Assembly (NCBI RefSeq): GCF_021134715.1
Contig: NC_060026.1
Location: forward strand, 11,585,001-11,649,000
Source of the DNA: Daphnia pulex
Taxonomy: Eukaryota > Arthropoda > Branchiopoda > Diplostraca > Daphniidae
Length of the DNA: 64,000 nt
Direction: 5' to 3'
The position numbers were made by a program, and so were the translations under genes. How positions within the stretch are numbered: the first letter of the stretch is position 1; each line of letters starts with the position of its first letter. Under the pieces are notes generated by a model, which was not told the DNA's origin, ran no database searches, and saw only the letters and a program-made list of their open reading frames with translations. Below are positions 1 through 64,000 of the stretch, one piece after another.

Positions 1-3000
1 TGGGATGGCATAGCGGCAGCAGTGCAATTTTGGGAGCGGTTAAAGTATTGCTGCAAATTATTTTCGAATCAAACTTACAGATAAGAAATCCGAGCCCTCT
101 TGCGTCTCGAAGAACGCAACAAGCAGCCGGACTTTTGATCCCGGTTTCACGCTGATGGTCCAGCGACAGTCCGTCAGATGGGGATACCGGGATAGAGCAT
201 CGGATAGTTTGGGCTTTTTATGGTCCCTCTGGTTACATCGTAGTGATGTTTGCATTTCGCTGAGGATATCTGTTTTGTGGGCAGCGGATGCGCCATTTCA
301 ATTGAGAATTGCTACTACACCAATATAAGAACAACGATTTCGAACCTTGGACAGTATGGACACGTTCCAGTAAAAGGCGCGGTATTTATTGATGACGTCA
401 GGTGGTTTTAAATGTATACCAATATTTTGTTGGTGATCGAGAAGATGACCGCCTTGTCCTGTACTACGTTATTTGATGGTTTGCCATTGTAAAGCACAAG
501 ACCGTTTGTACTCCATCCGTCGTAAACCTTTTCAAAATACAAGAGAATAAACATTAATTGGAATAATGTAGGAGTAATTTAACAATTAGACTTGCAGTTA
601 TAGTTGGATACATGAAACGGATAATAATACAGGGGTCAGCTTGGTAGTTTTGAAATCAAAAGAATGTTTTCTTAGTAGGATACTGTCTTCACTATTTCAG
701 GATTCAATAACCCAAAAGCAGTCGTCTTTACTTGTCGCTGATAAATCCGGATAAATCATTCGGAGTCGAAATAACCCCTTCGCCGTTAATAAAACCATCA
801 CAGCCTATAAAGGATAAATTAAATCTGGTAATTTTAATTTTTTTTTTTCAGTATCTATACGCACCGGGTACAAATGGCTCGTCTGTGAGGTTTACCTGAA
901 ATTAAAAAATATGAGAAAATTAAAAAAAAATTCCAAGATGTCGTAGCAAGAATTTTACACTTGTATAGAAAGCCTCAATTCCATAATTCGGGTCATGGTA
1001 CGATGGGAATTCAACAAACAAGTCGCTGGATGACGACCGCACAGAGTACGGCTTACTTAATCCAAATGTGTGATAACAGAAGAGGACTGGACGAGTAAGG
1101 GCCATCATAAACCTAAAGAGATATGGGTCAACAAAAAATATTTTCAATTGGCTCAATAATAATCGTGTGTGTGTGTGAAATGTGTCATTACTTTGATAAA
1201 ATGCTTGTAAGTGACAAATTTATTGAATGAAAGCCAAATTTGGTCGTCGGGTTGAATTGATACACCAGCACTGCCGTTTTCCGAACGGCATCAGGAACTA
1301 TGTCTGGATGAATTTCAAACGCAGGTTTAAGAAAAATCCGGGAAGAAAATTTACCCAAAGCATTCGTGAATTGTTGACACACATATATATGCGTAACCTG
1401 TAATATAGATAAGAAAAGAAACAAGAGATTATAATTTCACCTTTATAATACTCTGCATTATGACTGTAGTAAATTCCAAAGCATATACATACTGCAATCG
1501 TAGCCTTCGTCAGAACCATCCAGACAGTCGTATTTACCATCACAAACTATAAATCCTTCGGTAAACACAAGGGTAAACATGCTGTCCACATCGAAATCTT
1601 TCTTTGTTGCACTGATACAGAATTTAAAAAAAAAATTGTTTTTAAATTTTAAAAAGATTTTTTTTCTTATTCAAAGTATTTATAGAAAGGGAAAACGATA
1701 GTAATACCTCGGTATCACAATGTTTTTCGTCCCGGCCATCGTCGCGCTGGCCATCAATTTCGCAAATGCTGATGGATTGTATTTGTTGACACCCACGAAA
1801 TGGGCAGAAATAATGATCTTTTGGGCATCACATAAAATCGCTTATGTTCACCGGGTAGTTTCCTATTTGAGATGAGACAAGATTAATTGCGTGCGCATGT
1901 TAAAAAAAAATAATTATTTACCCGATTCTAAGATTGTGGCAAACTTTTATTACCGGCAGCGAAATAAAAAATAAATAAATAAATAACCTTCTTGCCCTGT
2001 AAATATGTTACGACGACGACGGACTTTTCCAGGCCGAGTACTGAGAGCTGACATCGAGTCTGTATTTGCGACACACATCTAAAGGCTTCCAGTCTATTGG
2101 ACAGGTTTGCCTATCGGCCGGCAACTCCAGTAAAAACAGATTTTCATTTTTCCTAGGATGCTCCAGGCAACTGCGAGGAACACTAATGGTCGAAATGGCC
2201 TTTTCTCTATCTAGAATTCCATCCTTTTTTTTAAATAATCAGGATAAAAATTTGAAACTTGTTGAGCCATACAGGCAGGTAAATTCTGTGAACTCTGCTG
2301 CATACTCGAAATATTTCAAGTTGAAGGACGAGCGGCGTGCATTCAGAATTGTCTTCCCAATTAAAGACCAACTAATTTGAGTGATGGGCCACAATGCTTG
2401 TTAGCGGTTTCGTGCTGTTCGTCGCTTTGCTGTTCATAATTAGTATAACGACAGAAGCTTTTAATTGGGATATTTCCGATACTAATAGCTTATGTCGCGG
2501 TTGTCACCTTATTATTGGGCGGAACGACGATTTGCGTACGCAGAGTTTTGCCGCCAAGGGACTGATAGTTTGGAATGACTTCCACGGCATAAGCGCGGCA
2601 CTGGGTGAGATTTCTGGCCAAGGAAAAGAAAAAGGGATCCTTTTCGTCACGATGACTGCTGCTGCGGGAAAAGGACGATCGAATACGAAGCAGCATCTTT
2701 GTTTACAAGGCAGCACTTTTGAGGAATAGATAAGGTAGTTATTGCTGTCGCCTCTTCCGGCCACTTGTCATCCCCTTCGGATGTCTGATAAACCCGAATC
2801 CAGACACCCGGACAAAATTTGAGACACTCCGCGGAGAGGATGGGCCAGGTTATCTAAATATCTAGGGACCCATTAGTCATTACAGAAGCTTTTAATGTTC
2901 GCATTAGATTGATTGCCTTAAGATCATAATCTGCGAGTGAAAATCACAGCAAAGTTAATACAGCTTGATGCATATAGAAAATGGCAAAACGAATTAATCC

Positions 3001-3598
3001 TCTATTACCTTTCGTACTGATGTCTATCAAATTTGCCAACGAACATTTGATTACTCCTATCAAATTTTCGACGATTTTTTCCGTGCTGAGAGAAATCTGC
3101 ATAAAAATAAACAAAAAAAGCATCTCAGGATTTTATAATTAGCCAAATATATAATTAAAATATAAGTTTTAATTTCTGTTGCGTCTGAAGGGCTGCTCTC
3201 AATGGTAGCGTTTAGACCACTTCCAGTAACAGTTGATAAATCCCCGGAATTTCGAATAAATTCAGGTTGTGAACGTGATAATAAGATTTCCCTAACCGCC
3301 TGATCCTGCTCTAACATTTTATTGACTGTTGTAAACAATTCGCTTTTTTGAATCAAAAGAATCGAGACAGTGGCTCGAACAGCGCCTTCAATAAATCGTC
3401 TCCAAACGGTTCTGCAGCTGCTGATGGCATTCTGCCATGTCGCAGATGATGGGCGCTGATGTCGGTTCGTCAAGGACTCAAGGTTCTCCACTGATATTTC
3501 TGATTTAGCAATAACATTTAAGAATATGTAGCCTACATATCGCAACCGTATATTCCCATGGCCATATTTAGATACCACAGCTTTTCGGCCAAATTTAT
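1..3598 (-). pseudogene. Decayed copy of the CUB/LDLa/FN3 receptor-like gene
   Basis: This stretch is colinear at nucleotide level with the intact minus-strand gene at 29392-33101, and most exons can be recognised in order. It is broken in several independent ways. The start codon position reads ATA instead of ATG (3596-3598). The exon 1 coiled coil is frameshifted by small indels near 3380-3480. The first LDLa exon has an in-frame TGA (1828-1830) where the intact copy has a Trp-Arg pair. An 8-bp insertion near 183-191 shifts the last CUB domain. The terminal CUB exon is missing, because sequence matching 29404 runs directly into sequence matching about 29627. The open stretches that remain are fragments. 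It is probably not translated; transcription cannot be judged. The left edge is at or near the window edge, so more may lie outside. Confidence 0.9.
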
Positions 3599-4618
3599 GG
3601 CTCTTCAGTTATCCAATTGAATTAAACTCAATTATCTCTCGCGCCAACGAAAAAACAAAGGGATGGGAGCGGAAAAAAGGGGAATTCTACTTTTTCGTTT
3701 TTCAACTTAAAATTCAACTTAGATAATATCAATAAAAAAAATTGAAAATCAGACCTGATATAAAGCTAACGCAAGTCTATTTTTTAAAAAAAGTCGCGTT
3801 TCCCTAGCCCTAGCCGTTAAACTGCAAAAAAGGTCAAACTGGCCTAATTTGCATAAGGTCCTCTCGGCTTTCCAAAGACATTTTTCGAACGGGTCAAAAG
3901 TACTTCGGAAAATGAAAACTAAAATCTAAAAAAATTCAGATGTGTTCTCACTACCTAAACCTATGTACATACCAAATTTGAAAGAATTTGGTTAACAACT
4001 GTACTACTGAGAGGACTGCAAAAACAGCTTTTTTGCATAAGGTCCTCTCGGGCTTCCAAAGACTTTCGGTAGGTACTGTATGGTAGCTCGTAGATGAGAG
4101 CTACATTTTTGGGGTTGAGCCTTTGTTTACTGCGAATGCGGAAAGTCAGCTTATCAACCGCGTCTTAAAAGTTTTTGAACGTTTTTGAATGAACGGCGGG
4201 ACTATTAACTCCGTGATATTTTCATAAATTATTATTATTTTTTATTTTACTCAGCTAGCCGTGAATTTTCGTTCGCGTGTCAATCTCTTGTGATTTCTTA
4301 TAATTTTTAATGGTTGGTCAATTTATTAATGATGCTGCACAACTTTTCCAATCAAAGTGAGACTATATTTATTAATAATATAGGGTTCTGGGTGCAGCTG
4401 GCGCCCATAGCGATAACTGTGCATATACGTGGGCATTCAACACGAGGATGTGTGTAGGAAGAGCATGAACAGGTGAACGGTGAACACCACAGTTAGATAA
4501 AACTTCAAAGGCTTAGTGTTTGACACTAAAATGATTAAAATTATCAATTAAGCCCAGGTTTTATACTCTTATTTAACGCATAAAACGTTGGCCTTAACGT
4601 TTTTTAGTATATACCTTT
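3599..4618. other. Gene-free AT-rich spacer
   Basis: No convincing coding sequence or RNA gene was seen. A short phrase resembling 'gcataaggtcctctcgg' occurs twice (near 3850 and 4036), which suggests a degenerate dispersed repeat. The stretch ends at the target site of the element starting at 4627. Confidence 0.5.
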
Positions 4619-4665
4619 GATAATAGGGGGGGGTGGCAACTCAAACTTTAGGTGTACGAGGATTC

Positions 4666-4727
4666 AAAATCTCAAAGATTCTAGAGATTCTGAGAGATTC
4701 TACAAGATTTCTGCCAGATTCTGAATC
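4666..4727. repeat. Degenerate AGATTCT minisatellite, left subterminal
   Basis: Imperfect repeats of about 9-11 bp around the core AGATTCT lie just inside the left end of the 4627-7598 element. They match the longer array near its right end. Confidence 0.6.
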
Positions 4728-4863
4728 AAGTTTCCCCCAAAATTCCGCTAGGGGCGCTACTAGTCCTTGGCCCAGTTTCTGTACAGAAGTATGCACTATG
4801 TTACGTAGTGGGCGTACCTCCGTTTCGGCACGCTCTATACAGCTTAAAGACATGTAGATCGTA

Positions 4864-5698
4864 GGGGAGACCGGGGCTATGTGGGACACGGGGCTAAAAT
4901 GTACAGGGCAATTTTTATATGTACAATTTGTCTTAAAATTACGAAATACATACAGCTGTTTTATTTATAATATAAAGTTTTTTTCCTGAATTTCCGATGT
5001 TTTGTCGAGTTGTATGGGAAAAACAAAAAAATGGGAATCGGAAAAAAAATTTCCGACGTTTTGTTTTTCATTTTCGTAATATTTTTTTTTATATTTTTAT
5101 AGAACCCAGATAGCTGTTTAATAGGGTTTTTTCCTAGTTTAAGATAATATTAATATTTTATAAAAAATGAGTTCCTAAGTATGATATATTTTAGTTTATT
5201 TGATGTTGTTTGGGTTCGGGTTAAACGGGACATGGAAAACGGGGTAAAACAGGTATTGCCAGATCAACGTTATTTCCAGAAAAACGCCCCCTGGCAACAA
5301 CAACAAAGGAAAAATTATCAAAAAGACTTTTTTGATAGTATCTCCACTTCTACTTTACAAAATAAATAAAAAGAGCACTTCTGAAAGGGAAATGAATTTC
5401 CTTTTCAGCAGTGCATTATTTAATAAATATAATTAAGCCGTTGCAGAGAAAATTGATGTTCCATTTTTCCCCCGGCTCTGTTCCGTTTAACCCTAAATTT
5501 TTTGTTTTTCGGCATTTTTTCATGTTGGCATTTCATCATATAACTATTGAATGATTCAACGAAAAAAATTAAAAAAATAACATAATGTTCATAAATGCCA
5601 GGGAATCACCACTATACTTTTATTTTTTCATAATTATAAGTTTTATTAAAATGGCAGCGAAAAGAAAGAAAATGTCCCACATAGCCCCGGTCTCCCCT
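4864..5698. mobile_element. MITE family A, full copy
   Basis: The element is bounded by TA on both sides and has long inverted ends beginning GGGGAGACCGGGGCTATGTG, mirrored at 5674-5698. It contains no coding sequence. The same family occurs in opposite orientation at 20692-21454, with end fragments near 12425, 15060-15390 and 19229-19283. A TA target-site duplication fits Tc1/mariner-type mobilisation, although the superfamily assignment is an inference. Confidence 0.8.
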
Positions 5699-5710
5699 AT
5701 TATATTTAAG

Positions 5711-6978
5711 ACAAGATTCCTTCGGTAATGTCCTTCGGGAATTTTTTTAAACGTTAAAGAGACAGAAAATCAAGGTTAAATAGTAGAAAGTAAATAGTAT
5801 ACATACTATTATGTTTGGACAATTCTGTTTCCCTTTATTCTCTTAAATGATTTGATTCTTATTAACTAATTGACTAATAATCTGTCAATATTGAGTGGTG
5901 CGACTTAGGTGTGGCGGAGGCTTCGCCCCGCCACCCCACGTCACACTTCATGTTTAGATTAAGTTAAAGTAACTTTTATTACTATAGTAACAATACAATT
6001 ATATCATGCGGTCACATGTTGCATTATATGAGTCTTGGCTAATAGATAGCGAGCTACCATCATACCCATTTTTCCCCTTCCTGTAATAAAAAAATGATGG
6101 TCTAATGGTCATCAACCCAGGCTGCCATTCGAATGGTTCGCGGTTTGAATCTCGATCAAGTCGGAAAGGAAATCTAAGTTTGTAATTTTTAAAAAATTCC
6201 TCTTAATAAGCTTTCGGAGGTAAATGGAAGTGGAAGATCGGTGGTAACTCTTCGCGACCGCAAGAAGATCTTGATGACCGAGGAGAGGACAGAGGAAGAA
6301 GGGAGAGATGACCCAGAGCTTCAAAATGAATATAATCTAACATTTTTAAAATGTTCCTCAACTTCTTGGTTGATGACTAACTGTTAAAAAAGGAGGCACA
6401 GAAATTTTACTTGGACAACCAAATTTATTAAAATCAAGAAAAAAAATAGTAAACAAAAAGAGGTAATAATAAAACAAAAAGGGTTAAAAAAATAAGAGTT
6501 TGAAAATACAAAGTAAAAAGAAGAATAAAGACGAAATCGAAATCAAACATAAAAACCAAATCAACTAATTAATACTCTCCACTCCCATAGCAGAAAACTT
6601 GTCTTGCTAGGGAAGATCCAAACTTTTTTTTTTCTTTTTGTTTAAACTGCTGAGCATGCACTGACAGTTGGAAGGTTACGCAAAAAAGCGAATTCAATAA
6701 CTAGGATTCGGCAACCAGCTAGGTAACAAATACGCAAATTAAATTTCTAAAACAGTAATAAAAACAAATGAAAACCCCGTTACGCAATGTATCAAATTTG
6801 GACAGAATTATGTACAACATTTGGTGACGATTGGTCATTCAGGGAAGAAACGTATAAAGGATTACAAAATGGACATTAAACCCTCTGAATTTCACTACTA
6901 GCTACTACTACCCTACCCCCTATACCCCACACCTTATATTGTTAAGGACCTTCGTATATAAATATACCTCAGGGATAA
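5711..6978. repeat. Dispersed repeat R1, uninterrupted copy
   Basis: This interval is nearly identical to 16431-19228 once two insertions are removed from the latter. It contains a GC-rich hairpin (about 5900-5945) and a tRNA-like promoter head (6098-6152). It preserves the empty target sites of both insertions: the TA near 5800 and CAAAATGG at 6865-6872. The short ORFs in it are not convincing genes. Confidence 0.85.
6098..6152 (+). repeat. tRNA-derived SINE-like head (A box and B box) in R1
   Basis: TGGTCTAATGG matches the pol III A-box consensus. GGTTTGAATCT lies 44 bp downstream at normal tRNA spacing and matches the B box except for a C-to-T change. No cloverleaf of a functional tRNA was recognised. 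The unit is better read as a SINE head inside R1. Confidence 0.55.
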
Positions 6979-7430
6979 TTTACTGATAGAAAAAGGTGCT
7001 ACAATAGGTTTTGTAGTTTCAAGTAGGATGTAGTAATCTGATGGTTAGAAATTTGATAGGTTTGAAATAAAAGTCCAGATTATTAATTTTAAAATAAAAT
7101 ATACGGGGAAAATGAACCGCAAGTGACTTTTGCTGGGAATTATTGGCATTTTATCAATAAAGTGTTTTTAACCATAAATTTGTCCCACCCCATCCTCCAT
7201 TCATGAGCAGACGAAAAAATGTGGCCGGCGTCTCCCAGCGGTGAGAAAAAGGAGGGAAAATTAAAGAAGATATAGCGCGACCTATATTTTTACATTTTTC
7301 AGTATTTCTACTGCAGTTTTTTACAATTTGAGATTTGTAATGATCAAATTCACTATAATCTATAAATATCTGGAATTTTAGATGGTTTTGGGGTAGTTTA
7401 AAGTTAAAAAGGGGGTAAATTTAGTGAGAT

Positions 7431-7560
7431 TCTGGAGATTCTACGAGATTCTACGAGATTCTACTCGATTCTATGGGATTCTACGGGATTCTGTGAGATT
7501 CTGAAGATTCTACGAGATTCTGAAGATTCTATGAGATTCTGGGGATTCTTGAGGGATTCT
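7431..7560. repeat. Degenerate AGATTCT minisatellite, right subterminal
   Basis: About a dozen imperfect 9-12 bp units of the form GATTCTACGA or GATTCTGAA occur in tandem. They lie just inside the right terminus of the 4627-7598 element. Confidence 0.75.
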
Positions 7561-7619
7561 AGCCAGGGTGTACGAGGATTCGAGAGAGTTGCCAACCCGA
7601 TAATAGGCCATCATAGATG

Positions 7620-8560
7620 AATAACCCTAAGACCTTAAATATATAGTATATGAAATCAAATTTCGTGTTGCAACGTGTATCGATGGAATTTGATCGCTCA
7701 GGTGATCGGTCCAGTTCTTCAAATAGACTCTCATTCTGCTTTTCTTTCTTTCGCGTGGTATTTATATTATTTGTTTAACGCAGTTTTTGAATGTCCATCA
7801 ATGTCATTGCTGACTGACAATAGATTTTCTAATCTCTAAATTCTCTATGACATTAGTAAATACAATATTAAGATTAGCCTATATGAATATGATTTCCGCT
7901 CAACGTCCTACGCGCGACCCTATTACGTGCTCGAATTTAAACATAGCATCTATAGATTTATACTCATATGTTTTCCAAAATAGGAATAGCTACCTACAGG
8001 TATAAGACGTTGCTTCCAAACAGTTTAATGTGCACCATCTACACTAGATTAGATTCGACTAGCTGACGCTGTAACAAAGTGTCGCAACAATAATCTCATG
8101 GTAAACACAATTGTAATCTAATATATCTAAAAAGCAATGGTGATAGGCTAAGTCGAGAAAAAAGTGAAATAAGACGAGTTAAGAGTTGAGTGAAAACAAT
8201 GTCCTACAGAGCTTTTATTCCTCCACCAACCCACCATCACCGAAACGAACCATATAGGATATAGATCCTTCAGCAATGTCTTGACGCCCATAATGAGTAG
8301 GCCACCGAAGGAAACACGGCGCACCTCCGATGGCAATTAACGAATCGATAAGTTAAAAACAAATGTTATTAAGAAATTCTATTATAGCTATCCTGCATGC
8401 CCATGCCTTAAAACTCATACCGCTGTGTACTTGTTTGCTTATTTGTTCTGCGTGATAGCGCTGATGCAAATGGCAAAAAAAATGGGCCATTAAGAAAAAA
8501 TAAAACTATAGAGTGGTTCGAGGTTGCCATCTTGGATAGTTGCTACTCTCAGTTTGGTGC
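7620..8560. repeat. Left copy of duplicated intergenic DNA
   Basis: Blocks of this interval align in the same order and orientation with about 33730-34600, the upstream flank of the CUB/LDLa/FN3 gene. The shared phrase around 'tatgaaatcaaatt' is followed by further matching segments. Short ORFs here are not supported as genes. Confidence 0.7.
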
Positions 8561-8730
8561 AGCCACAACCCAAAAGCATTGACATCGTCCATAAGAAAAG
8601 TGTACGAATGGAAAGACAAAGGGAGAGTGAAAAAAAGAGGGACCGACCCCTTTCTTCCCCCTCTATTCTTCCCTTCCTTGACATTCCTTCCATTCGTCAG
8701 AATTCGTTCGTTCCATTTCAACAGAATCTC

Positions 8731-9549
8731 CCAAATTAATCATTACATTTGTTTATTATTTTGTTTTTATGTATTCCATACTTTTATGTACCCCCCAAAA
8801 TTTTTATATAATTTAATAATAAACCGTTTTCCCATATAAGACCTTTAAAATTTTCTCAGATTTGTGGGAGGAGCCTATTTTGAAGGGTAAGTGAGGACAC
8901 TAGGGTGGTGAGGGATGTCCTCCGTTTACGACTTAAAATTCATTAAAAAAATTTGTAAAAATTGAAATACCGTCCCACAGCATAGACTCTTTGAGTTAAT
9001 AAATGTTTCAATTTGATTATTGTGTTAATGAAAATGTTTTCTTATATATATAAAAAACCTTATGGAGCAGTAGGATATCCTGCGTTGCCAGGTCTGGAAA
9101 TCAATTTTGAGTACAGCCTTTCAAAACGCTGTATGCGGATTGGCCCTAACTGTCCTATTTTAGTCAAAAACAGCTGTCCCGATTTCCCGATAAAAGCTAT
9201 TTTTTTTAAACGTCAATATTATCTAAAGCAATTGATCGAAAATTCTAATTTTTGTTTTTAACGATCAAGAAATGATTTAGCTTCATTTCCATATTAAATT
9301 TACATGCCATTTGCAATTACTTTTTTATAGAAACATAAAATGGCGAAGACAAAATTAACTAAAACAAACGTTTTTTTTTAGTTTTGTTAATAACAGATAG
9401 CCTACAGTTATTGACAAAACTCAACCAAATTACATGCCAAAGTAGATTGTATGTATCTAAATAACATACTAAAAAAATTTTAATTTTATTTAAATCTACT
9501 ATTTTTCCCCTTACTGTCCCTCTTAACCCGGACTTACTCCAGTCTCCCC
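8731..9549. mobile_element. MITE family B, truncated copy
   Basis: The sequence parallels the complete family B element at 15539-16397 and ends with the same terminus (CCAGTCTCCCC then TA). The left terminal inverted repeat is absent, so this copy is truncated. The 82-residue ORF inside is not conserved as a frame in the other copy and is not treated as a gene. Confidence 0.7.
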
Positions 9550-9822
9550 TATACTTACATTACAAAATTTTGTATATCATATTCAATTATATATAATAAT
9601 CAATATATATTATATTCAAAAATGTTGGTACATTATATTCAAAAATGTGGTGTATAGAGGCAATTCACATCTCGCTTTCGCGTGTCAATTGTTTCGATGT
9701 CCGCCATTTTGTGCCGTTGTTTTGTGTTGTCTGTATCGGCTGAAAGTGTGTTTCCCAATACTTTTGGAAAGTTTAAAGTAAATTGCGTTTTTTTTTGGCT
9801 TTTGATATTTAAAAAAGTTATT

Positions 9823-10015
9823 AATGACGAAAGTACTTATTGTGAATTCGGAGGTATCGATAACAACAAAATAAAATAAAAGGTACTAATGACGGAAGTA
9901 CTTATAAAAAAAGTACTTAAGGTGAAGGTACATATAAACTTTGGTAACTGTGACATGTATTTCCAAATGAAGGTACTTGTGAGAAAGGTTCTTAAAAAAT
10001 GAGGTACTAATGACA
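9823..10015. repeat. Imperfect GGTACTT/AAGTACTTAT repeats
   Basis: Short phrases such as 'ggtactaatgac' and 'gaagtacttat' recur several times with variable spacing. No function is evident. Confidence 0.5.
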
Positions 10016-10534
10016 TGACCCCCTAATGATGTCGGAGATAAGCAATAACATGCAAGACTTTTCAGCGTCCAATGAAAACAAAATCGCATCGAGGTAGAAC
10101 CTAGAAATAAAAACGTGTATAATATAGGCTATGAAGTTAGGTACATACAGTAGGTGATAAAAATTAATTTTTTAAAGCTGAGTCATGTCAATTGAGTAGG
10201 CCTTAGGCTACTATATGGTTCAACTGTTTAAGTTCCTTCTTGTTCCCTTGGAACAAAACAAACAAAGTTCTACAGCAAGTGTAGTGGTCAAAGGTTTAAT
10301 GTATGGTGTGGCGTTTTCTTATCGTTCGAGTCCTTATCAAGGTGTTGTTTGATGTTTCGAAATTTAAAATGACGTGAGATAGGCTTCATTATTAGGATCA
10401 ATCTTTGTCAGGTTAAAGAAGAAATAGAAGTCAATATATATTATATCGACTAAATACCTTTTTTGTATCTAATACTTTGGTTGGAAAAAGTTTTACGATC
10501 ATCAAGTGACGAAAAATTCTTCTATATTAAGCGT

Positions 10535-10745
10535 TGACCACACACAGACGCGTCCACTGCGTTGAGCAAAGTTTTATATTTTTTTTATCCCATAAAGAAT
10601 TTAATTTTTTCTTAAATGGGTCAGATTAGTCTATTGATATAAAAAAACGCATACGAGTTAAACCTATTCGCTGCGTGTCCCCTACTAAACAATCAGAAAT
10701 GAACTTTAAGGTTGATATACACATATAGACTTCATAGTATACCAT
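10535..10745. repeat. Copy of C1q-gene upstream block
   Basis: The segment, including 'ctactaaacaatcagaaatg' followed by a near-match to the next 60 bp, aligns with 36088-36300 upstream of the second C1q gene. It also aligns more loosely with 40205-40440 and 19350-19550. It marks where an ancestral C1q gene probably lay downstream, namely the relic at 13605-13859. Confidence 0.7.
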
Positions 10746-11590
10746 CGTAGAAAAACAAAATGGACTCTAATTAATAATTTAACACGTCCAGTATTTATTT
10801 ATTTTGATTATCTAAAAAATTTACATAAGAAATCGTTAATTTCTTCAAAAAAGGTGCAATAACGTTAAAATAACATAGAGTACACGACAAAGCGTACACG
10901 AATTAGACAATTTCTGTTGGCGGTCGGTTCCAAATCGTGTGCCGAGGTCCATAAGCCCCTCCCCCAACGGGGAAGAGTTGAGAAAATACACGATATAGAC
11001 AGTATGCGTACACGGTGATGCGTACACAATATAGACTGATCCGAATTTTAATCCCCATTTGGGAATGTAATTTTGGCTTTCTACGTTTTATATTCTTTAA
11101 GTTATCTTCAATAATAAAATTTTTTTACATTATTTTGGAATTTTTCAAAGAAAAAGTCGATAATTGAACAACAAAATTAATATTTAATTATAGAACGTCC
11201 ATTTTGTTATTCATTCTGAGAATTTTGTCATGATATATATTCAGATTTTTTAAAATATTTCAATTTAGCATGAAGACAGTCGTCAGGGGTTATTTTGGAC
11301 AGCCCTGCCAGCAATTTTACGTTGCCAGGACGGACTGTATGTGTCCTTTCCGGAAGAATGGGTATCCCATCGGTCCGTCCTGAGTCCGTACGCGGGAGGC
11401 GGGACATCCAAGTGTCGTGGTCAAGGATGTCCAAACGTGGACAGGCAATGGAAGTCACAAAAGGATATTGTAGGAATTGAAGATAAAAAATTGCGCGCGG
11501 GTTGAGTCACCCATCCAACCGTTTCCTTCACCAAAGCTGCTGCACCTTTTTCTTTATCACATCTTGAACTTATATGTCCTGTTTCCTATA

Positions 11591-11810
11591 TACAGTACCT
11601 ACCTAAAGTTTGGGAACGCGCGCGCGCGCGCAAGAGAACCTTATGGAGTTTGGCTTTTTTTCTCGGCGATCCGAAAAATCCAATTTTCGTCGGATCACGA
11701 TGATTTTTTTTTTGCCGTAGCCATTATAGGTAAAGCTGATTTTTTTCACATTTTTCCTATCAAGGGGAGGGTAGGTTTAAAATGGATCACTAAGTTTGGG
11801 AACACGCTAT
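11591..11810. mobile_element. Possible TIR fragments containing AAGTTTGGGAACGCG
   Basis: The motif 'aaagtttgggaac' at about 11606, adjoining a (CG)n tract (11616-11631), recurs as 'aagtttgggaacacg' near 11791 and inverted near 23098. Repetition in both orientations suggests a transposon end, but no complete element could be delimited. Confidence 0.35.
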
Positions 11811-11929
11811 AGTGCTCCATGCAAATTAGGGTACTTTGAAGGGGAATAACTAATAAACGGGTAGAGCTAGGAAGACGCAGAAATATCTGAAATGAAGAGT
11901 TTGCAAGCTCAACAGAATTCTTCATTTTC

Positions 11930-12060
11930 ATCAGCGTACAGCCTCTTTAAAACGCTGTACGCCGATTGGCCCTATTGGACACAAATGAGATATCTAGACC
12001 TGGCAACGCAGGATGTCCAACTGCTCCATATTGCAAACATTTTTTAGATCAAAAATTGTT
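11930..12060. mobile_element. MITE family B internal fragment, inverted
   Basis: The reverse complement matches the interior of family B (about 9060-9180 and 15920-16020), including the block around 'catcctgcgttgc'. No termini are visible. Confidence 0.65.
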
Positions 12061-12424
12061 CAATGCTTTGAAGGACGTTTAAAGCAATAAAAAACCACTT
12101 CATATCACTCTGTACTCGCGTCAGCCATTTAAAGAAAATTGAACGGACAGTAGGCCTACCCGACAAATCAACAGAGTTGTTTCAGAAACAGCATACAAAA
12201 AAATATCTAAGGTCGCCATAACTTTTATTTACTTTGACGGGAAAATGTCTTTTTTATGCTTTTGCAACGTCAAACATCAACGTCAAAGTCTTGTTTTTTT
12301 AAAATATTATTTGCGAAAAAAACGACTTAAATCATGGCGTAGGTAAAAAATTAGTTTCACTGTTAGTTTGTTGTTAGCCTGCTGCAACGACAAAATGACG
12401 CAGAGTCCATTTCATTTATCTTTT

Positions 12425-12600
12425 GGGGAGATCAGGCTATATGTGAGACTAAATAGGGGCTATAATGTACAGGGCAATTTCAATATAAACAATTTGTTTA
12501 AACATATCAAATAAATAAAGCATATGATTTCAAAAAATTCATGGTAAGAGCTTATTATTTTCTCAACAAGATTTTTAGATTTGGTTTGAATAACTCAAAC
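12425..12600. mobile_element. MITE family A end fragment
   Basis: It begins GGGGAGATCAGGCTATATGT and continues with the 'aatgtacagggcaattt' block. This is a diverged match to the left terminus of the element at 4864-5698. Confidence 0.6.
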
Positions 12601-12719
12601 GTGGGTTATCGCGAAAAAGGGGGAAAACTTTAGTCCGTAAGCTGCCGTGTTAGAAGTGCGGAAACACGCGCCATGTTTCTGAACTTCCCGCGGGTAATAC
12701 ACATATTTTATTTATTAGT

Positions 12720-13420
12720 ATATATAAATGGGTCATACGTGGTTATCAAGGCTTTACTAGTCAAGCCTATAAGCTGTTGCCGATGTTTCGAAATAATAAG
12801 AAATAAACACAAATTTTATAAGTAGGGATTTTGTCTTCATGCAGGTTTATGCTCAACTTGAGCATATAAACCTGCATGAGATAAGGAAACTGTAGTTGAG
12901 CAGCTCAACTACGGTTTCTTTTTCACATTTTTACTTAATCTCAAAGGAGGTCGTAGACTATGTACAGTTTGAAGTTTTAACCGTAATAATTTATAAGTAT
13001 ATTTCCAATCCCAGTGCTCTAATAATATTCGTTATTATTTGCAAAAATAAAGACGATATTTCATTTTCCTATGATTAATAATTTAAAATTATCAGACGAA
13101 ATATTGATTTACTCAAAGCAAAAGTTCAAACTGTCGTTTATGACGAAGAATGTATGGAGCAAATAAAAAAACAACAACTGCAGAATGATTATAAATAATT
13201 AAATTTATAATTTTTGATTATATAAATAATTAAATAAATAATTTTCAAAATGCGGTTAATCTTTGTATTATTTGTAATTTCAACAATTTGTTCAAAACTT
13301 TTAACCTTGCACACAAATCTGATTGCTGCAATACTACTTATCTATTGTACCGTATACTGCTCAACGTCAAAAGCTAAACGTCGCTCTTAGAAAGCTTAAA
13401 AGCTTAAAGTATGTTTTATT
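12720..13420. repeat. Degenerate copy of C1q-gene upstream region
   Basis: Pieces align in order with the 5' flank of the third C1q gene: 'caagcctataagctgtt' with about 40350, 'aaaggaggtcgtagact' with about 40498, and 'agcttaaagtatgtttt' with about 40777. It sits upstream of the C1q exon relic at 13605-13859. It carries a pair of hairpins absent from the other copies. The 60-residue ORF at 12896-13078 lies inside this DNA and is not supported. Confidence 0.65.
12838..12918. other. Two adjacent hairpins
   Basis: Positions 12838-12878 form a near-perfect inverted repeat (arms of 19 and 21 nt around a single C). Positions 12886-12918 form a second one (15-nt arms, one mismatch, 3-nt loop). Both loops contain GCTCAA-type sequence. 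Confidence 0.6.
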
Positions 13421-13604
13421 ATGTGAGATTAAGTCATAAAAAGGAGCAATAATCGTATTCTGTGAAGATCTACAGAAAATGGATTTTATCGCGAGTGCTT
13501 TCTTTTTCATCAAATGACCTAAAATGGATGGAATATCTGTAGGAGAGAGCGGAGTTAGATAAGACAGAAGGGCTTTTCGGTTTTTGGTATTTTCCTTATT
13601 ACAA

Positions 13605-13859
13605 TGATCAAAGAGATTTTGGTTTAAAAGTTTCTCTATATTTAAACTGCGAGCGAATTTGGTTTGGTTCGGTTTAAGATTCAAACATCGATTCTTTTCA
13701 AGGATTCCTGTGATCTTCCAGTCAAACTTGAAAAAGGGCGATACGGTCTGGGTACCAATTTCTTATCTTTCCCCGGGAGCGGATTGACGACTATTTCCAC
13801 CACACCCATTTTACTGGTTTCATATTGGAGGAGGAAATTGTCGACTCCCTTTGAATTGT
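13605..13859 (+). pseudogene. Relic of the terminal C1q exon
   Basis: The nucleotide sequence follows the last exon of the three C1q genes (compare 28600-28860 and 38825-39078) from the 'ggtttaaaagtttctctat' block to the terminal 'gtcgactccctttgaattg'. Several small deletions, one of them removing the segment that encodes the conserved AYLHDDN region, put the C1q frame out of register. The upstream exons are absent. It lies downstream of DNA matching C1q promoter-side flanks, so an internal deletion of a whole gene copy is likely. Confidence 0.85.
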
Positions 13860-15059
13860 GTAGGCACGTCGTGTAGACAAATCGTCGTTGATTCGTCGGG
13901 AAACTTTTATGTGTTTTAATAAATATCTTATATTGAACTCACAACACGTTTTTTATTGTACAATGTATATCAACATTTTTTTTCGTCGAATATTAGTTTA
14001 AATCAAATAATTGATTACATATTTGAGGAACAAATATTTATTTCACAAAACGTAAATTGGACATAAATTGTCTTATAATAGGTAGAACTATCCGTATTCC
14101 GTCATAAGAAACCGCGTTAAAAATGGTGGTTACCATGGTCAGATTTTTTGTAAAGGGCTGTTCTACATAACTACCAGATCACGACAACGCAACATCCTAT
14201 GGATTGTTTATCTTGCTGTTTTTATAGGTTAAAAAATGCAATTTAAATTACACATTTAGACGCGTGCATAGCTTAAATATGTACTATTTCAGGTTCTGAG
14301 CAGCAGTGTTTAGTAACATTAAAAAACACAAAGAAAAAATTTCATGAAAATATTGTTTCTTGAAATGAAAATTTCTTATTGGCACTAAATTGAAAATAGC
14401 TGACAAAACTTTCCGTGGCATGCGTCCTGCCCCTAGCGACAAGCCCAAGAATCACCGGTGGAGAGGATGGAGGGGAAATTGCGGCCTTCACTTCGTAGAT
14501 CGTAGTAATCTCGGACACCATATGTCATATAATTTTTTACAGTGGATTTAGCAGAAATTACTAACAGGGCGTAACAGGGGCGTGTTTAAACAGAAAAAAG
14601 CTATGATGGCTGAAGCGGCAGACATCTTGACTTAGATATCCCGTGACACATGTTTACATTGGTATTGGCCTCTCAAAAGATATGCATTTCAAAGGGAATT
14701 ATTTTTAGTTTGGCAACATCTAATAGGGTCGTTGTATGAAATTTGGATTTCTTTCAAAAATAGATGGTTAGAATCAGTTTTTTATGCTAATTATCACGGT
14801 ATTTTTTAATATTTCCAAAATGAACCTAAACTATGTGTATTTCTAATTCAAAGTTCAAATAAGTGCCTCCCATTTCAAAAAGGGCCCTCAGCCATTTTTA
14901 GGGGCGTATCTTAATTTCTGATCCATTAGTAGACGACGCCGCCGAAATAATCAAATTCACCCTTTCGTACTGCCTACGGCTGGCTACAACCCTCTTTCGC
15001 CCTTAGATCCTAAAGGCGAAATACGAAAAGGGTGATTTTGGTGATCTTTTTATAATTTT
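13860..15059. other. Gene-free AT-rich spacer
   Basis: No gene was recognised. An imperfect inverted repeat is visible at about 14951-15050, where 'caccctttcgta' is mirrored by 'tacgaaaagggtg'. Confidence 0.45.
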
Positions 15060-15538
15060 TTTAAATCTTTTTTATTATTTTCATATCCCAAAACCTATTT
15101 GTCACCATTTCCCAAAATACCTCATAGACTTTTTGGTTTTTGGTTAAATTTTAAATACAGACGCATTTTTGATACTTTTATAAATATTTTTATAAAACAC
15201 GGATAGCTTTTTGATAAGGTTTTCTTTCTAGTTTAAGGTGGTATTTTTATTTTATAAAAAGTGTGTTCCGAAGTATGGTAAAGCCATCTGTTGCCAGGTA
15301 AACGACCCAAAAACATCGAAAAAAAGTCATTTTACTTTTTTTATAGTAACTCCACTTTATATACTCAATATAATGAATAAAATGGCAGTAGGGGAGACTG
15401 GAGTATGCCGGGACACCGGGTTAAGAGGGACAGTAGGGGGAAAATAGAAGATTTTAATAAAATTCAAAAGATTTTTAGTATGTTATTTAGATACATGCCA
15501 TATAAATTGGCATGTATCTAAAGCCTACATGTACCATA
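15060..15538. mobile_element. Mosaic of MITE A and MITE B pieces
   Basis: Positions 15060-15390 resemble the interior of MITE family A, including the 'ttttataaaaagtgtgttcc' stretch. Positions 15391-15538 start with a family B terminus (TA then GGGGAGACTGGAGTATGCCG) in the orientation of that family's right end. The interval contains a perfect hairpin at 15489-15519. Family B element 15539-16397 inserted at the right edge. Confidence 0.6.
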
Positions 15539-16397
15539 GGGGAGACTGGAGTAAGACGGGACGGTTTTAGTTTGCCCCCTATATCTCCCAAACTAATCAT
15601 TTAATTTCTTTAAATTTTTTTTTATGTATTCCTTATTGTAATGTACCCCCCATATTTTTTGTATAATTAAATAATGAACCATTTCCCCATAAAAGACCTT
15701 TAAAGTTTACTCAGATTTATGGGAGGAGCCTATTTTTGGGGGTAAATGGGGACACTGGGGTGGGTGGTGAGGGACGTCCTCCGTTTTCGCCTTAAAATTC
15801 ATTAATAAAATTGAAAAAAAATTGAAAAAGTGTTCCACTGCATATACTCTTTCAGTTTATAATTGTTTCAAATTGATTATTGAGTTAATGAACCTTTTTT
15901 CTTATATATACAAAAACCCTTATGGAGCAGTAGGACATCCTGCGTTGCTAGGTCAGGAAATCGAGCCTCTTAAAAATGCTGTACGCTGATTGGTCCGTAA
16001 CTGTCCCAAATTAGCCAAAAACAGCTGTCCCGATTTCCCGGTTTAGACACTTTTTTAAAAAAGCTAATACTGTCTAAAGTAATTGATCTAAAATTCTAAT
16101 TTTTGTTCCTACCGATCAAGAAATGATTTATCTTCATTTCAATATTAAATTTACATGCCATTAGCGTTTATTTGGTTCTATAAACATAAAATGGCGGAGA
16201 CAAAAATAACTAAAAAAAAACCGTTTTTTTTTCCATAACTCATACAGTTATTGTCAAAACTCAACCAAATTTCATGCCAAAGTAGAATATACGTATTGAA
16301 ATAACACACTAAAATTTTTCTTAATTTTATTAATATCTACTATTTTTCCCCCTACTGTCCCTTTTGACCCGGTGTCCCGGTATACTCCAGTCTCCCC
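15539..16397. mobile_element. MITE family B, full copy
   Basis: Flanked by TA (15537-15538 and 16398-16399), with inverted ends GGGGAGACTGGAGT and ACTCCAGTCTCCCC. No coding capacity was seen. Related copies lie at 8731-9549 (truncated) and 11930-12060 (fragment, inverted). Confidence 0.8.
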
Positions 16398-16521
16398 TAC
16401 CTATAATTTTATTTTTTTCTGAATTCTTCTACAAGATTCCTTCGGTAATGTCCTTCGGGAATTTTTTTAAACGTTAAAGAGACAGAAAATCAAGGTTAAA
16501 TAGTAGAAAGTAAATAGTATA

Positions 16522-17552
16522 CAGTCTCCTCCATAAGTATGGGATCACCCCGCGCCGTTCCATAAGGCGGCGTGTATTTTTCTAGTTGGTTTTTCGGGTG
16601 GTAGAAAGTGAAAAAATGACATAAATTCACAAAACTTGGAATTTATGTCATTTTACCTCTTTTGTTTTGTCTGAATTTTTTTCAGATTTTTTCGTTCATG
16701 GGATAGGCCTCTAAAAGTGGCTCCGAAAGTATCGGATCACTCCGACGCCAACCATGTTATCTTATGACCCGAACTTGTTTTTCACATAGCTTTTTATATA
16801 TTTAATTTTTAAGAAGGAATTTTTATTTTCAAACCGTGTATACACTACCCTTTCATAAACTAACTGTGAGTTTTGCATAATGATCCGAATTTTTTTCGAA
16901 TTTTCCCAGATTTATTCGTTTCCCAAGTTTCTGAAATCAGAGACTGCAGAAGACTTCATTTATGGTTTACAACCTCTATCAGCTGGCGTAGGCAGGAAAA
17001 TTAGTGTCGTTTTTATACGCCCCTTAAGTAAAAAAGGTAGCAGAGCGCCAGTGGTGTATAGAAACGACACTAATTTTCCTGCCTACGCCAGCTGATAGAG
17101 GTTGTAAACCATAAATGAAGTCTTCTGCAGTCTCTGATTTCAGAAACTTGGGAAACGAATAAATCTGGGAAAATTCGAAAAAAATTCGGATCATTATGCA
17201 AAACTCACAGTTAGTTTATGAAAGGGTAGTGTATACACGGTTTGAAAATAAAAATTCCTTCTTAAAAATTAAATATATAAAAAGCTATGTGAAAAACAAG
17301 TTCGGGTCATAAGATAACATGGTTGGCGTCGGAGTGATCCGATACTTTCGGAGCCACTTTTAGAGGCCTATCCCATGAACGAAAAAATCTGAAAAAAATT
17401 CAGACAAAACAAAAGAGGTAAAATGACATAAATTCCAAGTTTTGTGAATTTATGTCATTTTTTCACTTTTTACCACCCGAAAAACCAACTAGAAAAATAC
17501 ACGCCGCCTTATGGAACGGCGCGGGGTGATCCCATACTTATGGAGGGGACTG
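16522..17552. mobile_element. Foldback MITE with 492-bp near-perfect arms, TA target site
   Basis: The left arm (16522-17013) and right arm (17061-17552) are reverse complements with only a few mismatches seen by eye, around a 47-bp loop. The ends read CAGTCTCCTCCATAAG and its inverse, flanked by TA. The uninterrupted R1 copy has a single TA at this point, so this is a true insertion. The arms contain no transposase. A TA duplication with CAGT termini fits Tc1/mariner-type mobilisation. The arm identity suggests a recent insertion. Confidence 0.9.
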
Positions 17553-17851
17553 TACATACTATTATGTTTGGAAAATTCTGTTTCCCATTATTCTTTTAAA
17601 TGATTTGATTCTTATTAACTAATTGACTAATAATCTGTCAATATTATGAGTGGTGCGACTTAGGTGTGGCGGAGGCTTCGCCCCGCCACCCCACGTCGCA
17701 CTTCATGTTTAGATTAAGTTAAAGTAACACTTATTACTATAGTAACAATACAGTTATATCATGCGGTCATATGTTGCATTACATGAGTCTTGGCTAATAG
17801 ATAGCAAGCTACCATCATAAGCATTTTTCCCTTCTAATAATATTACAATGT

Positions 17852-17906
17852 TGGTCTAATGGTCATCAACCCAGGCTGCCATTCGCATGGTTCGCGGTTC
17901 GAATCT
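17852..17906 (+). repeat. tRNA-derived SINE-like head in interrupted R1
   Basis: A box TGGTCTAATGG and consensus B box GGTTCGAATCT are spaced 44 bp start to start, as in tRNA genes. The surrounding sequence does not fold into a tRNA that could be recognised, so a SINE origin is preferred. The other R1 copy has one substitution in its B box. Confidence 0.6.
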
Positions 17907-18624
17907 CGATCAAGTCGGAAAGGAAAACTTAGTTGGTAATTTTAAAAAAATTCATCTTAATAAGATTTCGGAGGTAAATGGAAGTGGAAGATCGGTGGTA
18001 ACTCTTCGCGACCGCAAGAAGATCTTGATGACCGAGGAAAGGACAGAGGAAGAAGGGAGAGATGACCCAGAGCTTCAAAATGAATATAATCTAACATTTT
18101 TAAAATGTCCCTCAACTTCTTGGTTGATGACTAACTGTTAAAAAGGAGGCATAGACATTTTACTTGGACAACCAAATTTATTAAAATCAAGAAAAAAAAT
18201 AGTAAACAAAAAGAGGTAATAATAAAACAAAAAGGGTTAAAAAAATAAGAGTGGGAAAATACAAAGTAAAAAGAAGAATAAAGACGAAATCGAAATCGAA
18301 CATAAAAACCAAATCAATAATTAATACTCTCCACTCCCATACCAGAAAACTTGTCTTGCTAGGGAAGATCCAAACTTTTTTTTTCTTTTTGTTTACACTG
18401 CTGAGCATGCACTGACAGTTGGAAGGTTACGCAAAAAAAGTGAATTCACTAACTAGGATTCGGCAACCAGCTAGGTAACAATTACGCAAATTAAATTTCT
18501 AAAACAGTAATAAAAACAAATGAAAACCCCGTTACGCAATGTATCAACTTTTGACAGAATTATGTAGAAAATTTGGTGACGATTGGTCATTCAGGGAAGA
18601 AACGTTTAAAGGATTACAAAATGG

Positions 18625-19116
18625 CAGGGTTGTTAATATCGCAAAAAATAAGTATTTCCGATTGCGATAGCGATATTGGTGTTTTTTTATTGCCGACTAT
18701 CGAACGATGAAGTTTCAAAAAAGTATCGGTGCGATAATCGCCGATAGTCGCCGATACTTTTTACAACGTTGCAAAATTTCAAAAAAATTTATAAAATATT
18801 TTTCTGCATATTTTTTTTCAAAAGCAGAAAAACTATATTAACAATATCCCTTGTTTTCCAGCTCGGACGTGGTATTAAAAAAACTTGGATGGGCGAATAC
18901 ACCACTGTAGTGCTCATCCATTTTCAGCTTTAACTTAATGCTACTTTTAAGCAGTATGCAGTTTTAAAAAAACTATCGCTATCGCGTCATCAGCGATGAA
19001 AACGCGATTATCGATCGATACTCATTTTGAAACCTATCGCGCGATAATCGCTCGAACAAAAAATTTCATTTCCGATGACGATTTCATCGTTCATCGCGGC
19101 GATATTAACAACCCTG
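18625..19116. mobile_element. hAT-type MITE with 8-bp TSD
   Basis: The termini are CAGGGTTGTTAATATCGC and its inverse. CAAAATGG is duplicated on both sides (18617-18624 and 19117-19124), and the empty site with a single CAAAATGG is preserved at 6865-6872. The interior is rich in ATCGCGAT-like short palindromes. The 492-bp element has no coding capacity. An 8-bp duplication and CAGGG-type ends fit the hAT superfamily. Confidence 0.9.
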
Positions 19117-19228
19117 CAAAATGGACATTAAACCCTCTGAATTTCACTACTAGCTACTACTACCCTATCCCCTATACCCCACACCCTATATTGTTAAGGA
19201 CCTTCGTATATAAATATACCTCAGAGAT

Positions 19229-19283
19229 AAAAAACATTTGGCAACGTAAAAAAAAAGTGTCCCACATAGCCCCGGTCTCCCCT
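19229..19283. mobile_element. MITE family A terminal fragment
   Basis: It ends GTCCCACATAGCCCCGGTCT then CCCCTA. It matches the inverted left end of the element at 20692-21454, including the 'tttggcaacgtaaa' segment. Confidence 0.7.
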
Positions 19284-19349
19284 ATGTTGATTCGTTGGGA
19301 ATGAATACCACAAAAATTCATCCAAAAATACAAAAAGAAAAATTTAGTT

Positions 19350-19550
19350 CATCGAATATGTGTTCGTCCTGTTATCCACCTGTTGCCCACCCACACGCCC
19401 GCTTCGTGTTGGGCAAACTTTTTTCTTGTTCGTTTTTAAATTTATCTTCTCTACACTTCAATTGTGTTATATGGACCAGATGATTGACGAGTTAATCTTA
19501 TTTGTTTTCAGCTACGAAACAATCAGAAATGATCATAGAAATTACAAGCC
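19350..19550. repeat. Copy of C1q-gene upstream block
   Basis: It aligns with 40195-40400 and, more loosely, with 36088-36250 and 10535-10700. The shared landmarks are 'cacctgttgcccacccacacg' type sequence and 'aaacaatcagaaat'. This is upstream DNA of the first C1q gene (23391), pushed several kb away by intervening repeats. Confidence 0.65.
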
Positions 19551-19559
19551 ATTGCCTTA

Positions 19560-20689
19560 CCTCCATATGGAGCATTTAGACATCCTGCGTTGCGCATTCT
19601 CCGCAAATGCGCCAAATCAAATTTGTGTCAAAGTTGGTCTGTGTCACCTACAGCAGGAGTATGGAGAGCTGGTCCCCAATGACAGTGTTACGGGAAGCAA
19701 CTTTTTTACTAACGACTTTTGCATGGAGGCATAGGGAGGTCTCTCCGACGGTGGCGCCATCTAGGCTCTCGCGGCATATGGACATACCGAGAGACCTTTT
19801 AGTAAAAAAGCGGACAACCCCTTATGGGAAATTTAACATGGAGACTGGAAACCATCTCTCCATGCCCATGCCTTCAGCGTCTTATGGAGAAACCAACTTC
19901 TTCTCGTAAAAAAAAATTTCTGATCTATTATCATGATTTCCCCTCCTTTTTCTCCTAACAGTGAATACTTTATGCATTTCTTTATTACCTAATTTTTATT
20001 TCGAGCCCCAATTCAATCTAGTTAATTTTTATTTAATTTTTGTTTGTGACTGGTTTTGTTGTTGTCTCGTGTAGCAGAAGAATTTAGTTCGTAGTATTGG
20101 TTGATTCTGTCTAGAAACGTCTAGAACAAGTCTAGAAACGATGATTCAAAAGTGTTTTCTGCTTTAAAATATTTTTTTACTCGATAAAAAATCGATCAAG
20201 CAATATCTAAGATTCCCCTCTCCATCTGGTATAAAAATTATCCAGTCCTCCCCAAACATCATTCGTTAAGTTTCTTCATGTTAAGTAATTTTTAGAAATT
20301 TAATCTACGCAACAATAGATGTTCTATTGATAACATATTTAGATAAATTTTTTAAACCATAATAACTAGAAACTTTTAGTGGAATAAACCGTGTCCAGTA
20401 TGGGACATCATCTGTCCAGTTTACCCTACATTTTCCCTCAACAACCATTTTTCCCCTATTTTTGAAATTCATTAACTCGTAAACTATAAAACGAATGGCG
20501 ATGTTATATAAACAACGCTCTTTGCACTAATCTAATTTATTTCAACATAACATTGTTAAAAACTGAATTATAGACACAACAAAGTTTTAGTCCTATATAT
20601 GACCCCGCTCTCCCCTAATTATTTTTTACAAATTCCCAAAATGAATTGATTAAAAAAATATATAATAATTTGAAAGCATTTTTACTGTG
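19560..20689. other. Gene-free stretch with repeat traces
   Basis: A short block around 'catcctgcgttgc' (about 19580) matches MITE family B. An end-like phrase 'cgctctcccctaa' occurs near 20606. ORFs of 100-124 residues here overlap each other and show no recognisable domain. Confidence 0.45.
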
Positions 20690-20691
20690 TA

Positions 20692-21454
20692 GGGGAGACC
20701 GGGGCTATGTGGGACACTTTTTTCTTTACGCTGCCAATTTTTTAAATAGAAGAATTCAGTTAAAATAAAAGTATTGGAGTGATTCCCATGCATTTCTCTA
20801 CATTAGGTTATTTTTTCATATTTTTTCGTTAAACTATGTAATAGTTATTTAATTAAATGTAAAGAGGAAAAAATGAAGGAAAAAAAATTTTAGGGTTAAA
20901 CGGAACAGAGCCAGGGGCAAAACGGAACACCATTTTTCTCTGCAACGGATGGATTAAATTTATTGAAAGACGCACTTGAAAAGGGAATTCATTTCTCTTT
21001 CAGATTTACTGTAATTTTATTCATTCTATTGAGTTTAAGTGGAGATATAATCAAAAAAGTAAAGATGTCTGTACCATTTAACCCGGATCCAAACAACATC
21101 AAATAAACTAAATTATCAAATACTTAGAAACACATTTGTTATAAAATAAAAATACTATCTTAAACTAGAAAGAAAACCCTATCAAATAGCCATCTGGGTT
21201 TTTATAAAAATATTTATAGAAATATAAAAAAAAATTGAAAACTAAACGTCCAAAAAAAATTTCCGATTCCCATTTTTTTGTTTTTCCCAAAAAACTCACA
21301 AAATTAATCAGAAATTCAGGAAAAAAAGTTTAGAGGATAAATAAAACATAATTTAAAATACGCTGTATTTATTTCAGAATTTTTTAACAAAAATTACATA
21401 CCAAAACTGCCCTGTACATTTTAGCCCCGTATCCCACATAGCCCCGGTCTCCCC
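20692..21454. mobile_element. MITE family A, full copy, inverted
   Basis: TA-flanked element with ends GGGGAGACCGGGGCTATGTG and its inverse. Its internal sequence runs opposite to 4864-5698. Non-coding. Confidence 0.8.
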
Positions 21455-21456
21455 TA

Positions 21457-23280
21457 TCGGTGGATGGTATTGGTGTTTTGGTGTATTGGTGTATGTGAGG
21501 TTGATGTACCTTATTTGCTCGTTTCTTCATTTTTTATCGCTTTTATTTACTTAACTCTGCCTTTCAACATCAATTACTAATTTACCAGCGATATTGCAAA
21601 CGTTACGCAACCCTACTGCCTAACGCTCAATGAAGTGAAAAGTGCCAGTAACTTAAGTGATCACTGATCAGTCCTCTATCATATGACAACGCTTAATTTT
21701 ACAACAAGGGGGGGGGGACTGTTCCCACTTTGTATACCGTCCCATGTTATACAGTGGCCTTAAAAATAGAAATAATAGAAATAAATTTTTATTTTTATAG
21801 GCTATGTTTGTTTTGATTGTCCACACATGGTGTAAAAATTTGAAACACCTATGGCTAAATTTTTACGAGTTATCAAAAAAATATAAAAACAGATATGAAA
21901 ATTTCGCAAATATGATGATGCTATCATATGCAATTTTATGTAAGCCAAAAAGCCAAGATACGCTGTGTGGCTGATGCGCCCTTAACAAAGGGGTCTTAGT
22001 ATATTATTGAATATCTCTTATTTATTGTAAATAAAACAAACTAAACAGGCTTAAAGAGGAGATAACGTAGAATATTTTCCATATTTTTTTATAATTTTAA
22101 AGCGGGAAAGCCGATATTTTATTCAAAAATCAAGGTAGGACGGCCCAATTTTAAGACGAAAAACTTATTTTATTTTTCATTCCTCAACCGTTCGTCGTAC
22201 TACCATGAAATTTGTTTTTAAGCTGCATTACTAACATCTACATCTCCTGATTTTTTCAATAGTTTATTGCAATTTTAACCCATCAAGAAATCAATTGAGC
22301 CAACAGACCCGAACACCAGATTGCCCCACTCTCCTCTAAAGTCAAAACGTCAATAAAAAAATGGATCAAAATCGACTTGAAAGAAAACCATAGGCCTACG
22401 TAAAAGATCGGTATCAGTTAACCCCCCCCCCTTTTCTTTGCATCCACTATGAAAAACTTCATGTATAAGAAAACTTATTTATTTAACAACACTTCTTAAA
22501 GAAATTATATGTTTTAATTGTTCCTTACCTTAATAGCTATCGGCTCATTTTTTTTTGTTAATTTTAAAATGGACCCTTTCCCATTTTCCGAAAGCCTACC
22601 GTCTGAAGTGGGATAGGTGTCTGTTCAAAGTCACATCAATACCGCAAAATTGGAGAAAAATTCACGCTCAACCGCTGATCCGAAAATTTTGAAATGTTTA
22701 CAGTAGAATATAAACATGACTGAGAACACACAGTATTTTTTCATTAAAATTGGCGAGGTTCCGCGACAAAAAAAAATCGAATAACCATAGAATACAGTGC
22801 TTAATAACTAGAAAAGAGCGACTTGCTCCTGGGTCTTCTAGCCCCACTCTCCCTAATCTTAACAAAAACATCTTATCTCGAGGCAAATTTTGTGTTCCTT
22901 TTTTTTAAAAGCCTAGCGGAGATTTAAAATATGGAAAAATAAAGAAGTGGAGGCTCAATAACAAATAACGCGCCAACTATGCCAAGTCTCCCCTACGAAA
23001 AATAATTCATTTTTTTTACGAAAACTTGAACGAAATCCAAAATTCATTTTTAGGACCGCCGCAAAAATAACATTTTCTTATAACGTTGCATCGCGCGTTC
23101 CCAAACTTTCGATAGGTTGTATGAAAAGAAGTTTAAACGAAGCACTGGTAAAAAGTAGGCCTACACTTATTTTTTTTTATCTATTGCACAACAGCAACAG
23201 TCAAATGGCTGTCATAAACATGTTTAAAAAGGTTTTTTATTTTATTTTTGAACATTAGAACCCATCCAAGATAACCCTGC
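21457..23280. other. Gene-free AT-rich upstream region
   Basis: No gene was seen. Several 'ctctcccctaa' or 'ccccactctcc' phrases (near 22328, 22842 and 22990) hint at degraded MITE ends. A G-run occurs at 21708-21718 and a C-run near 22422. Confidence 0.45.
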
Positions 23281-23330
23281 TATATAAAATCGGCAGATAA
23301 CCACACATGGGATTTTAGGTCTGAAATGAC

Positions 23331-23338
23331 TATAAATT
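23331..23338 (+). promoter_or_regulatory. TATA box of the first C1q gene
   Basis: TATAAATT lies 60 bp before the ATG, within the phrase TCTGAAATGACTATAAATTG. The same phrase, with one to three changes, precedes the other two C1q genes. A second TATA-like site is at 23281-23288. Confidence 0.6.
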
Positions 23339-23390
23339 GATGCGCATCGCCCACTATTAAAGGCAGTTGAATCAGAAGAAACAGATTAAA

Positions 23391-26300
23391 ATGGTCCGTT
23401 CATTCTCTTTTCTTGTGTTTTTAATTTTGGGTTGCTGGATAATTTGTTTTTCCAGTTATGTTAATGCTCAATCACAGTCAGTCCAGTCAGTCAAATCGTC
23501 CCAGTCATCATTCAGTTCGAAGCAATCATCCGGACAGCCAGTCCAAACATCCCAGTCATCATTTGCGTCAGTCAAGACATCAGGTCAATCATCAGTCCAG
23601 TCATCAAAGCAATCATCAGGTCAGTCATCAGGCCAGTTAGGCAAATCGTCCCAGTCATCATTCAGTTCGAAGCAATCATCCGGACAGCCAGTCCAAACAT
23701 CCCAGTCATCATTTGCGTCAGTCAAGACATCAGGTCAATCATCAGTCCAGTCATCATACCAATCATCAGGTCAGTCATCAGGCCAGTTAGGCAAATCATC
23801 AACTCATTCAAAAAAATCAAGGAAATCCTCAGGCAAGTCATCAGACCAGTCAATCCAGATACCAGGCGAGTATGCCAACCAGGCCAGATCATCCAAACAA
23901 GTCCATTCATCAGGCAAGACAGTAAAGTCATCAGCCCAGTCCTCAGTCCGGCAAGCTCAGTCATCAAACAAGTCAGTCCAGTCCCTTATTAAAACAACCA
24001 AATCATCTAAGTCATCAGGTCAGTCAATCCAGTCATCAGGTCAGTCAATCCAGTCATCAGGCCAGTCAATCCAGTCATCAGACTGTTTAATCCAAACAAC
24101 AGGCGGGAATGCCCATCAACACCAAGAACTATCAGGCCAGTCAGGCAAGGTATCAGGACAATTCACCCATTCGTCAGGCCAGGTAGTCCAGTCATCAGGT
24201 CAGTCACAACAGGCAGCTGGCCAATATGTTTATTCATCAGGCCAGAACGCACATAGATACCATTCATCAGGGCATTTAAGCCAATCAGGTCAGGTATCAG
24301 GCCATAGGTCAAGCCATTCAGGTCAGACAGTCCTGCAAACAGGACAGTTAGCCAAACAGTATGACCAGTCGTCAGGTCAATCATCAGGCCAGTTAGTCCA
24401 TCAAACAGGGCAGATATCTGCAGGTCAGGCATCAGGGCAGTTTGCCCAGTCATCTGGATATGTATCTGGACAGTATACCCAGTTATCTGGCCAATCCGAC
24501 CGGTCATCAGGTCAGTCCGTAGAATTAGCAGGCCAATATGTCCCGTCATCAGGCCAAGCAACAGGCCAGTTTGCCCAGTCATCAGGCCAGTTCACCAGAG
24601 AATCAGGCCTTGCAACAGGCCAGCATGCCCAGTCATCCGGATATGTATCTAGACAGTATGCCCAGTTATCTGGCCAATCAGACCGGTCATCAGGACAGTC
24701 CGTACAAATAACAGGCCAATATGTCCCGTCATCAGGCCAGTTTGTTCAGTCATCAGGCCAGGCAACAGGCCAGTTTGACCAGTCATCAGGCCAGTTTGCC
24801 CAGTCATCAGGCCAAAGAACAGGCCAGTTTGCCCAGTCATCAGGCCTTGCATTAGGCCAAAATGCCCAGTCATCCGGATATGTATCTGGACAGTATGTTC
24901 AGTTATCTGGCCAATCAGACCGGTCATCAGGCCAATCCGAAGATATAACAGGCCAATATATCCCGTCATCAGGCCAGTTTGTCCAGTCATCAGGCCAGGC
25001 AACAGGCCAGTTTGACCAGTCATCAGGCCAGTTTGCCCAGTCATCAGGCCAAAGAACAGGCCAGTTTGCCCAGTCATCAGGCCTTGCATTAGGCCAAAAT
25101 GCCCAGTCATCCGGATATGTATCTGGACAGTATGCCCAGTTATCTGGCCAATCAGACAGGTCATCAGGCCAATCCGTACAAATAACAGGCCAATATGTCC
25201 CTTCATCGGTTCAAGCAACAGGCCAGTTTGCACAGTCATCAGGCCAGGCAACAGACCAGTTTGCCCAGTCATCAGGCCAAAGAACAGGCCAGTTTTCCCA
25301 GTCATCAGGCCTTGCATTAGGCCAAAATGCCCAGTCATCCGGATATGTATCTGGACAGTATGCACAGTTATCTGGCCAATCAGACCGGTCATCAGGCCAA
25401 TCCGTACAAATAACAGGCCAATATGTCCCGTCATCAGGCCAGTTTGTCCAGTCATCAGGCCAGGCAACAGGCCAGTTTGCCCAGTCATCAGGCCAGGCAA
25501 CAGGCCAGTTTGTCCAGTCATCAGGCCAAAGAACAGGCCAGTTTGCCCAGTCATCAGGCCTTGCATTAGGCCAAAATGCCCAGTCATCCGGATATGTATC
25601 TGGACAGTATGCCCAGTTATCTGGCCAATCAGACAGGTCATCAGGCCAGATTGCCCAGTCATCAGGCCAAGCAACAAGTCAATATGTTTCGTCATCAGGC
25701 CAGGCAACAGGTCAGTTTGCCCAGTCATCAGGCCAAAGAACAGGCCAGTTTGCCCAGTCATCAGGCCAGGCAACAGGCCAGTTTGCTCAGTCATCAGGCC
25801 AAGCAACAGGCCAGTTTGCCCAGTCATCAGGCCAGGCAACAGGCCAGCTTGCCCAGTCATCAGGCCAAGCAACAGGTCAATATGTTTCGTCATCAGGCCA
25901 GGCAACAGGTCAGTTTGCCCAGTCATCAGGCCAAGGAACAGGCCAGTTTGCCCAGTCATCAGGCCAAGCAACAGGCCAGTTTGCCCAGTCATCAGGCCAA
26001 GCATCAGGCCAGTTTGCCCAGTCATCAGGCCAGGCAACAGGCCAGATTGCCCAGTCATCAGGCCAAGCAACAGGTCAATATGTCCCGTCATCAGGCCAGG
26101 CAACAGGCCAGATTGCCCAGTCATCAGGCCAGTTTGTCCAGTCATCAGGCCAAGCAACAGGCCAGATTGCCCAGTCATCAGGCCAAGCAACAGGTCAATA
26201 TGTTTCGTCATCAGGCCAAGCAACAGGTCAATATGTTTCGTCATCAGGCCAGGCAACAGGTCAGTTTGCCCAGTCATCAGGCCAAGGAACAGGCCAGTTT

Positions 26301-28860
26301 GCCCAGTCATCAGGCCAAGCACCAGGCCAGTTTGCCCAGTCATCAGGCCAAGCACCAGGCCAGTTTGCCCAGTCATCAGGCCAAGCAATAGTACAGCTTG
26401 CCCAGTCATCAGGCCAAGCAACAGGTCAATATGTCCCGTCATCAGGCCAGGCAACAGGCCAGTTTGCCCAGTCATCTGGCCAAGCACCAGGCCAGTTTGC
26501 CCAGTCATCAGGCCAGGCATCAGGCCAAGGAACAGGCCAGTTTGTCCAGTCATCAGGCCAAGCAACAGGTCAATATGTTCCGTCATCAGGCCAGGCAACA
26601 GGTCAGTTTGCCCAGTCATCAGGCCAAGGGACAGGCCAGTTTGCCCAGTCATCAGGCCAAAGAACGGGTCAATATGTTCCATCATCAGGCCAGGGATCAG
26701 GCCAGTACGCCCCGTCATCAGGCCAGTCAGGTCAGGCGCCAGGCAAGTCAACAGGAAAGAATGCCCATCGAGGCAAATTGGTCAAGCCAACCAAGTCACC
26801 AGGCAAATCAGCTGAATCTGCCAAGATGGAAGAAAAACAATTAGAATTGGAAAAGAAGCTGGATTTGTTGGATACAGACTTGAAAATTGCGAAAAATAAA
26901 CATCAGCTGCTAGCTGAGGAAGTAACTAATAAAGCTACTAAAAATATGGAACTTGAAGAGCAGGTGAAGAAACTAAAACTTCAACTCACAAAAAGTGTAA
27001 GTTTCATTTCAATTTAGTTTTGCCCATTTTGTCTTTCAGTTCTGTCCTAACTGTTTAATAACGATGTACTTAAAATATATTTTCGATCGAATGAAAAACA
27101 TTTGTCAATTCCGACGGCAGAGCGCAAATCAACAAGAATTGCTGACGAAAGTAAATGAACTAGAGACGGCAGTGCAGGAACACGAAGAATATTCGTCTTC
27201 CCTGTCACGCCAGGACGAAGGTCAAGAAACAGAAAATGTCTGGACCAAGAGCGAATTCTACAGGACATGCGCCGATCTCCGCGCAACGGATCTTTCGATT
27301 CCATCCGGAATGCGATGGATCGATCCGGACGGCCAAGGCGTCGGCGAAAATCCAATTCACGTGTATTGCAACATGTCAACAGGTAAATTGAATTTTTGTT
27401 TTCTTCTTTGAAAAAATAAAATAAAATAAAAAATTCATTTTCTCATCCCATAAAAGGATCGACCTCAATTCTACATGATAGTGAATCTTCTATCAAAGTG
27501 AGTTACTGCGCCGAGCCCGGGTGTTATTCGCGCTCCATCATTTACCAAGCATCCATGGCACAAATAAAAGCTTTGGCCGATTTGTCTAGTGAATGCCATC
27601 AGTCGATTACAGTAAATCTCTTTCTAAATAGATATCCTGTTAATTAGTTAAAAATTTATTTAATTTTAAATGTATCTCAGTACGATTGCTTCCTTGCACC
27701 GTACAAAGTCGGCAATACCGTTTACTCCTGGTGGAACGACAGAGATGGAAATTCACAATATTTCTGGTCCGGAAATAACGCAAATGGAATATACACCTGT
27801 CAGTGCGGAATAGACGGAAATTGTGTCGATTCTTCGGTTACGTGCAACTGTGACAGTCTTGCAAAACGGCAGTTAACCGATAGCGGTAAGTTGTATTAAT
27901 TTCATATCAGAAAATGGGAAACAACAATGTTGGGTCAAAACCAAAATTTATTTGTTCAGGTGCCATCAGAAACAAAAATATTTTACCAATCACTCGCCTC
28001 AATTTCGGACTAACTAAATCGCCAACTGCCTCCGGTATCCACAAGCTGGGCAGATTGACATGCTCCGGATATTCCAGACCTCGCCGAAACATTCCAGGAC
28101 ATTCGTTGAAACCTCCCGGACAAGTAGATGGAACTGCTATTGCAAAATTGCCAACGTCCTGTGGTGATGTAAAGAAAATGGGCTACACCCTAAGCGGTTT
28201 CTTTTTTATCAAAGGACCGAAAATGATGGAATCCGTTTACTGCAATTTCACTAAACTCTCCACAGACGCAGGTTAAATATTACATTTTTTTAATCAATTG
28301 TTGATTGTTATCAACCTAATTCTATTTGCTATTATTTTCTATTGCGTAAAGATTTCCAGAAATTTATCGGATACATTGACGGCAAATCGGCGCCAACGTA
28401 TTTTTACGTTCAACGAAACAAAAAATTTGCCGAAATCAATACCCCAATTACCTTCGATTCTGAACTTGTAAACGCCGGAAATGCTGTGAGTCTGTCATCA
28501 GGAAAATTTAAGGCGCTCGTCAATGGAACCTATTTCTTCTCCTTCGCGGGAAGGGCATTTTCTCCGGCTTCATCGTCGTTGCCGCCAAATGGCCAAAGAG
28601 ATTTCGGTTTGCAAGTTTCTCTGTATTTGAACGGTGAGCAAACTGGGATTGATTCGGTTCAAGATTCAACCATCGACTCTAATCAATGGAGTCCTGTGAT
28701 CCTCCAGTCGACCCTTAACTTGAAAAGGGGCGATACTGTCTGGGTACAAATTTCTTACCTTTCGCCAGGAGCTTATTTGCATGGTGACAATTTCCACCAC
28801 ACCCAATTCACTGGTTTTATGCTGGATGAGAAAATTGTTAACTCCCTCTTAACTGCATAG
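23391..28860 (+). CDS. Secreted SSGQ-repeat / CASPR-type fibrinogen-like / C1q protein
   Basis: Six exons (23391-26996, 27121-27382, 27457-27611, 27681-27885, 27960-28271, 28352-28860) join in frame into about 1,682 residues. The start is the first ATG; the frame is open upstream but without an ATG. Order: signal peptide (residues 1-29), Ser/Gln/Gly repeat region to about residue 1130, short coiled coil continuing into exon 2, then a Cys-rich domain with PSGMRWIDPDGQGVG, VYCNMSTG, SWWNDRDGNSQYFWSG and CQCGIDGNC motifs, and a C1q domain from about residue 1515. The middle domain resembles the fibrinogen-like region of neurexin IV/CASPR proteins. C1q domains usually trimerise, so a secreted oligomer is likely. 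Substrate and role are unknown; a matrix, glue or recognition protein would fit. Paralogues start at 36997 and 40937. Confidence 0.88.
24450..26720 (+). repeat. In-frame 33-bp tandem repeat (SSGQATGQFAQ)
   Basis: Exon 1 of the first C1q gene carries an 11-residue unit SSGQATGQFAQ, and variants such as GQYVPSSGQ, repeated dozens of times. A higher-order block containing SSGYVSGQYAQLSGQSDR recurs six times, near 24453, 24635, 24873, 25108, 25336 and 25587. Repeat units at the DNA level are close to identical (core TCATCAGGCCAG). This suggests ongoing unequal exchange, and length differences between individuals are likely. Confidence 0.9.
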
Positions 28861-29391
28861 ACGAATTTTCGTCATACCGTAGAGAATTTAATTGGTTCTT
28901 ATAATAAATGGGCAAAATTAAATTTAATAAGCTGAAGCGCATTTTTTTGTATTGTTATACAATATACATATTTAGAGAGTGTTGGTTATAACCGGTATAA
29001 TAACATAACAGCCAGTTGGGTTGTGTTTTCTAATTTATTTGGACAGTTTCCAATTAGACTCCGACTTGCATATTTCTTGCATCATTATTCACAATAAAGT
29101 CTGACAGTCTCCGCAGCAGTTCACGACTCAATAGGAGTCCAAACTTTCCCAGCGGATTCCCTCCCTTCGGCGACCGATGAGAATGAATCTCAAGCTGATT
29201 TGGGCAAATCTAAAACTTTTAAATATATGAAGGCCAATTACTTTTTGGGGAAGAAAAAAGAAAAGAGACGCAGCGAAATAAAATGAAAGAAAGAATTTAA
29301 TTTTTATAGCGATGACCAGCACCAACTATCCTGTATATATTATCAGTTCACCAGTCGAAATCGGCAGCAGTGCAATTTTTTTTAGAGCGGT
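28861..29391. other. Short spacer between convergent genes; contains a duplicated 3' block
   Basis: An AATAAA-type signal follows the first C1q gene near 28904. About 28976-29100 aligns with 39836-39965 downstream of the second C1q gene ('ataacagccagttgg' and the following 100 bp), so the 3' flank was copied together with the gene. Confidence 0.6.
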
Positions 29392-32300
29392 TTAAGTATT
29401 GCCACACTGACCATAATTTGACAAGGATGAATAGACGGCGAGAAAACCGGGGAAGGAAGTATCCCCGTCTGACGTAAACCTAACCATCACTTGATTAGTC
29501 GAGGAGTTAACAACAAAAGGTGTCGGTACGGATCCCGATTTTGCCAATAAAAGTTTTGAGTGGACAGTAGTTCCATCGTAAACCTATATTTTATAGAAAA
29601 TTAAATTATTGTTCACAATATGTAGTCTCAAATTATTTTAAAATCAAACTTACAGATAAGAAATCCGAGCCCTCTTGCGTCTCGAAGAACGCAAAAAGTA
29701 GCCGGACTTTTGATCCCGGTTTCACGCTGATAGTCCAGCGACAGTCCGTCAGATGAGGATAGAGCATCGGATAGTTTGGGCTTTTTATGGTCCCGCTGGT
29801 TCCTTCGTAGTAATATTTGCATTTCGATGAGGATATCTGTTTTGGGCAGCGGATACCATTTCAAATGAGAATTACACCAACACGAACAACCATTTCGTAC
29901 CTTGGAAACGTTCCAGTAAAAGGTGCGGTATTCATTGATGACTTTAGGTTGTTTTAAATGGACCAACATTTTGTTGGTGATTGAGAATATGACCGCGTTG
30001 TCTTGTTCGTTAGATGGTTTGCCATCGTAAAGCACAAGACTGTCTGTACTCCATCCGTCGTAAACCTTTTTAAACACAAAAGAGTAGGCCTATGAACATT
30101 AATTGGAATAATGTATAAGAGAAAGACATTTATAGACTTGCAGTTATAGTTGGATAAATGAAATGGGATAATACAGGGGTCATCTTGGAAGTTATGAAAT
30201 CAAAAGAATATTTTCTCAGTAGAAAACTGTCTTCACTGTTCCAGGATTCAATAAACCAAAAGCAGTCGTCTCTACTTGTCGCAGCAGATAAATAATTCGG
30301 AGTCGAAATAACCCCTTCGCCGTTAATATAACCACCGCAGCCTAAAGGAGAAATTAAATCTGTTAATTTCTATTTTTTTATTTTTTTGCACTTCTGAATA
30401 CTGAAAAATATTTTTTTTGTCAGTACACGCACCGGGTACAAATGACTCGTCTGTGAGGTTAACCTGAAATTAAACCAATGTGAGAAAATAAAAAAAATAA
30501 ATTTCTAAGATGTCGTAGTAAGAATTTTACACTTGTATAGAAAGCCTCAATTCCATAATTCGGGTCATGGTACGATGGGAATTCAACAAACAAGTCGCTG
30601 GATGATGACCGCACAGAGTACGGCTTACTTAATCCACTGTGTGATAACAGAAGAGGACTGGACGAGTAGGGGCCATCATAAACCTATAATTATGGGTCAA
30701 CAAAAATATTTTCAATTGGCTCAATAATCGCGACTGTGTGTGAAATGTGTCATTACTTTGATAAAATGCTTGTCTTTATAAGTGACAAATTTATTGAAAG
30801 TCAGCCAAATTTGGTGGCCGGGTTGAACTGATATCAACACTGCCGTTTTCCGAACGGCATCAGGAACTCTGTCTGGATGAATTTCAAACGCAGGTTTAGG
30901 AAAAATCCGGGACGAAAATTTACCCGATGCATTCGTGAACTGCTGACACACATATGCGTAACCTGTATAGATAAAAAGGAACAAGAGATTAATATTTCAC
31001 CTTTAATACATTTTGACTTAGTAATTCCAAAGCATATACATACTGCAATCGTAGCCTTCATCGGAACCATCCAGACAGTCGTATTTACCATCACAAACTA
31101 AATCCTTCGGTAAACATTGCTGTCCACATCGAAATCTTTCTTTGTTGCACTGATATACAAACAAAAAATTTCGTTCTTAAATTTTAAAAAGATTTTTTTT
31201 TTAAGTATTTATAGAAAGCGAAAGCGATAGTATACCTCGGTATTACAATGTTTTTCGTCCCGACCATCGTCGCACTGGACATCACTTTGGCAAATGCTGA
31301 TGGATTGTATTTGTTGGCAGCGGCCATGAAATGGGCAGTAATAATGATCTTTCGGGCATCGCCAAAAATCGCTTATGTTCACCGGGTAGTTTCCTATATT
31401 AAATATAAGATTAATTACGTGCTCATGTAAAAAAAACCAAACACATGGAAATCGTTTGCCCGATTCTAAGATTGTGGCAAACTTTGAGACCGGCAGCGAA
31501 ATTTCAAAAAATACATAACCTTCTTGTCCTGTAAATATTTCCCACGACGACGACGGACTATTCCAGGCCGAGTACTGAGAGCTGACATCGAGTCTGTATT
31601 TGCGACACGTATCTAAAGGCTTCCAGTCTATCGGACAGGTTTGCCTATCGGCCGGCAACTCCAGTGAAAACAGGTTTTCATTTTTCCTAAGATGCTGCAG
31701 GCAACTACGAGGAACACTAATGGTCGTAATGGCCTTTTCTTTATCTGCAATTCCATCCTTTAAAAAAATAATAATAATAATGAGGAAGAAAGTTTGAAAC
31801 TTGTTCAGCCATATACAGGCAGGTAAATTCTGAACTCTGGGCTGTTTACTCGAAATATTTTCAAGTTGAAGGACGTTAACTGCGGCGCGCATCCAGAATT
31901 GTCTTCCCAATTGAAGACCAACGAATTCGATTGATGGGCCATTATAACGCTTATCAGCGGTTTCGTGCTGGATTCGTCGCTTTGCTGTTCATAATGAGTA
32001 TAATAACGACAGAAGCTTTAAGGGCGATATATTAGCGTATGTCGTTAGTCACCTTAATATTGGGCGGAATGACCATTTCCGTACGCAGAGTTTTGCCGCA
32101 AAGTGACTGATAGTTTGGAATGACTTCAACGACGTAAGCGCTGCACTGGGTGAGATTTTTGGTCATGGAAAAGAAACAGGAATCCTTTTCGTCGGCCGAC
32201 GGTGACTGCGGGAAAAGGACGATCGAATACGAAGCAGCATCTTTGTTTACAAGGCAGCACTTTTGAGGAATAGATAAGGCAGTTATTGCTGTCGCCTCTT

Positions 32301-33101
32301 CCGGCAACTTATTGTCATCACCTTCAGATGCCTGGTAAATGCGAATCCAGACACCCGAACTAAATTTGAGACAGTCCGCGGAGAGGATGGGCCATGTTAT
32401 ATTCAGGGACCCATTGGTCATTACGGAAGCTTTGATGTGCGCATCAGATTGATTGGCCTTTAGATCATGATCTGCGAGTGAAAATCAAAATACCGTAAAT
32501 TTTATGTATACCCTATGAAGTATAGAAAATGGTAAAATGAATAATGGATATATCTTTTCCTGTTATACCTTTCGTACTGATGTCTATCAAATTTGCTAAT
32601 GAACATTTGATTGCTCCCTTCAAATGTTCGACGCTTTTTCCATCCTGAGAGAAATCTGCATAAAAATAAACAATAATGCATCTCAAAATTTCATTATGAA
32701 TTAATTTAATAAGTGTTACCTTTCGTTGCGTCTGAAGGGTTTTCCTCAACGGCAGCGTTTAGACCACTCCCGAAATTTTGAATACATTCTGAACGTGATA
32801 AGATTTCCCTAACCGCCTGATCCTGCTCTAACATTTTATTGACTGTTGTAAACAATTCACTTTTTTGAATTGAAAGAATCGAAACTATGGCTCGGACAGC
32901 GCTTTCAATGGTTTCCAAACGGTTCTGCAGCTGCTGATGGCATTCATCTCCCATGTCGCAAATGGGGGCTGATGTTGGTTCGTCACCAAGGTTTTCCACT
33001 GGCATTTCTGATTTAGCAATAACATTTAAGAATATGTACATACCGCACCCGTATATCCCCATGGCCATGTTAAGATACCACAGCTTTTCGGACAAATTCA
33101 T
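29392..33101 (-). CDS. FN3 / LDL-receptor A / CUB multidomain extracellular protein
   Basis: Fourteen exons on the minus strand (first 33101-32720, last 29583-29392) join in one frame of about 884 residues. Residues 8-30 are hydrophobic (signal peptide or type II anchor). A coiled-coil stretch follows ([20 protein letters not shown] and beyond). Exons 3 and 4 encode two FN3-like domains. Exons 6 and 7 encode two LDLa modules (the second with [13 protein letters not shown]). Exons 8-9, 11-12 and 13-14 encode three CUB domains, the last with [20 protein letters not shown] and ending GQCGNT. Such proteins bind ligands at the cell surface or in the extracellular space; the partner is unknown. It diverges from the second C1q gene across about 3.9 kb. 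A broken copy lies at 1-3598. The domain family is clear; no orthologue is named. Confidence 0.85.
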
Positions 33102-34808
33102 GGCGAATAAAAAATATCACGCTTGAATATAGTAAAGTACAATCTACAAAACTAGCTGCTTCCAGTTGTTACTCAGCCCGATACTCATTCGTCACTAGGA
33201 TTTTCTAGGACAAGAAGTGCCACAAAGAGAAAACGCAATATTTAAATGTTGATTCCAATGAAGCATATCACATTTACCAAAGTTTCAAGTTACATGTTAT
33301 TGATTCGCCTATATAGAATAAGCTTTCATTCCAAAGTCCTCTAACCAGTGCGCAGACAGAAGTTCTATAAACAAATTCTAATTTTTTTAAATAATATATA
33401 TTTTTTTAAAGATTTGAGGGAATTGATATATAACTCTGGGTGTAGTATATGGAAATATACAACACCCACTCACACGCAGCACATCGTACTAATTATCTAA
33501 GAGGAGAAAAGGAGCGATGGAAAGTGGAAACAAACTTTTTCTTTTTCTCTGTATTTCGTTCCACAATAAATTAATTATTTTACCAGTCGGTTAAATTCGA
33601 TTTAGCGATCTGTTTCTTCTCTCTGTCTCGTAGATTTGTACTGGAATAAAAAAAAATGTTTCGAATTTGCAGCCTTTTAATAAATTATGAAATTCTAAAT
33701 TATTTTTAAAAATAATAAATTAAACCATCAGTTAGATAAAACTCCCAATACTATATAGCACATGAAATCAAATGTCATGTTGAAACGGAAATATCAATGG
33801 AATTTGTCTGCTGGCGTTTCGTTCTGGTGATCAGTTCGTCAGTCTGGTGATATCGGTTCAGTTGTTCAAATAGTTCATAATCTTTCATCTTGCTTACCTT
33901 TGCGTGCATGTTATATATTTTTTGTTTCCCGGCATATTTTTGAATGTCCATCAATTTCATTGTTGAGTGATAGATTTTCTAATCTCTATGACAGGTTGTA
34001 CGAAAGTAAATACTATAAGGCCAAGATTAATCTAAATGACAATGATATCGTACGTTCCTATTCACCCTATGCATCCTACGCAATCGTACGTGCTCGGATA
34101 AGAATATCGACATCTCGATCTCTATTCGTCCTTCCAAAATAGGAATACCTAACAGGTGAAACGTTTTTTTCACAACAGTTTGTATAATACACCCCACACA
34201 TCTACCCACACATCTACCCACACGATAGATTAGACTTGACAGCTCACGCGCGGCAACGGCGGCAACCAAATATCGTAGGTAATAACAACATCAATCCCAC
34301 GGTAAACAAAATCCTAATCTAATAAAATATTCTCAAAAAGCAAGAAGGGTGATAAGTCGAGAAATAAGTGAAATAAGTCGAGTGAAAGTGTCTTAATACA
34401 AAACTGTTATACTCCACCAACACCGAAATGAACCCGATCGTTCAGCAATGTCTTAATTGACGCCCATCCAATACAGCGAATCGGTAAGTTAAAAAAAAAG
34501 ACGTCCATCACAAATTCTATTCTGCATGCTTCATATACTTACCGCTGTTTGTTTATTTGTCCTTCAGTGTGCGTGGCGAAAACCCTTGTGAAAACCTCTA
34601 TACAGTGGATCAGCAGCCGGTCTAACCGACGGCAGAGTAGCTACCAGTTGATGCTTTGGTATACGACGAAATTAAAATTAAAATTTTGCCAGACCATTAG
34701 GATTTAGTTCTGCAACTGCCAACAAAGATATATCCCTCATACCTTTTGATTACTTTGTGTGTTACGGTACGAATATAATTTCTCTTTATTCTCATTCTTC
34801 ATGGCAAG
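33102..34808. other. 5' flank of the CUB/LDLa/FN3 gene
   Basis: No gene was recognised. About 33730-34600 aligns with 7620-8560 in the left copy. A short tandem 'acacatctaccc' repeat lies at about 34196-34221. Confidence 0.55.
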
Positions 34809-34922
34809 AAAAGGACATTTTACCTAAGTGGTGTGGACAGAGCGCTGGGCGTCGGATGGGCAACTACTGGAGGAAACGGCTGGACCTATTTTTTATCAGA
34901 CAATGTGTTTCCACTTGGTACT
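34809..34922 (+). other. Orphan exon-like segment
   Basis: A 114-bp open segment of 38 codons is preceded by a pyrimidine tract and AG, and followed by a consensus GTAAGT donor. It would read KRTFYLSGVDRALGVGW and continue with GNGWTYFLSDN. The pattern is loosely like a C-type lectin exon, but that is only an impression. No partner exons were identified, so it may be a relic of a lost gene or an exon of an unrecognised one. Confidence 0.3.
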
Positions 34923-36087
34923 GTAAGTGACGATGCGGTTGAATACAATAACGAAGTGAGATTTGTAATTTTTTCTTGATTTGTATGCGTTTATAATACG
35001 AGTTCTTTTAACTAAAAAATATGGTCACGATCGTCGCTAGCCAAAAAGACACTTTGGAAAAGCGATATTTATCAAGTGCCTAATATAACAGCAAACAGAG
35101 GACGCCGAAGATATTCGCCCAAATTTTCCAAAAAAATTAAAGTTCAAAAGAAGCGAATAAGTCTCTCGTGTATTTCTACGCAAGCCCAAAGTATCTCTGA
35201 TTCGCTGGTGGTGTAAACTAAAGAGAAAGGAAGAAAGAATTGGGTCTTACTGGTCTGTTGGTACCAAAATAAAAATTAAAGAAAAGGATGTCTATAATAG
35301 TTCTGGATCGAGATATCGAGGGATCGAAGGGTTGCGGCCCACTCTTTTGTCAAGCAAACCTATAGGGCAAAATGAGAAAATTAAAAAAAAAAAAAATATT
35401 TTTCCCGGCTTTTCTCAGCCTTCTCAGCAAACTAGGCTAGACAGGATTTTTCCCTAAATTTGTGTATGTTTCTCGATTTCAGACGATTTCGGATAATAAG
35501 CACAATGGAGCATAAGCACAATGGCCATCATACGCATAGTAGTATATTTTACGTTTTTGTGTTTTACAGTTTGGTTTTATTTTATAGCAAAGCCAGAGAT
35601 AGGCCTACCTATAGTATTGACGTAAACACTTTGTATAGGTGTATAGTGGTCAAAGGTTGGAGTGTTAGCGCGTCTAGTCTACAAGGTATTAAAATCCCAA
35701 GGTTTGTTATCAACCTAAAATTGATGCCAGAGAAAGGTTGTGTTAGAAGAAAATAAAAATTATCTATTTTGCGGTGGGGAATTATTATATTGAGTGAAAT
35801 ACTTAGGTATGTGCAGGTGGAAAAAGTTGTGTGCTCATCAAAGGACGCTTTTTTTAATACATTAAAAAAAATGGAGCAAAATCTTACAAAAAATTATAAA
35901 TTTGGTTCATATATATATACATATGCTGTGATACTAGAAAATGCACTTGTTTCATATTTATCCGCATTTACATTATGAAATGCGTTCCGCCCCTCCCCCC
36001 CCCCCCCAAAAAAAAAAAAAAAAAAAAAAAAAATTTAATCCAGTCCAATGCAGTCGCATAGAAAAATTATCTTGGTGGGGTGCTGAC
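34923..36087. other. Gene-free spacer with a C/A homopolymer junction
   Basis: A run of C (35995-36007) runs directly into a run of A (36008-36033). ORFs of 98 and 69 residues (35460-35756 and 35769-35978) show no recognisable features. Confidence 0.45.
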
Positions 36088-36300
36088 CACACACATGCAG
36101 CCAAAGTGTAAAGTTTTATCTTTTTCTTTTTTTGATCCCCCATACAGATTTTTTTTTTATGGGTCAGCCACTGATAACGCGCCTATAGCCTACGAGTTAT
36201 AATCCTATTTGCTGCCCGCTACTAAACAATCAGAAATGAACTTTAGGTTGAAAAGTCTTGGTATTGAGACTTCATACCGTAGGTGTATTGATTCCCACTC
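36088..36300. repeat. C1q-gene upstream block, second gene
   Basis: It aligns with 10535-10745 and more loosely with 40205-40440 and 19350-19550, including 'ctactaaacaatcagaaatg'. This is the best preserved reference for the duplicated promoter-side block. Confidence 0.7.
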
Positions 36301-36949
36301 ACAAATCACAATATACTTACCACATAATTGAATAATTCCAAAGGAAGCCGCGTAGGCTGCAGTTTAAAAAATGCGTAGGCCTATATAGCCCATCAATCAT
36401 TAATCGAAATCGTAAAATGGTTTTGAGTAAATTTTCATTTTTGTTCCTCTAATGTTCGTTATTAACCTGCATAACAACAAACAAACAAAAATCAAATAAT
36501 TATCAAAATGAAAGAATTAAAAAAATTGTTACTCAAAGTGAAAGTTGAGGCAACGAGTCTATCGTTGCCTGGTATATTATCAAGAACGTGGAGCACACAA
36601 AAAGAAATTAAGATTAATCAATCGTTAATTAAAAATAGAAGATTCAGTGAAGAATTGCTTTCCCTGATGATGAATAATGGAAACATCATATTTTAACGTT
36701 TCAACCTTATAGGTTAAACTCCTTCTCTTAAATTTGTTTATTTAGTTGTTTGTAATTGTATAGGCTACCTTATAGTTAAAAAAACCTACTGCTGATTTCA
36801 TTGCACAACGACAAAAGCTAAATGTTTCACATCGAAACGGTTATAAACTCGTCAATACGTATATCTTATTTATTTTTGTTATTCTTGAAAGATAAGACTT
36901 GACGTAAAAGAAGCGATAACCGTACACCGGCTTCCAGCTCTAAAGTGGC

Positions 36950-36956
36950 TATAAAT
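36950..36956 (+). promoter_or_regulatory. TATA box of the second C1q gene
   Basis: TATAAAT lies 47 bp before the ATG, in the phrase TCTAAAGTGGCTATAAATTG shared with the other two C1q genes. Confidence 0.6.
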
Positions 36957-36996
36957 TGAAACAAATCGCCGAATATATGACCAAAGACTGGGAAAA

Positions 36997-39078
36997 ATGA
37001 AAATGATTCGTTTCTCTATCCCCGTGTTATTAATTTTATGTTGCTGGATTGTATGTTTCTCTTTCGGTACTGTTGATGCTCAACTCAGGACGGACAAGCC
37101 AAGAGACAAGCCAGTAGGTAAGAGAGCAGGTAAGCCGGACAAACCAGTCAATCCGCTTAAGCCCGACAGAACAGGCAAGAAAGCCCAACCAGACGATGTT
37201 CAGACTAAAATAGGAGAACTTGAAAATCTGGTAAAGAAACTGAAGAATCAACTCGACAACAGTGTACGTTTCATCTCTATATCTACGTAGTTTCACCCTA
37301 TTTCTTTTAACCTTTTCGTGGCTAACTAATGGATAGATTAATTGATCATTTATTTTTTGGGGAATAAAACAAAACATGCGTCTATTTCTACAACAGAATG
37401 CAAAACAACAAGATTTGTTGAAGAACGTAGCGGAATTGGAGACCAAAGTGAAAAGAATCGAAAAGGTTATACCTTCCATATTGGATCATATCGCGCGTAA
37501 AATACCAGATATTCCCATGAGTGAGATCCACAGAACGTGCGCAGAAATCCGTGCAATGGATGTTTCGATTCCATCCGGAATGCAATGGATCGATCCGGAC
37601 GGACAAGGCGTCGGCGAAACTCCAATTTACGTGTACTGCGACATGACAACAGGTAAAATGAATTTGTGTTTCCTTCGCTAATTGAAACAAAAAAAGACAT
37701 TCACTTTTCTTTACTTAAAAATAAGGATCGACCACAATTAAACACGATAGTCTCGCTCCTATCAACGTGGGTCACTGCGCAGGGGCCGGATGTTATTCGC
37801 GCCCCATCAAATATGAAGCGTCCATGGCACAAATAAAAGCTTTGACCGATTTGTCTAGTGAATGCCGTCAGTCGATCATAGTAAGTTTCGTTGGTACCTA
37901 TCTGAATAGATATCATGTTCATAAGGGAATTCATTATAATTTTTAGTACGATTGCTTTAACGCGCCACACAAATTCCAAAATACCATGTTATCCTGGTGG
38001 AACGACAGAAATGGGAATTCACAATATTTCTGGGCCGGAAACAACGCATACGGAATTCCCACCTGTCAGTGTGGAATTGATGGGAATTGTGCTGTTTCTT
38101 CAGTCATGTGCAACTGTGACAGTCTTGGACAACAGCAGTTATCCGACAAAGGTAAATTGTTTTACTGACATCGGAAAATGATAATAGTAATGTTGGCTCA
38201 AAAACTTTTGATTTGTTCAGGTGTTATCACTAGCAAAAATATTTTACCAATCACTCGCCTTAATTTTGGTGGAACTCCATCGCCATCTTCCTCCGGTATC
38301 CACACACTGGGCAATTTGACATGCTCCGGATATTCCAGACAGCCAGAACCCTCGACAAAACCTGCAGAAATCGCTACTCCAATGCCAAAGTCATGTGGTG
38401 ATCTAAAGAAAATGGGTTACACCCTGAGCGGTTTCTTTTCCATCAAAGGACATAAAATGATGGCATCCGTTTATTGTGATTTCTCCAAACTCCCTACAGA
38501 TGCCGGTAAAATATTTGAATTTTTATTAATTATTTATTCAATTTAAAACTGATTTATTACGAAAAGGTTTCCAGAAATGGATTGGATACATTGACGTCAA
38601 ATCGGCGCCAACGTACTTTTACGTTCAGCGAAACAAAAAATTCGACAAAGCCAACACTCCAATTACGTTCCATTCTGCGATCGCAAACGCTGGAAATGCC
38701 ATGAATCTTCTAACAGGAAAATTCAAGGCACTCGTCAAGGGAACCTATTTCTTCTCCTTTTCCGGACTTGCGTTTTCTCCTGGATGCTCTAATGCTTGTT
38801 CATCTTTGATGTATCAAGTGAAAAATGATTTCGGTTTACAAGTCTCTCTTTTACTGAATGGTGAACGAATCGGGTTCGGTTCCGTTCAAGATTCGAACGC
38901 CGTCGCCAATCAATGGAGCCCTGTGACCTTCCAGTCGACCCTGATCTTACAAAAAGGCGATACTGTTTGGGTACAAATTTCTTACCTATCGTCAGGAGCG
39001 TATTTGCACGATGACAATTTCCACCACACCCATTTCACTGGTTTCATGTTGGAACAGGAAATCCTCGACTCCCTTTGA
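36997..39078 (+). CDS. Secreted coiled-coil / CASPR-type fibrinogen-like / C1q protein
   Basis: Six exons (36997-37263, 37397-37652, 37726-37880, 37947-38151, 38221-38505, 38567-39078) give an uninterrupted frame of about 559 residues. The first 29 residues are a signal peptide ending near FGTVDAQ. Instead of SSGQ repeats there is a short Lys/Pro-rich spacer, followed by a coiled coil (VQTKIGELENLVKKLKNQLD). Exons 2-5 carry the Cys-rich fibrinogen-like domain (VYCDMTTG, SWWNDRNGNSQYFWAG, CQCGIDGNC). Exon 6 is the C1q domain ending GAYLHDDNFHHTHFTGFM. Exon lengths 3 and 4 (155 and 205 bp) equal those of the paralogues. Exons 2-4 and their introns are almost identical to the third gene, which points to recent duplication or conversion. 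Likely a secreted oligomer; ligand unknown. Confidence 0.88.
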
Positions 39079-39231
39079 ACTGTAGAAGAATTTGTGTCGT
39101 AGAGAAAATGGCATTAATTCTAATACAAAGGTCAAATGAAAGTTATTAAACTGGGGCGTTTTTCTTGTTTTGTATATAATAGCATCCAGCAATCTCGTGA
39201 AAGATAAAAATGAAATGTTGTTTGTTCACGG
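39079..39231. other. 3' flank of the second C1q gene
   Basis: Short non-coding stretch. No canonical gene feature beyond the likely 3' UTR was seen. Confidence 0.4.
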
Positions 39232-39591
39232 ATGTCACGAAATGTGGCATGGTTGCCATCACTTATATTGGTTATTGCCAGCTGGTTGCTTGCTGCCTTT
39301 GCCAGACCTGTTAAAATCTTTGGATTTTTAGACAGGGTATTCGGGAAAGCCCGTTTCCCGCACTTTATGGATACTCTCCTCCCTCCAAAAAACCAAAAAA
39401 TTTCGATGACGTCGTTTACCGAACGGCCCCATAGGGCTATACAACGTTTGCTATCAACAGATTCTGCTAATCAGTACGTATGTTACGATCTTACGAACCA
39501 GGGAAGTTCCGACTATAAACAGATCTCTACGTCGGTCTCCCAGTCATTTTTCAAACTAGGGAAACGCACCAGACAATTTTTGAATATCTGA
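39232..39591 (+). CDS. Hypothetical small protein with signal-peptide-like start
   Basis: An ATG-started ORF of 119 codons begins with a hydrophobic stretch (WLPSLILVIASWLLAAFA) that would act as a signal peptide or membrane anchor. It continues with a basic, featureless tail. No family was recognised, no TATA box or paralogue was seen, and it lies in spacer DNA between two C1q genes. It may be a chance ORF. Conservation in related species would decide. Confidence 0.25.
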   Translation: MSRNVAWLPSLILVIASWLLAAFARPVKIFGFLDRVFGKARFPHFMDTLLPPKNQKISMTSFTERPHRAIQRLLSTDSANQYVCYDLTNQGSSDYKQISTSVSQSFFKLGKRTRQFLNI

Positions 39592-40882
39592 ATATATAAC
39601 TGCTACATGAAATTGTCACATACCTAAATAAAACTCGTCATATCCAATCTCTTTGTCTGATTTCAATTAATGAATAATTATTCATTCAAAATATAAAAAT
39701 TACGGGTAGCAACAACGAATAATTTAAAGGCTCATCGTCATTCTTTCATTCAAGACACGTAATGAGGTTCATGTGATTGCAAGGGTCGCTGATATGTGGG
39801 AACGTCTGATTCTATATGAATGGTAACAGCTGTATACATGATGGTATACTAACATAATAACAGCCAGTTATTGTATTGTTGTGTTCCCGATTTATTGGGG
39901 TAGTCTCAAACAAGATAGTCCTCCGCCTTGCATTACAGCCCTGGATAATTCACAATATAGTGCTCATAACCATCGGTTACGTAATAAAAGTAAATTTGTC
40001 TTGCTGTGTTTTGGAATGTCTGTCGGGACTTCCATCTAAAAGGCCTACATCGAAACTCTAGTGAACAGAATACGTGGACGTTTTGCTTTTTTACTGGTTG
40101 CGAATTTTGCGATTACATGCGATTAAATGATTTTAAAAAATAAAAAAATTGGACAAATAATATATTTTTTTTTCATCGTCGAATTCCTTGTCGTCCTGTT
40201 GCAGCCCACCTGTTTTCCACCCAGACGCCCATAAAGTGCAGAGCAAAGTTTTATCTTGTTATCTTGTTTTTAAAAAATTCCACATAGCCACACATTTAAT
40301 TGTTATATATATATGGGGTCCATAGGCTTATCGACGATTCCGAGTTATAATCCTATAAGCTGTTACAGCGGCTGTGAAACAATCAGAAATAAGCATAAAG
40401 TTTATGAACTTTATGTACTTATCGACTTCATACATGTACTGTAGCCTGTAGGTTTATTCTCATCTACAGTTTTCTTATCACATACTTGCGTAATCTCAAA
40501 GGAGGCCGTAGATTGCACACTACTCAAAGCCAAAGTTAAAACTGTCTTTAGTAGATTGAAAAATATGCAGCAAATTCTAAACCAACACCAATTGGATAAT
40601 AAATAATAATATCAATCATTAATTTTAAAAAATAGGTTTCAACATGTGGTTATAATCTTCGTCTAGTTTCGTCAAATATTTTGTGTTGATGTTTCTGAAG
40701 ATTTTTAACGTTAAAACAAACCTCATGGACATTGCACAACGGCAATAGCTATAAATGTTCAGATAGAAACGTTTAAAGCTTAAAGTATGTTTTATTACAT
40801 GTATAATCCATTTAAGATAAAAACCTGACATAAAAACGGGCAAGAATCATACTCCGGATCCAACGCTCGGCTCTGAAATGGC
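39592..40882. repeat. Duplicated spacer between C1q genes
   Basis: Positions 39836-39965 match 28976-29100 (3' flank of the first gene). Positions 40205-40440 match 19350-19550 and 36088-36300 (5' flanks). Positions 40498-40800 match parts of 12940-13420. No gene was recognised in it. The order, 3' flank followed by 5' flank, is what a tandem duplication of a gene plus both flanks would leave. Confidence 0.65.
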
Positions 40883-40890
40883 TATATATT
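40883..40890 (+). promoter_or_regulatory. TATA box of the third C1q gene
   Basis: TATATATT lies 54 bp upstream of the ATG, in the phrase TCTGAAATGGCTATATATTG, the shared motif of the three paralogues with one change in the TATA core. Confidence 0.55.
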
Positions 40891-40936
40891 GAAACACCAA
40901 ATTGTGACCAGAGCCAGTTAGATTAAGACGGAAAGA

Positions 40937-43089
40937 ATGAAAATGATTCGTTTCTCTATCCCCGTGTTATTAATTTTATGTTGCTCTATTATTTGTTTTT
41001 CTTTCGGTACTGTTGATGCTCAAGGCGACTCAGGCAAGACGGCCAAGTCAGAAGTCAAGACGGAGAAGCCAGGAGACAAGCAAGTAGGTAAGACAGCAGG
41101 TAAGCCAGGAGACAAGTCGGCCAATAAACTAGGCCTAGTCAACAAGCCGCGTAAGCCCAACAAAATCAAGAAAGCCGAGCCAGCTAAGTCGACCAAGCCA
41201 GACGATGTTCAGACTAAAATTGGAGAACTTGAAAATCTGGTAAAGAAACTGAAGAATCAACTCGACAACAGTGTACGTTTAATCTCTATATACTTAGCTT
41301 CACCCTTTTTCTTTTAACCTTTTCGTGGCTAACTATAATGGATAGATTAATTTGATCATTTATTTTTTGGGGAATAAAACAAAACATGCGTCTATTTCTA
41401 CAACAGAATGCAAAACAACAAGATTTGTTGAAGAACGTAGCGGAACTGGAGACCAAAGTGAAAACACTCGAAAAGATTTTACCTTCCATATTTGATCAGA
41501 TCGCGCGTAAAATACCAGATATTCCCATGGGTGAGATCCGCAGAACGTGCGCAGAAATCCGTGCAATGGATGTTTCGATTCCATCCGGAATGCAATGGAT
41601 CGATCCGGACGGACAAGGCGTCGGCGAAACTCCAATTTACGTGTACTGCGACATGACAACAGGTAAAATGAATTTGTGTTTCCTTCGCTAATTGAAACAA
41701 AAAAAGACATTCACTTTTCTTTACTTAAAAATAAGGATCGACCACAATTAAACACGATAGTCTCGCTCCTATCAACGTGGATCACTGCGCAGGGGCCGGA
41801 TGTTATTCGCGTTCCATCAAATATGAAGCGTCCATGGCACAAATAAAAGCTTTGACCGATTTGTCTAGTGAATGCCGTCAGTCGATCACAGTAAGTTTCG
41901 TTGGTATCTGAATACCGTAGCTATCCTGTTAAGGGAATTTATCATAATTTTTAATGTATCCCAGTACGATTGCTTCAACGCGCCGCACAAATTGGAAAAT
42001 ACCATGTACTCCTGGTGGAACGACAGAAATGGGAATTCACAATATTTCTGGGCCGGAAACAACGCATATGGAATTCCCACCTGTCAGTGTGGAATTGATG
42101 GGAATTGTGCCGTTTCTTCAGTCATGTGCAACTGTGACAGTCTCGCACAACGGCAGTTATCCGACAAAGGTAAATCAGTCATGTCATCAGAAAATTTTAA
42201 AAATAATATGTCTCAAAAACATTTTGATTCGTTCAGGTGTTATCACTGACAAAAATATTTTACCAATCACTCGCCTTCATTTTGGTCGAACTCAATCGCA
42301 ATCTTCCTCCGGTATCCACACACTGGGCAATTTGACATGCTCCGGATATTCCAGACAGCCAGAACCCTCGACAAAACCTGCAGAAATCGCTACTCCAATG
42401 CCAACGTCCTGTGATGATCTAAAGGATATGGGTTACACCCTGAGCGGTTTCTTTTCCATCAAAGGACATAAAATGATGGAATCTGTTTATTGTGATTTCA
42501 CCGATTTTTTCAAGATCCCGGTAAAATATTTGTTTTGCATTAATTATTTATTCAATTTAAAACTGATTTATTACGAAAAGGTTTCGAGAAATTTATTGGA
42601 TACATTGACGTCAAATCGGTGCCAACATATTTTTACGTTCAGAGAAACCAAAAATTCAACAAGCCCAACACCCCAATTACGTTTGATTTTGAGCAAGTAA
42701 ACGTCGGAAAGGCCATGAACCCATCAGGAAAATTCAAGGCATCCGTCAAGGGAACTTATTTCTTCTCCTTCGCGGGACTGGCGTTTTTTCCTGCTTGCTC
42801 TGATTCTTGCTTATCATCGTATAGTGTGAAAAATGAATTCGGTTTACAAGTCTCTCTTTTTTTGAACGGCAATCGAATTGGACTCGCGTCGGTTCAAGAT
42901 TCCATTTTCGTCTCCGCTAATCAATGGAGCCCTGTGACCCTCCAGTCGACTCTAAACTTACAAAAAGGAGATACAGTCTGGTTAGAAATTTCTTACCTTT
43001 CGTCAGGAGCGTATTTGCACGATGACAATTTCCACCACACCCATTTCACTGGTTTCATGTTGGAGGAGGAAATCGTCGACTCCCTTTGA
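40937..43089 (+). CDS. C1q-family paralogue with a frameshift in exon 5
   Basis: Six exons can be placed as in the paralogues (40937-41272, 41407-41662, 41736-41890, 41965-42169, 42237-42520, 42581-43089). They encode signal peptide, Lys/Pro/Gly-rich spacer, coiled coil, CASPR-type fibrinogen-like domain and C1q domain. Exon 5 is 284 bp instead of 285: near 42500-42520 the sequence departs from the other genes and is one base short. The full splice therefore runs into a stop early in exon 6, although exon 6 itself has an intact C1q frame. Skipping exon 5 would restore frame, because exons 4 and 6 meet in the same phase. It may be a recent null allele, an exon-skipped form or a sequence error. 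Exons 2-4 are nearly identical to those of the second gene. Confidence 0.75.
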
Positions 43090-43666
43090 ACTGTAAATGA
43101 ATTTGTGTAGTAAAGAAATTTAATTGTTTTTTAGAAATAAACAAAATGAAGTTAGGTTGAAATGCATTTTTTCTACATACAGTTGTACATAATTGAATAC
43201 CATCTCGAGAGGATGAGAATGTTTCAGGGGTTTTGTGTTTAATACTGGGTAATACTTAACGTATCTATTACCGTAATAGATACGTTTATCACGTAGACCC
43301 AAACTTCGTATTGGGTTAGCTAAAAAAATCTCTTTCGGAGGTTTGGTAGTCAGTTCAGAGAACTTAACCAAATTAGACTGAAATGGTTCAACTTTTGTGG
43401 CAATCGAGACTATATTTAATCTGTCCGCTTGGTTAACTTTACTCAGTGGTCAACATTTTATTTTTAAAAGGATCGGGAACTAGTTTGATGTAGGGAATAT
43501 GGAAGTTTCTACTTCGGTCTTCAAACATTTCATCCACATGTAGTCGACTAGTCGAGAAAGGCGATTATAAAGAAACGAAATTACATTGTATTATAACGGA
43601 GAACGCAGCTACAACGGACGCCTTTATAATAACGTTTTTATGACACTATAATGTGATACACCCACT
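43090..43666. other. Spacer between convergent genes, with a perfect palindrome
   Basis: No gene was seen. ACGTATCTATTA at 43259-43270 is perfectly mirrored at 43274-43285 around a 3-nt loop. Confidence 0.5.
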
Positions 43667-46600
43667 TCAATCGCTGTCAGCCACATCGCTGGACTCTGGT
43701 TCACTTTCCATTTCTTCTTCCTCGCTTTCTTCTTTTTCAACCTTTTTCTTGTCAGTCTTCTTGCTGGAGCCCTTGGACTTCTTCTTGGCGCCTTCAGACG
43801 CTGAGGAGGATTCTTCGTCGGTGCTGATGTATTCCTTACTTTTGAAGTCGCCAGGAGATTTAACTGGAGTTGTTTTAGCAGCTTTGGTTGGCGTTTTAGT
43901 TGGCGTTTTGGTTGACGACTTGCTAGAGGACTTGGACGACTTGGCGGCTTTCTCCTCTTTGTCCTTGCTTTTGGAAGAACTGCTAGCAACTGCCGATCCT
44001 CCTCCAGACGCAGTATATTCTTTCATAGCCTTATCATAGGCCTCTTTAGCAACTTTAGCTTTGGCTTCCCATATAGATCGATCTTCAACCTTCTGCCACA
44101 TTTCGCCACCTTTTTTCATCAGATCTGTGACACTTATGCCAGGGTTATCTTTTTTAATCTGTTCGCGTGAGTCGTTCAACCACAGCATGTACGACGACTG
44201 TGGTCGTTTGGGCCTGTTTGCATCCTTATCCTTCTTGGATTTGTGCGATCTGGGAGTTTTAGGGGCCTACAACAAAATTAATAAACGATAAAAACTTTAA
44301 TTCTGAAATTATTGGCAAATTGAAAGATGATATTACCGCCGATTTCGAGCTACTGGATTTCTTGGGTTCCTTTTCCTTTTTCTCCTTCTCCTCTTTTTTG
44401 TCCTTCTTTTTCTTCTTTTTGGACGAGGAATCGGAATCACTGCCAGAACCACTGCCAGCCTTGGCAGCACTACTAGCCTTCGCAGCACTACTAGCCTTGG
44501 CTCCACCTGATGCGTCGGATGCTTCCGAGTCGGTCGTAGCCACATTGGAGTCGTATTCTTCTGCTACGTCACTTTCCTCACCAGGTTTGAAGTCTTCGTC
44601 ATTTTCATCAGAATCTCCACCCGAATCGTCACCTGCAACTGGCACATGTTAGTGGAAAGGCTTTTGTTTCGTTAAGCAAGGAAAACGTACCAACTGCGTC
44701 ACGCTGTTTGCCTTCAGCCTTGACACGAGCCAAATATGCGTCGGGCGCTTCCTCTTCGTCCGAATCGCCAAAATCATCCCCATGAGCGGACTTGTCCTAT
44801 TACGTACAACAAAAACTGATTAGTACAAACACTATCAATGGGTTGCTAGATCTTACGGATCGGCCAGTATTTTTGACGCGGAGCTTCTTGTTGTTTACGA
44901 AATCGTACAAGCGGTTATATTCCTCCTTTTCAATGCTACTGAAGGTGTGAACAACCCCATTTTTGGTCTCAACTTCGAAGTCAAAAGAACGGGTACTTCC
45001 TCCGCCACGAGCAAAGTTAACACTTGCAATTTCTTCGAATCTGTGCGAAGGAAGAATAAATTAAAAAATATGCAAACAAAAATTTCAGGGAAACGAATTC
45101 TACCGAATGTGAATAGGAGGTTTATGAACGTAAATAAAACCACGTTCTAGCGGATACAAGTATCCGGCTGCTGCTTTGTAGGAACATCCAACAGCGGGGG
45201 TTCCAGAATGGCTATAAATAATTAAAAAAGAAGGAAACTGTGAAATCAGTCTAGAACACTTGAAATGAAAATATAAAATTTTACCCAGTAAAATTTCCAG
45301 GTATAGTGACCTTTCGGTTAACCATGGCCTTCATGACGGTACTCATAACTTCATAAGTTGGACCATTACAATCACGAGAAAGTCGGCCTTCAAACTTTTC
45401 TTTCAATTCCTCCCTGTTAGGACAAACGTTTTTTGATGACGTGTTGAAAATGTTGAATTATTCAAAATTACTCACTCTGATAATGGTATTTCAAAAGATG
45501 TCTCCTCATCTTTGTTAAAGAGAAGGACCAAAAAGTGGTAACGCGTCTGACCTTGCTTAATAGGTGGATCAAGGCTTACCTGAATTACACAATAAAAATA
45601 TGTAGATTAATGATGATTCTTTTCTTAATTTCTTTTTCAGAGATGTGTAACTTACTACAAAGAAAATTTGCCGACCATCTTTGTGCGGAAGTAAAAACAG
45701 GCGAAGTACAGTAGAGGCTGGAATCTTGTAGTCAAATGTCTTACCATGAAGTTGAAAGAATGATTGGAAAACTTTGATGTCATAGCGACCTCTGTCAAGG
45801 ATAAAAACTAAATGAGCAAATGTTTTAAGTACAAATGATAGAAAATACCTTGGTGTGAGGCACTGAACTTCTCTGAAGATGGCAATTGCATCACCAGTAG
45901 CACTGATGACACTTGCTTTAGGCATCACCTGCTTCTGGAATGCTTCAACAGCATCATCTCCACCTTGATCATTGGACTGAATGAAGAGACGCATCTCCAT
46001 CAGACTGACTGATGCATCATCATTCTAGTTTTAGAGAAAATAAAGCAGTAGGTAAGATGTCTGCAGCATTGTTTGTCATAATAGTACCCACCTGATGGAA
46101 TTCTAAGGTGACTTCATTTTTCCCTGTTGTGCATTGGGACACATTGCTTAGAGGAATCTCAAAGGCAGTATGGTTTCCAACTTCAAAAGACATAGTTGAA
46201 CCACTGAACTCAGCACGGCCCCAATTCCATCCTTTGACACTCAGCTCTTTCTCCAGCATGTCTTTTTTGTAGGTTTGAGTAAAAAACTTTGCCAGCTTGT
46301 CTTGATCCTAGACAAAACCAAATTAATAGGAAATTGAAAATAAAAAAGCTTTCAAATGTTAAAAAATTACTTACTGAATCTTTAAATCCACCATAGCGAT
46401 GAAGTGCTCCGGTTCTGAGAAATACACGTAGTCCCCAAGCACCAGCTAGTCGCTGCCAGTTAACCAATTCAATGTCAGAAGAACTTATCTGTTCAACTTT
46501 ACCCGTTTTGGAATTCTTGAACACGATACTCTGATCCGTTAGTTTTAGACGGCCTGGAGTCTAGAAGAAAAAATTTTGTCAATAGAAGAAGATTCACGTG

Positions 46601-46683
46601 CAGCCGATATGACAATTTAGCGAGCCTCTTACCATTGAGCCTTTAATTTCAGCTGAAACATCAGAGAACTCTAAAAAATCCAT
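43667..46683 (-). CDS. Ssrp1: SSRP1, HMG-box subunit of the FACT histone chaperone
   Basis: Twelve exons (46683-46633, 46560-46375, 46307-46092, 46024-45849, 45791-45656, 45579-45476, 45413-45285, 45211-45104, 45040-44857, 44796-44691, 44632-44337, 44266-43667) join into about 763 residues, close to the usual 700-750. SSRP1 pairs with SPT16 to reorganise nucleosomes in transcription and replication. The N-terminus (MDFLEFSDVSAEIKG) and the tandem PH-like regions are conserved. They are followed by an acidic stretch (DDSGGDSDENDEDFKPGEES), Lys-rich linkers, one HMG box (about residues 582-648, starting PKRPQSSYMLWLNDSREQ), and a long Ser/Lys/acidic tail ending SSDVADSD. The start ATG matches the family N-terminus. 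It is transcribed away from CCDC25 across about 600 bp. Confidence 0.97.
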
Positions 46684-47283
46684 CACACAACGAAAAAATT
46701 GTAATCCCGATTGGCGAAATGAATAAAAATCCAACTAGACGAGCTGGAAAGCAAGAGAATAATCGTAACAATGTAAAACACCAGCAGTCGGTTATTTTAC
46801 TTCGCGCCGAGCGGAGAAGTATAAGGAATGGCCATAAAGCGTTGCCAGTGAAACTCGTTTGGGCAACGCTAGATTTTAAAGATATTTGATACCGTATTTG
46901 AACATTTGAAATAAATCATAGTTTAATAGAAAAATTATTTTTAAGTAGAAATTTAAACTGGGGAAGAGGATTTTTCGTTGATTGGATTGGATAGGATTTC
47001 AGGATTGTGGAATGTGGATTCTACAATGTTGAGACTCCAGATGGCACTCACTACCATAGATTTTCTAGAGCTTTACATGATCAAAAGATCAAAAAGTGGT
47101 CAAGAGGGATCGACCGTATTCTTCTAGTGTTATCCGAAGTACTGTCAGCCGCAAGGCGGATTGTCAAGTTGCATTTACTATTGTAGAAAATAGTATATCC
47201 ACGTGTTAAAAAATTGGAATTTGGATCTGAATGTTTTCTCGCTGGCCCTCTCAAATTAGTTGACTATATTTTTAAGATTTAAA
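46684..47283. promoter_or_regulatory. Shared divergent promoter region of SSRP1 and CCDC25
   Basis: The start codons of two conserved housekeeping genes lie 600 bp apart and face away from each other. No TATA box in a suitable place was recognised for either gene. The region must hold both 5' UTRs and promoters, but individual sites cannot be named. Confidence 0.6.
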
Positions 47284-48169
47284 ATGGTTTTCTATTTCGT
47301 CAGCACCGCCGTTCAACCCAGTTGCGCACTTTTCATGGGAGAAGAAAAACATGAAAGTAAGAAGTAATCAATCAGTAAGATATAAAATGGGATTATTAAT
47401 CCTTGTAGTAACAACTAGATGAGGAGTTGATCAAGTGGGGATGGCCTGAAGATGTTTGGTTCCACGTTGACAAGCTATCGTCAGCCCATGTTTACATACG
47501 ACTAAACAAGGTAAGGGTTTTTTTTATTAAATCAAATAAAACAATTTTTAATACAGCTCTGTTACTATTCTTATTTGTAGGGTCAAGTAATTGATGATAT
47601 TCCAGCAGCCATTTTAGAAGATGCAGCACAATTATGTAAAGCGAACAGCATCCAAGGGAATAAAATGAACAACATTGATGTTGTTTACACCCTGTGGTCT
47701 AATTTGAAAAAGACTCCTGGTATGGAAGTTGGACAAGTTGGATTTCACAAAGAAAAAGATGTACAGATTTCCTTCTTAATGTGTTCCTATCCATTATCTA
47801 ACAATCAAGTTTTATAGGTTCGCAAGATTAGGGTGGAGAAAAGAATTAATGAAATTGTAAACCGTCTCAACAAAACCAAAGTTGAGAAAAAACCTGATTT
47901 AAGGTTTGAAAGAGAACAGAGAGACTGTGCAGAAAGAGACGACAAGAAAAGGCTCCTTAAAGAACAAAAAGAAAGGGAGAGAGAAGAAGAAAAGCGAAAA
48001 AAGGATGAAGCTGAACTAAGGTGACCTTGATTTACTAAACACTATATTTATTTTTTTACACAGAAATGTTAATTTTTACATGTTTAGGAGCTACGATCGC
48101 TTGCTGAAGCAAACGAACATGAAGACCAATAAAGATGATGATGGAAACGATTCCGATGACTTCATGTAA
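47284..48169 (+). CDS. CCDC25: CCDC25 (NFACT-R/DUF814-type coiled-coil protein)
   Basis: Five exons (47284-47356, 47419-47510, 47581-47760, 47818-48020, 48088-48169) encode about 209 residues, the same size as the animal family. The N-terminal half holds the NFACT-R (DUF814) fold with [20 protein letters not shown] and [17 protein letters not shown]. The C-terminal half is a highly charged helix ([20 protein letters not shown]) ending DSDDFM. In mammals CCDC25 has been described as a membrane sensor of extracellular trap DNA; the fold is related to ribosome quality-control proteins. Which role applies here is not shown by the sequence. Start and all splice phases agree with the family. Confidence 0.95.
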
Positions 48170-48877
48170 GAAATCGCTTACGTTAACAACCAGCCGAGTG
48201 TATGCGAACTCGATCACAAACCGATCAGCCTTTTCGTATGAAGTATATGTGCTATTAAAATATTCCTCGCACTTGACTCGAGTTTTCTCTTGGTCAATAA
48301 AAATGTGGAAATAAAACATAATTTCTTAATATATTTTAATATAGGGAGATTATAAGTATAGCTATGATTAATTCCAGATGACCAATTTTCAGATCTTGAC
48401 ATTTTGTTTACATTAGCCAAAGGTTATGATGACGAGCAGATCTCTCTAAGTCATCAAATGCCCATCGATAGTTATTGTTTACCACTGAAATATTGTTTCG
48501 AAACCACACTGAGCACCAGAGTCGCGCAACACAGGAAGTGATTCTCACCCCCAAAAAGATTGGCAACTTCCGTCTGAAAGCGGAAGAAAATGGGTGTAAA
48601 CCAAGACTTCTGGTTTTCATTCAGGAAATCAAACAGAAATTTTTATTTAATTTTATTAGTCGGAAGCGAAACCAGGATCTCTAAGGAATACGGATTTCCT
48701 CTCACATTTATTTCCTTCCTACTGCGACGTCAGAATCTGTTGGACGGGTAGTTGACCTCAAAAGTGAAACCGAGACATCAAGTTTAAAACGTTCGAGACG
48801 GAATTCAGTCTTCAAGTGGATACCGTCGTGTATGCTGAGTGCTTTCGTCCACTCCGTCTCGACTAGAGTAGAGCGCA
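48170..48877. other. Spacer upstream of the metalloproteinase gene
   Basis: Contains the CCDC25 3' region and the 5' flank and UTR of the metalloproteinase gene. No additional gene was seen. Confidence 0.5.
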
Positions 48878-51837
48878 ATGCCGAATTCCGTGTTAACGTT
48901 CAAGTCTCTGCTGATGTTTTGGCTGATGTGTTCTATGGGCTCTGACTGCGCCCCAGTACTTTCTAAACCAATTAACGCCACTAGAAAAATTCCCCAGTCT
49001 TCTAGCCTAAAAGCAGCTGCTCCAGCCGTCGTCACCACCGCCCAGCCTCCGCTTTCATCCCTGTCCGTGAGCACCAAACCATCAGCGTCAATCCATCCTC
49101 AAAACTTGTCCTCTCCGGAATCGATTCGGAACGTTTCACCCACGGAAAATCATAACGTTGCATCCCCAAGAAATGTTGAAGGAGCGACTGTAAACGTAGT
49201 TGTAAGTGTCCCGTTCGTTTTATTATGTAACCAACAAAACAATCGAAAAATTTAAAGTTCGTATTTAATCTTAATCCTTTCATTTTTTGGTAAGATGGGG
49301 TTTCTGCAAAAATTTGGTTACCTAGAAGGCCGCCAGGATTCCAACTCGGAAGCCTTGTACAGAGAAGAAGCCGTGATTGATGCAATCAGAACCATGCAGA
49401 GTTTCGGGGGTCTCTCGCCAACTGGAAGGATGGACAACGACACCTTACAAGTAAATTTGTTGCCCTCTGAAACCGTTCGTGAACTTGTTTCCCGTTCATT
49501 TTCCGCTTAACGAAAATTTGGTAACATTGTAATCTGAACCTATCATTAACGTAATAAAGCTGCTGGTGACTCCTCGTTGCGGTAACAAAGACGTGGAATT
49601 GGATAATAGCGAACAGCAGTCAAACAGACGGCGAAGGAAAAGGTTCGTGGTCGGCGCACCCGGTTGGAACAAACGAAGAATCACTTACTTGTAAGAATGT
49701 TTTAAGAGCTAATCAACCAAGCCTTTTTGCAACTGTTAATCATTTATTCATTTCCCTTGCGTTTCGAAAGTTTAGCTAACTGGTCGCCCAAAGTAGGCGA
49801 TGAAGAAACGACAATTCAACAACTTGAAAGAGGTAAATTTGTTTCTTGTGACTTTATCATTTTCGGGATTATTTTAATTTGATCTTTTTAGCCTTCAAGG
49901 TATGGTCGGATTATGCCCATCTCAAGTTTGTGCAAGTACCAACTCCAGACGCGGACATCACTATCCTTTTCGGTCGCGGATACCATGGCGATAGGTTATA
50001 GATTTCACCTATAAAATGTGTTCAAGTTATTTCAATTGAATTAAACCAAAAAATTGCAGGTATCCTTTCGACGGTGTTGGTTACACCTTAGCCCATGCTT
50101 ACTACCCTTATGAATTTGACAATTTCGGTGGCGACGTTCATTTCGATGAAGACGAGCCGTGGACCGTTAACCCGGACGAGGGTTCCGGTTAGTCCCTTCT
50201 TATAAAACTTCCAGTCTAAATTTGTGTTATTCAATTTTCTTTTTCGTTTTAAATATTTCATAAGGAATTGACTTTTTCACCGTGGCAACGCACGAACTAG
50301 GGCATTCCCTAGGACTAGCACATTCCCCCGTGCCGGGCTCCGTCATGTTTCCCTACTACAAAGGATCGCAACCGAATCTTCAATTGGATTACGATGACAT
50401 TCTAGCAATGTATCAGCTCTACAGTAAGGAAATTTGCCACTCACAATTCATCGATCAATTGAAAATTGTTTTCATTAAATTATATAGTTTCGAGGCAAGT
50501 GCACGACGATCGGAATGAAGATGTTACAACGACGACAACCACCACTACCACCACAACGCCGAAACCCCAAACTACCACCGAGAAGGTGTCGACCATCACG
50601 ACGACGCAGCCCAGGCCTACAAGACCCACGTCTAGGACGACAACGCCCTACGATGATTACGAAGACTACAACGAGGTTGACGACGATCACAGTTCGAAAA
50701 GCGGAAGCGGGAAAACGGAAGCGACGACCGTTTTTGTAAGGGACGAAGAGATTACGACGACGACGACGACCGAGAGAACGGTGACGATCAATTACGAGGG
50801 CGACTACGAAACGGTGGATGACCATCGCAGGAAGTTGAACGCCACAAACGAAGATCAATCACCCAGGATTCCGGATATTTGCCAGGGCCACTTTGACGCC
50901 GTTTCCGTCCTCCGCAACGAGCTGTTCTTCTTCAAGGGTCAAGTAAGTATATACCGGACACTTCTCTATTTGAATAGTTATACCCCCCAGCAGCTATATT
51001 TCTGTGCAAATTGGAAATGTGATTCCTTTGGCTCGCAGTACGTTTGGCGACTCCGTCAAAGAGCTGCAATAGACGATGGATATCCAACCCACATCCGCCA
51101 TCTCTTTCGCGAACTTCCAGAATCCTTGCCCAAAGTGGACGCACTGTACGAGCGTCCTAATGGACACATTGTCTTCTTTTCCGGTATATATTAATAAAAT
51201 TTAATTTGATTGGCCATCCGGTAGAGATTGTATACACATTTAATTAATTATTTTTAAAAATATTCAATAGGTTCAAGTTATTGGGTATTTGACGGTGACC
51301 GGATGGTGGAAGAGAATTCGAATTTGAGCTGGCTCGGACTACCGGACGGACTAGACCATCTAGACGCCGCTTTCGTTTGGGGCAAGAATAAAAAGACTTA
51401 CTTCTTTAGGTATTTTTTATCTTTTTGACGTACGAGAAGAATAATCGAGGCCGTGGCGTCGATTAGAAAACTTTGAAAAATAACTTAGGTTAATTCTTTC
51501 TCCGATTGTTTTTTTTTTTTTTAGAAAGAATCTTTACTGGCGCTACGACGACGTTAAAAGACAAATGGATCCCGGCTATCCGCACGATCTGTCCAGGTGG
51601 AGAGGTGTAACGTCCGATATAGACGCAGCCATGCAGTGGACTGATGGTAATTCAATTCATTCTTTAAATGCTTAAACTTCCCTTAAATTTTAATTATATC
51701 TTTGTGTTGTAAACTTGTAAGGGCGAACGTATTTCTTCAAAAACAAAATGTTTTGGCGGTTCGACGACACTCTGGTACGCACTGACATGCGCTACCCTCA
51801 AGAAGCCACACCTTTCTGGCTGGGATGTCCGGAATAA
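48878..51837 (+). CDS. Matrix metalloproteinase, furin-activated, secreted
   Basis: Twelve exons (48878-49201, 49295-49450, 49560-49690, 49771-49832, 49892-49994, 50060-50187, 50265-50423, 50488-50942, 51039-51183, 51271-51409, 51525-51646, 51722-51837) give about 679 residues. Order: signal peptide; an unusual Ser/Pro/Thr-rich insert of about 75 residues; propeptide with cysteine switch PRCGNKD; furin site RRRRKR; catalytic domain with [11 protein letters not shown] (zinc ligands and catalytic Glu) and Met-turn region PGSVMFPYY; a long Thr/Asp-rich linker; four hemopexin blades closed by the Cys in FWLGCPE. It cleaves extracellular matrix proteins. No membrane anchor is visible at the C-terminus, so secretion is likely. 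The intron at 50943-51038 is 96 bp with no in-frame stop, so retention would keep frame. Which arthropod MMP it matches cannot be settled here. Confidence 0.95.
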
Positions 51838-52100
51838 TTTCCATTTTAAAAATTCCCCATTTATTAAAAATCTAATGATAAGATATACGACCTCTAACAT
51901 TTTATACATACATCCATAGTACTTATTTGTTTGTTGGTTTGTTTCTCTATTTCATATTTTGAGAGAAAAAAAAATGCTACTACTTTTGTATGTTATACGC
52001 CGCCGCTTTCGTATCAGACGGAATGATTAAACGGAAATGTACGCTGATTGGAATGTTTTGAAATTTCTGCCGATTCGACAAGATTATCCCCCTTTTGCTT
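51838..52100. other. Short gap between convergent genes
   Basis: About 260 bp hold the 3' ends of the metalloproteinase (plus) and urocanate hydratase (minus) genes. Overlapping 3' UTRs are likely. Confidence 0.5.
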
Positions 52101-55100
52101 TTAGAAGGTTGTCTCATCGACAGGGTTGGGTAGAGTCACTTTCAGTCGAGGGTCGGCCGCCATGGCTCGCTGGATAGCCTGGATGGCGTTCGCATTTCCG
52201 GACCAGCTCCTAAAAAACAGTTGAATTCAGTTAATCCTGGTGGTTTATTTTCATTCCAGCAGGGTGAATAAATTAGGTGAAAGTTGTTAACCTTCTAGCG
52301 ACTCCGTTCGATACGTCCCAATTGAGCATATTCTTGGCTCGTTCGTGAGCCTCGTCCGATCCGTCAAGAACAAGCCCAAATCCGCCTAGGAAAATAAATA
52401 ATTAAAACTTGTTTCATTCCGAATTTTTTCAAACATGTTTTTAAATTTTTTTAAAACGTACCGTTCATCACTTCACCCCAACCGACGCCACCGCCGTTGT
52501 GCAAGGAGACCCAAGTGGCACCTCGGAAAGAGTCGCCGATGCAATTCTGGACGGCCATGTCTGTGCATTTTGATAAATTCGTTTTTTATTTTTAAACACG
52601 GAAATAACAAAACTATAAAACAGCCCAAAAGATTTATAGCCTCTCGACCTGCAGTAAAGGCCGATCCATCGTAGATGTTGGACGTCTCTCGAAACGGACT
52701 GTCCGTTCCGCTAACGTCATGATGATCTCGACTCAGCACGATATAGTCGGACACTTTCCCTTCTGGGATCCGATAAAAATCGTCAAATAATAAAATTCAA
52801 TTTAACGATCTCAAAAAAAAAATGTATAAGAGATGAGTCAATTAGATACGAACCCTGAATAGCCTGGTTGAAAGCTAGAGCAATGGTGACCCGGGCCCTT
52901 TGGTCCGCGTACAAGATCCTGGCCTGCGACCCAACGACCAACCGGTTCCTGCCGGCTTCTTTGATCCACTTGATGTTATCCTGATACTGAACGGCAATGT
53001 TATCAGGTAAGCCCTCTTGAACGATGCTCTCCAGCACCTCTTGGGCGATCCTATCCGTGACTTCGAGATCCTGTTCCAATCCCGACGTGCAAATCCAGCG
53101 GAAGGGACCGAAACCCAACGAGAAAATATCCCTGCGCGCGTAAATTCAAATTTAAAAGTCGCGCCAAAAATTATTATTTATTAAAAAAATCAATCGATAA
53201 ACCAACAAATTGGAACATCATCAACACTCACCCCATGATGTCTTGGACGTAGGAAGGATAGCGGAATTTCAGGCCGGTAGGATCGTCTCCAGCGGTGACG
53301 TCAGCCCCGCATCGCTGAGCCTCCAGCAGAAAGGCGTTGCCGTAGTCCCAGAAAAACATTCCGCGATCGGCTAGCGCGTTGATGGCCTTAATTTGGCGGC
53401 GCAGGCTGTCCTGGACGCGCTGGCGGAAGAGTTGCGGGTCACTGGCCAGCAACTGCACAGCAAAAGAAAAAAAAAATTGTGGGAAAATCCCCCCAGAGTT
53501 GCAAATTAATTGGGGGGGAGCTCAACTGCTGTGCACCACCGAGAATCAGAAGGATTTATTATATTATGCCGGGAGAGACGCGTATATTTAGCCTTACATC
53601 TTGCGACTCTTGATAAGATAATCCGACAGGATAATAGCCGCCGGAATAGGGATCGTGGCAAGACGTTTGATCCGATCCGAGCTCGACCAGCAGCTCGCCC
53701 GTCTTGTCGTATTCTTGGGCCAGTCTCTCCCAGACGAGGACGACGTTGCCGTGAAATCCGATGCTCGTGACCTGATTTATTCGGTTGATTGATCATCAAT
53801 AACGTATATGCGACTCGTCTATCTCTCTCTTCTCTTTTGTTGGGTTGGAAAAGAGAAATCTAAAAAGGGAACAAACAAATCTTGTCTATATATACTTCTT
53901 TGTTGAGACGGGCAGTTTTGACGCGTTCCACCAGCCGATCCACATCGTCGATCATTTCCAGCACCCAGCCTTGATCGTAGCGCTTCTTTATCGCGTCATA
54001 ACTGACCTATGATGTCAAAAATAAACAGAGCAACGATTGCCAAATAAAAAAAAGATAGATTTCGTTTGGTTATTATTGAGCTGGCAGAATTAATTAGCTG
54101 CAAATGGGTCTAACTGAACCTCGGCGACGATGCCAATGCATCCGCTAATGGTGGCCGCTTTAGCCTGGGCACCGCTCATTCCTGTAATTATCAACGAATT
54201 AAAATAATTTTCTAAAAATAAAATCGACGCAATCGAGAAATGAATTTGATGTTCATACCTCCAAGTCCCGATGTGAGAAATACTTTGCCGGAAAGATCGT
54301 TGAGGCCGAGATATTTCCGGCCGGCATTCAGGACAGTCAACTGCAATATAAATAATAGTTTCAATAAAAATTTAATTTTAAATTTGCGCCGAAAATTATT
54401 CGACAGCTCAATCATCACGAAGGTGATTGAATCAAAGTTTACTGTGGTCCCGTGAACGATGCCTTGGGGCCCGATGTAGACGTAACTGCCAGCCGTCATT
54501 TGGCCGTACCTATTTTAAAGTCATTCAACCCCCACAAAAAGATAAAAATTTCATTCAATTTTTCTTTTTTTTTTTTTTAATTTCCCAAAAGAATTTTTTT
54601 GTGTTTACATTGTGACTCCGAGGGCAAACATTTTGTCGTAGTGCTCGCGACTCGAATAATTCGGGATGACCATTCCGTTGGTGATGACGACGCGTGGGCC
54701 GGAGCGGGTGGAAGGGAATAGACCGAGCGGATGTCCGGAATACATGGCCAGCGTCTGCTCATCCGTCATTTCAGCCAGATAATGCATCACCAGCCGGAAC
54801 TGGGAAATCATAAAGAAGATGCGGGAAATCCAAAATGGTTTCCATCTTTTTTTTTGGGTCGACATGTTTGATTGAATTGAAATTTTACTTGAACCCAATT
54901 GGAGAAAACTTGGCCGTTGCCTCCGTATGTAACCAATTCTTCGGGAAACTGGGCGACACGGGGGTCCAGGTTGTTCATAATCATATGCATAATAGCGGCG
55001 GCCGTCTTGGTCCGGCTCGGATACTCGGAGATGGGATAAGCTCTGTCGATCAACAGCCAAATTTATTCCAAACATCAAAAGGATCTAACGCCAATTCAAT

Positions 55101-55815
55101 CGCATTTTGGCGGCTTACTTCATCGAAATGGTCGGCATGAAACGGTACATGTAAATGTGACCATAGTCTCTCAGCTCATCCGCAAATTCCTTGGCCAGTT
55201 GGACGTGAGTGGCCGGAGGGAAGTAGCGCAAGGCATTGCGAACGGCCAACTTTTAAATAAAACACAAAAACCAAAAAGAATTACGTATAAATAATGTGCT
55301 GGAGCTCCAAAAAAACGAGCCTGTCGTTACATATAATGTGCCAGAGAGGTTGTATCTACATCCCGACGTTAGCCAGGATAAAACTAAGGGAATGAAAAGA
55401 AGCTGTATTATTATTATAGAAAGCGTGGCGAGTCATCAACTATTGCCATAAATGGTCCGACTTTTTTGTTTTTTCTTTTGGGGGGGATTCAAGGGATTTG
55501 TGCTGTGGGAAACTTACGTAACGTCAGCCATTCGCGCAACAACAGATATCGCCAGCTACATGGCGAATTCAATCATTGGCACCATGACAAAAGCCGACAC
55601 ACAACGGAGGAGAGAGAGATTTATCACACGATACAAATAAATCAGGGAAAAATAAAAGAATAATCAGAACAAATAAATAAAAAAAAGACCTTCTGTTCCG
55701 TCGGGTTGAGTCGATGATTGCGAACAGGAGCGTGCGGAATGGCTGGATTTCGCTTCCGGGCCGGAGGCAGTGGATCTAAAAGCAAGTCGGAGCACAATTC
55801 AGCCAGTGTAGACAT
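52101..55815 (-). CDS. UROC1: Urocanate hydratase (urocanase)
   Basis: Fifteen exons from 55815 to 52101 join in one frame of about 670 residues, the usual animal length (human about 676). The enzyme uses tightly bound NAD+ to hydrate urocanate to 4-imidazolone-5-propionate, the second step of histidine breakdown, in the cytosol. Typical segments are seen in order: [121 protein letters not shown] and [19 protein letters not shown]. The start fits the family N-terminus. All splice phases close; the first intron uses a weaker donor (GTCTTT). It converges on the metalloproteinase gene. Other histidine-pathway genes are not in the window. Confidence 0.96.
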
Positions 55816-56336
55816 GATTTTTTGTTGGTTTTTACTCGGATGCGATTTTGTTTCAACACGTTTCAGTTCGATTTGGTTTCAATGGCGGCCAGACAACAAC
55901 TGACGTTGGCTGGGCGAGAGAAGAGAGAAACGGGCACAACAAGAAACAGACGAAAAAGTGCAAAAGGGGAAGGTCAGATGGGTAATAAAAACGTTCCATA
56001 AACGCTCAAATGTTTTTTCCTTTTTCTTCTATTTTGTATTTTTCTTTTCTTTTTTCGGCGAAAAACATTATCGTCTTTCGCCTCTGGGCTTTCTCGCTTG
56101 TTGTTTGGCGCTCTCTCTCTTCTCCTTCGTAAATATAAACCGTAGTTGGGACTCGCCCCCTTTTGGGTCTGACATAATAAGCTGGTCCCGGTGAGCGGGA
56201 CTGGCCGCAAAGATTTCTTTCAGCGCTTTTCTTCGTTTCTCTTTCGACGGCGTCAAATGAGACCACCGGATTTATATTTCAACTTGTCTCCTCTATAGCA
56301 TCTTATATATAGTGTGTGTGTTACAATGGTGAGACT

Positions 56337-56438
56337 ATGGACACCCCTAGAAACTTTGTCTTTTTGGTATTTTTAATTGGTCTGTTTATACCGGAGGGAA
56401 TCCGCGCAGCCGAGGATGCTGCTCAAATCCGAAAATAA
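56337..56438 (+). CDS. Possible 33-residue secreted peptide
   Basis: A small ORF opens MDTPRNFVFLVFLIGLFIPE and continues GIRAAEDAAQIRK before a stop. The first 24 residues look like a signal peptide with a cleavage point after GIRA. A TATATATA tract lies about 30 bp upstream of the ATG. Without the signal, fewer than ten residues would remain, so it may be a first exon or a chance ORF. No GT donor was seen between the cleavage point and the stop. Confidence 0.25.
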   Translation: MDTPRNFVFLVFLIGLFIPEGIRAAEDAAQIRK

Positions 56439-57963
56439 ACATGTTGTTGCCCAGCTTGAGAAAAAGTCGGTCAACGTTCTCCTCCTCTCTGACTCTGACT
56501 AGACTCGGACCGACAACAATTTGTCCGGAATGATTGGACGTTTTTCTTGACAAGATGCGGAACACAATCATCCCAACGAAAATACATTGGAGCTGCTGGA
56601 TGGAGGACGATGCAGAGGCTCTCTCGGCGAAAGATATAGTCTGAAAGGGTTACGCAACTCTCTCTTGTGTGCGTGGGAGTTTCAGGATTATTAGGATTTT
56701 TCTTTAGCGGAATAGAGAAAAAGAGAAATAAGAAAAAAGGCTTTTTTTTATTTTCTTTTTCTGTTTTTTTTTCATTTTGTTTGGATGGGGGCGGTAGTCG
56801 ATGTCGGTGGTATTACGTCTCATATAAAAGAGAACCGCCGCCGATGTGTAGGAGGGAGGAGGGATATAATAGACACACCCAAAAAAAGAAGGAAAAAACG
56901 TCTTTGACAAATGTCTAAAAAGGCGGTGAATGCGATGCGCCAAGTGAATCGAATGCGCTGGGGGGGGAGAGACCGGAGAGAGTCCCGAACTATAACTTAA
57001 AAAAAAAACCCGTGTGTTCTCCTTTTTTAGTGCATAGGCCTACAAAAAAAAAATCTACCTGTAAAAAGACCTTGTCTTCTTTGTTGTCTCTTCCTGCCCA
57101 TCTCTCGTCTGTTTTCTGTCCTACTCTACTCCGGCCTTTTATGGCTTTTGACGGTCTATAACAAATCACAAATACATTTTTTGGAAAAAAAAGTTTCATT
57201 TTATTTTTACAAGGAACAAAGTCGTCAAAAAGAAAACTATGAAATGTGTCCAAAAGACGGTGACGAGTTGTTTCTTATTTTTACCAGGGTGTCCTGTGTG
57301 TGTTGCAACAACCAGCCTCTCTCCGCATCGACTTGTGAGGGCTAACTTATATAGTTAACCTCTGCGCCAGAGTGTCAAGACCCAAGGAGCTCTGCCACCT
57401 AATCGCTATTGATCATTAATAACCAGATACTTGACCTGACTGTTTTCTTCTTCTTTATTTTATTTTTTGAAACGAATATGAGACCTGTCGAAAGGGAAGC
57501 TTGAACATTCTTTGTTATTATGGACTGTGTAGGAAGGAAAAAGTCATTACGAACTGGCTGGACAAAAAAATACTCGTCCGTCATTTCAGAAAAATTTGAG
57601 ACCTGAAAATGGATGGTTAAAAGAAAAGAAAAAAACGGTTAACTATCGCTTATATTAAGGGAAAGAAATGTAGTGTAGGCCTATACGTATCGTTGGAAGA
57701 CACACTCGATCGCTCTCAGGTGACATTATCGCCTGGGTGCGAGCTTCTTGGTCGCTCTCCTGAGGGATAGAGGAAGGTGCCAAAATGGGTCCCAGAGTGA
57801 GAGACGCGCCGACACGGTCGAGATGAAAACATTCCAACCGAAATAATACCGCTATATTATTTTTATTTTTTTGAAAAATAAAAGGGAAATAAGGCCTACT
57901 CTATACATCCTGTATATCTTGGAAATACGTTATTTTCACTCATCTTTTCTCTACTCTTTTTAG

Positions 57964-58041
57964 ATTTTCGACTTAACCGGCGATATGAGAGCTGATGCCC
58001 TGATGGGGCCGGGCCACCCGAACGACGACAACAATGGATAG
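57964..58041 (+). other. Terminal-exon-like segment
   Basis: A strong pyrimidine tract and TTTTTAG precede an open stretch that reads IFDLTGDMRADALMGPGHPN and continues DDNNG before TAG. The composition looks protein-like, unlike the neighbouring low-complexity DNA. No upstream exons were identified and no family was recognised. Confidence 0.3.
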
Positions 58042-61000
58042 CCCATTAGCGGGTCTGATGTATAAATATCAAGAGGAACCCAAAAGGAGCCCCACCTTCC
58101 CCCCCCCCCCCCCAAAAAAAAAAGTCAAGGGCTGAAAAATATAACCTCGTACTATATATTATAAGCTCTGGTCAGAACTGTCTCCAGGTCCTCCTGTCCA
58201 CCGCTACATAGATATATCATGGGGGGTATACAATCTGTAGACTCTTGTTAGTCTCTCTTTTAACTTGATGGTCTACTGGTAAATAGAGGTGAACCCCATT
58301 TTTTGAGTCGAACAAACAGCAGCGACCCCCCCGTCCAAAAAATAGACAAAACACCCTTTTCACTTTTACCATCGGCCGGACGTGTACAATGGAGAATATA
58401 GACCAGTCGAAAATCTGATTTCCAATATGTGAACAAAACCTTTTATTGTATCCGCATTCGTTCCCTTTCATCTCTTTTCCCCCCTTCACTCAATCTATCT
58501 ATCTATATATACGAATATATGTACACTATTACTGATTAGTTCCGGTCGGGTGGAATCCTCCAAGGCAAAAAGAGACACAGGAGTTTTTAAAGGGGGAGAT
58601 CCAGCTGTCATACACGCGCGCCGGGCTCTTTTTCGGCCGTCCTGCGCTCTATACACGCTTGGCTAGCAGCGGCAGCAACAACAACATCTCTCCCTGCCCA
58701 GCTAGAGATAGGAGAGAGATGATATAGTAGCCTTAGATATGTGCTGTGTACGTAATACTCTACTTGATGAATTGTTGAATCAATTTGACGCACCGATGCG
58801 AGTCAGAATAGGACGACGACGGCGGGAGCGCCGCTGAGAATTTCCTGGGAAAATCAGAGAAAATGCGCCAAGTCACGAAGAAGAAGAAGAAACAAAAGGC
58901 GTTGCGTAATAATCATATCATTCCAACCGGTCCGCGACTGTTTCGCGGGAAAATAAGTTGCAATATTCTCCGAAATATACAACGGGATTGATGTGGCGTT
59001 ATCTAAGGATTGCGACATTATTAGAAAAAGAAATAAAGAAATGAAGCGCAACGGACTAGAGGTATGTGTGTGTAATCCCGCCGTATATACACACACAAAC
59101 AAAAGGGATTGAAAGTTTGGAATAGATAGGAATAATGCAATATATAAGTTTCAGCCGCCGACCAACAGAAAAGAACAGATTATATTGCAGACCAGCACAG
59201 TCAGAGATATTACATCAATTGCCTTTGATTTTTGGCCGGCTGTTCTTATATTTTATGGCTATATAGACAGTCTCCTTGTGTAACTGTACGAAGATGAGAC
59301 AAACACTACGGGAGAGATATAACTAATTGAACGGGGCGGGTAGCGGCGGTGTGCAGGATATCACAGAACGTCTAGAATGTTTCTTTCATCAAAATCTCGG
59401 GTGTTGTAGACACCAACATCAGACATGCGAGAATATCTCAGACTATATGTACACAAGAAAGATGTATAGCTCTAGCTGCTGCTGCTGTATAGAGCTACAA
59501 CACGGTAACAAGGGGATAAATACGTCAATATGCACAGACGATCAATAATGGCCCAGCGCTTTTAGCTGCTGCTCTTTTCTATAGTATACATCTGTCAGCT
59601 CTCTCTCTCTCTCTTGTATACATGTTTGTGTGTGTGTGTCAAACTGTTTTGTTTTACTATTAGAGCTTATCTGAAATGACCCACTATATTTCCCGTCGTA
59701 CAGATGCTGTGTCCCCTATCATTTTTGTGTTGGAATTTTTTCGGGCATAACTTGGCGTGTGTTCGACAGTAAACGGGTGATGGACCGCGGTGCTTACAGA
59801 GACGTTCGAATCGTTTTTTTCTCTTTTTTTAAACGAGCAGCAGCTCAAACGGAGAACAATGATATCATCGCGCATAGGGTAGGAAAAAAGAGAGACACTT
59901 TATGAGGTTTGCGAAGGAGAAAAATGTTGATAGGATCGAGAGAACCCACAGAAAAAGTCTTTTAAAAAATATAAAATAAGAAAACTATAATAATAAGACT
60001 CTACGGTGTGGACTGTTGAAAATTCACTGTCGGTACAAGGTTATATACTATATAGGATTTTTATATTATTTGACTGCATCTTAATATATTTTGGACTTTC
60101 TCACACGCCACCATCTTAGGTCATACACCGTATATATATATCTATCTCTCTCCCTATAGATTTCCCCCCTTTTTTTTATTTGGAAATTCATTTGTCAGCC
60201 TTGAATAATATGAGAAACTGGAGATGAAGAGGAGGGCAAGTCACGCACGAGACCACTCACCGTGAGAGCCTATATAATATACAGAGCTCTAACAATTTAT
60301 CAACTCTCGGAAAGAAAAAGGCTATATAGAATCAGAAATCTCTCGGCTTCAACACATCTAACATCTATCGGTCGTTTGTATCTATTATGTGTTATATCAT
60401 TCAATATCTCCGAGATGTGATTTCATTTTCCCTATAGTCTATAGATCTATAGATATACAGTTTGGTGTGTTCCAGTTATAATGATAACAAGAGGTATGTA
60501 AAAGTGATGGCATGGCTTCCGATGTATCAATCAAAAGTATTTGGGTATAAATAATAATTCGGAGAGGTAAAATGAATGATGGCACAAAGTCGATTGAGCG
60601 GTCGGTCTATATAACGGCGGTACTATATAAGAGAGAGAGAAAAGAGCGATTGATAGCCGCATTGAAAATGATAACCAAAACGGCAAAAAGAAAAGAATAT
60701 AAAAATAAAAGGCGGCGCTTGTTTTGTTCTTGTTGCTTTTGTTGTCGGATATCACACACACACACGGAAGAAGATAAAAAAAACCTCTTCCAGCCGACAC
60801 ACCGCCACAAACAATAATAGGCATTAAAAAACTATACCCCCCAAATAAATACAAAAGAAGATGTATTAAATGTAATTTAGAATAGATATATGTACGGCAG
60901 CTACGCGACGATTTTCGTACACATTTATCAAATAACGGCGAAAAAGCCGAAGAGCGGAGATATGAGAAACTTGAACAAAAGCAAAAACAAAAAAGAAATA

Positions 61001-61315
61001 ATTACGCTATAAAAATCCAACAAGACAAACAGCAGTCGGTTGGCTTTCTGAAAGGCGACCGTATTTCATTGCCACCGGAATTTATTTTCTTTTCTTTTTT
61101 TTTGCGGTGCAGAATTTATTCGTTTCCGTTTCATTTCCTTGATACTTAATAGCCCGCCCACTATGACTTGAATCAAAATAACAACGTTATTATATCGTAG
61201 CCTTTTATATATATAGCCGTTAGGTATATATAGATATATATCTATAAGCTATATATATAATAATAATCATTGATAATTCTTCTTTCTTTCTTTCCTTTTC
61301 TTCGAGTGGCTTTAG

Positions 61316-61381
61316 GGCGAATTCGGCGTTTCTATGGCTCTGCGTGAGCTGCCGGTGATGGATTGTCCCGAAGGATATTAA
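61316..61381 (+). other. Terminal-exon-like segment
   Basis: A long CTTTCTTT tract and GGCTTTAG precede an open stretch reading GEFGVSMALRELPVMDCPEG then Y and TAA. It is short and of unknown affiliation. It may be an alternative last exon or chance. Confidence 0.2.
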
Positions 61382-62332
61382 TTGATTCTTTTTTCTGTGT
61401 ATAGGCGGCCAGCCCGCGCCGGAGAAAAAAAAAACGGAATAAAAGACAAAATGGAAGGAGAGAAGTTGGGATCGGCTAAGAGCTAACTCATTCGAGCGGG
61501 TTACAAGTCATCACAGTTCCGCGGTGATAAGTAAAAAAATAAAAATCGCTTTCTATACATAATAATATCAATCTACTTATAGACCATACCCCATTGGCAG
61601 TGTTATATAGCCCCATTCAAATAACGTCTTTATATATAGTTCTTCCAAGCCGGGCAGGGGTATATATAGAGCTCGTCAGTCAGTTTGACAGGCCCGGCTG
61701 TTTGTTACACTTGTCAGTCGCAGAGGGAATGAACTGGGAAATGGGGCAAAATGGGTTAGATCAAAATAAAAAAATGAGTAAAGAAGAAGAAGCCCTTAAA
61801 AAAAAAATGATTATTTCATATAGTATAGCTGCCGCTATCTGATATGTATGCTACTGGTACATATAAACAAAAATCCTCCCCCCTCTTCTCTGCTGCTTGC
61901 TTGCTTCCCCATTTTTTTTATTTCATTTCACCTATTGAACTTTTCGCCGGCTCCGACGACACAAGACAACAACTGATACGGGAGAGAGGGATGTGAACTG
62001 AACTATGTGTATTAGCTTTCTCACAAAAATTTTAAGACTCGGCAATGCCGATCCCGAAATGAAGATTTGCCCCGTTCAAAGTTCATTTTTTTATTCCTCT
62101 ACACGCTGTTTATATACGTACACAACTTCCTTTCCAACCAAATAAAAACGAAAGTTCTGAAATAAATTTGAAAAAATTAATTAATTTGAAAGTTTCGATC
62201 GGCAGCGATTTCTCAATCGGCGATTGCGGAAATGGAAGAGAGAAATCAGCTACTGATGGTCGGTATATATGTGTGTGTTTATTGTGTATACACACACTGA
62301 GCGGCTTTTCACAGCATACACACACACAGCCG

Positions 62333-62353
62333 AGTGTGTGTGTGTGTGTGTGG
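62333..62353. repeat. (TG)n microsatellite, with CA mirror upstream
   Basis: A TG run is preceded by CA runs (about 62288-62327), so the block can fold back on itself. Further TG runs are at 62480-62501 and 63790-63805. Confidence 0.9.
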
Positions 62354-64000
62354 TATAGCTCCAAGAGCGCAAGGACTGGCCATGTTTCATTCAGTCAGAC
62401 TCTGTCCACCGAACGGAACGGTTTATATCTCACAAGCGCTCTCAACTGTTTGAGTTGTTTCTCTCTAGCTCCATCATCAGTGTGTGTGTGTGTGTGTGTG
62501 TCCGGCTGCCTATATCTATTTACAATCTCGTAGAGTATATACATATACACAGCAGCCCTCCCAGCATCCAGCCAAATAGAATTCATCGCATCAATTTTCA
62601 ATTTGATTTCCTTCCGAATTTTAATTTTCCGTTGTGCGCGTCCCTGTGAAAATAATAAATGGTGCGCTAGTAAATTTCAAATCTCCAAATCCCATCCAAC
62701 GCTGGAAGAATATAGAAGAAAAAGACAAAGTGCAATTTCTTCCGCCAAGTTAATGAAGGTTGTTCCATCTTCTCTCTCCATCCCTGTACACCTTTTTTCG
62801 CCCCTTGACGGGCCAAAAAGAAAAAAAAACTTTTGTGGAAGAATAAAGGGAGGAGTCTGGGGATGAGAGGAGTCATCAATGAGAACGTCTACAATTAAGT
62901 GGCCGCGCTGAAATAGTTGCCCATCTCTCTCGCCAAAGAGAAGAAGAAACTCTAAACTAAAATACAAAAGAAGTTGGGACACGCAAATTCTTGAAGGTGC
63001 CGACCGATGGGAGAGGAGCGATCGCCCGCTGCGACAATGGCTACTCACCACCTGAACATTTTACCAAAATCGCTCAAAGGAAACCGTAGTGCTGAATATT
63101 AAATTGAGTGTGCCGCAGCATCCCTCTCTGTGCTAAAATTCCATCTCTTCTAAAAGAAGAAGAAGAAGAAGTAAATCGACCTCGACATCGCCACCTTTAT
63201 TTTCTCTTCTTTCCCCCCATTCGAAACCTTTTTAGGAAAGAAAATTCTTTTATTTTTCCGGGTTAAATTCGAATCCCACAAGAAAAAAAAAACAGCTCCG
63301 CTGGGACGTCCGTCTCTCACCTCTTCAGTGTCCAAAGGGTTCAAAAAGAAAAATCTTTTTTCCCTTTTTAAAAAATCGGCAACATTTCTCAGCTCAGGTG
63401 AGTTTTCCAACACAAGCACTAACCTTTTACTATATTATTTCTATATATCGCTCGACTGTATAGATATTCCATAAAGGGTTTTCTTCTTTTTCCTCTATTT
63501 TTCTGAATGATGGTCATCCGATTTCTTTTCCAATCCTTTCGGCCAATAGAGCCCATCATCATAAAAATCGAGTATATGCACCTATATATAAAACCCCCTA
63601 TATACATATAGATTGAAAAAACCACCATATAAAAACCGATAGATCTACCATCGACTATCAAATTCCAAAAAGCCGCGAAATTTTAAGATTTTCAATTTGT
63701 ATAGCGGAATTTTAGATTGTTGATTTAGGCCTATACACTAACCCCTATATATAGTCACACAGCAATCGTGTGTTGATTTAGGTTCGGACGTGTGTGTGTG
63801 TGTGTATAGTTTGAACTGGACTTTTGTATGGTCGTGGCAGCTGAATAGTTTTCAAAGGCCATTATGCCTTTTTGATTTAAAAAAGGTACTACCACTCGAC
63901 AAAAGGGGGTAAAAGAAAAATATAAAAAGGGATATGGTTGTAAAAAAGGACTGGCTGCTGCTGCTGGGCAGAAAGCCAATCCTTTTTTTCCATACACACA

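Follow-up and report, generated by a model that had tools for sequence, protein, structure and literature searches.

The window analysed here, 64,000 nucleotides of Daphnia pulex DNA (contig NC_060026.1), carries three tandem genes on the forward strand, which we call A (23391-28860), B (36997-39078) and C (40937-43089). Each has six exons, and the spliced open frames encode 1,682, 559 and 578 amino acids, respectively. The boundaries given by the original prediction are right: the start codon of A lies at 23391 and the stop codon of C ends at 43089. The single exon plan it described is also found in all three genes, namely signal peptide, spacer, coiled coil, Cys-rich fibrinogen-like domain and C1q domain. 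In gene A, exon 1 (23391-26996; open frame, GT donor and hydrophobic N-terminus) encodes 1,202 residues with the signal peptide, a Ser/Gln/Gly repeat and the start of the coiled coil. Exon 2 (27121-27382) continues the coiled coil and begins the fibrinogen-like domain (splice model; COLFI 40.7 bits), which extends through exon 3 (27457-27611; splice model) and exon 4 (27681-27885), the WWND...YFW / CQCGIDGNC part, placed by the exon-4 genome search and the splice model. Exon 5 (27960-28271; splice model and sequence) holds the end of this domain and a small second Cys module, and exon 6 (28352-28860; Pfam C1q and splice model) the C1q domain and the stop codon. Gene B follows the same order. 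Its exon 1 (36997-37263; splice model, heptad score and hydropathy) carries the signal peptide, a Lys/Pro-rich spacer and coiled coil, exon 2 (37397-37652; splice model, Pfam and NCBIfam) coiled coil and the start of the fibrinogen-like domain, exon 3 (37726-37880; splice model) more of that domain, exon 4 (37947-38151; genome search and splice model) the SWWNDRNGNSQYFWAG / CQCGIDGNC part, exon 5 (38221-38505; splice model and sequence) the domain end with the small Cys module, and exon 6 (38567-39078; Pfam, PDB sequence matches and fold search) the C1q domain and stop. The intron phases are 0,1,0,1,1 in both A and B. The motifs said to be common to the three genes, WWNDRNGNSQYFWAG and CQCGIDGNC, are present in exon 4 of B and C, whereas A has WWNDRDGNSQYFWSG there. 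The exon-5 Cys module, which precedes C1q and was absent from the original prediction, has no Pfam match.

Gene C is modelled with exon 1 at 40937-41272 (signal peptide, spacer and coiled coil), exons 2 and 3 at 41407-41662 and 41736-41890, exon 4 at 41965-42169 (genome search in addition to the splice model), exon 5 at 42237-42520 and exon 6 at 42589-43089, the last with the C1q domain and stop (splice model and identity to B). Its exon 5 is 1 base shorter than that of B, and this shift at the exon end breaks the frame at the standard exon 6 junction, giving 7 stops. An acceptor lying 8 nt downstream keeps the frame open, with exon 6 starting at 42589 in phase 0; an in-frame upstream donor found by script (row L010) is an alternative. 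Since a non-standard junction is needed, gene C may be intact or damaged, and its product may not be translated intact. Genes B and C are also mosaic, with a dS of 0.059 over exons 2-5 and 0.387 over exon 6.

A further feature of the locus was missed by the original prediction. Exon 1 of gene A consists mainly of a Ser/Gln/Gly repeat of about 1,070 amino acids, spanning residues 47-1115 from the first to the last SGQ (23529-26735, forward strand; repeat analysis and composition). The commonest unit is SSGQATGQFAQ, 33 bp, and the sequence also repeats in tandem with periods of 237 bp and 150 bp. Residues 28-1150 contain 24.3% Ser, 21.3% Gln and 15.3% Gly, with one Cys and one N-glycosylation motif. 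This 3.6-kb exon is open in one frame; 27 and 16 stops interrupt the remaining two. A search of the genome with the repeat yields 13 matches at E ≤ 0.001, every one in the open reading frame of gene A. By this search, the long stretch is unusual within the family, being matched nowhere else in the genome.

The N-termini of all three proteins are signal-peptide-like by hydropathy. With a 19-residue window, no membrane-like segment is found outside the signal peptide; the best mean hydropathy is 0.75 in A, 0.86 in B and 1.23 in C, compared with 3.01 in neurexin IV. The proteins are thus probably secreted, as had been proposed. For the coiled coil, scored with a home-made heptad measure, shuffled sequences do as well in 1 of 1,000 cases for B, 5 of 1,000 for C and 42 of 1,000 for A, where the signal is weak.

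The middle domain had been read as the fibrinogen-like region of neurexin IV/CASPR proteins, and our comparison agrees. A profile of the domain matches the corresponding region of the neurexin IV encoded in the same genome (L029) end to end, with 131.4 bits over profile positions 3-196 of 197; the best of 2,000 shuffles reaches 10.3. Collagens of the same genome score at most 35 bits, and the best collagen frame covers the first 56 columns only. A third collagen frame gives 14.3 bits, above the best shuffle. Pfam instead lists COLFI, the C-propeptide domain of fibrillar collagens: about the first 50 domain residues pass the cut-off, and the match in B covers positions 22-77 of 233. A collagen propeptide as the whole identity of the domain can be rejected because neurexin IV aligns over its full length and the best collagen over 56 columns. 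Unlike fibrillar collagens, B shows neither the full COLFI domain nor a triple-helix match, nor any other collagen match in Pfam. The NCBIfam fibrinogen-like model NF040941 does match B (42.3 bits, cut-off 30). Pfam Fibrinogen_C, the domain of FREPs, is not listed for B at E ≤ 1; the short NF040941 model alone matches. Among solved structures, a sequence search with the middle domain retrieves collagen chains only (best E 0.0013) and one with the equivalent region of neurexin IV nothing at E ≤ 0.1, so the fold assignment rests on sequence kinship. On that kinship, we place the middle domain with the fibrinogen-like domains of neurexin IV/CASPR. Neurexin IV itself differs in having LamG, EGF and F5/8C domains, none of which is detected in B at E ≤ 1, and a membrane segment; the three genes add a C1q domain.

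The C1q domain (PF00386) is recognised by Pfam in B (49.5 bits, cut-off 23.7) and in exon 6 of A (52.8 bits); in C it is assigned by 78% identity to the exon of B. The B domain matches C1q-domain proteins among PDB sequences. A fold search with its model (mean pLDDT 53, pTM 0.55) returns C1q-like proteins at E of about 1e-6, among them C1ql and Cbln; the ten best matches are all C1q-like and TNF-like proteins appear from rank 11. Complement C1q proper carries a collagen-like Gly-X-Y stalk, whereas no collagen repeat is matched by Pfam in B and no Gly-X-Y run is present in the spacers of A, B and C. The C1q domain is C-terminal in bivalve C1q proteins. Vertebrate C1ql, cerebellin and adiponectin, retrieved by the PDB sequence and fold searches, likewise have a C-terminal C1q, to which the three genes add the fibrinogen-like scaffold in front.

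The tandem trio had been read as a family of its own and a fresh invention, which is not borne out. A genome search with exon 4 gives 76 matches, one of which is neurexin IV itself. At least 61 of the 76 are followed by a C1q match within 1,031 bp on the same strand, taking C1q positions from the best 150 of 242 and the best 150 of 273 candidates; among the C1q matches listed, 9 of 76 have one within 3 kb upstream and none of the 76 has one on the opposite strand. The family would comprise about 70 genes in this genome, and the trio is one small branch of it. The family appears to have been named already in papers. A 'Neurexin/Complement C1q' family of 82 genes, Omcl23, is given for D. pulex in Table 4 of PMC4514973; it resembles ours by its two domain labels and its copy number, and the portion of that paper concerned with it provides no structure or selection analysis. 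Five members of the family fall under predator cue there, a listing that gives no direct sign of immunity. In the main text of a study of selection on Daphnia gene families (PMC12102780), the words C1q, collagen, complement, neurexin and contactin are all absent.

For family-wide comparison, exon-4 matches above 85 bits (49 places) were spliced into 41 full models. Incomplete models (L003, one of L035, and L018) and those with no consistent splice site (L022, L033, L041, L053 and L054) were left out, and L004 represents the gene already covered by L013 and was removed, which left 40 models. A length filter brought the C1q tree to 39 rows, with gene C represented by the upstream-donor script model. 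Comparison of trees shows that scaffold and C1q head have partly separate histories across the family. Selection was analysed on models from a hand-picked pairwise dS/dN set of 20, and a clade of seven related genes was chosen for its low synonymous divergence in the scaffold; after removal of codons at or near gaps, 127 C1q codons are left. In this clade, M2a is favoured over M1a with 2dlnL 73 for C1q and 0.65 for the scaffold. Across six variants (three trees, each with L014 included or excluded) and a stricter alignment, the C1q value is 51.8 to 87.9; 30 null simulations give at most 9.95, although gene conversion, alignment error and recombination, which can inflate site tests, are not part of these simulations. 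One simulation returned -1.6, so the optimiser is imperfect. In a second set of five genes, 2dlnL is 31.8 for C1q and 1.26 for the scaffold. In both sets of relatives, diversifying selection thus appears to act on the C1q exon but not on the scaffold. The trio behaves in the opposite way. Its C1q omega is 0.285 with no selected class, an omega near 1 being worse by 2dlnL 32.4, and its scaffold omega is 0.643. A single omega for the trio and the seven-gene clade is rejected for both parts (2dlnL 18.74 for C1q and 13.05 for the scaffold). By these codon models, the head of the trio is constrained. Selected C1q sites are not enriched outside strands (8 of 15 versus 62 of 111, on a low-confidence structure model), and in 20 of 23 close pairs the dS of C1q slightly exceeds that of the scaffold. 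Word searches of the open-licence literature found no report of the diversifying selection on the relatives' C1q exon, the constrained head of the trio, the separate histories of scaffold and head, or the repeat of gene A.

We propose, with a probability of roughly 60%, that the trio encodes secreted, probably trimeric, modular binding proteins. The coiled coil would bring the chains together, the presumably disulfide-rich CASPR-type domain would serve as the conserved scaffold and the C1q head would bind the target. Among the two sets of relatives, selection would diversify the head on a fixed scaffold, as expected for a recognition repertoire. The trio would be a branch in which the head is kept constant, and it therefore probably binds a stable ligand, either self matrix or a microbial surface that does not vary. 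In the case of gene A, this head would be presented on a long Ser/Gln/Gly stalk. Adhesion or immune recognition, as in the original prediction, is our best guess for the function of the trio. An immune role in the relatives is supported by an arms-race signature, which the trio does not show.

A constrained head would also fit structural proteins of extracellular matrix, cuticle or egg coat, in which C1q would serve trimerisation alone, cross-linking would fall to the fibrinogen-like domain and the repeat of A would form a fibre or glue. The length of that repeat and its near lack of Cys and N-glycosylation motifs agree with such a role, which we hold possible and yet considerably less probable than target binding, given the diversifying selection on the head in related genes and the immune context of a D. 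magna gene with the same domain order (PMC11193740). The kinship with neurexin IV and the C1ql and Cbln matches could alternatively indicate adhesion ligands of neurons or epithelia, acting as in septate junctions or like the cerebellin/C1ql synaptic organisers. C1q fold matches do not discriminate function, however, and B has no LamG, EGF or F5/8C match, none of the three proteins has a membrane segment, and a conserved junction role is hard to reconcile with the many copies and rapidly evolving heads of the relatives; we consider this very unlikely. Little function at all, with the contrasts produced by gene conversion and decay among drifting tandem duplicates, would account for the non-standard junction of gene C and the B/C mosaic. 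The long open frames of A and B, including the 3.6-kb first exon of A, and the low omega of the trio C1q argue against it, and drift is scarcely probable.

Beyond the proposed secreted binding proteins, a wider scheme may tentatively be considered, although we doubt it more than we favour it. The family might be a germline repertoire, in which C1q heads diversify on a fixed CASPR-type scaffold while head and scaffold exons recombine among loci; the trio might then be its constant, fixed-ligand arm, and the giant stalk of A may act as a sticky filament. Daphnia is a main model of host–parasite coevolution. If selection changes the C1q exon while sparing the scaffold, attention would turn to the binding surface, and recognition would become an idea open to direct test, for which the constant head of the trio offers a natural contrast. 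The family is of interest since a D. magna gene with COLFI and C1q domains, 11F-21.35, carries trans-species polymorphism close to Pasteuria-resistance loci, and its expression reportedly rises after exposure (PMC11193740). The same pairing is also described in D. magna as 'Unknown 3' (PMC4551569). By their descriptions, both resemble the present genes in having C1q at the C terminus; unlike for gene A, the relevant passages of the two papers mention no Ser/Gln/Gly repeat.

The tandem genes A (window 23391-28860), B (36997-39078) and C (40937-43089), all on the plus strand, were confirmed at the positions and with the six exons per gene of the original prediction. The spliced frames of A and B are open, with GT/AG borders and intron phases 0,1,0,1,1, while that of C is open only if the junction before the last exon is altered. 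Candidate poly-A-like motifs, which may be chance occurrences, are found 43 (A), 67 (B) and 47 nt (C) 3' of the stop codon. The C1q head of B is clear by Pfam and by PDB sequences; a fold search also appears to support it, the structural model being modest. In the middle domain of B, the Pfam match to the fibrillar collagen C-propeptide (COLFI) covers the first part only, and a fibrinogen-like NCBIfam model is matched as well. The search with exon 4 itself picked up the neurexin IV of this genome (C5:7497192, E 3.9e-7), whose locus L029 encodes LamG, EGF and F5/8C domains and a membrane-like segment. A middle-domain profile was built from 40 family members with neurexin IV excluded. Neurexin IV scores 131.4 bits against it over positions 3-196 of 197, above frames of two collagens of the same genome (35.2 bits at positions 1-56, 33.6 and 14.3 bits) and the best of 2,000 shuffles (10.3 bits), and the predicted resemblance to the fibrinogen-like region of neurexin IV/CASPR is therefore borne out. 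Cys is conserved at 14 columns, 12 in the scaffold and two in the second module of exon 5, in 95% or more of the 40 rows; nine of these columns are invariant. In neurexin IV (C5:7493500-7503000) the fibrinogen-like region occupies a single unbroken 485-aa frame, whereas in the C1q family it is split over four exons.

Across the genome (133 Mb, 13 contigs), exon 4 has 76 matches, one being neurexin IV. For at least 61 of the 76, by coordinates and among the C1q matches listed, a same-strand C1q lies 365-1,031 bp downstream. Among the other 15, the profile scan matched exon 6 at ten (L030, L034, L035 twice, L038, L039, L040, L041, L053 and L056), and five lack such a match or lie outside the scanned loci (neurexin IV, L018, L031, L032 and C10:14170141), the exon-6 signal of L018 being limited to a 25-bit piece. 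Our figure of about 70 counts places rather than proven genes, some copies being split or damaged. C1q itself is found at no fewer than 179 places, 118 of those listed being unpaired with exon 4. All five unpaired genes examined (L001, L002, L005, L006 and L007) retain the second half of exon 5, its small Cys module preceding C1q, with no fibrinogen-like exon-4 match in the stretch scanned; therefore a shorter architecture of small module and C1q coexists with the long one. The module is present more than once at L003, L033 and L035. In C10:357089-374733, exon-4/C1q match pairs repeat at equal scores with a spacing of exactly 13,215 bp (357932/371147 and 361315/374530) and one COLFI pair is unequal (39.7 vs 37.4 bits), a pattern that either a very recent duplication or a repeat in the assembly would give.

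Divergence of head and scaffold was compared in 23 close pairs, namely 21 within a seven-gene clade on contig C10 (L014, L019, L020, L021, L024, L025 and L027), L017-L026 and A-B. Median dN is 0.208 for C1q vs 0.042 for the scaffold, and median dS 0.227 vs 0.185; C1q dN is the higher in 22 of 23 pairs, with A-B as the sole exception, and C1q dS in 20. Codon models were compared with our own implementation of M1a and M2a, in which branch lengths came from M0 and only their overall scale was free. In the seven-gene clade M2a gains 73.5 in 2dlnL for C1q, placing 11% of sites in a class of omega 6.2, vs 0.65 for the scaffold. The largest value among 30 simulated data sets that lacked positive selection is 9.95. 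The C1q value stays at 51.8-87.9 upon removal of L014, use of the scaffold tree or a star tree, or wider gap removal. A second set (L012, L013, L017, L023 and L026) gives 31.8 for C1q vs 1.26 for the scaffold. No loop enrichment of the selected C1q sites was found on a low-confidence structural model, which counts against a simple selection story.

The trio shows the opposite contrast. Its omega is 0.285 for C1q (grid interval 0.20-0.40) and 0.643 for the scaffold (0.50-0.79), vs 0.912 and 0.285 in the seven-gene clade, and a common omega is rejected for C1q and scaffold alike. M2a over M1a for the trio scaffold is 6.67, a weak value from three sequences only. B and C form a mosaic, with dS of 0.059 in exons 2-5 vs 0.387 in exon 6, and their intron 2 is identical across 73 nt. 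In agreement, the scaffold tree pairs B with C (100/99) and the C1q tree pairs A with B (96/86); L016 and both L048 genes also shift position between the trees. This suggests gene conversion or exon exchange in the family, and the site tests should therefore be read with caution.

The probably secreted chain, with a predicted coiled coil and a C1q head, would most likely trimerise and bind via the head, with the fibrinogen-like domain as a conserved scaffold. A head varying on a fixed scaffold, as in the fast relatives, would be the pattern expected from a recognition repertoire, and the constant heads of the trio suggest a stable ligand.

The combination of a fibrinogen-like or COLFI domain with C1q is already known from published work on Daphnia. 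The D. pulex family Omcl23 'Neurexin/Complement C1q' comprises 82 genes, five of them lower under predator cue, and 172 C1q and 56 COLFI genes are listed as well (PMC4514973). A D. magna COLFI and C1q gene lies near Pasteuria-resistance loci and carries trans-species polymorphism (PMC11193740), one gene carries partial COLFI and C1q domains (PMC4551569), and a domain frequently accompanying C1q in Daphnia is mentioned (PMC13322756). Neither the Ser/Gln/Gly repeat of A, nor the difference in selection between C1q and scaffold, nor the mosaic of exons was found in the papers and passages searched.

Exon 1 of A encodes 1,202 aa, vs 89 aa in B and 112 aa in C; in relatives, the candidate donors listed by a rough search lie between codons 31 and 66, and at several loci the search listed no donor. 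Residues 47-1115 of A form a Ser/Gln/Gly repeat. SGQ occurs 91 times in it, and there are 36 units of 11 residues placed head to tail, the commonest being SSGQATGQFAQ (10 of 36). As a query in a protein search of the genome, the repeat gave 13 matches, all inside the ORF of A itself.

Between A and B, CUB-domain exons lie on the minus strand at window 29392-29857, with matches at 29633-29857 (46.6 bits) and 29392-29583 (18.7 bits, below the cut-off); five further minus-strand frames scanned up to 33.1 kb have no Pfam match at E <= 0.01. Just past C, the minus strand at 43667-45057 encodes an HMG box (71.1 bits) and a histone-chaperone middle domain (54.2 bits), which we take to be the domain pair of the FACT subunit SSRP1.
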